Positions 1 through 64,000 of a stretch of DNA of 64,000 bases are shown here, piece by piece. Position 1 is the first letter of the stretch. Each line of letters begins with the position of its first letter. The stretch comes from Tribonema minus. Its lineage: Eukaryota > Sar > Xanthophyceae > Tribonematales > Tribonemataceae. The notes beneath the pieces were generated by a model. That model saw only the letters and a list, made by a program, of their open reading frames with translations. It was not told the origin of the DNA and ran no database searches. The DNA lies in contig JAFCMP010000168.1 of NCBI GenBank assembly GCA_017506865.1, positions 186,001 to 250,000 of the forward strand, in the 5' to 3' direction. The translations under genes were made by a program, and so were the position numbers.

Positions 1-1
1 G

Positions 2-2875
2 CACGGCGGCAACGGCAACAGCAACGGCAACGGCGCCGCCGGCCGCCGCAATTCCACGGAGCGCCTGAACCTGGTGGTGCTGAAGCAGAGCGGTTGGGAG
101 GAGGGGCGCCTCGCGCAGGCGCTGCAGGTATGTATGGGTATGGCATGTTGTACGTTTACTGTAGAAGTATTCCACTTGCGGCTGGGGAAGTGCCATCCCG
201 TATGGTTTCTCGCCTTGTGGGTCACGCGTGGATGTAGCGCGCAGAGCTCGCACGCCGCACCCCGCCCTCCACGTCACCCACTGCAGCAAGCGACTGCACC
301 ACGCACACGAGAAGGAGTACCTAGCAAAGCAACATGACGGCTCTCACCCCACAGACAGACTCGTATCAAGGCCACCCAGCTCCTTGCAGACCCCATTTCA
401 AACGTAGCATGTTGTACTCCTTTTTTAAAGTGCCAAAGTTGCTCGAGAGTGAGGGCGTTGCGACAGAGCACGCTGGGGAGCGTGGGCATTTTGCGCCGCG
501 ACTCGGCCGTGGCATCGCCCCGCCGGCCGCGTGCCCGGCCGCACAGCCTCTGCAGCAGGCACTGTGGGTGCGTACCGGTAGACTATGGCACGTGCTTCCA
601 TTGCGCAGCGCCAGCGTCAGCTGGTTCTGCTTTTTGGGCCTCAAGGCAGCGCGCGATGGAACCTGTCGTGGAGCGTGGATGTTGAGAGTCGTGGTTTGGT
701 CGCGCCGACTGCAGCCTGGCCGCCGCCGGCTGTGCGTGCGTGTGCGCCGAACGAAGCGTGCTGTGACGCTGAGCTCCTGGGGGCGTGCGCGGCTTTGGCT
801 GCGCTGTGTGACCGCAGCATCCCCCCACTCACTGTTGCTGACCGAAACAGGGACAGCGCAGGGCCCGTGCGACGCCAGGGCATGCTGGCACAGACCGCGC
901 CGCGACGCTGAGGCTCCTTGGGACATGCGCGGCTTAGGGTTAGGGTTAGGGTTAGGGTTAGGGTTAGTTGCGCCGCGCGACCGCAACATTGCTCAGCTCG
1001 CTTTTGCTGACCATGCGGCAATGCGCCGTCTTGCTATCGCGCTGAGCACTGATGACCACGTGCCCCCCGTGACACGACGTGTTCTGCCGCGCAGGAGGAG
1101 TTCCTGAGCAAGCGCATCGACCTGATCGCGGAGGACCAGCAGGGCAACGTGTTCATCGATCCCAGGTGCGTCCCCCCTCCTTGCGGCGGCAGCGGCGGCT
1201 TGCACTCTGCGGCGCAGGCACGGTGCATTCGCAGACAGACGATGTTGGTGTTTTCGCGGATGGCACACTTGACGTAGTTAGTTTGTGCCATGGTGTCTGC
1301 GTTGAAACCTGCCGCCGTCTGGGGCGTCGCATGTGTCTGCGCACAGGCGCTTCTGACAGTCTGACTGAGTGTAAGTGACACGTATAGTCACTACTTTGGC
1401 ACACAGATAAATCGACACCTTTCAGTCAGCAACCGGCCGGAACATTTGTGGTTCGTCACACAGAGTCCTCTTTCAAGATCGCACGGGTCCGAATTCAGAA
1501 CACGCCTGTAGTACACGTCTGGACGAGCGCGTGACCTCTGCACCAGCGCGCTGCGGGGTGCGCGGAGCCCATGAGCACGCCAGCGTCGCCGTTGCCGTGT
1601 GACGCCACAGCAGCGTCGGCTCGGCAGCGTCGCTTCGCGCCTGCGCGCATGCGTGCCGCCCACCCAGTCCGTGCGCCGCGACGCTCTGCGCCTTTGATCG
1701 CCCTCAGCGCATCCGCTCGCGCGCGCGCGCCGTCGCGCTGCACCCCCGGCACTGCGGCCGCAGCGCCTGACCACAGGGGGGCTGCGCAGCACAAACTTCA
1801 AATCGAACTCCAACTTGCTTGCCTGACCCCGCCATCGCTCTGCCACCCCGGGCACTGCGGCCGCAGCGCGCCTGACTGCAGGGCTGCAGCGGCATGAAAC
1901 CAAACTACGACTTCAACTTTGACCTGCTCGCCTAAACCCTCGATTGCTGCCCCCCATCGCTCGCCGCGCCGCTCAGCGCGTGGACCGTCCCCGAGAACAT
2001 GCAGCGGCACAAGCTTCAACTTCAACTTGCTCGTCTAACACCTGGATTGCTGCCCCCCAACGCTCGCCGCGCCGCTCAGCGCATGGACCGTCCCCGAGAA
2101 CATGCCGCTGGGGCACCTGCACGTGCTGTTTGAGCTGCTGCGCGCGACGCGCCTCTTTGTCACCGCCGCCGGCCAGCTGCGCGGCGTCATCACGCGCGAC
2201 AGGATCTACCAGGCGCTGCAGGTGCGTTTTGCGGTGTTCAACTTCAAGTTCATTAAATCTTGAAGTGCCCATGCGACATGCAGCTTCAAAGAGGGAGCCC
2301 CAAGGGAGGTGGAATGTCGCCCTGCATGTTGGTACGTACGGCGACGCCGTCTACAGCCACCAAGTCTACGTTTCCATGGTCGCTTATGCATCAACGGGCC
2401 CAAGTGGCGCCACCCGCATGAGAGAGCCGCCACATTGCAGGCCGCAACGGCCGCGAAGCGAGGCATCGTTAATTGCGGACGCGCACCGTGCACCGCCAGG
2501 CGCGCGACCGCGTGCACGCGCAACAGCAGCCGAGCGCGCGTCCGATCACGCGTCGTGCGAGTGCTGCAGCGGCCGCCTACTCGTCACTCCATATTGCGCC
2601 GCGCCTTGCATGCTGCGCCACGCTTGCAGAGCTCCGTCGCATGCCTGTCGCTGCGTCATATCAGCATCGCGCCTGCAACTGAAACAATGCGACCGCTGCC
2701 ACTGGCGCAGGCAACGCTGGAGCCGCCGCCGAGCGCGCGCGACGCCGCGTCGCGCGGCGGCAGCTGCCTCAGCGAGAGCAGGCGCGGAGGCTGCGGCAGC
2801 GGGGCTGGCGGCGGCGGCGGCGGCGACACGGCCGGCGGCAATGACAGTCCGTTGCTGCACGACCTGCCGGTGTGA
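2..2875 (+). CDS. CLC chloride channel/transporter, C-terminal CBS region (partial, 5' end outside window)
   Basis: Four exons are proposed: <2..127, 1095..1165, 2080..2221 and 2711..2875. Phases agree and all introns are GT-AG. Exon 3 reads through TVPENMPLGHLHVLFELL, then FVTAAGQLRGVITRD, which is the classic last CBS domain of eukaryotic CLC proteins (family consensus: TVP, L..lF..L, lfV...G.l.GviTR.dl). Exon 2 supplies IDLIAEDQQGNVFIDP just before it. CLC proteins are membrane Cl- channels or Cl-/H+ exchangers, and the CBS pair is the cytosolic regulatory part. The last exon is a Gly/Ser-rich tail ending in HDLPV; it is the least certain, and an extra exon in the 489-bp gap cannot be excluded. 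Intron 1 (967 bp) holds five TTAGGG units and a decayed repeat. Intron 2 contains a second copy of the exon 3 acceptor. The membrane part lies left of the window. Confidence 0.8.
165..415. repeat. Decayed copy of the doublet element, inside CLC intron 1
   Basis: The stretch follows, in order, words of the intact element at 56580-57638: 'attccacttg', 'ggatgtagc', 'caccccgcc', 'gcaagcgactg', 'cacagacagac', 'ggccacccagctcc'. Many substitutions and gaps separate them. It is read as an old fragment of the same family; only one half-unit is recognisable. Confidence 0.6.
933..967 (+). repeat. Interstitial telomere-type repeat (TTAGGG)5
   Basis: Five perfect TTAGGG units lie in intron 1 of the CLC gene, with no subtelomeric context. 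TTAGGG is the telomere repeat of stramenopiles, haptophytes and animals. Confidence 0.95.
1941..2000 (+). repeat. Decoy copy of the CLC exon 3 acceptor and exon start
   Basis: This 60-bp stretch nearly matches 2044-2104: end of the intron, cgctcag acceptor, then the codons for AWTVPENM. Beyond the copied edge the reading frame shifts and reaches a stop, so the copy is not a usable exon. The spacing of about 103 bp and further imperfect units upstream (about 1755-1940) suggest repeated tandem duplication. Confidence 0.85.
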
Positions 2876-5201
2876 CGGCACCGTGGGGCCCACTCGTCGC
2901 AATGGAGCACACGTGGATGCTGACGTGGAGGCTGTACGTGATAGGCGCACGCCGCTAGGGCACTCTGTTCGATGTTCAGTTAGTGAGAGGCGTGGCGCCG
3001 GCTGGTGATGCGGCAGCGGCGGCGGCGGCGGTGATTGCGGCAGCAGCGGCAGCAGCAGCAGCGGCAGCACGGACAGCGCAGCAGCAGCTGCACCGACCAT
3101 GCGGCCTGCGCTGGCAAGCGGTGGCGCACCAGGCGCTGTGTCAATGGGCGCACGCGCGGCACGCGCGCGTGCGCATGCACGGTGTGGCTTCACACGTGCA
3201 GCACTGCAGCCAGCACTTGTACAGAATCCGATTATGATTACCCTCCCTCGAGGAGCCCTGCGGCAACGCGAACGAATCGAAGCACAAGACCGGCTCGTCT
3301 GGCCGCGGCGTCCAGGGGACGCCTTCGCGCATTTACTGGGGGGCAGAGGTGCGGCACTTGTGCTGACAGCCCCCCCCCCTTCCCCCTCTTTTTGCCCCTC
3401 CCCCGGCCCCCGTTTACGCGAGGCACACGACGGTGTGTTCGCAAAGCATTTTACTGGCAGCGAGTGATGCCGCGTGCCCCTGCCCCCCCCCCCCCCCCCC
3501 CCTTCTTGTCCATCCACACATGCAGTATACCGGTCCCTTCGATCACCGCGGAAACGCATCCTACGACACGCAGACGCAGACACTGAGTGCCGCAAGGCAT
3601 TGTGTGGATGAGTTCGGATAGTCGGAGGTACGACGACGCTTGTGCACGGCTACGCCGTGCGTGTTGGCACGTGAACAGCATCCCCGGGGCCGCACGCACG
3701 CGCTTCGTACCCGGCGCCTATGCCGCGAGGAAGCGATCGGATCGCGCACAGCGGCTGTTGCCGTCTTGTAGGCCCTAGTCGGGCTGGCCGCGTTGTACAA
3801 CATGTGCAAGCATTGCTGACAACTTGTACAAGCGTGCTCTGTGATGTTGTTTTGTGTGCCTGTTGCCTGCCGCGCACATCACCGTTGGGTGCAGAGCGCC
3901 TTGCACTGTCGCGTAATGCTTGCCGCCCTCGCTCGCTGTCGTGCCTGTGCGCGATCACGCTCTGCGGCATGCTTCCATGTGTGCGGCACATGCTGCGCAT
4001 GCATTGTGCCCCGGCGGAGTGCCAATCATCTCATTTCCTCGTTCACTAAGGTGGCACAGGAAGCACCCCCCGCCCTGAAAGACTTGGGGACAAGTGGCCC
4101 TCCTTGGGGGGGGGGCGGGGCTGGGAGCCGTGGCAGCACTTTCTATGATGCAGCGTTTGCCCGAGCTTCTTGACCATTGTGTAAGTCGTCACACATCTCA
4201 CAAGCTTCGACTGACATAGCCATGTGCCCACTGTACCCTCATACCCTGGGTGCGCACTCTGGTGTGGGCAGTACCTAATCCAGTACCTAATCCACAGTAG
4301 ACCTATGCGCGTCGCACTTCTCCACTACTACATGATGCAAACGGCAGTGCGCGCAGCCGCGGTTCGTGTGCCATTGTACATATGGTCACGTGATGTCAGC
4401 CCGGTGAATCACAAACGACGAGTACATCGTGCTTGAACTTGAAAGCATGGGAACAGGGGTGTGCACATGCGATAATAGCAAAGCGCAATGCAGCCCGCCG
4501 CGGCACGCACTTGACGACAGATGCCACAATGAAAATGTGGCGTGCTGCTGAGGAGAGAAACAAACCGGAATGTCATTGCCAAACCCCATCGTGTCATGCT
4601 GTAAAGGAAGGAACTACCGTGAGCACAAACCGCCTCTGCTGATGATCTGTATTGCGTAAATCTGAGGTAACAGCAGCCCTGGCAGGGCCACCCGTAACGT
4701 GTTCAAAACTCCGGATGATGCAGCGGAAGGCTGCGACCACGTCCGGCGCGTTGCAACGCACTGCTTCAACTGCTATGTACATCTACCTATTCACTCTGCA
4801 CTTTGGCCATCCCCACGTACTATTTTTGTGTTACCACATCTCCCCCACAACGCACAATGTTCTGCAGCTGCTCCGACCCCTTGACCGACACGACGCGCAG
4901 ACGCTCTGACACTTCTTCAGTTGACGCCCTGCGCGCCAGCGGACACGGCTAGCAAACACGTTGCCGCGGAGCAGTCCACCAGTTGAAGCCGCAATGATCA
5001 TCACCAGCACCACGCCGCGACGCGCGCACGCGGAAATTCAGTCTCAAAACTGCGCACGCGGCGCAGCGCGCCGGGTCCGGAACTAGGTGGTCGCGCCGCA
5101 GCGGCAGCGGGCGAGAGCATCGAACTCGCGCGCCGCGGCTGTGACGAAGAGAGTCACTGGCTACCGCGGCATCACCGGAAGCGCTGCCTTGCGCCCTGCT
5201 C
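2876..5201. other. Intergenic stretch between convergent CLC and DMT genes
   Basis: 2.3 kb with no supported gene. It contains poly-C runs (about 3368-3415 and 3481-3502), a GCA/GCG-rich microsatellite near 3010-3070, and a less G+C-rich tract at 4140-4900. Open frames here have no recognisable domain or coding-like composition. The 3' UTRs of both neighbours must lie here. Confidence 0.6.
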
Positions 5202-8200
5202 TCACTCCTTGCGCGCGCGCGCCGCCGCTGCCAGCGCCACTCCCTCCTCATCCTCGACGTCCGACAGGTAGCCGTCAAAGTCGTCGTCGGGCAGGCCGAA
5301 CGCGGCGTAGTCATCCGCCTTGACAGCAGTAACAGCAGCGACTGCGGGGTCCTCCGACTCCGGCGGCGTCACCGCGGCAATCGCGAGCGCGCTGAGGAAG
5401 AGGCCCGCGCCCGCGACGCCGACGGTGCGGATCGTCTCGCCGAGCACGAGCGTCGCGATTAGCGAGTTCCAGAGCGGGTTCGTGCTGCGCACGCGCGGTG
5501 TGTGTGTGTGTGTGTGTGTGGGGGGGGGGGGGTCAGCATCGGCAGGGGAGGCGCGCGGCTGCGGCAGGAGCGAGGGGAGACGAGGTGCTGCAGTGCCGTG
5601 GCGGCGCAGCAGCGCGTGCGGCCCCAGCTCGATGCTCGCTGGAACGCGCAGAGCTCTGCGCTTTGCGGGCGGCGCCTGTGACTGTACCGCCCGCGGCCGC
5701 GGCCGCTGCGCGCAGCAGCAGCGGCATGTACGCACCAGTTGTTGTTAACCGTCACGTCTGCTGCAAGCCGTTCCTCACGGCCTGGGCGCTGTCGGCCCAG
5801 CACCAGCTTCAGCTGTTGCTCTGAACATAATGACTGCGCCTGCCGTATATGGCTCAGACACATGCTCTCACAGATCACGAAGCGCCTCGCCAGTATCACC
5901 CCAAATCCGTGCCGCCCACGGCTGCGCGCCGAACCTTGGCTTCCTGCCGCCAAGCAGGACTGCTGCTTGAAGGGAGCATCACGCCTCCCCGTCTCCCATG
6001 CTTCAACTTCCATGTCAATTTAACCCGTAACACAAACGAGGCGCTGGCATCGTCGCTGCGCGTACCTGTCGACATCAAGCGCTCCCCCCTCCCCCCCCCC
6101 ACCCACCTACGTCAAAATCACACGTCAGACAATGAGGCGTCGACATCAGCGCTGTATCTCCGTCAAAATCACACGTCAGATGATGATCATCACCGCACCT
6201 GTAAATGAGCTGCGCGCGGCTGGGCCCGACCTGGCGCTGCGCGCCGACCTGCAGCAGCGTCGCGATGCCGTTGGCCGCTCCGCCGCTGAAGATGGCCACG
6301 CCCGCTATCAGCCGCGCCTCGTCCGGGGTCACCTGTAACAGTCGATTGTGCGTGTGTGCGGGGGGGGGGGGAGGGGGTGGGGGGGCTTCGGGCATGAGTG
6401 CAGGTCAGGGTCCGCCTTCACAGCGCCATTGCGGGCGCTGTGGCATGCGCAGGGGCTCTCCGGCGTTGGGTGCGAGAATGCAGCGCGCTATCAGCCGCGC
6501 CGCATCCGGGGTCACCTGTAGCAGCAGATTGTGTGTACGTGCAGGGAGGGGGTGGTTCGAGGGCACGAGTGCAGGTCGGGGTCCGCCTCCAGCGTCATGG
6601 CAGGTGTGTGCGGTGGCATGCGCAGGCGTTTCCGGAGTTGGGCGCAAGAATGCAGCGCGCAGGCCGGACAAGGAGGGCCAGCAGCAGGTACGTAGGGTAC
6701 GAATAGCACTCCGCTGAGCACTGTGATGCACAGCTCCAGATCTTTCAAAGCAGGGGGGTGGGCAGGAAGGGGGGGGTATCATGCACATAGCAGGTACGAC
6801 AGTACTGCGCTGAGCACTGCAATGCCCGATAGCAATCGACGCACTCCCCCCCCCCGCTTCTGGGGGAGAGGGGGGGGGGGGGTATGCATTCATGCGCGCT
6901 CTCCCCTCCGAAGCGCGCCGACGCATACTACGTGTGGGGGTGGGAAGGGGGAGAGGGTGCCGAGGTGGGGGATATGCATGCATGCACGTGCTCTCCTCCT
7001 AAAACGAGCCGACGCGAACGCACCTGCGCCGCCCAGTCCAGCACCTGCTGCCCCTGCGGCGTGCCGGACGCGACGAGCGCTGCCACCGCCGCCACAGAGT
7101 ACAGCGTCTGAAAGCCCGTCTTGTAGAGCGTCAGGGGGAGCGTGCGCGCGCGCTTCGACCACGCGTTCACCCTGCAAGCCAGCCGCAGCGCCGTCACAGT
7201 CAGTGCGCGTAGGTGGTGGGAATGAATCAGAAGATCGCAGAGCTCTACATGCAACAAGGTGTGGTCAGCCGCCAGTACCTTCCACCGGTATGTGATGCCG
7301 TAGGCGGTGTTGTCATTGAACTTGAGACGCGTGAGGTGGCAGAGGTGCTCAGAAAGACGATTCTGGCGTGCGGGGTGTGCACATCTAGTTACTGCACAGG
7401 GCCTCGCGGGAAGCGTCGGCGCACGCGTCCGTCACCACTTCAACCTGCCGGCCGGCACCCAGCATGCAGCACGTGAAAGTCTAGTTGCTTGAGTGGAGGG
7501 TCAGAGGCGGCATGAGGGTGCGCGTCAACCCGGCCGTCCTCCAGCAGCCAAGACACCACCGAATTTTTGTGCGCGCTCAGTCCGCGCGAGCTGACGCGCG
7601 TCACACCGCATGCATACGACGACACCACGCTGCGCAAAAGATCGCTGTCCGCATCACGTGCATCACTGCTCACATCACGCGGTCACGAAAACCAGCACGC
7701 TGCTCGCAAGTTTGTCGAGCTTGCAGACCCGCCGCTCAGGAACCAGCCGCAGCCGCAGCCGCTGCCCCGCGCCAGGCGCTCGCCACCAGCTCGTACGCAC
7801 ACGTCTTCGTTGTCTACGTTTCACTACAAAAGTCCTGCGCGGAGCACATGACGTGGGGCACGCAGCCTGCATCATGCCCAAGCGCCCCCTGCAGACCACT
7901 GCCCAACGCGTCACCTGCACCTCGCCTGAGCTGAGCACTGTTGCTGAGCACTGTTGCTCAACCCTCCCCCCCCCAGCGCCCCTGCTGAGCACTGCCCAGC
8001 GCCCTTGCTGAGCACTGCGCAGCACCCCCGCTGAGCACTGCGCAGCACCCCTCAGCCGAGCGGCGCACCGCCTCCTGCCAAGCACGTCCCTCCCGCCGAC
8101 CAGCCTCGCCTGAACGCCGTACGCCATGTGACCCCCCCCCCCCCCCCCCCGGTTGGCGGAGGCGCCCTTGCCTGACGCTGTACACCACGTGCCCCCTCCC

Positions 8201-10728
8201 CCCCCCCGCCCCCCCGTTGGCGGAGGCGCCCTTGCCGTTCAGAGGTCAACTACATGCGACGACCCTGCAAAGGTTGCGTGGCGCTCGCGCGCCGGCGCAC
8301 GCCTGCTGCGCACCGCCCAGCATCACTGCCGAGCGCCTGACCGAAGCTGGGCGCTCTGGCCCGCCCGGCCCAGCGCCCCCCGGCTGCGCAATGCTGAGCG
8401 CGCGCCGCCTGACGTCGTGCGCCGCGAGAAAGCGGCGCACGGTCGACGACTACTACACGTCACCCGCTTCGCTACTGCACGGTGACCGTGCACGGATCGC
8501 GTCGAGCAAGGCGCGCGCGGCGGCCTGCGCGTGTGCCGCGGCGCGCCCCCCTCCGAGCGCTGCTGCCTCACCTGACGTCGTACGCCGCGTAGAACCCCGC
8601 CGCGGCGACGCAGTACGCGTCCCCCAGCAGCAGGTTGTGCAGGTTGGCGCCGCCCACGTTGGTCGCGCCGTCCAGCGTCAGCAGCCCCACGCCGCCGAAC
8701 GCCATGGCCACCGCCGCCCACAGCTGCGGCTTGAGGCGCACGCCCATCGCCGCCTGCGCCAGGGGCACCTGGGGCGAGGGGGGGCATGGGGGGGGGGGGG
8801 GGGAGGGGGGCGCGTATGAAAGGTTTGAGAACCCCCGCTTTCTTCTCGTTGACCGATGAGCATGAAAACCAATGCATGAGTATCGCGAAGCCTGATGAGC
8901 ACAAGCACCATGTGTGTTTATTGCAAAGCCGGTCTTGACGCCAGGAACTGCGTGCGGTGCCATGCTGGGCTGCGCCTCGGGGCCGCCGAAATGAGCGCAC
9001 CGAGTGTGAGGCGCGCACTGCGCTTCGCGTGCCCCCGCAGGCCATTCCCTGCAGTTGGCTTTGGCACCGTGTTGCGGACGCTGTCGATGCGCAGCAACAA
9101 GCAAACTTCCCCGCCCCCACAAGCTGGGCGCAGGCCGCAGCCAGCATTATGGAAGCGTCAGGCGCACGCATCAGCAGCGGGTTCAGTCCCCTTCCCCCCC
9201 CCCCCCAAAAACCCGGTACCCTCACAGGTCGTCCATCGATCGCCGCGCGCGTAAAATCGAAGCACCGCGCGCTCGCGAGCCGCAGCCGCCGTGCAGCACG
9301 CATCACATCCCGCGCACACGCGCCACGACCGCCGCCACTACGCCCTCACCATGATCGTCGTCAGCTGGATGCAGAACGCCGCCTGGCTCGACAGCGTGAG
9401 GCTGATGCCGAGGAGGTTGAGACCGACCCCCATGAACTTGTACGTGCCCAGCTCCAGCCCCGCCCTCTGCGCCTCGGTGTCGCGCAGGAACGACGGCCCC
9501 GCCGTAGCGTCGTCGTACGCCGCATCAGCGCTCAGCCCTGAGGCGCGCTGCTGCTGCTGCTGCCGCTGCTGCTGCGCCGCCTGCAGCGCGGCCGCGCCGA
9601 GCACGGTGAGCAGCGCGGCGGCGGCGCTGCCGGCGTTGAGCACGGCGATCGGCGGCGGGTGCTCCACCGTGTTGAAGCAGTAGCGCACGAGCGGCGTCTG
9701 CAGCGCCCAGCACCAGACGCAGATCATGAGCGTCGCGAGGCTCGTGATGTCTGAGGGGGCAGGGGGCGGGGGGGGGGGGGGGGGGGGGCAGAGGGGTGAG
9801 AGGAAGAGACGCGCGCTGGCCGTGAGCTGCGATGACGTGCGCGCGCTGAACTTGGTAGATGGTGGATGACTGTGTGGTGCAGCTGGCCGTTGGCACCAGG
9901 CGTGGATGGGGAGGAGTGCCTGCACTGCAGGGCGACTGCAAACTGCCACAACAGGCGATGTGCTGCACGTACTGTACTGTGATTGCACAACGCTGCGCGT
10001 TCGATTGTATGACATTACCAGCGGACTTGAAGTGCGCACTCGCGACCTGCACGTGTGTCATGGTGTTGTAACGCTGCTGCAGAGTGGTGGCTTCATTTGC
10101 GGAAACGCAACTGCATGATAGGCACGTGGTGAGTGCAGGCTCAAGAAGCAGACTGTGCTGCTGCGATTACTTCATGTAGGTTGTCAGAGATGCTGCTGGG
10201 CTCTGATCAGAGAGACAGGGGAAATAATGTCGGCGAGTTGACTTGACGTCCGACATCGAAGTGCGAACCAGACGTGATCATCCAAACATCGCAATGCAAA
10301 CAAGACACAGGACGTGATCATCCAAGCATTCGAAGACAAACTGAAACACGAGACAGCTAGCGATGCCGCTGACGACACACTGCTCATACGTGCCGACTCG
10401 CGGGCATCGAATAGCGTCGCAGAGAGGCGACGTTGTGTCTTCACTTACAGGCCTGAGATGTGTCCGGCGGCGCCACATCATTGTCAGCCGCGGCGGCGCG
10501 CAGCGGCGTCACGGAATACGGCCTCTGTGTCACCACCCGAAAGCTTCCGCCATGCCGTGCAACACTGGCGTCGAGGTGGTTGCGGTGGCCGCCCCCCAGA
10601 ACACGAACAGGAGTAAATATGGCGGGCTGCGTGCTGTGCGCGGCGGGTAGAGTAAAGCCATGCGCAGGCAACGACTGCAACAGTACCAGTGCTGCCGCTG
10701 CAGACGCCTTCATGGCAGGAGACCGCAT
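5202..10728 (-). CDS. Plastid-targeted EamA/DMT-superfamily transporter
   Basis: Six exons in transcript order: 10728..10449, 9750..9350, 8768..8572, 7171..7024, 6332..6199 and 5484..5202. All introns are GT-AG, phases agree, and the total is 480 aa. Residues 1-24 form a signal peptide followed at F25 by FTLPA, an ASAFAP-like motif of red-lineage secondary plastids; a basic transit-like stretch follows. The body has repeated hydrophobic helices typical of drug/metabolite transporters: LATLMICVWCWALQTPLVRY, the LWAAVAMAFGGVGLLTLDG block, and near the end NPLWNSLIATLVLGE. The NPLW..l...lvLgE pattern is the usual start of the last EamA helices. A Q-rich loop lies in exon 2. The acidic C-terminal tail (DDDFDGYLSDVEDEE) should be soluble. 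The substrate is unknown; plastid-envelope placement is inferred from the presequence. A second ATG lies five codons downstream at 10713. Confidence 0.88.
6398..6670. repeat. Degenerate tandem units copying the DMT exon 5 acceptor edge
   Basis: 6487-6543 copies the true boundary at 6304-6360 (start of exon 5 plus its acceptor, minus-strand gene). About 165 bp further on, 6605-6665 repeats the flank of the copy ('gtggcatgcgcagg', 'gcagcgcgc') without the exon part. All of it lies in the intron between exons 4 and 5. Confidence 0.8.
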
Positions 10729-10804
10729 CGCTGTCGCGCGCTAGGCGAATGTGTTTTACTCGACCAAGTGAACCCTGCGAAGGTGTTCATCAGAGACGGA
10801 CGAC

Positions 10805-11294
10805 ATTTTCAGGGCCTTGAAGTTTGTGGATATGAAGTTGGAGGTGAAATCACATGTGTGAGCCTGTGTGGGGCAAACATGATGTGACAAAAATGATGTG
10901 CTGCTTGCTTGCAATGCGTATGCAGCGTACAACAAAAATATTCACTGATGCAACGGCAATGACGCAGGAGCAAACGACCATAATTCCCAGCGGTGCATCA
11001 GTGACACTTGAGGCAGTAAATGCATCGTCTGCATTGTAAAGATGTGGCATTTTCAGGGCCTTGAAGTTTGCGGATTTGAAGTTGGAGGTGAATCTGTGTG
11101 AGCCTGTGTGTGGGGCAAACATGATGTGACGAAAATGATGTGCTGCTTGCTTCCAATGCGCATGCAGTGTTCACCAAAAATATTCACTGATGCAACGGCA
11201 ATGCCGCAGGAGCACATGACCAGAATTCCCAGCGGTGCATCAGTGACACTTGAGAGGCGGCAAATGGGACTGCATCATCTGCATTGTACAGGCA
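10805..11294 (+). repeat. Tandem duplication, two units of about 245 bp
   Basis: Units begin at about 10805 and 11050, each with 'ttttcagggccttgaagttt'. They stay similar through 'gatgtgctgcttgctt', 'aaaaatattcactgatgcaa' and 'cccagcggtgcatcagtgac'. Differences are mostly substitutions and a few short indels. No coding frame is shared. The first unit begins about 80 bp upstream of the DMT start, so it may overlap that gene's promoter region. Confidence 0.9.
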
Positions 11295-11301
11295 GCGTCC
11301 C

Positions 11302-12357
11302 AAGCTCGTTAACGCCGAAAGGCGTGGCAGCGAATGCGGCTGGTTTGGTGGGTGGGCTGGGCTGCAGGGCTTGCAGGAGCTAGCACCAGCGGCCCCCAGG
11401 TGATGCCAGCGTGCGTAGCCCCTTCGAGAGAACTTCAAACGTGTGGTGGTGTCTCGGAAGCCCTGGCTGGCGTGCGGAGGAGGGACAGGGAGCGGCTTGG
11501 CGTGCTTGGAGAGCAAGCGGAGTCGGCTGCACGCCACGGCACCAACCACAAGTTACTCGCAGCGGTAAATGGCAATATCTTGTCAGGCTTGCAGCCTGCG
11601 GTGAGCCGTGACCTCGCTCATCAAGGAGGCGATGCTTTACTTAGTTATATAGCCTTTCTCTCTAGCGTCAGCGCCTGGCGCCCAGTGACTCCCTCTGCTT
11701 ATCTCTATGATATCGGGGTTCACGTAGATAGCCACAATCTCCAGTTCAGGGCCCATCATGGTGACCTTGGCCTGCATGAAAACTTTGAGATGGAGTCTGC
11801 GTGGAGCTGGGTGGCCCTTAGAAGGGTCTGTCTGTGGGGGGAGAGTCTTGCAGCTTTGTTTGGTATCCCTGCTAGTGTGTGGGGGACAGTCGCTTGCGGA
11901 TGCTTTGTTGGGGGTGATATGGGAGGCCCGGTGAACCACCGTCCCGCTCATCAAGGAGGCGATGCTTTGCTTAGTTATATAGCCTTTCTTTCTAGCGTCA
12001 GCGCCTGGCGCCCAGTGACTCCCTCTGCTTATCTTTATGATATCGGGGTTCACGTAGATAGCCACAATCTCCAGTTCAGGGCCCATTATGGTGACCTTGG
12101 CCTGCATGAAAACTTTGAGATGGAGTCTGCGTGGAGCTGGGTGGCCCTAAGACGGGTCTGTCTGTGGGGGGAGAGTCTTGTAGCTTTGTTTGGTATCCCT
12201 GCTAGTATGTGGGGGACAGTCGCTTGCGGGTGCTTTGTTGGGGGTGATGTGGGGGGCGGGGTGTGGCGTGCAAGCTTTGCATGCTACATCCAAGAGTGAG
12301 AACAAGGCGACACACCTACAACATGGCATTTCCACAGCCACAAGTGGAATATAATAA
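11302..12357 (+). mobile_element. 1.06-kb doublet element, copy 1 (inverted relative to copy 2)
   Basis: Nearly identical to the reverse complement of 56580-57638. Internally it is a head-to-tail doublet: about 11612-11930 is repeated at about 11947-12262 with few changes. One 321-codon open frame (11334-12299) runs through both units, so the protein would itself be a two-fold repeat. No reverse transcriptase, transposase or other known domain is visible, so this looks non-autonomous. The 3' end is A/T-rich (ggaatataataa). Unlike copy 2, no clear target-site duplication flanks it; both copies share 'aagtac' after the A-rich end. It ends 80 bp from a tRNA gene. Confidence 0.75.
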
Positions 12358-12436
12358 AAGTACAGATGTGGTGCAGGGTCTCTTTGCTTTCAAAAGCAGC
12401 TTTGAAAAGCTCTCTGAACGTGAAAAAGAATGGGCC

Positions 12437-12506
12437 TCCGAATCGGGGAATCGAACCCCGGCCGTCTCAGCGACAATGAGAAATCCTGCCACTGGACCAA
12501 TTCGGA
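12437..12506 (-). tRNA. tRNA-Asp (anticodon GUC)
   Basis: The minus strand folds into a complete 70-nt cloverleaf. The acceptor stem TCCGAAT pairs perfectly with ATTCGGA. The D arm is GTCC/GGAT with loop AGTGGCA. The anticodon stem TCTCA/TGAGA encloses loop TTGTCGC, giving anticodon GTC with T33 and a purine at 37. The variable loop is CGGC, and the T arm is CGGGG-TTCGATT-CCCCG. There is no intron and no encoded CCA, as expected for a eukaryotic nuclear gene. A box TGGTCCAGTGG and B box GGTTCGATTCC are both present. Some body features resemble tRNA-Glu genes, but the anticodon loop reads GUC. Confidence 0.93.
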
Positions 12507-12750
12507 CCGATGAGGAGAGGGTCGGTTGCATACATTCTAGTGCTGAGCCGCTGTCACAACGCGCAGCGCCCCCAAAGCAACAGATGTCTGTAGGCCTAGC
12601 TGTCTGTAGGCCGTGCACTGTCCTTTGCAGCACGTTATTGAATCACGCTGTCCGACAAAGCAAAGTAGGCACGTCTGCGTTGATCGTCGCGAGCGCAAAC
12701 AGGACTGCAGTTCGACTACTCAGAGCCACAACGCTGAGCAGCAAGACACA

Positions 12751-13118
12751 ATGGGCCTCGAGGTGAAGCCACAAAACCTGATCAACACTACCAACAAGGC
12801 AATGACGACCGGCAAAACACACGCAACCACGAAACAGGGCGAAACCGCAACCTACTTCAAAAACGCCTACGACCAACTGGATGACTGCAAAATCCAGGAG
12901 GACGACAATGAGCAGGTGAGTAGTGGCGGTGCCCAACGATGGCCAGCCACTCAGCAAGGCATCGGATTGCGTGCACACACTTCACGAACACGACTTGATG
13001 ACCCTATGCACTGTTCTGTCCCATGCCATTAACGATGCAGGTGCTGAATCAGATGGTGGTGTGGGCGCTTCTGGCTTTCGCGACGGCGCGCAATGTCAGA
13101 ATCAGCGCCGCGCAGTGA
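12751..13118 (+). CDS. Small two-exon protein of unknown function (80 aa)
   Basis: Exons are 12751..12915 and 13041..13118, both phase 0, around a 125-bp GT-AG intron (gtgagt...gatgcag). The product starts MGLEVKPQNLINTTNK, is rich in Thr, Asn, Lys and Gln in exon 1, turns acidic (QEDDNEQ), and ends with a hydrophobic run (MVVWALLAFATAR) followed by NVRISAAQ. Codons favour C at third positions (aac, acc, tac, gac), unlike the surrounding A+T-richer non-coding DNA, which argues that it is real. The C-terminal hydrophobic stretch could be a short membrane anchor or an amphipathic helix. I do not recognise the family. It begins about 245 bp from the divergently oriented tRNA-Asp gene. Confidence 0.55.
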
Positions 13119-15928
13119 TGGACAAGTATGCAGCATACAAGTCTATGTTGCGTGCTCTGCCAGCGCTGGCAGCTGCTGAAGCTAAGTCAACAGTGCCGTT
13201 GTCAGCAGCAGTAGACTTCCAGCATCTCGATCCAGCATCATTCAGCGTTACGTAAATACGTTATTCATGCACATAATGGAGAGAGGCAAAATGAATGGGT
13301 TATGGGCATGCATAAACTGCAAGCAGCTGTCTCTGCACACCCGGTCCGGCGGTTCATGTGCAACTGGTTTGATGTAGAGCACATGGATAGCCCCGCCTGA
13401 TCCGAAAGATGAACCTTGGAATCACATACGGCACTTGAACACGTTACAGATTTCTGTGTAGCCTCGCCGTGTTGCACTGTTGCTTCAATCGGGTCCATCG
13501 ACGCAGACAGTGACTGACTGAAGTCACGCTTCGGCATTGTAAAGCTCAGTTGCATGAATGTGAGCGCGGATGGGCTCAGCACTGATATCAGCGTTATGAG
13601 TGGAATGAGATCCCCGGCTGATCGTCTGAGCTGCATACCTGTGCCGGCACTTCCACTTCTGTGTTGCACGTCTTCCAGCGGCTGGCTGTGTGCGTGGGCT
13701 TCATTGCAGCATTACGTGGGGAGCTGTAGTAGATTTAACAGACAAGCAGTTTCAAAAGCTGGCGTTCATGATCATGCTTACGTTTCACATACACCTACAG
13801 CCTTGCATGCAGTTTGTCAACCCTCAATTTGCAGTGACTCATTTTGCTCTTGCCGCTTGCTGCCCTGTGCTCTGCGTGCACACAGATGTGACCCACATGG
13901 CATAATAGACGCTGCTACTCCGAGGGCTAGTTGGTCATGGAATACATCGTTCAACTGGATCACAGGGGACTCATCATGGCAATGTACATAGTGTACACCT
14001 TACTTGCGAGGTATGTTTCTGTGACTGGGTGGTTGCCATACGTACATGCATTCTGTCGACTGTCGCACCATGATGTGAATATGGAGCAGTTCTGATGCAT
14101 ATGGAAGAATCGTGGCATCTTTTTGAAATGTTGCTCTTGAAAGTTTTTGTACCAGTGCGGAATTCTTAATTCGCAAAACTTTGGCCCTGCCTGTGGGAGT
14201 CACTCCGCTAGCATGTGTTCTGCTCAATGGATTCACCTATAACAAATGAACACTCCACATTGTTTGCCCTTGCGGTGCCATTCCCAGCTGCTCTGCGCTC
14301 TTTGCTGCTATGCTTTCAATGCATTGACAACGATGTGCGTCTGCACAAAGCCAGCCTAGGTAGAGTGTATACTCGGCAGCGTGGATGGCATTTGCAGAAT
14401 TACATGGTGCCTCCCATCACCTCATTTGCATACAAAACTGTGTTTGCAGCGAGCGTACTTTGTGATGCAGTAGCCCGCATGTGGAATCACAGCTCCAAGC
14501 TGGCTGCAGCAGTGGCAGTAACTTTGCAAATAGGTACATGCAAGGGCAGACTCAGGGACGTGACGCACGTGCTTCGGTGCAGCAGTGAGCTGAGATATCA
14601 GACGTCCACAGCACCACTGGCATGCGCAAAGCCCAGGATGCGCTGCCTGAACCGCCCACCCCACAGCCCGCCGCTCTGCAGTCTACAACATCAAATCTGT
14701 GCATCATGTGCTGAAGTGTAATGCGCACATGCAGCAGTTCCCTTCTATCCCTGAGCGCTGAGGCACTGCAGCACTGCTCAGTGATTTTGCCCCCCTGTAT
14801 TTGCACGCTGGAGACGGGCCGGGCGAATCCTCCCGAAAGCAAATTCTTCCGCAGAAGAACACTCCGTGCTCAAATGACATCATGCATCTGTGCTGGCTTT
14901 GTGAGTGTGCTATTCTTTGCCGCGGTGCTGTGTCGCCGAGCTTCGTTGTGCTGCAGCTACCAAAGCACTCAACAACGGCCTTCATCTGGACAGGCGGACG
15001 CGGACACAGGTGCGTGGCTCTTTGCTGCAGATGAGTGCCAACGCACGCCACGCACTCACGTAACGGAGCTGACACATGTTTCTGTTTGCCTGATGCTCTG
15101 CAGAACCACACACCACTCACAGCTACAGCGGCATCAGCATCACAAATACCTACTGACAAGTAGCATCAAGGCACAGACAGGAGCACCTGCTCACCACAGC
15201 ACACACACACTTGAGCAGCACAGGTGAGCTTTTTGCAAAGCGCGCTCAGCTTGGGTCTGCATGCTTTTGCCTCTGCACAGTGAAAGTATTTGCCAGGTCG
15301 GCGTAACGCTATTGTATGTCAGGCGTGGCAGCGACTTTGCAGGCTGCGGTACTGCATTAGCGGCATCGTGAATGCGGAACTTCACATTATGTTGATATAG
15401 CATTTTCGTTTTCCGCGACCTGTGTTGTGGAGGTGCCTTTGTTTCTTGCCGACACTCGCAGCAGCTTCGTCGCAATGGGACTGGTAGTCCAAAGTGCTGG
15501 CTATATGTACTGACTCATGGAAACTTCGCAACTGTTCCTGGCACACATGCGCATGATCACAGATTCATGTGCAGCATCCGTTCTGACATACTTCTGACAT
15601 ACACGCGACGTTGATGACATGGCGTGCTCACCACAAGTTACCTGCTTACCTTCCTGCTGCCTTCACAGACCAACACAGGTCTCAACTAAGCCTTCTGACA
15701 GCGTTGAGCAGCGACTCCACCACCTGACCACTCGCCACTGCAGCAGCAGAGCAGGCAGGCAGCAGCAACAGCAGCCTAACCACCAGCCACACAAAAGCAG
15801 CCACCTCCACCACCACGGCCACTAGCCGCAACAGCAGCACCAGCAAGCGACTCACAACGCGCACTCAGGGCACCACCCCGCTCAGCAGCAGCACCACTAC
15901 CGCCACCGCCACCATCACCCTCACGCCC
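13119..15928. other. Long intergenic stretch upstream of the epimerase gene
   Basis: 2.8 kb, less G+C-rich than neighbouring genes. No open frame on either strand shows a known domain or coding-like codon bias. The last 200 bp (15730-15925) are CAG/CAC-rich and probably form the 5' UTR or promoter of the epimerase gene. A spliced small gene or non-coding RNA could be missed here. Confidence 0.5.
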
Positions 15929-17236
15929 ATGGTGCGCTACGAGCAGCCCGAGACGCTGCACGAGATAGACACGTCGTCCGACCCGGCGTACGCGTCCGAC
16001 AGCATGGCGAGCACGCTGTCGCCCGGCAGCACTGCCTCATCGGATGACAGCGGCGAGCCCGCGGCGTTCGCGGAGGCGACCCCCGCCGATAGCGGCCACA
16101 AAACCGTCCTCGTCACCGGCGGCGCGGGCTTCGTCGGTGGCGCCGTCGCGGAGGCGCTGCTCGCACGCGGCGACGACGTCCTCATTGTCGACGAGGTCAA
16201 CGACTACTACGACGTGCGCGTGAAGCGCGCGAGCCTCGCGGCGCTCGTCGCGCGCTACGGCGCGGCGCGCGTGCGCATTTTCGAGGGCGACGTCGCGGAC
16301 GCCGCCTTCATGGGCGCGCTCTTCGCGGCGCACGCGCCGCAGTGGATCGTGCACATGGCCGCGCGCGCGGGCGTGCGGCCAAGCATCCAGGACCCCTTCG
16401 TCTACGTGCACAGCAACGTGCTCGGGACGACGCGCCTGCTCGAGCTCGCGGCGCGGCACGGCTGCCGCAGCTTCGCGTTCGCGTCGTCGAGCAGCGTGTA
16501 CGGTGAGGGCGCGGCGGAGGTCTTCAGCGAGGACGACGCCGTAGACGCGCCCGTGTCCCCGTACGCCGCGACCAAGAAGGCGTGCGAGCTCATGGCGCAC
16601 ACGTACGCGCACCTGTACGGGCTCAACGTCGCCGCGCTGCGCTTCTTCACAGTCTACGGCCCGCGCGGGCGCCCCGACATGGCGCCGTACAAGTTCATCG
16701 CGGCGGTGTGCGCGGGGCGCGAGATACAGCAGTACGGCGACGGCTCCACCTCGCGCGACTACACGTACATTGAGGACATTGTCGACGGCGTCGTGCGCGC
16801 GCTTGACCGCCCACTCGGCTACCAGGTGTACAACCTCGGGCGCGGCGAGCCGACGCGCCTGTCGCGCTTCATCGGCATCGTGGAGCGCTGCGTGGGGCGC
16901 GCGGCGGTGATCCGCGTGTGCCCCGAGCAGCCGGGGGATGTCCCGCGCACGTGCGCGGACATCTCCAAGGCGCGCCGCCTGCTTGGCTACGAGCCGCGCG
17001 TGTCGTTCGAGGAGGGCATCGCGCGCACCGTCGCATGGTACAAGGAGACGTACATGGCGGAGGAGGGGCTGCCGCAGCAGCCGCAGCAGCAACAGGAGGT
17101 GGAGCAGCAGGCGGCGGCGGCGGCGGCGACGGCGCTCATGACCGCGGCGGCGGCAAAAGCGCAGGCCCTGACGGCGCTGCCGCCGGCCGCCGTTGTCGTC
17201 GTGGAGCCGCACGCCCCCACAGCCATGGTCCTGTAG
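15929..17236 (+). CDS. NAD-dependent sugar epimerase, UDP-glucuronate 4-epimerase-like
   Basis: Single-exon gene of 435 aa, the only long intronless gene in the window. It is an extended short-chain dehydrogenase. The Rossmann motif GGAGFVG is at residues 64-70, the early acidic residue region reads VDEVNDYYD, the Ser motif SSSSVYG is at 186-192, and the catalytic Y212-A-A-T-K216 (YxxxK) is intact. RFFTVYGPRGRPDMAPYKF and QYGDGSTSRDYTYIEDIV are the substrate-side blocks typical of UDP-GlcA 4-epimerases (UDP-GlcA to UDP-GalA, precursor of pectin- or alginate-like uronans). The match to this subgroup rather than UDP-Glc 4-epimerase rests on RPDM and the NDYYDVRVKRASL block. The first 57 residues are Ser/Asp-rich with no membrane helix, unlike plant Golgi GAEs, so a cytosolic enzyme is likely. 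The C-terminus (about 380-435) is Gln/Ala-rich low complexity. Confidence 0.92.
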   Translation: MVRYEQPETLHEIDTSSDPAYASDSMASTLSPGSTASSDDSGEPAAFAEATPADSGHKTVLVTGGAGFVGGAVAEALLARGDDVLIVDEVNDYYDVRVKRASLAALVARYGAARVRIFEGDVADAAFMGALFAAHAPQWIVHMAARAGVRPSIQDPFVYVHSNVLGTTRLLELAARHGCRSFAFASSSSVYGEGAAEVFSEDDAVDAPVSPYAATKKACELMAHTYAHLYGLNVAALRFFTVYGPRGRPDMAPYKFIAAVCAGREIQQYGDGSTSRDYTYIEDIVDGVVRALDRPLGYQVYNLGRGEPTRLSRFIGIVERCVGRAAVIRVCPEQPGDVPRTCADISKARRLLGYEPRVSFEEGIARTVAWYKETYMAEEGLPQQPQQQQEVEQQAAAAAATALMTAAAAKAQALTALPPAAVVVVEPHAPTAMVL

Positions 17237-18290
17237 TGCAGCGGCGATGTTGCATCGCCAGCGCAGTCTGTAGATCTAATAGCGGAGCGTTGGTAGCAGG
17301 GATAGGGTTTTAAAGACGGGCGATGGTCCCGCAATTTTCAAGGGGGCGGCTTTCCTCCTCCCCCCCCCTCTCCCTCCCCGCCCCCCCCCCCCCCCTCGTT
17401 TCACTCCACGTTTCAGAGTGGCAGCTGCACTTGGCGAGCGCCATCGGCTTTTTTGTAGGCTGTACATAGGAGAAGCAGACTGCCCCTTTTTGTCACGGCG
17501 CGCATGCGCGCAGGCCATCAGCGGCATAGTGCTCGGGCAGGGACTTCACACGCGTATACCTTACACAACTGATGATCAGGGGACGGCCTTTGCCCCCTGC
17601 GCTCACCACTAGAGCGGATGTGATATTCGTCTCGTGGGAGGCGCTAGAGGACAGCGCGAGCTTGGCCTTCGCAGCTTGCGCGCGCGCACGCGCTCTGGAA
17701 TATGACAACACACACAGAAGTGACAATATTAAAGGACCACACCTCTCGTGCTCCATCGCGGTTTTGTCAGTGCGAGTACTTTTGCTGTCCGCGGCGGCTG
17801 CTGCATGTTTGCTGGCATGCTGTCTGCACTCAGGCTTCAAGGCTTGGAGCGCGTTTGGCCACTGCTTCTGCTGAGTGCGCTTCATTGCTTACAGCGACGG
17901 CTATTGTGAGCTCTGTGTGCCATATAATACATTGTGTGCCTTGTGTAGACATGCATCTGTTTTGAAGTCTTCATGCTTCTTTGTGTTTTGTTTACATTGT
18001 ATATTCTCAACAAGTTGACATATGCGGTATATCATTGACTTTTTTTAGCCTTGGGCTGTATTGTGCGGCATACATGACGGTTCATCCAGGAAAGCCAGTC
18101 GTATACACACCACGCGCCAAATGCGAAGAGCAACAATACCTGGACCTAGCGGACTTCAAGGACACGTCAAAAAAAATTCCATGTTATATATGAGTTTTGA
18201 AACTCAAGAAATGTATACACACTTTGAAGTGTGAGAGTCACCTCGATGAAGAGATGAAGTTGATGTTGCCGCATTCCACATCAGGCAAGC
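17237..18290. other. Intergenic stretch between epimerase and PEBP1
   Basis: Contains a poly-C run (17360-17397) and, from about 17880, an A+T-richer tract leading to the first PEBP gene. A 70-codon frame at 17981-18193 has no recognisable features and is not called. Confidence 0.5.
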
Positions 18291-20461
18291 ATGCAGCGCA
18301 GCGCCGATCCCATTTCGGGCCTTGGAGGCTTCATTGACGTGTCTGCTCTGGACGCAGGCACTCACTTGAAGGTGGAGTATCACGGCAAGGCCGTAACGGC
18401 TGGCGATCATTTGACTGCGTCACATACGAAGGGGGAGCCTGCCGTTAGCATCGAGGTCGACAAGCCAGATGCATCTGCCTCTCGCTTCACAGTGGTCATG
18501 GTAGACCCGGATGCCCCGAGTCCCGACAATCCCATCTTCGCAGAGGTATGAAGTCGAGCGAGTTGCTGATGGAATGTACGCTGTCGTTCACACGCATCAA
18601 AGCCTGCCGCTCTGCTTGTAGGAGAGTGACGCCGACTGCTCGACAACTGCAACTACCACAAGAGCAGGCCATGTAGTATTTACATTTTTTCTCTGTCGCA
18701 CGCGACAAGCAGGCATCCTTGACTTTCACAATATGGGGATGCAATGAAGATATTTCGATGCCTGCATCGCGTCTGGTGCTCGTGATGTCGGGATTGAAAT
18801 GTGGAGGCCCGCAACCCGCCGCCGTTTTGCCAGCTTGAGCTGATAATATGCTTGCACCTACCCATCAAGACGGATCTCGGTTTCTGCTGCTGTCAAAGCC
18901 CGCATGTTCCATCATTTCCCGCCAGGCTACGCGCCATTTTGATCTTCAGCTCCACCATCGCTATCATGCAGCAGGCACCCCCTCCTTCAATCCAGTGCGC
19001 CTAGTGCGGTCAAAACGCTGCGAGAATCCACTTGGCCTGCTGTTTATCCTTGTCAGCATGTACTGTAACGGCGCGCTGCAACGGACGACGGACATGCGCG
19101 TTCACCCGTTCGGCGCGCGCGCTCCGCAAGACGTCTCGCGCGCACCCAGCACCGACCGCGCTACATAAACGCACCTCAAACTCGCCATGTGCGTTCACAT
19201 TGATGAGCAAACACACCTACGCTCACCATGACGTCACCGCGCCGCGTGTCGCGCTGCCGCATTCGGCGCCTGCGTGCTTGTGCCCCCCGCAGTTCCTGCA
19301 CTGGATCGCCGTGGACGTCCCCGCCAATCAGGCGCTGCAGAAGGTCAAGGGGGGTGGTGGTGGCGGCGGCGAGGTGGTCGATTACATGGGGCCGGCGCCG
19401 CCCAAGGGCGTCCACCGCTACGTCTTCCTGGCCTACAGGTGCGAGCATGCGGAAACTTCCACTTTGAATTTCCACAGTCAGGACCAGGAGCACTCTCAAA
19501 GCGGCCCGCGCTTGCGTCGAATCACGCAGCTCAACGCGGCCGAGTACTTGCGCGACGCGGCCTTTTTGTGCAGGAATCGCTGCCGGCGCTCTTTCAAAGT
19601 GCTCAGAACTTTTGTTGTCAAAACAATAGAATGGTAGAACAACTGGTGTGTAACACATGCTTCACTGATCAGTACAATGATTTGGCTGTGGACATGCCGA
19701 CAGAGTTGTGTGGTGTTAGACGCTCCACGACGGACCTGCATGAATTTATGTGTTGATCAATCCATGCGTTAGTGAATTCATGCATCGAAAGCCATGACAC
19801 TTGGCTGGCCAGCTGGCTCAGGCATGGCAGGGCCCGGCGCGGATGCAACTCTGTGCGGAGGCAGCGCGCCACCATGGCGCGCACGGCTGTCCGCCGACTG
19901 GAGCCCTTTCAAGCGCCTGAACAAACACTAGGATTAGGGTCTAGGTTAGGGTTGGGGTTAGAGTTGGGGATAAGGGTAGGTTGAGCTCTCTCATGTTGCA
20001 GCTGTCCACATGAGCGCTGCCGGCACCTGCTGCGACGGTCCCTCGTCATCTACGCCGATGGTCAAGCGGCGGAGCCATTCTGATCATCGACCTGCCACAG
20101 CAGGCCGTGTACGCGCTCACAACTGCTGCACGCGCTACGTTGCTGCACTGCGCGCCCCCCCCCCCCCGAACGCTGACGACGGCCCCTCACACCTTCTTTG
20201 AAACCCCGCTTCTACATGCACGCAGCGCTCCAATATTGACTGCTGCGCCGGGGACGCTGACCTGACACCTGATGCTACGGTGGCTGGTCGTTCGCGTGCA
20301 GGCAGCCGCACGGCACGGAGCCCTTCCTGGACGCGCACGCGCAGAAGCAGCTGCAGTCGCGCGGCCGCAAGAAGTTCTCGCACGCCGCGTTCGCGCAGGA
20401 GCGCGGCCTCGGCGCGCCCGCGGCCGCCACCTACTTCTGCACGGCAGCGAGCGACGCGTGA
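18291..20461 (+). CDS. Phosphatidylethanolamine-binding protein (PEBP) family, copy 1
   Basis: Exons 18291..18545, 19293..19438 and 20302..20461 give 186 aa, with consistent phases (0, then 2) and GT-AG introns. The PEBP signature FTVVMVDPDAPSPDNP lies near the end of exon 1. FLHWIAVDVPANQA and GPAPPKGVHRYVFLAYR follow in exon 2; DPDAP and G-x-HRY line the anion/phosphate pocket of the family. Exon 3 has FLDAHAQKQLQSRGRKKFSHAAFAQERGLG split over the usual helix, then TYFCTAASDA. PEBPs act as kinase regulators, lipid binders or flowering-type signals; the role in algae is unclear. There is no targeting peptide, so it is probably cytosolic. Intron 2 carries a degenerate TTAGGG tract and a TGACGTCA site occurs in intron 1 (19228). 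Start chosen at the first in-frame ATG. Confidence 0.9.
19928..19981 (+). repeat. Degenerate telomere-type repeat in PEBP1 intron 2
   Basis: Six or seven units around the TTAGGG theme (attaggg, gttaggg, gttgggg, gttagag) with point changes. The decay suggests an older tract than the perfect one at 933. Confidence 0.8.
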
Positions 20462-21196
20462 GGCGCCGCTCTGCAGTCACTGGTCTGCTGATGATGCAGA
20501 TGGCGGAGACGCTGGACATGTACAGGGGTGTTTGCACTCAGCGGCGGTGGCGCGGCAGAGGAGCGGCAAATCCAGGAGCGTGCAGACAGCTGCGCCAGCT
20601 TCACGCGCCCTGCACATGTCGAGGATCACAGAGCGGAGTGTATGCTGAAGCAGCTGCGCAGCGGCGTGCGTTGCGGGTTTGGCCATGAGCCTGAGCCTCA
20701 CTGAGTGAGAGGCATTTTTGCGGGGGGTGAACCTGCGCGATGTGTACAAAATGCTGTCGTCCTGTGCATACATGCGCTGGCAGCCTCTATACGGTAGTGA
20801 TCAGGCACGGCACAGCAGCAGTAGTTTTGCTTGCGCTATGTATGATATGCGTGTGCATACTCTTGTACGACACATTGGTGCGGCAATGCATGGGTGAGAA
20901 GGCGGGCGTGCGGTATGCAACCTGAGGCTGAGCACCAATAACACACAAAAGCTATATCACCAGCACATTCAATCTCGCTCTGCTCTCTCTTTTTCTCTGT
21001 TTCAAACTTCAAGTTCAAGTGTGAAAGGTGAAGTAGCGTAGGCACAGCACCCAATCCTCACCCAGCAGCAAGCTCAGGGACCACTGAACATCAGTGATTT
21101 AGTACACTGCCACAACTGAGCCAGTAGCAGCAAACGCAACAGAGCCGCACATACCACACAGTTTGGTCCAGTTCAGCGAGCTTTCAAATTCCGACC
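20462..21196. other. Spacer between the two PEBP genes
   Basis: 735 bp with no supported gene. The last 250 bp before the second PEBP start are A+T-richer and promoter-like, but no clear TATA box is seen. Confidence 0.5.
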
Positions 21197-22890
21197 ATGT
21201 GGAGCTTGTCGCTAGGGACCTTGGCTGTAGCTGCGTCTCTGGTGGCTCTGCTGAGCCTGACGTTCCGTCAGGACACCATCACTGTAATGAAGTCGAAAAG
21301 CCGCGAGGACCTATCAGGCATATCCAGCATCATTGATAGCGCTGCCCTAGAGAGCGGAACACATCTACGAGTACAGTACGATGACCAGGCGATACATGCT
21401 GGGCATCACCTGTCTGCATTCGACACGGCGGACCCTCCTGCGATTGGTGTTGTGGATGTGACGAGCGCACACTCCTCCGCTCGCTTTACGGTGGTCATGA
21501 TGGATCCAGATGCTCCCGATCCGGAGAACCCCGTGAATGCTGAGGTGGGTAGCGACACTCAGGGGCCGGTGGCTACTAGTAGAGCTACCAACCTTTGGAA
21601 TTGATGTTTGCATGGCATGCATAACACTTGCTTGAATCATTATGGCAGTGTGGAGCATCGCAACAAGCGGTGGCCAGCACCGTTTTAGGAAACATGTGCG
21701 GGGAACATTGACCATATCTGACGGTTGCCTTGGCTACTTCATGTACGCCAATCGGCTGCACCGCAGCAGAGAAGTGAACGGCACACCTTTACTGGCGACA
21801 AGCAAGCAGTTGAAAGCAGCGCCACAGATTGCATGAAAGCACCATGGGGGGAAGTCGTTGCTGTCAACTTGGCACTAGCACACCGGCACATCATGCGGGG
21901 CTGAGCATATGCCTCAGCCGCATACCCAGCAACACGCTGCACAACTGCTTTGCAACGATGCGCGCAGTTCACCGGCGCCACGCTGCACGCGCGCATCCAC
22001 TCGTTGCAGTGAAGTCCGATACTTCGTATGCGACACCTGCCACTCGAGCCCTCCGCCCACTTCACGTTCGCCGTGCGCGCCGCAGTACCTGCACTGGCTC
22101 CTCACGGACCTGCCCGCAAATCGGAAGCCCGAGGTAGGCGCGGGCGTCTCCGTCGTGGCGTACACGGGCCCGGCGCCGCCCGTCGGCACTCACCGCTATG
22201 TGCTTCTGGCGTACAGGTAAGGGGGGCGCGGACTGCTCGAGAGCGCAGGGCGCAGTCGGCCAGCTGTCGCGTCGTGCGCGCAGGCGTGCACGGCCTGCAC
22301 AAAACCGCAGACGTGACGCGCCTGCCGTAATCGCCGTAACCGTCGCGCAGACACTGAAAGTCTTTGATGCGTGCACGTGCAGCGTGCGCGCTGCGGCCCG
22401 CTCTGAGGCAGTCCGGGGGGGGGCAGCACGTAGCACTGACTGCTGTGTAGGTACCGCTCTCATGCTGATGCTCAGCTGGCGTGCCTCCGGACGACGTTGG
22501 CGGGGACATGTGCAGATTTCCAGGCGCGGCGCGGCGCAGCGCAGCGCTGCAGCTGCGAGCCTGGCCCGACAGCCGGCGCGAGCGCACTCGCCCGGACAAC
22601 ACCCGCTGCCGCCACCTCTGCGCCTGTAGCCCACCTCCATCAACTTCAATCAGCAGTCGTGCGCCACAGGCCGGCGTACGCAGCAGCTGAGCTGCGCTCA
22701 CCACAGCTGCGCGCCCCCCCGCCGCCGCAGGCAGCCCGAAAGCGCGCAGCCGTTCCTGACGCCGGAGCACCAGCAGGAGGTGCTGGCGCAGGGGCGCAAG
22801 CGCTTCTCGCACGCCGCGTTCGCCGCCGCGCACGGCCTGGGCGCGCCCGCCGCCGCCACGTACTTCCAGGTGGCGGCCAGCGAGGGGTGA
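21197..22890 (+). CDS. PEBP family protein, copy 2, with N-terminal membrane anchor
   Basis: Exons 21197..21544, 22086..22216 and 22731..22890 give 212 aa. Introns sit at exactly the same codons and phases as in copy 1 (after NAE and after LAYR), so the two genes arose by tandem duplication. Key blocks are ARFTVVMMDPDAPDPENP, YLHWLLTDLPANRKPE, GPAPPVGTHRYVLLAYR and RKRFSHAAFAAAHGLG. Unlike copy 1, the first 33 residues include a hydrophobic helix (LGTLAVAASLVALLSLTF) before basic residues, which looks like a signal anchor or an uncleaved signal peptide. The copy may therefore be membrane-tethered or secreted. No Phe-type plastid cleavage motif follows. Confidence 0.9.
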
Positions 22891-23787
22891 GGGGGGGTCC
22901 AGCGGACAGTGTGGTGGCGAAGCGCGCGGCGGCGACGTGCGTGGATGAGAGCTGAAAGGGCGGGAGGGGGGCGGGGGTATGTGGTCCCAGCCGTGTACAC
23001 GTGTCTCTACGGGGGCGGACGGAAAACGCACTGTACGCTATGTGTACATGGTGAGATTGGGATGTAGGGAGTCACACAGTGGCAGGGGTGCAGTATACCA
23101 TTCTATAGCGACAGATGCGTGACAGCGTACAAAGGTGGAGATCAAGTAGGCACAGTGTGGCGCAAGACCAGTAATGATCGACTAGTGTTTCTGTATCGTA
23201 ATGCATGACAGAGGGAGCTTCACAGAAGCGCCGCATAGATCCAAAGGTCGAGTAGCTGTGAAGGCAAGGAGTGCTACAGTATGGGGGCGAGGTTTGACTA
23301 CAGTCGTCACAGGTATGCATTGCTGCATCTGCATAGATCACTGTTCAGCATCCTCAATGCATCAACACACACAGCTGCAGCAATCAGTTGCAACTTGGTC
23401 TAGACTTGGATGCTGTCTACCTGTTGAGTGGACAAATTCTCAGATGTGCACCACACCATCTGGCATGTTGCTGTCATGTTTGATCTCACTTGAAAAGTTT
23501 TTCAATCCTGATGAGCTCTGCATGTTCATTTGAAGCTTTACTTCACCTTGCAGTTTTATTGCAGATTGCGCCGACTTTAGTTGGTTTCGGCAAATTTAAA
23601 TAGGCACCTTTGCGCGCGCAATCGGCGCACCAATCAGACATCGCTTATGAGTTCAGCCGGCGAAGCTGAAAACTAAGCTGGCGGGCGAGGTGGCGGTAGC
23701 GCGGCGGGAGAGCACCAAGGCGCGCGCAGCTGGAGCAGCAGCCTGCGGGGAGAGCGTCAAGGCACGCGTGCTGCCGCTGCTGCTGCG
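22891..23787. other. Intergenic stretch upstream of the single-pass membrane protein
   Basis: About 900 bp with no supported gene. 'aaatttaaatagg' near 23593-23605, about 185 bp before the next start codon, is a possible TATA-like element. Confidence 0.4.
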
Positions 23788-26354
23788 ATGAGTGCCCTGG
23801 AGCGGTCGCTGGCGACAGCCGATGCTCTGGCGTTTACCACTCAGACTCTGTTCTCGGTGTGTGCAACGGGTGTGGTGGAGCTCACCGCGGAGCAGGTGGC
23901 CTTCGGTGTGGAAGAGGGCCTGGACCTGCCCGCCACGCGCATATCCCCTCCCGAAGGCTATGTCACCGAAACTCAGGATACACAAAATTGCGCGAAGGCG
24001 CTGCCTGGCTTCGACGGCGCGCAATTCGACGTCGCCGTGTACAGCGAGCAGGTCACGAATGCCGATGGCACCGTCACCACCGCCAGCGAGCAGGCGGCAA
24101 TTCAGCTCGACATCATACGCACAAAAGGCGTCGTCAACCCAGACTTCCAGGATGCGGTGCTCAAGGGCATCGAGGCATCGGGTGGGCAGGTGGCGGCGGT
24201 GACCTTCACCAGCTTTGGCTTTATCGTCAACTTCCCCACGAATGGCACCGACAGCGGCGGGTCCAGCAACTCGGACTACATCGATGGGTACTACCTGCCG
24301 TACTGGCTGTGGGTGTTGGTGGGCCTGTCGGCTCTGCTCTGCTGCGTCGTGCCGCTGCTGGTCTACTTGTGGACCAAGAGGCAGGATAAGAAGGACGCCA
24401 GCTACATGCAAAAGGCCTACGCGGGCAAGGAGGTGCCGCCAGGCGCTGCGTCGCCGCAGCTGCAGTCCCCCTTCCCGGTGTCGCAGGAGTACCTCAGCCG
24501 GCGCTCACCGTACTCGCTGCCCTCGATAAGAATCCCGGGGACAAAGAAGGGGAGCAGCGTTGGCAGCGATCCAGTGAAGGAGCCAGCGGTGGCTACCAGG
24601 GATGTCACCAATGTGCCTTCGCCGCTAGGAGAGGCGAGCGAGAGCGCCTACAGCGAGGTACGCACTTTGAAATGTACCCGCGCTGGCGCAATGCAGACTT
24701 CCAGGTCTGTGCGGTGAGCTCGCCGCAGGCTGCGGCAGTTTTGCTTGCTAGTGATGCTGCTGCCAGTCTGCTGTCTTTTGTGAACCCTATTCTGGAGGCA
24801 GAACAAGCCGACTCACGAGGCAGGCACGCTTGTACACACCAGTACTCTGCACATTTGTATGACATACGGTACCCAGGACAGCATGGGTCATGTGGGGCAC
24901 AACTTTACGCTGACGACTGTGCGCCTCTGCAACCCAGAAGCAGAGAGGCATTGTGCTCAACATGCTCACAGGCCCCGCTGCGCTCGCTGACCGCAGCAGC
25001 GGCGCGTCTATTCAGGCCCCTCTCATGCACCTCTTGAGCGCGCACCTGAGCACCAGTGCCCGCGCGGCTGCGTGTCGGCGCCGACCGCACGCGCACCTCG
25101 CATGCGGCCCCGCGCCCCGCTCGGTGTTCACTTACCGCCGCGCCCGCTGCTGCGCGCTCATCTCTGTGCTCGGGCGTTTGCTGCGTGCGCTCGACAGAGC
25201 ATGTCACCGTCTCTAGCCCAGTCGCTCCCCCCCCCCCTTCCTATCCCTGACGCACACAATCTGCCCTCCGCCCTCTGCGCGACAGGACGACCAGTCGCAG
25301 GGCAGCCAGAGCCAGTTTGCGCACGTGCGGCCGAGCCCGCTGCACCCCATGTCGAGCTGGGGCGGCCCCCTCACCAAGCCATCGACGGTGCCGCTGGAGC
25401 AGTTTGTCACGCTGCCGTCGGGGAGCCTGCGGCGATTCGCAGGTACGCTCGCGCCGCGCCGCCGCCGCCGCTTGTTGCGTCGCCGCCGCCGCTTGTTGCG
25501 CCGTCGCCGCCCGCCGTGATCGTTCCGGCGCTCTGCATGACATTGGCATCAGTGCATCCGATTGTGTTTCAACACGTTTTAAAACTTTCAGGCCGAGCAC
25601 CTGCGGCGCATGCGCTGCCGTGCGCTGCGCTGCGCTGCCGGCACGGTCCTGCTGTTCAGCAGCGCTAGCGTCCTGCGTCTCGCGATAGACAGTGGGTTAC
25701 TGCGGCCGACCGGAAAGTCGCAGGCGGCGCGCGGGAGCGCATTGCCGCAGTGCCGCCCAGGCGCGCTGCGGCATCGACGTGCGCGCCGCGGCCCGCAGCG
25801 CGCCTGCCTTCTGCCGATCTGTCACGGCCAGCACAGGCGCATCTGCCAGCGGCATGGACTGCGCTATGTCATCATCGCGTCTGCGATGCAAGGGCCCAAT
25901 GTCACGCGCGACCCCGCCTCCCCCCCCCCCCCCCACTCCCAGGCCTGGAGCCCGTAATGCAGACGCGCAGCTCGTCCCTGATCTCACACTCGACCTTTCC
26001 CCCCCCCCTCCGCCCCCTTCCCTCCCCCCTGCCTCAGGCCTGGAGTCCGTCATGCAGACGCGCAGCTCGTACCTGTCGTCCGCGCACCAGCTATCGTCCA
26101 TGGGCTCGTCGTCGTCGTTCTGGAGCAACCGCACGCCCGGCGACGAGTCGGCCGCGCGCTCCGCCATGTCGGCGGCGTCGGTCGTCTCGTCCGCGACGGG
26201 CGACACGCCGCACTCGCCGCTGTCGCCGTACGTGCCCAACTTCCGCTCGCCGATGAGCGCCATGAGCGCGCTGTCAGGTGCGTCGCGCTCTCGCTCGGCC
26301 GCGTATACATACCCCTCTCCACCCCCTCTCCCTGTCTCTGGCCTCGACATTTGC

Positions 26355-26390
<36 letters not shown>

Positions 26391-29300
26391 CGAGTCAGCA
26401 CTCGGGGCGCGGGAGACGGTGTCGCGCGCAGAGAGCGTGACGCGAAGCACTGCCCGGTTGTTTTCGAACTAGTGGCAGCGCTCACCGTCAGGCGCGGCCG
26501 GCCCATGTGCATCTACCTACCCATGATGCCCCTGCCTGCGATCGGCGCGCCATTTGCGTCGCTTCGGGCTGGTGTGCTGGTGCGGTGGATTGCTGTACAT
26601 GATTGCGTCGCGCAGGCGGCGCGCAGCATAATGCTGCTGTGCAACAAAACCTGCCAGTGATCCGTGACGTTGATGAGCGTCATGCGGGGTTCAACCAAGC
26701 TGCCGTGACAGCGGCGGTTCGCCACTGTCGCTGGAGGCGCATTGCACGCGCTGCCGCCCTGATACCTCATGATGACACACGGCCGCCACTGAGAGAGAGG
26801 GAGAGAGCGACCGCAGCGGCAGTGACCGATGGACTAACTGGCCGTACACTGATGAACTGATTGAGCACCCAAAAGGACTGACTCCACACTGACGAACAGA
26901 CTGTACACCGATGAACTGATTGAGCAACCATGAACTGCCTATTACACTGACGAACGTACTGAACGCGGAATGGACCGACTGCACGCTGCCACCTGTCTTC
27001 GGTACCGCTGCGCTCTCACGCTGCGCGAACCTCCGCCCGCTGCACGCACTGCAGGCCAATCGTCGGGGTCGAGCTTTGACCAGACGCCCGCCTCGGCGAC
27101 GCGCGGCCTCGAGCACGAGCGCTCCGACGCCATCTCCTCGCTGTCGTCGAGCCCGCAGCCGAACGAGGCGGACACGGCCGCGGCGCACTCGCGGCGCGTG
27201 CGCGCGCGCGCCGCGCTGGCGATGCTCAGGTGAGCCCCTCCCCGCTTGCGCATCATGCGAGGTCCTCACTCTTGTCAAGGCGGCCGGGCGTGCATGGAGA
27301 AGCCGATGTGGGAGCGCGCGCGCATAACGTGCGGTGCCACAAAGAGCGGCGCGTCGAGCTGGCGGTGCGACCGAATCGGACGCGCTGAGCGTTGCGCGAG
27401 GATACGGCTGACTGACTGGGGGCCTCAGTGGTCACCTCACGCTGCAGATGCGCGCAGCGCTCCTGGTGGCTTGGCATCGACGCGCGCTTGCGGTCGCTCG
27501 CAGCCACCACTTGCGTCGCTCAGCACTGCCTCGACCGCGCGCGCTACTCAGTAACGCGCCATCTCACACACACACCCTCCCCCCCCCCCCCCCCACGCGC
27601 GCAGCGCCGCCGATGCGCACCGCGCGCACGCGCGCGCCACCGCGCTCGCCGAGCTCACCCTCCACGGCGGCGACGGCTCGGAGGACGACTCGCGCAGCCA
27701 GTCGGAGGCGTCGGGCGTGGACGGGGCGCTGCAGGGCGCCGCGGCGGCGCGCGGCGCGCGCGGGTCGCCGCACTCCAGCAACCTCGGCGGGCGCAGCGTG
27801 CGCTCGCTGTCGCGCATGCTGCTGCGGCAGGTGAGCTTCTCACGAGCAGCATGAGGCGCGAGGGATTGGCTAAGTACCAGTTGCGCTCCAACTGGTGGTG
27901 CTCTGCCAGGAACGCTGCGAGTCCGGTGCCGCCGGGTGTGGGTGAGAACCGGGCTTGCTTGGCGCCGACGCCCTGTCTGCTGTGGCATAGGTGTGTGACC
28001 GCAGATACTGGGGTACGCACCTCCTGAGGGACGCGGCGGCGGCGCTGCTCGCTGTCGTGCATGCTGCTGCGGCAGGTGAGAAAGGCAGCGGCGGCGGCGG
28101 CGCTGATTGTCGGCGGTTTCGCCACGCGGCGTGCGTGCGTGCGTGCTTTCCTGTGCTACGGTCTCGTGGCTTTTCGCGAGTGCTTTGCGCGAACAGCAGG
28201 GGGGGGGGGGGGAGGCGGGGGGGAGGAGTCGCACGCCGTCGCAGTTTGCGCCGATCCGATGAGATACACAGACGGGCGTCTGACGGGCGCGCTCTTGATT
28301 GCGCACCCAGTAGCTACGTGCGACAACCGCACAAAGGGCGGCAGCTACAACCTGCACACAACACACGCGCATAAGCGCGGCAAATGCACAGGGCACGAAC
28401 AGCCCCAAGCCGACAACCGGCAGACTCAAATACCTCAAAGTATACGGTTGTTCTGATGCCTCCCCCTCCCCCCCCCATCCGACGCCCCCCCCTGCCCCAG
28501 GCCATGGCCGAGTCGGACACGGACGGCAGCGCGGGCGCGACGGGCAACGCGTCCAGCGGCATCGCGCTCGCGGGCGGCGCGTCGTCGGACGGCTCGGCGG
28601 CGCGCGCCATGTCGCGCGCGACGCTCACGTCGCCGTCCAGCGGCGGCGGGCGCTCGTCGCGCGGGACGAGCCTCGCGGAGGCGCTCGCGCAGCTCGACGG
28701 CATGCACGCGGGGCAGCAGCGCTCAGGTGCGTGCCGCAGCGCTCAGCGTTGTGGTTGTCGTATCAGTGTGTGTGTGTGTGAGTGTGTGCGCGGGACGAGC
28801 CTCGCGGAGGCGCTCGCGCAGCTCGACGGCATGCACGCGGGGCAACAGCGCTCAGGTGCCTGTTGCGGCGCGCAATGCTCAGCTTGGTGGTTGTCTCATT
28901 AGTGTGAATGTGTGGGGGGGGGGTCCTTGGAGGCACCGGGGGGCGTGGCGGCGTCGCATCAGAGTGTTTGCGTGTGTGTGTGTGTATCTTGGGGGGAGGG
29001 GGGGTGCCACCGGGCGGCGTGGCGGCGCGCTGGCGGCAGTCGCGAGTTGCTGGCTGCACTGGTGCGCAGTGGCGTGTCTGTGCCTCTGCAGTGCCAAGGC
29101 AGCAGCAGCGGTCAGGGCTCTGCAAAGCCCCATGCAGTCTGGTCACGGTGGAGCCAATCACAAGAGGGCATGGCGTAAGCATGCGGCACAGCGGTGTGTG
29201 CGGGGCAGCTGCGGTCTCACGTGCGCCGTAAGCCGACAATATCTGACACACAGCATCTGAGCTACATAACTACGTTGCATACCCATGTAGGGTCAGGGAT

Positions 29301-29908
29301 GTTCAGTGGCGCAGCCACAAGGCGCGCGTGGGGACAGGACCGCAAACCCTGGCTGAGGCGCGCCCTGCGCAAGCCGAGCGATGTCACAGCCCGCAGTTGC
29401 GACTGTGGTGAGGGTTCGAGCGCCAGCGCGCTGTGCGCACGACACCGCGCCGTCACCATGGCACCTCCTGCGCTGCCGCAGGGCGCAGCAGCATGGCACC
29501 GACTGACACCTCCCTACTGCCAGCGGCCGCTGTGGCCGCGTGCACTCGCCTGCCCCCTCAGATTCTGCCCATATGCTACGTGTTGCACAGCTCTAACGCA
29601 CGCGACTGCGCTGCCGCCGCTCACACGCTGCAGCCACGGGCGGCAGCATCCCGCAGAGCCCGACGATCGACGTCGCGGCCGCCAACGCCGCCGCCGCCGG
29701 CGGCGCCAGCGGCGGCGCGCTCACGGCGTCCGCGCTCGCGGCGGCAGACGCGGCGCAGCAGGAGAAGGACCGGCGCGGCGACGGCAAGGCGCAGTCGCCT
29801 TCGGGCGTGTCCACGCGCAGCTCGCTGTCGCGCAAGCAGCACCGCTGGCGCAGCGAGACGAGCTCCGCGGTGAGCAGCAGCAGCGAGTCCGGCGATGACG
29901 CGGTGTAG
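23788..29908 (+). CDS. Single-pass membrane protein with long Ser-rich tail, unknown function
   Basis: Seven exons are proposed: 23788..24657, 25286..25442, 26038..26277, 27055..27229, 27605..27830, 28501..28726 and 29634..29908. All phases agree, giving 722 aa. Residues 1-165 form a compact domain with two Cys and an Asn-rich end (NFPTNGTDSGGSSNSD). One transmembrane helix spans about 171-196 (WLWVLVGLSALLCCVVPLLV) and is followed by basic KRQDKK, so the N-domain would lie outside or in the lumen. The remaining 520 residues are Ser/Ala/Gly-rich, with repeated short acidic-Ser patches (SATGDTPHSPLSP, SLSSSPQPNEAD, DGSEDDSRSQSEASG). This looks like a disordered, phosphorylatable cytosolic tail. 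No signal peptide is seen, so an upstream exon may be missing. Three of the exons have edge duplications in adjoining introns. I do not recognise a family. Confidence 0.75.
25938..25980 (+). repeat. Decoy copy of the exon 3 acceptor and exon start (membrane protein gene)
   Basis: 'caggcctggagcccgtaatg' followed by 'cagacgcgcagctcgt' nearly matches the true edge at 26035-26075. The copy sits about 97 bp upstream, also after a poly-C run. Downstream of the copied part the sequence diverges. Confidence 0.88.
28045..28080 (+). repeat. Decoy copy of the exon 5 end and donor (membrane protein gene)
   Basis: 'gctcgctgtcgtgcatgctg' plus 'ctgcggcaggtgag' matches the true exon 5 end and donor at 27800-27835 with one or two changes. 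It lies 245 bp into the following intron. Confidence 0.88.
28788..28857 (+). repeat. Decoy copy of the exon 6 end and donor (membrane protein gene)
   Basis: 70 bp almost identical to 28657-28730, including the codons for GTSLAEALAQLDGMHAGQQ and the tca-g/gtgc donor. A (GT)n microsatellite separates the copy from the true donor. The near identity suggests a recent event. Confidence 0.92.
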
Positions 29909-31300
29909 GCAGGCGGGGGCGGCCAGGAGGTTCTGCGGCGATGGCGGCGGCGCGGCGGGAGGCGCAGCAGCCGCGGCGACGACGCGGCGGCGGCGCAGCG
30001 GCGGCGCGGCGCGAGCAGGGGCACGCGCGTGCTGATCAAATCGGAACAGGTGCTATGCCTGAGGGGGGGAATTAAGGGTGTATGAGGGGCGCGGGAGGCA
30101 CACGCCGCCGCTGGCAGGCAAGCTGCTTACACGGACGTGTGATGCGCACCGCCGTTCGACAGCTGCGGTGCGGGGGCGCACAGCAGCGGCGGCACACATC
30201 GGCATTGGCGCAAGGGCCCTCCGCCTGTGCGCAGCATACACACACTCCCTTTCTCTCTACTGCTGCTCGATGACACGGCGGCGCGGGGCGCACCACGCCC
30301 CTGCGCGCCGTCTTTTGATTACCACAGCGCACTTGTGCGGAGTGCGGCGGCGGTACACTTCAAGTTTATGTAGAGGAAGGGGGGGGGCGTGGGGGGGGCA
30401 TATTTGAAGACAGAAGGGCAGGTGCAGGTGATGGGAGGGGGAGGGGGGGGTCTAGCGCGCGCCTTTGCGGCGCGGCCCGATATGCAACAGGATGAAACAG
30501 CAGGGTGGTACTCTGCGGAAGCGGCGGGAAGGGGCTGATGCGTGCGCGCTCAGTATCCCCCGTGCAGTGCAAGTGCGCACAGCAGCAGCAACAGCGCAGT
30601 GGTGGTATAGTGGTAACATAGTGGAGACATGGCAGGCGGGGTGCGTGTTTGTATTTCCGCAATGCGGTGCCTGCCGGGCTGGGGACGATATGCGTGTGTG
30701 TATGTGTGTGCAGGGGGAGACAAGGGGGCGCTCAGGGGGAGGGGGGCAGGGGGGGGGGGGGGGCTCGTCCGCTGAGCGTTGCGTCCAGGCTGATGAGCGC
30801 TGCCCCCGTTTCCGCTCCACATTCTGGTTTGCTTGCTTCTCTCTCTCTCTACTTCCGATGCTTCGTTGTCTTTTTCGGACCCCAGCAGTACTAACTCCAG
30901 CTGGACCCGCTGATACTGGGTCGAGGGGGTTTCAGGCAAGGATGATGTGGGGTTGACTCTGTTGTGGCCCCGCGTATACACGAAAATGCCATTCGAGCTT
31001 ATTCGTTCAGCAACCAACGTGTGTGGTGTTTCGTGCCCCTTGTTCTGCGTGTTGTCTTAGGCGTAGGGTTACTTGAGTGGGCTGCACAGTGCCATCATGT
31101 GGCACCTGAGTGTGTCGGGCACTGATGTCTGCTCTTCCCACTGGTCTTGGGCCTTCCATGCTCTGCTCCCATGTAGTTTTTACTAATTCTCGCTCGGGGT
31201 GCGAAAAAGCCCAGATGAAATGGCACCTAACTTGAAGCTTGCTTTACGGAATCTACATGTCATGTGACAGTCTGAAAGTGTCTCAACCCGCTTAAACGCC
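29909..31300. other. Intergenic stretch downstream of the membrane protein gene
   Basis: No supported gene. It holds poly-G runs (30380-30450 and 30738-30766). Around 30600 'tggtatagtgg' matches a pol III A box, but no B box follows. Confidence 0.5.
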
Positions 31301-31439
31301 GCCGCGGCCGGCAAATGGCATCTCAGGATCCTCCCCTACATCCTCCTCCATGTGCCCCCTCACATGTACTTTTATTAATTTCGCTTCGCAAGGGGCGCGA
31401 AAAGCCCTCTCTTTGGATGTGCACTCAATGCAACATTCC

Positions 31440-31990
31440 TTCTCCGAAGAGAGACTCAAACGCAAACAGGCTTCCCCCTCTTCACACTACCACCAACACC
31501 CCACAACCAAACCCTACCTAGGGTTGCCCAGCCGTGAGGTACACTTGTCCCGTCTTGAAAAAGATTTATGCAGGCCTGGGTCGCCTTTGACAGCGCCCAG
31601 AACTGAGGACCATGCTGACACGTCTGAATCACGCCTCTAGGCAAAATGATCACTGGGCACCAGGCACTGGTGCTAAGGGTATCAATGCTGTTGCTACGAA
31701 GAGTCCAACCCAACCCAACAAACCCCACCCGAACCCCGATCGGTCCCCACTATCATGCTGCACCAAAGTGCCTAAGCTACTGCCTCTACACGACCAGACC
31801 CACTTTGAGGCCTCCCGTGTCTCTGCCAAAATGCTCCTAACCGTGAACAGCTTTGTGCAGGCCTGGGCTACTGGTAGCAGCGCCCAGAACTGAGGACAAT
31901 GGTCATGGATCACTAAGTGCCAGGCACTGGTGCTGCAAAGGCTGATGCTGTCACTCCAGCAAGCATATCTACTAAAACCCGCCCTTCTAT
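31440..31990 (+). repeat. Diverged relative of the doublet element
   Basis: Two head-to-tail half-units can be seen. 'tgcaggcctgggtcgcc' with 'agcgcccagaactgaggac' at about 31569-31612 recurs at about 31857-31897. 'gcaccaggcactggtgct' (31658) recurs as 'gccaggcactggtgct' (31919). Word order follows the elements at 11302 and 56580 ('catgcaggccaaggtcacc', 'ctgaactggag', 'gggcgccaggcgctg'), so this is an older family member. Confidence 0.6.
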
Positions 31991-33245
31991 TTGCTAGTGT
32001 TACCCCCCCCGGTGTCCCCGGCCGCACACTGGAACCCCTGCTGCGAACTCCTTCCTCCTGCTGCTCCTGCTCCTGCTCCTCCGCGCCGCTCCCGCCAAGC
32101 AGCTGCCGCCGCCTGCCCCGTCGCCGCGCACAGGCGCCGCTCTCTAACCACATGCCTTGGACAACACTCCGCAGAGTTGTATGACTAACAATCAAGGGTG
32201 CCGCGAGGCCCCAAGATAGTGTCCTTGTGTCGGTTTTGGGTTGAAGGCGTGCGCCATCGCCGGCGGCAGGGACGGCGGCGGATAGGCTCCGGTCTTCGAT
32301 GGTGTGGTTGCAGGTGTTGGTGTTCGCGTTGATGATCTTGGCGCAGCAGGCAGCAGGCTTGACACTCTGTCGCTGCGTCGGCGTAGGCCACCAAGCAGGC
32401 GAAGCCGCCACCTGCCTGCGCCGTCGCCGCATCGCTGACCCTCCCCACGGACAAGACTCTGAAAGAGTGTGTGTAATAACAATCAAGGGTACCGCTAGGT
32501 CCCAAGATAGTGTCCAGATGTGAGGTGCTGGGGCAGCAAATGCGGTGTACGGCGGCAAGTGCTGGTGGAGGCAGCGCAGGTCCGATGTCCACAGTCGCCG
32601 ATGCAGCAGTCGGGGCCAGAGGTGCCAGCAGAAGCTGCGGTTTGCCGCCACACGAACAACACTCCATAGGAGTAGGGTCAACAATCCAGGGTGCCGTGAA
32701 GCCCCGGGATAGTGTCCTTGGTGGCGAACTTCAAGCGCAGGTTGGTCGGCACATGGCGGAAAAGGCACGAGCCCTGGCGACGGCCGAGCAGGCGTAGTCT
32801 GCAGCAGCTGCGCACAGCTGCATGAGCCCCACTCCTTCTGCTTCAGCCACGGATCAGCTCGAAGAGCAATTGGTATGACAATCAACGGTGCCAAAAGGCC
32901 CGAAGATAGTATCCTTGGGTGGCGTGAGGGGAGGGAAGTAGCTGCTCGTGCTGCTTGAGAGGCGAACTGCAAAGCTTTCCATGTCCTTGCCGATGCCGCG
33001 AGCTCGAACGTAATGCTCCTCTGGCCTGCTGGTGCTGTGTGAAAAGGGGCTCCAAATGTGCGGCTGAAATGTGGCAGGTGCTGCTGCGGCGCGCCAGATG
33101 CACCATGGCTGGTGAAACATGCTAGGCGCGCCAGACAAGCAGCCCCCACCCTCCACTTCATGGCGCTGCCACACCTTTCGATGTTGGCGAGCTGGCCCGG
33201 GGGGGGAAAAAAGTATGTTTTTTCTTGGGGGTGAGGTATGAGCAA
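31650..33245 (-). other. 531-codon open frame over repeats, coding status doubtful
   Basis: A long uninterrupted minus-strand frame runs through the repeat tract. Its translation contains a recurring patch (LSWGLAAPLIV, LSWDLAVPLIV, LSSGLLAPLIV) because the DNA word of the 32187-32918 array recurs in frame. It has no known domain and a composition rich in Ala, Arg, Ser and Pro. It may be a by-product of in-phase repeats rather than a gene. Confidence 0.25.
32187..32918 (+). repeat. Four spaced copies of a roughly 40-bp motif
   Basis: 'acaatcaagggtgccgcgag' followed by 'gccccaagatagtgtcctt' occurs at about 32187, 32478, 32680 and 32877, each with a few changes. Spacings are about 290, 200 and 200 bp. 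The material between copies shares only short words. It lies directly next to the doublet-element relative. Confidence 0.8.
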
Positions 33246-34045
33246 TCGGGATTCGGGTCGAAATAAATTTCAAAAGTGGGTCGGTCGGTCGACTCAAACC
33301 AAACCTGTTTGTCAAACCGATCCCGGCCAAAATCGACTACATTCGGTGATGTCCGGTGACACTAACTTCATGCTGCCTGTCATAACCTCCAGGCATGGTT
33401 CAGAGCAAGTGCCGTGACGTCAGTCGCCAACCCAGGCGTGTGTGAGCTTAGGGCTGGGGCTGTTTGGGCTAGGATTTAGCGTTAGGGTTAGGGTAAGTAG
33501 GGTTAGGGATGGAATAATCTGTGGAACTTTCCTTGAACGCATTCCCGGGTTACCGCCATCGCGACGACGAACAGCGGGCGATGGCGATACATCACTACGG
33601 TAGCGCTGCTGTGCTTCACCATACCCCCTGCAGCGTGGTCAGCTCTCAATCTCTGAGAGTCGGCGGCACAATTCACAATTCGTGCCTTCCTTCACTGCTC
33701 CCGCTGGTTGCGCTAGGAACAGTGCACCTCGCTTGTGCCTGGCGCCCTTTGCTGATGATCAAAGACTCTAGGCAGAGTTGCCTGCACCAGCAGCTCATCA
33801 CCCCGAAGCTACGGCCCTGTGGACCCAGCCGTGCTGTCGTAAATCAGCATATGAACGGGAGACCTCATGATGAGCAGCAGCTGCTAGCGTCTCCACAGAC
33901 TCTATACCAATGACAGCGTAGCTGTGCGGCAAGGGAGCTGATATCTCAAGGTTTTGGAGGTTTGAGACTGTTTGAGGTTTGTCAGGTCGGGGGCCGAAAA
34001 CTGGGTCGGGCGTCGACCTGAATCCCGATTGCTCATACTCACCCC
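33228..34045. mobile_element. Foldback/MITE-like unit with inverted ends
   Basis: The first 34 bp (33228-33261, 'ggggtgaggtatgagcaatc' then 'gggattcgggtcga') are the near-perfect reverse complement of the last 33 bp (34013-34045). One indel and one mismatch separate them. The unit of about 820 bp contains a TTAGGG-like tract at 33477-33509 and no recognisable transposase. A 130-codon frame inside (33521-33913) has no known features. No target-site duplication is evident. Confidence 0.5.
33477..33509 (+). repeat. Interstitial telomere-type repeat inside the foldback unit
   Basis: Four or five TTAGGG-like units (tagcgttagggttagggtaa, then gtagggttaggg). Confidence 0.8.
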
Positions 34046-35143
34046 TAGGCTACGTCCGCACATGACATGACACGCCCGCCCGTACGGTCTGTGTTGGGCA
34101 GCTCAGTGCTGCATGACTGTCTCACGGTACCTATCATGGTTCACTCAATGTGGCGAGTCACTGGCTCGGTGCCGTTTGCTGGGAAGGGCTCTTTGGGGCG
34201 GTCCTAACGTTGTTGTTCTTGTGCAGCCGGCTGAGTTGTAGCAAGGCGTGGGGCAAATCAGCGCACGTAGCATCATGATTCGTGTGTGATGCGGAAAGAG
34301 CCAGATGCGCACTGTCATGCTGGCATTTGATGATGGGCTGTTCTGCGCCTCCCTATGCTGCGTTGCGCCACATGGGGTGCGGGTACGACATTCACCGCCG
34401 GCAGCACGACAAGGCAGCAGACACCAGCCCGTATTGTGGCGCGTCGCAGCTTCATTGCCTGTTCCTTGTATTACCATCGGGGTCATTGCGTGCGCCAGTC
34501 CGCGGTATACGTGGCTGCGTTGCCAGCGGCACACTGGCCATGTAGGACAGCGCCTGCCAGCGCAGCTCAGTATGCGGCGGCGAGCCCCAGTCGAAGGCGG
34601 CGCAGCCTGCGTCACGCCAGCGCACTCAGCAGGGGCGGCGCCACCTGACGGCGCTGTGGAAGAGCTGCACAGCATGTGTGCGCAGCGAGTGCGCTGCCGC
34701 ATGGCCACCGCCGTGTACGCTGAGCACTGCGAACGCGCGCAGCCGCGTCATGCTGCGGCGGGGATATCGATGCACGAAGCACTCTCATCTGCCTCTATGC
34801 ACCCTCTTCCCTGCGCTGTGCCGCACCGCACGCGCACCAAACCGTCCGCGCGTCACATGCAGCCTAAAGGCCGCCGGTGCGGCAGTGCCCAACAGTAGAA
34901 ACCGTCGCCCACGCGGACACGCAGCAGCCTCATCACAAAGCGGCACAGGAAGAAGTGAGCACACGGCGCCTCATTTGCCTGCCCCCCCCCCCCCCCCCCC
35001 CCCCCTTCCCGAATCTCAAGCGGCGGCCGCCGAGCGCGGCTCACGGAGCAAACACATGCGCGTAGCTGGCGTGTCCACAGCTGCCCTCGGAACCAGACGT
35101 GAATGACTCCGCCGAAGTACGCAACGCGCGCGCAGGAGCGGCG
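34046..35143. other. Intergenic stretch downstream of the EAPP homologue
   Basis: About 1.1 kb without a supported gene. A poly-C run lies at 34981-35005. The EAPP 3' UTR must lie at its right end. Confidence 0.5.
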
Positions 35144-35285
35144 TCACGAGGTGGCGATCACGTTGAAGAAGTGGTACAGCTCCTCATCCGCCTCGTACAC
35201 GCCGAGCTCCGCGCCGCAGCCGGCGCAGCGCACGGGGTGCAGCGCCTCCTGCGGCGGCGCGCCGTAGCCGCCCGACGGCTGCTGC

Positions 35286-35319
<34 letters not shown>

Positions 35320-36194
35320 GCGGCACCAGCACCTGATCCGTGTCCACCGTCACGTTCATGACGAGCATGGCGCGGTACTGGTTGGCGTAGCGCGCGTGGC
35401 GCTGGCACTCGAGGCACACGCTGTCGAAGCACGCGGGGCAGCTCAGGTGCGCGTCGGACTTGAACCGCGACGGCTGCGCCTTGTCCTCGCCGTGTTGCCC
35501 CTCCTGTCGCTGGGCGTGCCGCTGCGGCGGCACCGGCTTGCTTTTGGGGACGCCTCTGTAGTGCGCCTGCACGAACACCTCGTCCTGATCATCCAAGTCC
35601 TTGTCGTATAGCTCTGGATCGCGGCGCGGGCAGGAGGGTGCGAGTGTGAGGGTGCGTGTCATGGCAGCGGTTCGCGGTGGGTGGTCATGCGCTTTCAGGA
35701 CACGGCTGTGTGGCATGACGCCTCTGGCAGCGAGGCTTGGTCGTACCGATCAGAAACAGGCGGCGGGCGTTACGATGTAATGGTTACTTCCCCGGGAGTA
35801 GCATAATTACAAGAACGACTTCCAACATATGGCGACGAGCCTGGCAGAACTCTTCGGAGATGCAGGTCATGCTGCCAGAGCGGCAGGTGAAGGTTAGGTC
35901 CATCAGCTACGGAAAATCCTGCTCAGTCGATACTTCGCGGAATTACAGAAAGCTCGTGGCCCCATGTGCTGTCGGCTGATTGTAAAAAAATGGGGCAGCT
36001 ATTGAGGCCTTCTTTCTGAAAGCTGCTGACACCGGCTAGACCGCACACACCGCACACCACAACTTGCCATCTTCGGCTTCGAACTTCAACGGTGCTTCGT
36101 CGCCGCTGCTGACGTAATCGGCATCGTCTGGCTCCGAAGGTGTTGGCTCCTCTGACGCTTTCGCTTGCGCTGCAGCTGAATTTTCCTCCGCCAT
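35144..36194 (-). CDS. EAPP: E2F-associated phosphoprotein (EAPP) homologue
   Basis: Exon 2 (35723..35144) carries the family core. LYDKDLDDQDEVFV is followed by CPAC...CLEC (Cys 139, 142, 147, 150 in this model), QRHARYANQYRAMLVMN, then CAGC (210, 213) and the diagnostic end DEELYHFFNVIATS. Human EAPP has the same order (LYDP..D..D, CPAC..LCLDCQRH, YRAMFVMN, C..C, YDKDEVFHFFNV), so the identification is firm. Exon 1 (36194..36064) encodes an acidic start, MAEENSAAAQAKASEEP, then EPDDADYVSSGDEAPLKF. Joining it at donor 36063 to the acceptor before 35723 keeps the frame and gives 236 aa; that join is the uncertain part. A poly-Gln run sits at about residues 180-189. EAPP is a nuclear protein linked to E2F activity in animals; the two Cys pairs suggest a zinc site. 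It shares a 99-bp divergent promoter with the lumen protein gene. Confidence 0.85.
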
Positions 36195-36293
36195 AGCCTT
36201 CGCGCAAGGTTTGACGTCACATCAAGTTGTCAAACTTCAAGGTCACAAACTTCAAGGCTTGAGGCGACTCGCCCGGAGCAGAGAAAGTGTCAA
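36195..36293. promoter_or_regulatory. Divergent promoter with a TGACGTCA palindrome
   Basis: Only 99 bp separate the EAPP and lumen-protein start codons. The segment holds the bZIP palindrome TGACGTCA (36212-36219) and a direct repeat of 'aaacttcaagg' (36224 and 36241). TGACGT is the core bound by aureochromes and by CO2-response bZIPs in ochrophytes. Use here is inference. Confidence 0.5.
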
Positions 36294-38007
36294 ATGGGTG
36301 GTGGTATATTAGCGCTGCTGCTTGTGGCGGCACTTGGAGCGGCTCATGCCTTTGTACTGCCGAGCATGACCGCCCATCAGCGGTGCGCAACCAGCCTGCA
36401 GGCCGTCACTACCCGAAGGTCTGTCAGATATGGCATCTTGTCAAGATGACATCGCTGTCAGGTGTTCTCGATGCGTGTGTGCAGAGGCATTTTCACACGC
36501 ATACGCTTTTTTCGAGTTATTCCAAAATTGCGAGGCAGGTTGGCGCTGCAAATTGCCGCTCGAGGCAAGTATCGGACGCTGTACCCGAGGCTGGGATCTT
36601 GATCGTGCAGCAGCATGTATCCGTCACAGCAGCGTGAACTGCAAAACTGGTCATAAAATTGCCGACTGGCATTGTAATTTTCAGCTGATTAGAAGCAGAG
36701 ACCCCTAGTATCATAGATATCACCAGCAACCGCATTTAACAAGCAAGCGCACAAGCTACAACGCACCCCAGCCTGCCCAAGGCACGTACAAACAGACGCC
36801 CCATTCTCATAAATGTATGCTGCTGGCTTCTTGGCATGATGAATTAGTCAACCGTAAACACACCCACTCAAGCACAAATTCTGACTTTCGCCTCCTGCTG
36901 CCACCGCTACGCAGGGCCCTGCTGAGTCAGGCGGTTGCGTTCCTGGCGGTGCCCGCGCTGGCCCTCGCCGAGGGCTACGAAGACCTCTCCGCGGACGACG
37001 CGCCGGAGCCCGTCAGGGAGACGCTCACGGACGAGGAGCGCATAAAGCGGAAGCTCGAGGCGCAGGCGAAGGCGACGGGCAAGGGGTCCTCGGGGCGGCA
37101 ATCGTACCAGGTGACGCTCCTCAGAGGGTGATGCTCGGCAGAGGCGGAGCTGCCGCGCCTTCCGTAGTGCAGCTCAAGCAGTCTGGGCATTGTAGCAAGG
37201 GACAGCATGTTAGTGCTGTGCATGCGAGCTCCGCGCCGCGCGCCTGTTTCGCGCACGCAGCACGGGAGGGCGTGTGCCTGCGCACGGGCCTCGACGGCTG
37301 CGTTTGCCCTCACGTGGTGGCAGGCACACGCGGCAGCGGCCATCTGCTACCCAGCATTTGCGAGTCATGTCCGGTGCAGCAGTAGCGCAAGGAAGTCGCG
37401 CCAGCAGTCGAGAACTATTTGTCAGAGCGCTGGCTCAGCACAAGGGCCCCATGTACCCTCTTTGAGCCGCGTCAAGGCTGACGCCACGCATACATTCTGA
37501 GGCCCCATGCTCAGAGACCTGCGGCATGAGAGGCGGATGCGTGGTCGCAGGGCTGGTAGGGGTTCGCATCACAACGCACACGTCGACAACTGCACGTGAC
37601 TGCGTGCTGGCAGGTAGTGGCGCAGTGCTCGCCTCACGATAACCGCAAAGTTGGCACGTGCTTGCGCGCGAGCGTGTCAGTGCCGTGTGCCCGCCAGACG
37701 TACAATTTGAACGTCCACCTAAGCAGAGACACGCACTTAGCATGAACGATGCCGTGCTGCGATCACAAAGCAGCTCTGCCTCGTTACAGCAGCCGCGTTA
37801 GAGGCCGTGTATTCTTGCTGCAACGCGCGCCCGCTGCAACAGCGTTCGCGAAAGCAACAACATGCAGCTCTAACATCGGAATTTGCATGCACGCGCGCTT
37901 TGCAGGAGCGCACGGCAAACGAGATCGCCAAGCAGAAGGCGGCTTCGCGAAAGAGCGCAAAGCAGCGCCAGGAGGACTTGTGCGAGCAGCTGGGCAGGGG
38001 CTGCTAG
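36294..38007 (+). CDS. Thylakoid-lumen protein with tripartite presequence, unknown function
   Basis: Exons 36294..36418, 36915..37110 and 37906..38007 give 140 aa, with phases 2 and 0. Three targeting layers can be read. An ER signal peptide ends at A19 with F20 next (AHAFVLP, ASAFAP-type). A short transit region reaches T40. Then a twin-arginine lumen signal, T-T-R41-R42-A-L-L plus hydrophobic SQAVAFLAVPALALA, should be cut after A60. The mature protein is about 80 aa, charged and probably helical (EERIKRKLEAQAKATGKG, ANEIAKQKAASRKSAKQRQ), and ends in LCEQLGRGC with two Cys that could form a disulphide. The Tat-type signal predicts import of a folded protein into the thylakoid lumen, perhaps a small photosystem-associated subunit. 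I do not recognise the family with certainty. Confidence 0.8.
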
Positions 38008-38672
38008 GCGTCAACCTCAACCCATTGAAGTTTGGGTATTTGGCGATCAGCACGCTCGGCGCTACGTGGACTTCAACTAACGTGGCGGCTCGTCGCACCT
38101 GCAAGCTTCACAACTAGATTTCGGAAACGGTGTGGCTGCTGCAGCGCGCCGTGACTCATTCCAAGTCGGAGCGCTGCGAAGCCGGTGCATGAGCGGCCGA
38201 CTGCGCCATGTCAGCGTCCGGTAACTGGATTTTATCGCTAAAGGTGTGCTGACGATCCCCCCCTGTCCGGCAATCACAATCAAGGTTTAGCTGGTGTGTG
38301 CGAACGCAGTTGAGATCACAGGGGCATGCCACGGACAGCCCCGTGCCGTCAAAATACAGATAAAAGGGTTTGCAGAGGCTCAAATGGTGTTGAGCTTGCT
38401 GCCACTGCTGCACGTGTGTCACATGGTTGCAGATTCATGTCTGCTTGACGATTTTGAAAGCGCTCACATCGATTGCATGACTTTGCGGCGCTGATTGTCG
38501 ACTGGCCTTTGACTTTTACTAGGAACTGGCGAATGGCATTCGTCCCTTTCCTGAGCAGATGTAGGCTGGGCAGTCGCATCTAGAATGTTTGTCATTTTCA
38601 CATGGGACTTTCGGGTGACGCTCCGCATGTTGAAGATCGCTGAAAGAGGTTTTTTAGCGTATAGCCTGCACG
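38008..38672. other. Spacer upstream of the SbcD-SbcC fusion gene
   Basis: 665 bp with no recognisable gene. It contains the 3' UTR of the lumen protein gene and presumably the promoter of the fusion gene; no clear core element is visible. Confidence 0.5.
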
Positions 38673-41600
38673 ATGCGGGGACTAAAGCTGCGTAGATGTA
38701 CAAGATGGCTGTGTGCAGTTGCCAGCGTGAGCAAGTCATCGTGCTTGTCATCGCAGTCACAGCTGAGGCTGCGACCACATTCCCACAGCTGCAGAAGCGC
38801 AGCACGATGCATCCACGGCGGCAGACACGCGCTGATGATGGCGGACCAACAAGGGTGGCAAGAAGGCGTTCGCGTGAAAATCATCAGCAGTGGAGAGTCA
38901 GGTGTGATCCGCGAGAAGCGCGGTCGTGGCTGGTGGACAGTGGCTTTAGACGACAAGGATGCCGTGGCGTCGGTCACCACCAGAGCATCCAATCTTGCAC
39001 TGTCAGGTGCTGACAAGGCTGCTGCACAAGGTGGCACAGACCTAGCAGCAGCTCCAGCAGCTCCACAACAGCAAGACCACTTGCCCGTACAGAAAGCCTT
39101 AGATGCACAAGCCGACAGCGCCAGTGACGGCACCGCGACGACTGCACATGTCAGCAGCAGCGGCGCCGCCGAAGACAACACCACCACACGACGCAGCAGC
39201 ACCAGACGCAAACCTCCATCAACAACGACAGCAGCGCCGCTGCCGCCGCCCGCCCCCCCAGACACCCCCGCCCTCGTCACCCTCGACGACCCCACGCTCC
39301 CGCACCGCGCCGTGACGCAGTGGGTCGTCTTCTCGGACCTGCACGTCGGCGTCGGCAGCCTGTCAGTCTGCATGGAGGTGCTCGACAGGGTGCGCGCGGA
39401 GGCGGAGGCGCGGCCCGGCGCCGGCGTCCTCTTCCTAGGCGACTTCTGGCACCTGCGCGGCACGCTGCGCGTCGACCTGCTCAACGCCGTCCTCGCGCGC
39501 CTCGCCGCGTGGCGCGCGCCCGTCGTGCTGCTGCCGGGCAACCACGACCAGGTCGACAGTTGAGTGGGCTGTGTGTGGAGGCAGGGGGGTGGGGGGAGCG
39601 TGTTGAAGTTGTGAATTTGCGTGTCGGTTGTAGGGCGGGAGGGGGGGGGGGGGGGAGGGGGCAATGCGCTCATGCATTGATTGTCTCTCGTATTGTGTCA
39701 TTTGCGGGGTGATGCTCCCAGCGGATGGGTCACCGACTGTTTCTGATTCTCAGTGTCAGAAACAGGTCGTGGGGAGTGAGTGCACTTGCACTGCTGTGTC
39801 GGCAAGCGTGAGCTGCACAGTGCGTGAAGTGAAAAACAACTACTTCTATGTGCCTCTAGCCACCAGCTTCCCATTAACGTGCCACGGCGCGAATATGGGT
39901 CGCCCCCCCCTGTGCGTGGTCACTGATGCTGGCAGTGATCGCCCACAGCCTCAATCCATGCATGACCACCACCTTGCCGCACAAAGTGCCACGGGCTCAA
40001 CGTAACAATTCACACTGCGCGCCAAGTGCGAGGTGAACTTCTGCCGTGCTCCATGTGAAGCCAGAAGTAGCGGTGCGGTGCAGCTGATGCCCCCTCCCCC
40101 CCCCTCCCCCCTTTCCAGCATGTCTTTGTACCACTCCGTAAGCTGACAGGGGCCGGTGTTGAGCTTTGGTTGTTGCAGCTGTGCACCGTGTCCATTCCCG
40201 GATGTGCCACTCTCCTTACTCCACCGACGCACCTCCTGCCAATTACTGCGCCCGCTGCAGGTCAACAACCCTCAAGCGCTCGTAAACCTGGCTTGGTAGC
40301 ACCACGTGTTGCCATCCGGTGCTCACCCCCTCCCCCTTCCCCCCAACTCCCCCCCCCCCCCCTTCCCCCCCTTCCCCCCACCGCGAACAGGGCCGGCGCC
40401 GAGCACTCGCTCACGCCGCTGCGCTACGCGTTCCGCCCCGGCCACGCCGTGGTCATATCGCAGCCGACGCTGTTCCTGGGCGCGCTGTGGCTGCCGCACT
40501 GCCGCGACCAGCGCGCGCTCGAGCGCGTGCTCGCGCTCCCCGCCGCCGCCGCCGCGCGCGCCGTCTTCTGCCACGTGGACGCGCGCGGCGCCGCCATGAA
40601 CGACGGCATCTACTCGAGGTACTTCAATTCTGCGTGTTAGAAGTATGATAATACGCTCACTTCAAGTACAAGTATCACACATAGGTCCCATGCGCAGCGA
40701 GCAGCCGGGTTCGCGCACTCGAAGCCGCGGCGCGCAACTTGTGCCACGCGGACGCGCGCAGCGCCGCCACGAACGATGGCATCTGCTCCAGGTCCCGCGA
40801 CGGCACTGCGTCATGTATACATGTATGTGTGGATCGCACATGGGTGCTAGGGCTGTGACTCGGGGCCAAAGGCGTGCACCCGACCACGACTCATCCGAGT
40901 GTGTCGCTGGCGCCCATGTTGCGGTAGAAGAGCGTGTCATCGCCAGTCTGTCTTTCTGGGCAGAGATTGGCGCAGGCTCAAGACGTGCGACTGCGCTGTT
41001 CGCAGCGCATACCGTCGCCCGCGTCGCAATGGCTGGCGCGCACTCCTTCCTCCCCTCGCACCCCCCCCTGGTGCACCCAAACGCGCCCAGCCGCCCACTT
41101 GCCGCACTCACTGCACTGCCGCGAGCGGCAGCAGCCCCCCGCCCCCCCCCCGCCCCCTCCCCGTCACAGGGGTGCAACCAGCCCCTCCTGCCCAGCGACG
41201 CTCATCTTCCGACGCGCTGACACCTCACTTCCGCGCCCCCCCCCCCCCCCCACCCCCCCCCACCCCCCCCCCCCAGGACGGGCATCAGCCCGAGCGCGTT
41301 CCCCGCGGGCGCGCGCGTGTACTCAGGGCACTTCCACCGCCCGCACAGCGTCGGCGGCGGGCGCGTGCGCTACGTCGGCTCGCCGTACCAGACGTCGCTC
41401 GCGGAGGCGGGGCAGCGCAAGGAGCTGCTGATACTGGACGCCGCAGACTGGAGCGTGCGCGACGCGGTGGAGATTTGCGTCGGGCGGCGCTTCTTCCGTG
41501 CGGAGGGGGAGGGGCAGGTGAGAGGGGGGTTACGAAGAGGGGGGCGGGGGAGGCGACCCGTAGTAATTGCCGGTAGCGCTGGGGCGTGCACATGGTATGA

Positions 41601-44600
41601 CATGCTCATACTGGACGCCGCGGACTGGAGCGTGCGCAACGCGGTGGAGATACGCGTGGGGTGGCACTTCTTCCGCGCGGAGGGGGAGGGGCAGATGAGA
41701 GGGGTGGCAGGGGGAAGGTTGGGGGGGGGGCAGGGTGAGAGGGGGAGTGGCAGGTTGGTGGTGGTGGTGGGGGGGGGGGGGGGGGTGTTTGTGCGGCGCC
41801 GCGCACGCGTAGTAACTGCCGCAGGCGCTGGGCGTGCCCCGCCAACATCGGCGACGCGCGTGTGCGCGCACTCACGCAGTGCTGATGCTCCCTGTGTGTC
41901 GGCGCGTGAGGGGCAGGCTCGCAGCTGCAGCGGCTGGGCGGTGAGTTGAGTTGCGGTGCCACGAGGACACGGAGAGTCGATGCGCAGTTCCGGTCACAGG
42001 GCGCGGTGCTGCATCTTCCGCGCATCATGCAGCAGCAACACGAACCCTCGTGCTGCAGCGCCGCGTACGAGCACCGGCAGCTCATGCTCGGCACCGTCCG
42101 ACTGTAGAAAACAATCACAGCACACGTCAGCCATGTGGCGGCCGCGCTGATCATCATATGCCCATCCGCGGTCCCGCGTCGCTGCGCGCCGCAGCCGCTG
42201 CCGAGCGCCGCCGACGCGCGCCGCGGCGACAGGCTCGTGTGGAGCGTCCCCGACGTGCGCGCGGCAGCAGTTCAGGACGCTTCCGCCGCGCTGCGCTCCG
42301 CCGGCGTGGAGGTGGAGCTGCGCAGCATGCCGCGCATGCGCGCTGCTGCCGCCGCCGATGCTGAGCAGCCCTCGGCAGCGGCGGCGCTGCTGGACGGCGG
42401 CGTGCTGCCGCGCGCCGGCGGCGCCGCGGCGCTGCCGCCGGACGCGCTCACGCCGCCGTCGCTGCTTGACAAGTACCTCGCCGCGGAGGCGGCGGCGGGG
42501 CGGCCGGCGCGCGCGGACGTGCGCGCGGCGGCGGAGGCGGCGGTGCGCGCGCTCTGCTCCGGCGCAGCGCTCAGTAGCAGCAGCAGCAGCAGCAGCGCTC
42601 AGGCATCCAACGCGGCCGCTGACATGAGCAGCAGCATTGGCAGCAGCAGTGCTGTCGTCGGCAACGGCGGCGGCAGCGGCGGCGCAGCGCCGGCGCCCGC
42701 GCGGCATGCGGCGCTGGATCTCGAGGAGGTGCGGCTGGCGCGCTTCGGGCCGTTCCGCAACGCGGCGGCGTACCCGCTGCGCGGCCGCGGCGTCGTGCTG
42801 CTGCGCGGCAGCAACCGCGACGACCTCGCCGCGGACTCCAACGGCGCGGGCAAGACGACGCTCGCCGCGGCGGCGCTGTGGGCGCTCACGGGCAGCCTCG
42901 ACACGCGCCCGACGAGCGACGCGCGCGCGCAGGTATGTACCAACCTACGGGTGTAGGGTCAGGGGGGTTAGCCTGTGGATGTAGGATTAGGGTTAGGGTT
43001 AGGGTTAGGGGGGGTTAGGGTTACGGTCAGGGGTGGGCCGGAGGTCGCGTGCGTGTGCGCTCTGCTGCCGCCGCCGCCAAATGTTGTCGGTGGCAGGCGG
43101 TCAGCATGCCTCGCATGACCCTGCGTCCTCATGCCCCGCACAGGTCAGTCACACTGTTTGTGGCCAATCCCGGCGCCCCACAGCGCACCACGGGTCACGG
43201 CCCGTACGCTCAGTTGGGCAACAAACGCATTCTGCAAGGTCACGCGGCCACTTGCACCAACGCTTGCCGCAGCCGCTCGCGCCGCTGAACTACCACCACT
43301 CAGGCGCCGGCGCTTTCATGCCCTCACAACGCGACTGCGGCATACGCCCCTGACGGCCCCGCTGCATCCGCCCCGCGCTGCGCGACGCCTGCTGCTGCCG
43401 CCTCAGGACGTCGTCTACGACATGGACGGCAGCAGCGGCGGCGGCGGCGGCGGCGACGATGGCAGCGCTCCGCGTCGCGGCAGCGGCGGCGTCGCGGAGG
43501 TCACGCTGACAGCAACGCTCAACGGCGAGAAGCTCGTCGTCACGCGGCGCAAGGTGAGGGTGGCGACTCTCCCACATCTGCGCCGTGCGTCGTCGAGACT
43601 CTACATAAACCGGTCAGAGTGGAGGGGGGGTATCAGTTTTGTGCACGTCGTGCAGGGCACGCGCCCATCTCCACCGCGCCGCGCCCGCCCAGTCGGCTGT
43701 GAGCTCCTATTGCAAACATGCAGATGGAAATGTCCACGCGAAGCGCGTTGCCACTGGTGACCTCTGTTGTCGAGTGCTAAGCGTCTGCCGCTTGTTACGC
43801 CGCCGCCGCTCCTCCCCCGCGCTGCGCAGGGCGCGCACATCTCAGCTGCGCTGCACTTTCGCAACAGACCCACCCATCAGATATCCGCCACGGGAAAACG
43901 CGTCCCCTTCGCGCGCTCAGGCGCCATCAGACACGCTGAGCGTCCGCTGCTGCTGCCGCATCTCGCTCGCGCGTCAAGCCCCCTGCAGGCGCGCGCGCGT
44001 GTCAGCGGCTGCCGCTTATGGACCGCCACGTTATGATGCTGAGCGCCTGCCGCATCTCACACCGCCGCCGCCCCTCACTCATGCGTCTCCTCACCCACGC
44101 CGCAGGGCGCGCGCGCGTCTCAGCTGCGCGCGACGCTGCGCCGCGCTTCCGCCACGGACCCACTCACCAGACGTCCGCTGCGAAAACGCATTCCCCTCGC
44201 AGACGCGGGCGCCAGTGAATGCTGAGCGTCCGCTGCTGCCGCTCCTCGCTCGCGCAGGGCGCGCGCACGTCTCAGCTGCTGTCACTTCTGGTTGGCATCG
44301 TGAGATGCTGAGCACGCCTGCCGCGTTCTCACGCCGCTCTCCCCCCCCCCATGCCCACATATGCCCCCCCCCCCCCCCCGCAGGGCGCGCGCACGTCTCA
44401 GCTGCGCGTGACGCACGGCGGGCGCGACCTCACGCGGCAGGCGCTGCGCGACACGCAGGCGGTGCTCGAGCGCGACCTCGGCCTGCGCGCGGAGGTGCTG
44501 CGCCGCACGCTGTTCCAGGGGCAGCACCACATGTACGGTGAGCGGCTAGAGCGCGTGCGCGGCGACCCGGGTGGGGGGTGGACGTGTGTGTGCCGGATAT

Positions 44601-47600
44601 GGCGGCACTGTCTGACTCTCGTGGCCGATCGCCGCAGCAGCGGCAAGCACGGGTTATCGGCGGAAGGCTTGTGCGGCTAACCCCGCCTTGTCACCTCAGT
44701 AGAGCTCTACCATGTTTTGATTGATTTCCATGGTGAAGCGCAGCTGCGCCGGTGGACGGGCGCGCGTGCATGCGACGTGGAGCGCTGCTGCAACGTGCTC
44801 GCGCCGGCACTGCGCCACGCCCAGCGCCCCGCAACGCACCAGCGCCGCGCCCAGCACTCTGCAGCGTACCAGCGTGAGCGAGCGGAAGGAGTGAAGTCGC
44901 GATACACACGCGTATCGATGCGCGCGCGCTGTGACAGAAAAAGGGAGCGCGCGCGACGCGCGGCAGCACCATGGCGGCGCGTGCTGCGTTCAGCGCAGGA
45001 CCGCACGCCAATCACATGCGCGCAGGGGGTGCCATTGTGCTGTAGGGCGCCTCAAAATTGTGCGTGCGGGGTCTGAGCAGCCGCCCCCTTGCAGCTGGTG
45101 CGAATGCATGCTGTGCCAGCAAGCACGCGTGTGGTATGCCGGAACAATCCAAGCGCAGGATTTCACGTGCACACAGGAGCCTTCAATACGCACGTCAGCG
45201 GCTCTTGGGACGCACCACAGCATGTGTGCGGCCATGCAGCAAGCTGTAGTCAGCACCAATCCCTACGCAGGTTATGCAGTCAAACCCCAGGGCACCCTAT
45301 GACAGTGGTGCATAGCACAACTGACGTTGCTGTGCACGATATTGAGACATGGCGCGCAGCAGCCCCATTAGTGCTGTGCGAGCGCCGTGAAACTGCGCAC
45401 GTGACGCCGACGGCGCCTTCGTCGCCTGCGTGCGCCCCCCCCCCCCTTCCCCCGCCGCCCGCCAGGGCTGCTGGAGAGCACGGACGCGCGCTTCAAGGAG
45501 GAGCTCTCGCTGCTGATGCCCATGGACTTCTGGCAGGTGCGCGTCGCGGCCAAACCCTGGCCCAAGCGCTGACCAGGTCGATGGCGGCGGTCGCGTGCAG
45601 GTGCCGCCGTGTGGCGCCACGCTGCGCAGCGCCCTGCGCGTACATGCATTTCGCACGCTGATGCTGCGTTGAAAGGGAGCGCCTTGCTCAAGGCGCCTCG
45701 CTGCAATGAGCAACATCAAGGCGATAATGGCATGCGTGCCGCGCGGCGATGGCGGCCCGGCCCGTGCACAGCGCGAGATGCGTGATTCAACCACAAACAC
45801 CTGCGGAGCGTCGATCACGAGCCGCTGGGGCTTCTCTCGTCATTGTCTGCAGCCTGCTGTCAATCATGTGGAGCGGCAATGCGCAATGTTGGATGGGTGT
45901 TCAGGGGTTTGTTTATGGTGTATCACACGCATGCGCACACACACAGACACGCAGGTACACATGTACATCGCACTGCCAGTGGACTGCCGCATGCTCCTCA
46001 CAATGGCGCACCCGTACCGCCTCGCTGCATGGCGCAGGACGCCGCCCGCAGCGCGCGCCGCGCCGCCGCCGACGCGGAGCGCGAGGGCGACGTGCGCGCA
46101 GCGGAGGCGGCGCTGCGCACTGGCGACCTGGCGGCACGGCAGCAGCAGCGCGACGCGCTGGCGCGCGAGCTGGCGGCGCGGCGGCAGGCGTGCGGCGCCG
46201 CCGCGGCGGCGGACGACAGGTGCCCCCGCGCTCATGCTCTTGCGATGGGCATCAGAACATGGATCTCTATGTTTTGCGGTCGCTTGTGTGTTCTAGATTT
46301 GGACTGCAGGTTGAGGGGCCATTTGATCTGCGGCAGAGGAGGGGCACGCTGCGTCGCGCGCTGACGTGCTGCTGCCAAGAATAGAATAGCTCATCGGCTC
46401 AGGCATGACGAACGGCGTGGCAGAGTGACAGCTAGGGGCAGTTGGAAGTGCCAGAAGGCTTGCATTCCATTCATTCCCCGACGGCCATCGCCACGGTGTG
46501 TTTGAGCACTCACACTGTTTGCCGCGCTTGCGGGCTTGGTTCAGCGCATCAAGGCCTGCTACCTCGCACGCCATGACCAGGACAGCACGAGACGCCCGAT
46601 GGAGTGCAGATAACAAGCGGCTGAACACTGCCACACCGGTGGCCGCGGCAACAGCATCGGCGCCAGTGCTAGCAACGGCAGTCATCAACGCCGCACACAC
46701 ACTTCAGCACATGTAGACATATCTTAAGCGGCGCTTCGATCTCAGCGCACGCCCCGTCCCCCCCCCCGCGACTATCCGCCGCTGCAGCTACCACGCGCCG
46801 CCGCCGCCGCCGGCGGCAGCGGTGGCGGCGGCTGCGGGGCGCGTGGAGGCGGCGCGCGCGATAGTCGCGCAGGCCGCGACTGACATCGCCGCCGCGGAGG
46901 ACGCGCTGCGCGAGGCGCGGCGGCGCGCGGACGCGGTGGCGGCGCGGCGCGGCGGCGGCGTCGCGCCCGCGCAGGCGGAGGTGCACCGCCTAGAGGAGCG
47001 GCGGCGGTTCGCGCGCAGGTGGTGGCGGCAGGTTCTGCTGCTGCTACTGCTGTTGCTGTGTGCGCGCAAGCTGTGCCGCGGTGGTCGCAGTGGTGTTCGG
47101 CAGTGTGCGCTGGTGTGGGAGTGGATGTGTCGTGAAGGCGTTGTGCCGAACCGAAGCGACATTGCAGGCGCGGCACCGGCGCACGCCGTTGGGTAGAACT
47201 CCTGCGGTGTCAGCCACTGCACCAAGTGTATGCTCATCCTGGCCGTGACAGCATGCACAAGGCAGTTGGTGGGGCTCCTTGAAGCCGTTTTTCCCTCTTC
47301 ACTCCATGGGGTGCACAGAGAGCACTCTTGTGCACGCCAGCATCGACACCACCACCGGCCATATCGCTGACCACCGCCGCGCACTACACCGCCCGCGCGT
47401 CACGCACTTGTGCAGGGATGCCGACGCAGCGCGCGCTGCCGCCGAAGCGCTGCGCGGCGAGCTGAGCGCGCTGCGCGCCGCTGCTGCGGAGGCGGCGGCG
47501 GGCGACGCCGACGCCGACTCCGCGCGCGCCGCGCTGGACGCCGCGGCGCGCATCGCTCAGGATACGGCGGCGGCGGAGGCGGTGGCGCGCGCCGCGCACG

Positions 47601-50600
47601 CCGCCGCGGCGGAGCACCTGTCTACGCACCGCAAGGCTGCAGCGCGCAGCGCCAGCGGCGGCAGCGGCGGCGGCAGCGGCGGCGGCAGCAGCGGCGGCGT
47701 CTCCGTGTGCACGTCGTGCGGCCAGCCCATTACGCCAGAGTTCGCGGCGGCGCGCGAGGCGTCGCTGGCGGCGGCGGCGAACGCCGCGGCGGAAGTGGTG
47801 ACGCAGGCGGCGGGCGCCGCCGCGGCGGCGGCGCGTGCAGCTGCCGCTGCGGAGACGGCGCTCGCCACGGCCCAGCGGCGCAGCGCGCTGGCAGGGCGGG
47901 CGGCGGACGCAGAGGCGGCTGCGGCGGCGGCGGAGCGCGCTGCCGGCGACCGCGCACGCGAGCTCGGCGGCGTCGAGGACGACCTGCGCATGGCGCAGCA
48001 GGTGCGGCGCGGCGCGCATGAGCGGACGGCGGGTCTTCGCGACACGGCGGCGCATGTTGGCGATCGATGACAGGATGTCGATGGGGATGGGGCTGTTTTT
48101 TTTTTTTTGTGATTGCTGGGGTGCAGCTGCAAAGCTGCGACACATTGTAAACAACTCGGTGTTCACATGCAGACGCTGCGCACTGGGGGACGACGAAACG
48201 ACGCGGCGTTCCCCATCAGCAACGGCCCTACCTCAAAGCTCACGTTTTGAAGTTTTGACAGTGTCTGCGCCCGCCGCGCTGCTGGCGTGCTGCACCCTCA
48301 TGTCTGCGCCTCTGACCCCCCCCCCCCCCTCCTCTGGCCGCCGCTGCGTGCGCTGCGCAGGCGCTGGAGGCGGCGAAGACGGCTGCCGATCACGACGCGC
48401 AGGCCGCCGCGAGCGCGGTCACGGCGGCGGAGTGGGTGGCCTCCGCGCACAGGTGCGTACGCGTATGCATTGTACGTGCATGTATATGTCATGCGAGAGG
48501 CGGAAACCGAGATGCTCTGAAGCATGTAAAGTGGAAATGAATCAAAAGGTCGTGGAGCTCTAGGTGACACAAGGTGTGGTTGTGTCGCCGCAAATGCCTT
48601 CCACCAATGACCGTGGTCGCCGCTGCTGCGGCAAGTGGCCACGAGTCAAACTAGTATAATACCTCTCGCGCTCACAGAAGCTGAAGCGATGGGCGCTCCG
48701 CTGGGGTGTGGGCCATTGGCCTAGGCCGCGGCGCGCAAGAGGCGGGGCCTGAGTGACAGCTGCCCGATGCCATGGGGTGCGCGGTCACACGCGGGGTCCT
48801 TGCCTGTACCCGCGTGCGTGGGCACAGCTGCCACAAATTGAGCGGACAGCGGCGCGCTGCAACCAAGTGCTGCGATAGAGCGTCAGGTGCCCATGGCGGG
48901 AGCAGTCACTGAGCTGGCTTGGAGGCGCATGTAGCGAGTCTGCGAGGTCTGGCGTCGCGCGAAGCGGCCTCTGAACTTGAGTGCGAACGCCGTAGTATGA
49001 CAAGCAGGCCTCAGGGGACGTGGCGCTCTGGTCTAAGCCTTTGAGAACGTGAGATAATATTTGCCGCCGTTTCCAGCTTTGAGCACTCAGGGCCATCCCT
49101 ACAGCCGCTGCCGCCTTTGCGCCGCGGTGCATGTGGGTATTTTGTTTTTGATGGGGATCTCCGCGCGCCGGTATCAGCAGCGGCTGATGACCTTGCCGAG
49201 CACTGTCGTGGCTGGTGGGGGCCGCGGCACTTTGGGATGGTGCGGGTCGCAGTGCGGGGCAAGGGAGGCAGCGGGTGTGTCGGCGAGCGCCCATCGGTGT
49301 GTCCCTGTCAAGTCAGCGCAATCGCGCGGACCGCCCGCATCGCTGTAGCCAGGGTTAGGGTTAGAATGGATGCGCGCCGCGCTCGCGTTGCCGCCGTGAG
49401 GTTGGTAGGGGCGTATACGCCGAACCAGCCATGCGGCGTGAGGTGAGCTGCCCACAGCCGAAGCGCTCCGGCGGGCCCGCCGCTGCCACTGCAGCTGCCG
49501 ACGCTGCACCGTAGCTGTCGCTGCCAGCGCTGCTGCCAGCATCAGCGCTCCGGACAGAGCTCTTGCGCTTACGCGCCGCAGCCGGCACCGCCGCCTCAGC
49601 AGGGCGCGAGGCCCGCCCGCAGGTCATGCCAGGAGGTGGAGTTCCTCTCTTGATCAAATTCTAAGTGTCTTGGACACTTGAGAAGAGTTTATACGGTACA
49701 GAGGCGACAGAGGATGAGGCGGCCGGTCACCAATAGGGCAAAGCTGCCATGATGGTGGCAGGGACTAGCGCAACGGAAGGTCGCCTGTTGAAACCTGCGC
49801 CGTGTCACGCGCGCTGCCGCCTCGGCTGCAGCAGCTCCCCCAGAGGCAACAGGAATCACCGCGCGCTTCAGTGCCTTCACCGCCACCAGCGATGAACGAC
49901 ATGGACCAGACTCTCTGCATGTGCACCCCACCACCAGTGCGCCAGTCAGTAACTGGTCTACGTCGGTCATCTCTTGTGGCGCTGAAGCGGGGGCAATGAT
50001 TCCATCGGCCTCTTGGGGGCTGCTGCAACTAAGGCGGCAGTGTGCACATTAAAGTGCTGGTTTCCGCAGGTGCGCTGCGGTGGCTCTGGTTTTCTGCCGC
50101 TAACGTATCGCGCACACCTTCCAATGTTCGGCGCCCGTGGCCCCTCGGTCACCGCTCGCCGCGTTGTTGATTCGACCACATCCATTTCTTTTTGCCGTCC
50201 TTCGTGTGCGCGCTTGGGCACCAGCAGCAGTAGCAGCAGCCGCCGCCTCGCCACCGCCGCAGCAGCAGCAGCAGCTGCTGCAGCAGCCGCTTTTGAGACG
50301 CTCGGTGCCATGTACCCCCCCACGCAGCGCGCTGCCGCTGCCGAGCTGCCATCACAACCACGACTTCATCAGCAGCAGTGACCAAAGCGGCCATGAGCTT
50401 GGCCGACGGTGGTATGCAATGGCCACAGCGTGCCAACACGCACCCTGACGCCATTGATGCTGTGCACTGCCGCCTCTCGGCCTTCAAGTTGAGAGTACGC
50501 CGCGTGCACAATGCCACAGATGTCAGTGTACACCCCCCTGCCCCCTGCTTGCTTGAACCCACCCATCTCAAGTTGTGGTAGCCCCCCCCCCCCGCCTCCA

Positions 50601-53600
50601 GCTAGGCTAAGCGCTGTCTGAAAACATGCTCGTTGGTTTGTCAGAGACCCATCAACCTGCCTGCGGCTGCGCCACGCACTCAGCAAGTGGGCGAGCTGCC
50701 AACCCTTTTCCCTGCGCAGCACTCTGGCGCCCACAAAGAGCGCTTCACATGGTTCGTTGAACCCAGCCATGCACTGTGATTGTGCACTGCGTGCGGCACA
50801 CGCATCGCCGTGCAATCGGGCCAGCTTGCCATCGGGCAAGCGCCTGAGCTGTGGCGCGACTCTGCAGCTTAGGGTAAGCCTAGTTTTGGGCGAGGGTTAG
50901 CCTAACCCTAACCTTAACCCTAAGTCAAGGCAGTTGCAGTTGCCGCGCCCACGTGCTCAACGCGCTGCTGCTGCAAAAGCAGTTTCGCTCGACGGTAGAG
51001 CGACGGCACGCGCGAGACTTGGCGGTTGCTGCAAAGCGCTGCAGCCGCTGCTGCTGTGGCAACAGCATCGCGCAACGGCCGAGCGACGGCAGGCGCGGGG
51101 CTTGGCGGTTGCCGCGGCGCACCCCTGAGGCGTCCGTCCGTGCTTGGGCAGGACCGTCAATATGCTGCACAGCACCAGCTGTAGCGGTATGAAGGGGCAT
51201 CTGCATCGTAGCCACGCTTGCAGCCACGCTTTTTTTACCCCTTGAAGTACTGAAGAGCGAGTGCGGGCGGTGTGCCTGAATGCGCCTGAGTCTGCTGTGC
51301 GACATACTGATGAGCGACGGCTCGCTAGCGTGAGCGTCACATTTTGAACTTCATGTTGTGAAGTTGCTGCCACGACCGCTGCCGCAGGGACAAGCAGGAG
51401 ATGGCGGCGCAGCGCGAGTTTGAGCCCGAGCTGTGTGCACACACCTGTCAAACGCCATGACGAGCGAAGGCGGCTCGTCAATACTAAAACTCACGTTATT
51501 ATATCTTTCTGGACGTGCTGCCGCAACCGCTGCTGCAGGGACAAGCAGGAGATGGCACAGCGCGAGTTTGCCAGCGCCGTGGAGCTGCAGTCGCAGTTCG
51601 TGCTGGCCAGCCAGGAGCGTGAGCGGCAGGCCAAGGACCTCGCCGACGCAGTAGAGGTATGTACTTGTCACCGAACATCATGATATACCTGCTAACATGA
51701 GCTGGCTTCACAATTGGGAAAAAAGCAGAAATGGTGGTGGTGGCGGTGTGTTGGGGGGGGGGGGTCATGCTTCCAGAGGCCCTCGTTGCGGCCTGTTTGC
51801 TGCGTGAACTGGAACTTATCAGAGCACGCCTGCGCACCCCTCTCTGAGCAGAGTCTGTGGCGTTGAACGAGTGTGGGCTGCAGCAGTGTTCAGCGACTCA
51901 TGACTGCTTGTCGCGCAAAACAAGAGAAACCATCGCCGCTTCATCAGCGGAACAGTGTTGGCCTGCCGCCGCGAGAGCCATGGGCGTCGAGCTGCGCTGC
52001 AGACATGCATGTGAGGCGGCAGCGCAGCCATGCGCGGTGACGCTAGTACTCGGTGCATCTCGGCATATCATTGTGTTCTCGTCATACTTGAGACCCACGG
52101 TGGACGTGGCAGCAGCTGACGGGTAGGGCTGGACCCCAATCCTAGCACCTGTAAATCTTTGGTAGTCGCGCTGCCGCCGACAGGCACCCAGCAGGTGCAC
52201 TTTCGCCACGTTAGCGCCCGCGGCCGGCCGAACAGCGCCACAGCACTGGCACTGCATGACAAGCAGTCCTCTGCGACTCAACGGAGTATCGGCGCAGTCT
52301 GACGCACCATCTGTGCTTCCGATGTCATCATGCACATAGGCGGCGGCAAGCAGCGACCGCCACAGCCACTACTAGCATCTGTGCATTTCACGTTGTGTGC
52401 AGGCGCTGAGCCTCAACTCTGACTGCGCCACTGGCTCAAAGCAGCGCAACCCCAGGGTTGACCCCGGGTCCCATGTAGCTCGGAAGCAATGCTGAAGGGC
52501 CTGGTATTGACGGTCAGCACCACACCAGCAGCTGACCTGCCCCCCCCCCCCCCCCCTCTCCCCCCAAAATTGCGTCGTTGTCGTGCAGACTGCCGCCCGC
52601 GCGCTGAGCGACTGCGACGCCGCCGTGCAGCGGCTCAGCGGCGAGGCGCAGCAGCTGCGGGGCGCGGCGGAGGCTGCCGCGCAGCGCAAGAGCGCGTACG
52701 CAGCGGCCGCGGAGCACCTGGGCGTGCGCGGTGTGCAGGTGAGATGGCTACCGGTGCGATTGGCGTTTCTAGGCGGTTCCGGTCTTTCTGGTGTCGCCGC
52801 TCACAGAGCACGAGATGCAGTCCTTCGCGTGTCCGCTGATGCGGACGCTTTTCACCGCGTACCAGACTGCAAAGGCTCGCCGCTGCGACGCCGCTGGCGT
52901 GCTGGCGCTCAGGTAGCTGTTGATGTACTGTTGCGCAGCGCCGGGCGCGTCGCTGCCGGGAGCAGCTGCTCCCGAGTGGCGCGTCTCATCGCTGCGCACG
53001 CGCCCTCAGCACCGCTGGCAATGGTCGATGAGGCTCGACACGCTTGCAATAACATCACGCTCAAGCCCTGGTCTGCCAGCTCGCGCCGCTGCTTGCTGCT
53101 GCCTCCCATGACAACGCTCAACCCGGGAGCCGGCCTTTCTGCGAGCCCTGCGCGAGAGCAATCTCCGTATGATGAACCCCTCTGCGCCACCCGCGCGGAG
53201 GCTGTGCTTTCAGCACCGCAGGTCACATCAACCGCCGCATCGCACGCGCCGTCGCCGCCGCCGCGCCCCTCAGAACTTCGTCTTCCGCGAGGGCGTGGAG
53301 CAGCTGGAGGCGTTCGCGGCGTGCTTCCTCGACGCGCTCAGCGACGGCGGCCTGCAGCTGTCGCTCAACCTGGACGGCGAGCGCGTCATCAAGCGCGCGG
53401 AGGTATGTATGTATGTACGCATCGAAGGTGTGGGGCATCGCTCAGCAACTGGCTGGCCCTCCTGCGACCAAGACGCGGCCGTCTCCGCGGCAGCTGCGGG
53501 TACCGATGCGCAGTTGACGCCGGTGACTTGCAAGGAGCTTTGTGCCAGAAATGCGTGTGTGTGTACGCACGCTTCGAGCGCGCCGCTGGTGCGATCGCTG

Positions 53601-55820
53601 GTCTCACGTCATCGACGCGAATGCGCAGGCGCAGGCGCATTTTGCTTCCAGCGCCTCTGGGCACGATCGCTACTGTTCTATGACTTCAAAGAGTGCCTTG
53701 GCCATGAGGATTTTCCTCCACGTGAAGCACACGCCCCTCACGCCACGCGCTTCGGGCACGATCACCGTCGCCGCCACTGCGTCGATGCAACCTCGCAGAT
53801 GCACTGTTTTTCCGGCGCACATCCCGGCATGATTGCTGCCATTTCATCGCTGCAAAGGCGTCACGGCTGCCATGCAAGGGCGCCAGGCAGCTGTGGACCC
53901 CCCAAAAAATTGTCTCAGTGTTTGCAAGATGCTCGCCTTGTCCCCCCCTCCTCGTCACCACCGATACGAGCGCAAGCAGGCACGCCTCCCTCTGAAGCCT
54001 GAGGATTTAAGCGCTTGCGTGGAGCGCTTCCAAGTGTGCAACGTGCTCACCATGTCGCCCCCTCTCATCACCAAGGAGGCAAACGCAGCAGGCACGCCCC
54101 GCTCTCGTAGCCGCAGAACCGTTCCCAGCATCACGCCCCCCCCCCCCCCTCCCCCCCCCCCTGCCAGGCACGCCCCGCTCTGGCAGTCACAGAACCGTTC
54201 CCAGCTCGCAAGTCATGGTACCCCCTGTCATCAGCCCCTCCTTGATCAGTGATCACCATGCCCCCCCCCCGCTCTCCCCCCCCCCCCCCGCGCGCACGCC
54301 AGGCATGCCCCGCTCTTTTCCCAGCGTGCAAGGCATGGTTTCTCTGTTGTCCGATCATCATGCCCCCCCCTCCCCCTCCCCCCTCCGGACGCCTTGCTTT
54401 TTCAGGTGATAGGCTCCGACGGCCAGCGGCGCGAGCGCTCGCTCAGCCAGCTGAGCGGCGGGCAGTGGCGCCGCGTCAGCCTGTCGCTCGAGCTCGCGTT
54501 CGCGGAGCTCGCGCGCCAGCGCTGCGGCCTCGCGTGCAACGTCGTCGTCCTGGACGAGGTGCTGTCGCAGGTGCGTGCGCATTGTGTCAGCGCTCCACGT
54601 GGCGCATGCCGTCGCGTGCAGCGCGCGCCGCAGCGGCGGCGCTGCGATCACTTGCACACGCCCCCGGGTGCACCTTCCATGGAGCGCTTGTCTCAGGTTT
54701 TCGCAGGCGGGCTTGTTTGTCGGGCGGTCACGGCGCTCGCGCGGCAGCGCTGTCGGCGTGCTTTTGCGACGTTCTGTCCTGGACAATGTGGTGCTTCAAA
54801 GATCTGGTGTACAGAGAGGCTGAGCTCGGCATGGAGAGGCCGCTTGATGCGGATGCCGGAAGTGTGACTGGTGCGTGCTTGCGTGACGCGGTGCTGATCG
54901 CTGTGAGGCAGAGGGAGACACCGTGCAGCACCGCTGCAATCCTGTCGCGTGAGCCAAACACTCGCTGGCAGTGGTCTGCCCACTCTTTCCGTGCGCGGCG
55001 GCGTTTCCAGCACCTGCCCATGACAAGCAACAGCGCATCTCGCAACATCTGCCGCATGGTGGTATGCAACAAAGCTCGGGCAAAGTGCGCCGCTGTATAC
55101 GACATTGCTCGGGCAACGTGTGCGGCGCTGTGATGACTCAATGCACCCATCATTTGTCTGCTGAGGTGCACCACTGGGGTTTGCGTCACTTGACGCACGC
55201 CAATATTGTCACTCAAGCCGCCGCCGCCTTCGCTTTCTCTGCAGCGCCTCGTCTGCTGAGATGCACTACTGGGGTCTGCGTCGCCCGATGCACGCCAAAA
55301 TTGTCATTCAAGCCGCCGCGGCCTTCGCATTCTTCCATCCGCCGCCACGCAGCTGGACGCCAACGGCCGCGCGCGCGTCGCGCAACTGCTGCGGCACTTG
55401 TCTGCTGAGATGCACTACCGCGGTCTGCTTCACCCGACCCACACGGACATTGGTCACCCAATCCATCGCCTTTGCTTTCTTCTCATCCGCAACGGTGGTC
55501 ACTCAAGCCGCCGCCTTGTTTCATCCGCCGCCGCGCAGCTGGACGCCAATGGCCGCGCGCGCGTCGCGCACCTGCTGCGGCGCCTCGTCGCCGCGGACGG
55601 CGGCTACTCCACCGTCCTCGTCATCCTGCAGGACCTACCCGCGGAGCAGATCATTGACAGCTTCGACGCCGTCGACGAGGTCGTGAAGCGCGGCGACCGG
55701 TCGGTCATCGTCGTGGACAGTGACGCTCAGCAGCAGCAGCAGCAGCAGCAGCAGCGGCAGCAGCAGCAGGACGAGTGGGACGCAGAAGCGGAAGACGTTG
55801 TCATTGCGGAGCGCCTTTGA
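38673..55820 (+). CDS. Fused SbcD/Mre11-type nuclease and SbcC/Rad50-type ATPase
   Basis: Sixteen exons: 38673..39558/9, 40391..40618, 41277..41517, 42195..42932, 43407..43553, 44384..44537, 45466..45536, 46038..46219, 46788..47018, 47416..48001, 48361..48452, 51539..51656, 52589..52738, 53274..53402, 54406..54570 and 55539..55820, for about 1466 aa. Residues 1-50 are basic, Ser/Arg-rich and lack acids, like a mitochondrial presequence. A KOW-like stretch (RVKIISSGESGVI) follows. The metallophosphoesterase has D222-x-H224, G-D257-F-W-H, G-N290-H291-D292 and GHFHRPH. Exon 4 joins its cap to the ATPase N-lobe (ARFGPFRN, then NGAGKTT at 668-674). Two coiled coils of about 230 aa flank a zinc hook C1058-T-S-C1061. 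The C-lobe has LSGGQ (1334-1338) and VVVLDE (1364-1369). All metal and ATP motifs are present, so a DNA end-processing machine is expected. Odd points: intron 1 is not GT-AG in frame, and the first Walker A Gly is Asp666. Confidence 0.9.
40741..40795 (+). repeat. Decoy copy of the exon 2 end and donor (fusion gene)
   Basis: Copies 40568-40622 (codons for CHVDARGAAMNDGIYS and the donor) with about ten changes. Located about 120 bp into intron 2. Confidence 0.85.
41602..41703 (+). repeat. Decoy copy of the exon 3 end with ruined donor (fusion gene)
   Basis: About 100 bp matching 41426-41525 (LILDAADWSVRDAVEI through EGEGQ). In the copy the donor GT has become AT ('gggcagatgag'), so it cannot be used as a canonical site. 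Confidence 0.9.
42985..43023 (+). repeat. Interstitial telomere-type repeat in fusion-gene intron 4
   Basis: Four TTAGGG units, a short G run, then one more. It lies 50 bp after the donor of exon 4. Confidence 0.9.
43825..44412 (+). repeat. Array of exon 6 acceptor copies in fusion-gene intron 5
   Basis: The edge 'cagggcgcgcgcacgtctca' + 'gctgcgc' occurs at about 43825, 43983, 44101 and 44251, and as the true acceptor at 44381. Each is preceded by related intron sequence ('gctgagcgtccgctgctgcc'). Unit length is about 120-160 bp with heavy divergence. Only the last copy opens into exon 6. Confidence 0.85.
50871..50925. repeat. Telomere-type repeats in head-to-head orientation
   Basis: 'cttagggtaagcc', 'gagggttag', then 'cctaaccctaaccttaaccc'. 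Both strands' repeats meet within a few bases, as in a fused-telomere junction, but the tracts are very short. Confidence 0.7.
51375..51432 (+). repeat. Decoy copy of the exon 12 acceptor and exon start (fusion gene)
   Basis: 'gccgcagggacaagcaggag' then 'atggcggcgcagcgcgagtt' matches the true edge at 51528-51572, about 153 bp upstream of it. It diverges after the codons for EF. Confidence 0.88.
55157..55580 (+). repeat. Three-unit tandem array around the exon 16 acceptor (fusion gene)
   Basis: Units start 'tgtctgctgaggtgcaccac' (55157), 'cgtctgctgagatgcactac' (about 55249) and 'tgtctgctgagatgcactac' (about 55399). The second unit carries a full decoy edge (55336-55395, 'cagctggacgccaacggccg'). 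The third leads into the true exon 16 at 55539. Confidence 0.88.
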
Positions 55821-55936
55821 CGTGCGGGCAGCGTTGTGGAGAGCGGTGCTCAGCAGCAGCAGCGGCAGCAGCAGCAGCAGCAGGAGGACGAGCGGGACGT
55901 AGAAGCGGAAGGCGTCGTCGTTGCGGAGCGCCTGTG
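55821..55936 (+). repeat. Duplicated 3' end of the fusion coding sequence
   Basis: The Gln codon run and the codons for the last residues (AEAEDVVIAERL and stop, about 55726-55820) are repeated just downstream at about 55848-55936, ending again in 'gcggagcgcctgtga'. The first stop makes it untranslated. Confidence 0.88.
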
Positions 55937-56565
55937 ACGGGCACGCGGCGGCGCGCCGTGCGGGCACACGGCGGCGGGCCATGTGTCTCGTGTACAGCTT
56001 AGAGCGGACGATGCCGTTCAATGACGCGTACTATGTAGAGCACAGTCCTAGCGGACGTGTCAGTACTGCCTGCACGGCATTAGGTTGTGTTGCTGTCAGG
56101 CGCGCCCACAAGCGCCTGCCGCACACACAAGACGAAAAGCGGTTCAACACAAATCAGATTTTTCCAATGGCGCCATGGCATGGCGGCAGGGGGGGCGGGC
56201 TGGTGCCCCCCTCCGCACATCACATTACAGCGAAGTGAAACATCACAAGTTTTGACTGATGATTTGACTTGTGTCCCTCTTCCAGTGGCTGTCCTGTTGC
56301 TCATGCCATCAACGTTTTGACAACGATTGAAAGCACTGATGCAGGACAGACCTGTGTCATATGCTGTCAAATTGTGACAGCGCCCCAGGCTTTCATGTCC
56401 TCGAATTCTGGCCTTGTTGCTGGTCGTGACGCATCATACGCTTTTAAATGCCAAGTGTGTTGGAGCACCCATCATTAGAGCCCACACCAGGCATCCAGCC
56501 GCTCGACTCATACTTTTGCTGTTTAAATAGAGTACTTCGAGAATTAATAAAAAGTAAGTCTACAA
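55937..56565. other. Intergenic stretch between the fusion gene and element copy 2
   Basis: About 630 bp without a supported gene; presumably the fusion-gene 3' UTR plus the insertion target. The last 60 bp are A+T-rich. Confidence 0.5.
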
Positions 56566-57652
56566 TCAAAAAAGTACTTTTATTATATTCCACTTGTGGC
56601 TGTGGAAATGCCATGTTGTAGGTGTGTCGCCTTGTTCTCACTCTTGGATGTAGCATGCAAAGCTTGCACGCCACACCCCGCCCCCCACATCACCCCCAAC
56701 AAAGCACCCGCAAGCGACTGTCCCCCACATACTAGCAGGGATACCAAACAAAGCTACAAGACTCTCCCCCCACAGACAGACCCGTCTTAGGGCCACCCAG
56801 CTCCACGCAGACTCCATCTCAAAGTTTTCATGCAGGCCAAGGTCACCATAATGGGCCCTGAACTGGAGATTGTGGCTATCTACGTGAACCCCGATATCAT
56901 AAAGATAAGCAGAGGGAGTCACTGGGCGCCAGGCGCTGACGCTAGAAAGAAAGGCTATATAACTAAGCAAAGCATCGCCTCCTTGATGAGCGGGACGGTG
57001 GTTCACCGGGCCTCCCATATCACCCCCAACAAAGCATCCGCAAGCGACTGTCCCCCACACACTAGCAGGGATACCAAACAAAGCTGCAAGACTCTCCCCC
57101 CACAGACAGACCCTTCTAAGGGCCACCCAGCTCCACGCAGACTCCATCTCAAAGTTTTCATGCAGGCCAAGGTCACCATGATGGGCCCTGAACTGGAGAT
57201 TGTGGCTATCTACGTGAACCCCGATATCATAGAGATAAGCAGAGGGAGTCACTGGGCGCCAGGCGCTGACGCTAGAGAGAAAGGCTATATAACTAAGTAA
57301 AGCATCGCCTCCTTGATGAGCGAGGTCACGGCTCACCGCAGGCTGCAAGCCTGACAAGATATTGCCATTTACCGCTGCGAGTAACTTGTGGTTGGTGCCG
57401 TGGTGTGCAGCCGACTCCGCTTGCTCTCCAAGCACGCCAAGCCGCTGCCTGTCCCTCCTCCGCACGCCAGCCAGCGCTTCCGAGACACCACCACACGTTT
57501 GAAGTTCTCTCGAAGGGGCTACGCACGCTGGCATCACCTGAGGGCCGCTGGTGCTAGCTCCTGCAAGCCCTGCAGCCCAGCCCACCCACCAAACCAGCCG
57601 CATTCGCTGCCACGCCTTTCGGCGTTAACGAGCTTAGCTCAAAAAAGTACTT
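56566..57652 (-). mobile_element. 1.06-kb doublet element, copy 2, with 14-bp target-site duplication
   Basis: The element (56580-57638) is flanked by identical direct repeats 'tcaaaaaagtactt' at 56566-56579 and 57639-57652, a clear target-site duplication. It is the near-identical inverted partner of 11302-12357. A 321-codon frame on the minus strand (57603-56638) differs from its partner at very few residues, for example DRQRL for DRERL. The same internal two-fold repeat is present. There are no terminal inverted repeats; one end is A/T-rich (ttattatattcc on this strand). A 14-bp duplication, an A-rich 3' end and no terminal repeats suggest a retroposed, SINE-like or non-autonomous element. 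Confidence 0.85.
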
Positions 57653-59233
57653 CTACATGGTATGGTTCTGATGTCTGTTGACGTCAGCAAAGCGGCCCTT
57701 CCCCCCTGTGCTTCAAATAAAGTGACGTGATGGGTTGTCGCAGGCGAACAACAGAGCAGCAGAAAGCCCGACGCTGGTTGATTGGTGGTGGTGGTGGTGG
57801 CCACAACAGCAGTGATGTACTTTTTATTAATTCTCGCTCAGTGATGTACATTTGAGTTGAGGCTCGTGGAGGTGACACTCCAACTGGGCTAACTAGGGTT
57901 TGGGCCCCCTATCCATGAAAGCATGCCAGTTTCTTTTCAACACAGCGCACCCTCCACCATGCTTTGGTCGTTTACATGACTAAAACTGTTGCTTGTCGTT
58001 CACAACGCATCCCCTATGCTGGAGTCTTGCCCCCTCCCCGCATTACCGCAGCCGCAAGCATGAACTGTTTGGTGTGCCTATGCAGGAGTCAGTCACCACA
58101 CATCATGATAAAAGTTCAATTTCTCGAGACCAGGTGATACAGTTGAGGCATCTCTTCACTAGCTCCAGCCCGCACCGCCATGGAGCCACAGCACAGCCAT
58201 GGTGCTGAGGCCTTATGGTTGATCGCCGGCTTTGCCAACAGGTCGTGAGGTTGCATTATGCATGGTGACTCCTCCATATACATGTACATATGTAATGGTA
58301 TGGTGGTTTGCATACTGTGACTAGACGTGCAGAGGCACATGATGCACCAAAGCTGACGCTCTGTTCGCATTTGCCGAATTTTGGGGACAACACACGGCGC
58401 TGCTGACACACACAGCTGTGTGTCTTGTGCGTGCAACGCACACTTCCAGGGAACATCTGCTGTAATAATTTGTTTAGATTGAACCAGACACACATTTTTG
58501 TCCTGCACTGGAGCCCCCCCCCCCCCCCCCCCCACCCTAGCATAACTTTGCAGTACGAGAGCATGCACGTTCTTCTGCACTCAAGCCCCCCCCCCCCGCC
58601 CCGCCCCCAGAAGACAAAATTGAAGCATGAGAGCAGCATTGCAGTGATTTGGCGACCTAATGCAGCGCCCGCGAGCACAGGCCGCGGCGCGCGCCCACGT
58701 TGCGAAGGCAGGCGCGCACCGCCGCCAGCCGGCGGGCATTCAGCGTACGGAAGCGCAGTGACTCTTGGAGAAAATACCGGGGGGCGGGCACTGAAGCAGC
58801 CCGCCTCCCTTCTCAATTTTCCGTTTCGGTGGGGGCAGGCAGCGCAATGCGTGCGGGCGGCGCAGGCAGCATGGCGGAGCGCTGGCGCGGCAGCGGACGG
58901 ATGTACAAGCACGCACGGTCGATGATGATGCGCATGCGCGGAATCCGGACACTCGCGACATGCGAAACGCCGCCGCACAGGGGCCTGTCGCAGCCGCTGC
59001 CGCGCGTGCGTGTATTCGGCGCAGTGTCACGCATCAAAAAAGAAAGCAGACAAGCAAACGTTCGCGCGTCCCGCGTGCGGACCGCGCGCCGCCGCCGCCG
59101 CCCGCAGCGACCGCGGCACCGCAGCGGCGGCAGCGCCCGGAACGCAAGAGAGCCCGCACACGTGCATGAATGACGGTGCGTGTATGTGCATTACTACGTG
59201 GCGGCGGAGCGCCGCCGCTGCGCGCGCGCGCCG
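57653..59233. other. Intergenic stretch downstream of PheRS alpha
   Basis: 1.6 kb without a supported gene. Contains a (GGT)n run (57784-57801) and poly-C runs at 58515-58533 and 58586-58598. The last 400 bp are very G+C-rich but show no conserved frame. Confidence 0.5.
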
Positions 59234-62781
<3,548 letters not shown>

Positions 62782-62921
62782 GGCTGCAGAGAGAGTGCAG
62801 CGTGTGTGAGAGGTGAAAGTTGCGCGAGCTGCGCGCGGCACTTTCCAAGTTGAAGTAAACTCCTCAAGCTGCATAAGCGAAGAACGAGGAAGGCGCGTTG
62901 GTGCATGGCGGGTAAGAGCAG
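62782..62921. promoter_or_regulatory. Divergent promoter between PheRS alpha and INTS1
   Basis: 140 bp separate the two start codons. There is no TATA box and no TGACGT site; a purine-rich tract lies at 62869-62894. It is called a promoter from gene layout only. Confidence 0.5.
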
Positions 62922-64000
62922 ATGCCTGCTGACCCCCTGCAATCGTTGTTGGCCAAGGGCCGGGAATTAGTGCCTTCACAGCTGACCAAGGTCCTGTGCA
63001 AAACCTTGGATGATCTGGCTTCGCGCTCAGCGGCGACACCAGACTATGCGCCGGACCCCGCCATCGGCTCAGCGTTGCTGGAGGCGGCGGAGCGCTGTCC
63101 GGCGGCGTTTCGAGCCGACGCCGTCCTCAAGAAGCTGATGGCGGTGCTGGATGGTTCGCCAAAGCTCAGGAACGGCAGCCATGGCTTGCCGGCCGACTCC
63201 CCTCTGCTGCTGCAGGATCCGAGGGTGCTGGCAAGCACTCTGCTGCTGGCGGCTCTCAGAGCAGTCAAGGAGTGGCCAGTGTCCCTGATACGCTGCTACA
63301 TGGCGGACTCTCTAGGCAACAGGGCCTGGGTGGAGCACCCTGGCTGCGAGCCTCTGGTCGCAAACATCAAGACGGCCTGGGACCCCAGCGTGGCGCCCGC
63401 CAGCGACACCACCACAAGATCCGCAGCTCACGCCGTGGTGCGACAGCCCTCGCCCACCACGGAACGCTCCTTCACTGACGCATCTGCCGTCGACGAAGAC
63501 AGCTCATCAGGGGAGGAATTGGAAGTTGAAGATGGTAACGGGGTGGTGGTGGCGTCGGGTACTGTGGCGCCGCTGCCGGGGCACAGACGTAGTGCAGATG
63601 GCGTCTCAGCTCACATTCCTTTAGCGCAAGGCGGCTCGGAAGCCTCGCTGAACCTTCACCAGGATGGCATCTATGACGGCCAAGGCCCTGCCCTGGCGGA
63701 CAGGTGGGATGCTGGGTTGAAGTTGCGCTGTTGGGGCTGCTGCACGGCATTCAGGATGCAGGTTGTTACTGCTACCAGATTAACAGGCTCATCAGGCGCT
63801 TGTGTTGGCAGAAGTTCTCGAATTGCCAAAGCTCTGCCCTAGTAGGCTCAGTGGAACACCTAGTTGAAGTTGGGCTGTTGACGGCTTGCAGGGCAGGTAG
63901 CATCTGAGTTTGACTTGCTACTAGAGCGTCAGCGTCAGAGTCATACATTGACACTGACAAACTATCTTTGCAGTGGGCATTGCTCAGACATCATCGCTCT
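62922..64000 (+). CDS. INTS1: Integrator complex subunit 1 homologue (5' part, runs off window)
   Basis: Exon 1 is 62922..63703, ending in phase 2. A likely exon 2 begins at 63974 after 'actatctttgcag' and continues past the window. Residues 119-155 read PVSLIRCYMADSLGNRAWVE, then HPGCEPLVANIKTAWDP. This is the conserved INTS1 N-terminal block (family pattern: vyi.DalGdR.WVd...c..fv.NI.tAf). INTS1 is the scaffold of the nuclear Integrator complex, which cleaves snRNA and paused transcripts. After residue 160 the exon is Ser/Glu-rich low complexity (SAVDEDSSSGEELEVEDGNG), probably disordered. The start codon is the first ATG after the shared promoter; LLAKGRELVPSQLTKVL follows as a helical region. 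Only about one tenth of a full INTS1 is visible. Confidence 0.8.

Follow-up and report, generated by a model that had tools for sequence, protein, structure and literature searches.

The Mre11/Rad50 complex is an ATP-gated nuclease that carries a zinc hook as a tether. In addition to its canonical forms, a class of proteins in which both partners are fused was reported in 2011 from bacteria, a phage and Mimivirus as well as from two slime moulds, two Micromonas, a diatom and a moss (PMC3175470). The available part of that report covers the Mimivirus protein R555 and twelve further fusions, including those of Physcomitrella patens, Phaeodactylum tricornutum, Micromonas pusilla and Micromonas sp., names Dictyostelium and Polysphondylium among the hosts, uses the name 'moss-diatom-prasinophyte group' for some of them, and gives A7KV18 as the accession of a Bacillus phage fusion. 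It places all described fusions outside the canonical clades, proposes a viral origin for them, and notes that the canonical genes are retained in every cellular fusion host except Deferribacter (PMC3175470). The layout has been known since then from algae, moss, slime moulds and viruses, and the statement in the initial annotation of the locus presented here, that no protein of this layout had been described, is refuted by that report. The class is little studied: R555 was described in 2011 as a protein of unknown function (PMC3175470) and is also named in PMC6466248, and our literature search, at the level of titles and abstracts, found no account of the function of a eukaryotic Mre11/Rad50 fusion. 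Ostreococcus viruses carry a Rad50-domain gene which, in the available part of the source, is described as having no detectable Mre11 part (PMC12906663).

The DNA analysed here is a 64,000-nt window (C168:186001-250000) of an algal assembly of 158 Mb in 554 contigs. At 38673-55820 of this window, on the plus strand, 16 exons defined by reading frames and splice signals join into a frame of 1466 aa with a single stop codon, at its very end. It is likely that the frame belongs to a nuclear gene, present once within the reach of our searches, whose product is a non-canonical fusion of Mre11/Rad50 type built of a phage gp47/gp46-type nuclease and ATPase. On the points tested, which are layout, a non-canonical nuclease and the presence of separate canonical genes, the predicted protein fits the fusion class as set out in the available part of PMC3175470, and the gene appears ordinary within that class. 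Compared by description, it shares with the known fusions a nuclease followed by an ATPase in one chain with a linker between them, with R555 the motif GDxxH in place of GDxxD, and with nearly all of the cellular fusion hosts the presence of separate MRE11 and RAD50 in the same genome; its arms are short in comparison with R555, for which coils of cellular length are described (PMC3175470). What is added here is the affinity of both halves for phage gp47/gp46 profiles, the placement of the nuclease in a tree, and a genome search that found no second copy.

The first three exons of the gene model, all exons of which lie on the plus strand, encode the predicted phosphoesterase. Exon 1 (38673-39559) comprises an arginine-rich N-terminus (aa 1-57), a small segment (aa ~62-110), a low-complexity spacer and phosphoesterase motifs I-III, namely DLH within FSDLHVG (39330-39350), GDFWH (from 39438) and GNHD (from 39537). 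Exon 2 (40391-40618) contributes FCHVDARG with a conserved histidine, and the phosphoesterase ends in exon 3 (41277-41517) with RVYSGHFH, the GHFH motif of which lies within 41314-41337. Exon 4 (42195-42932) contains a region at the position expected for the nuclease cap and helix-loop-helix, a Ser/Gly-rich linker and the first part of the ATPase N-lobe with its P-loop (42804-42860); the N-lobe continues through exon 5 (43407-43553) and exon 6 (44384-44537, with FQGQ) and ends in exon 7 (45466-45536). Arm 1 is encoded by exon 8 (46038-46219), exon 9 (46788-47018) and part of exon 10 (47416-48001), which also holds the zinc hook CTSCGQ (47708-47725) and the start of arm 2, and arm 2 runs through exon 11 (48361-48452) and exon 12 (51539-51656) to its end in exon 13 (52589-52738). 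The C-lobe begins in exon 14 (53274-53402) and is followed by the signature LSGGQ (from 54451) and Walker B VVVLDE (from 54541) in exon 15 (54406-54570), and by the D-loop, the C-terminus, a Gln-rich tail and the stop codon in exon 16 (55539-55820). The motif series given in the initial annotation, nuclease first and ATPase second, was recovered in one joined frame in the same order and place, and its estimate of short arms of about 230 aa each agrees with the approximately 235 and 208 aa between ATPase lobes and hook that we measured from motif positions.

Splice sites were picked so that frame and homology hold, and the count of GT..AG introns, 14 of 15, is therefore partly given by construction. 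In the homologue-fitting model the junction of exons 1 and 2 is non-canonical: intron 1 reads TT..AG (equally GT..CA), which keeps the residues VDRAGAE found in the alignment with phage-type rows; a canonical alternative (39551/40404) is also in frame and costs these seven residues. Exon GC at codon positions 1, 2 and 3 is 0.78, 0.58 and 0.88, and intron GC is 0.64 overall. The introns also carry diverged tandem copies of adjoining exon ends, corresponding to the end of exon 3 (41603-41731, 84%), the start of exon 6 with its acceptor (43809-44405, a family of five), the start of exon 12 (51356-51405, 86%) and the start of exon 16 (55153-55452, 89%).

Profile searches of the joined product, as proposed in the initial annotation, yielded Pfam Metallophos above its cut-off (5.2e-6) and SMC_N (1.7e-6) and AAA_23 (1.2e-4) below theirs. 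The Pfam zinc-hook model had no match anywhere in the genome and missed even the CxxC of this gene, so that its null result is uninformative here. A Metallophos scan of the whole genome returned 37 matches, with that of the present gene at 2.3e-5. Among NCBIfam models, sbcd (TIGR00619, 2.9e-9), recf (1e-7) and sbcc (TIGR00618, 2.3e-4) all remained below cut-off, and the eukaryotic MRN model TIGR00606 does not appear among the 25 of 36 NCBIfam families listed for the protein. The strongest matches came from PHROGs, with the SbcD-like phrog_100 for the nuclease half (E 9.1e-24; 1.7e-5 on 38673-39551 alone) and the SbcC-like phrog_77 for the ATPase half (E 1.8e-30; 0.17 on exon 10 alone and 4.5e-7 on exon 15 alone). 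By profile score, both halves are closer to phage gp47/gp46 than to bacterial SbcD/SbcC. Further likenesses to the T4-type phage proteins are the motif RVYSGHFH and the short arms. The catalytic residues D, H, D, N-H, H and H-x-H are invariant in an alignment of the algal protein with 16 phage-type gp47 rows, and hhalign matched the phage-type gp47 profile over the phosphoesterase with a probability of 99.2 (E 6.8e-20).

Walker A, signature, Walker B and D-loop are all present in the ATPase, and its H-loop histidine is replaced by glutamine (VILQD for VISH, 55614-55640); the histidine is kept in all four comparators (the viral fusion L009 described below, GAP32, SRB7757 and E. coli SbcC). With this histidine absent, ATP turnover may be weak, and a slow or binding-only ATPase switch is possible. 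A P-loop insertion is found in the algal protein, in L009 and in GAP32 and is missing from SRB7757 and E. coli SbcC; two of the three phage-type ATPases compared thus possess it. The differences from the phage gp47/gp46 pairs concern the introns, the N-terminal extension and the altered H-loop of the algal gene, as well as its single frame, whereas the phage genes are separate and adjacent in three records.

The question whether the two halves are made as one chain turns on exon 4. The proposal of a single-polypeptide fusion is borne out, at the level of sequence, in its domain order and joined frame; the further claim that the fusion is independent of any predicted splice is not confirmed. 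The initial annotation had placed the end of the nuclease cap in exon 4, but when searched by itself this exon hits ATPase families only, a 16-row gp47 profile aligned to it with hhalign gave nothing (probability 0.04 of 100), and a structure model of the region at the cap position is of low confidence. Because cap homology is undetectable and exon 4 matches ATPase families alone, the case for a fusion depends on the splice between exons 3 and 4 and on the uninterrupted reading frame of exon 4 with its high GC3. Two adjoining genes, the first a gp47-like nuclease of exons 1-3 and the second a gp46-like ATPase with its start codon at one of the three in-frame Met codons of exon 4 (42327, 42336 or 42624), would be in keeping with the undetectable cap and with the separate nuclease and ATPase frames of three phage records (GAP32, XbC2 and SRB7757); a nuclease stopping at exon 3 would, however, be without its cap and Rad50-binding parts, and fused homologues are documented in algae in the available part of PMC3175470. 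Exon 4 is moreover open ahead of the ATPase, with GC3 of 0.80-0.96 in each of seven 150-nt intervals across 42195-42794, a weak test because 53 of 429 intervals outside the exons of the gene show a position bias at least as great over 480 nt. Neither AATAAA nor TGTAA was found in 41517-42700, which is likewise weak evidence since none occurs within 680 bases past the real stop codon either. We regard the two-gene arrangement as quite improbable and infer one message from exon 1 to exon 16. The predicted fusion is supported by the in-phase exon 3/4 join, the frame of exon 4, the nuclease C-terminal part that would otherwise be missing, and published precedent.

A structure model of the nuclease half (364 residues), built from a 15-row alignment, is of good confidence for about residues 1-230 and of poor confidence beyond. 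Two C-terminal helices are predicted there at a pLDDT of about 50, and the region at the cap/helix-loop-helix position is similar in length, with no detectable homology. In the PDB, the best fold matches are bacterial SbcD/Mre11, and the first of them is one chain from the head complex of E. coli SbcCD (1.7e-9). By sequence, the nuclease likewise matches SbcD (2.2e-5), the ATPase N-lobe has no credible match, and the C-lobe resembles ATPases of the ABC and Rad50 families (E about 1e-3). The best viral fold match is a Listeria phage recombination exonuclease (6.9e-15), in a search that leans towards phages because the alignment behind the model is made of phage-type sequences. Several viral targets are 769-1417 aa long, including proteins of Listeria phage LMTA-57 (1009 aa), Tetraselmis virus 1 (1380 aa), Pyramimonas orientalis virus (1193 aa), Yasminevirus (1389 aa), Harvfovirus (1343 aa) and Tupanvirus (1379 aa), as well as A7KV18 (769 aa), and judging by length and name many of these would be fusions.

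The kinship of the nuclease half was assessed in a tree of 27 rows, comprising the algal sequence, 15 phage-type sequences, eight SbcD encoded on plasmids, the SbcD of E. coli and two frames from one archaeal MAG; 15 of the 17 phage-type rows were used (L026 and L039 are near-copies), and bacterial fusions and the genome's own MRE11 were left out. The algal sequence joins the 15 phage-type rows in a group separated from the 11 canonical rows at 100/98, and lies outside the canonical clades on the longest end branch of the tree (2.36), with an odd composition. In topology tests, which were chosen after inspection of the tree, a clade of the algal sequence with the nine bacterial SbcD was rejected (p 0.007), and a position outside all 15 phage rows was not (p 0.061). 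These results bear on the alternative that the gene encodes a fused bacterial-type SbcCD, with the plastid ancestor or some other bacterium as its donor, for instance. Its fold and catalytic residues are indeed those of SbcD/SbcC, the bacterial proteins lead the PDB fold matches, and bacterial fusions exist (PMC3175470, available part); tree and topology test nevertheless oppose such an origin (in a tree from which bacterial fusions are absent), as do the profile scores in favour of phrog_100 and phrog_77 over sbcd and sbcc, and the E. coli subunits are separate, with an SbcC that lacks the P-loop insertion. We consider a bacterial-type SbcCD very improbable and retain the phage-type fusion as the preferred reading.

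When viral contigs were scanned with the nuclease, there were 129 matching stretches, 102 of them relatives, and 80 were kept; a pattern scan of the same kind of contigs with the ATPase half found no relative. One locus, L009:8004-11222 (IMGVR_UViG_3300042731_008294), encodes an uninterrupted 1072-aa viral SbcD-SbcC fusion, near a frame which we take to be RecA/UvsX-like. It resembles the algal protein in having nuclease and ATPase in one chain and a CxxC hook, and differs in kinship, since a sister placement of the two nucleases was rejected (p 0.0145). When the loci up to L096 were screened for frames of at least 700 aa with GNHD and either a P-loop or a signature, at least one, L009, was recovered, a lower bound given that many loci are partial and that the P-loop pattern missed L009's own. 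The giant-phage pairs of GAP32, XbC2 and SRB7757, considered as fusion candidates after a tblastn look, were rejected on account of their separate frames. Both genes of these pairs share the same reading frame, with one stop codon between them in SRB7757 (L095) and 12 bases after the stop in GAP32 (L094) and XbC2 (L096), and such an arrangement is a plausible forerunner of a fusion. A tblastn search of phages with 609 aa of the algal protein returned five records, four of them Brochothrix phages, and one with the ATPase half gave nothing at E 1e-3. In prokaryotes, a scan with the single pattern RV[YF]SGHFH matched 31 stretches, including four relatives in MAGs, and plasmid searches with the algal and the L009 nuclease had no match. 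A Deferribacter plasmid was one of 270 records matched in a further search.

In the algal genome, the 609-aa query (aa 214-822) had eight matches, all eight within the window; one is due to an incomplete copy of exon 3 (71%) that lies in intron 3. No second copy was found with this query, and the gene is single-copy as far as searched. Separate canonical genes, a search for which had been proposed in the initial annotation, were detected as exons in order on two other contigs, RAD50 on C379 (five matches, best 4e-15) and MRE11 on C57 (five matches, best 9.7e-20), where the exon text is what we take to be eukaryotic MRE11. These matches remain below full-length cut-offs, as expected for single exons, and they support the earlier view that the fusion is distinct from nuclear MRN. 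The fusion shares with eukaryotic MRE11/RAD50 the general layout of the complex and differs from it in that the latter are separate genes in this genome, and in that the eukaryotic MRE11 model TIGR00583 is not among the matches listed for the algal nuclease at E<=1.

The first 57 residues of the fusion protein comprise 11 R/K and no D/E, which suggests organelle targeting; Met 54 and Met 55 are possible later starts, with which the presequence would be lost. Behind it, the segment at 38865-38999 (GVRVKIISSGESGVIREKRGRGWW) has a weak, non-significant likeness to CRR42-like (E 0.19) and RegSipA (E 0.72) domains, and a single-sequence model of aa 58-116 is beta-rich at low confidence (pLDDT 60.8); this N-terminal segment might be an SH3-like added domain. 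The host is photosynthetic, as indicated by 92 exon-level light-harvesting matches in the genome. One of these loci, compared with the PDB, gave its best scores with LHCI chains of entry 9vfj (four rows), followed by chains of ACPI and CAC, which are antennae of red-lineage (cryptophyte) algae; this points tentatively to a host of the red lineage. On its predicted location and activities, the fusion protein probably acts apart from nuclear MRN and most likely on organelle DNA. Two chains would pair via their nuclease domains and ATPase heads, and ATP held between the heads would keep the nuclease covered. Nucleotide turnover would then open the nuclease, which could trim or nick DNA ends and hairpins and thereby provide single strands for recombination, with the short arms and the zinc hook tethering DNA ends. 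The fusion itself would fix a 1:1 ratio and set the C-terminus of the nuclease beside the ATPase. A more far-reaching proposal, which we advance tentatively and rate as rather unlikely in its full form, is that some algae possess a single-chain gp47-gp46 machine of phage type, encoded in the nucleus, imported into an organelle and altered in its ATPase switch. It would carry out for organelle DNA what T4 carries out for its genome, by driving recombination-dependent replication or the repair of ends. With the present gene, another alga is added to the eukaryotes in which phage-like repair fusions occur in a scattered way, and here separate MRE11 and RAD50 are seen beside the fusion; if organellar, the protein would be a further case of organelles using a replication or repair protein of phage type.

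That the gene is a recent viral insertion with no cellular role, as might be suggested by the long matched proteins of giant viruses (1193-1389 aa, taken as fusions from length and name) and by the uninterrupted fusion in viral contig L009, is highly improbable in view of the 15 introns, the intact frame, the high GC3 and the lack of any viral neighbour among the 10 of 25 other long frames of the window that were scanned with Pfam. One of these ten frames, a 502-aa open frame at 15728-17233 (plus strand), contains a GDP-mannose dehydratase/epimerase domain (E 1e-57), and the other nine, including the 328-aa frame at 11313-12296, had no Pfam match. This 328-aa frame lies on the plus strand and has a counterpart of the same length in opposite orientation at 56641-57624 (minus strand); their first 70 residues are nearly identical, and the two are probably copies of a repeat element.
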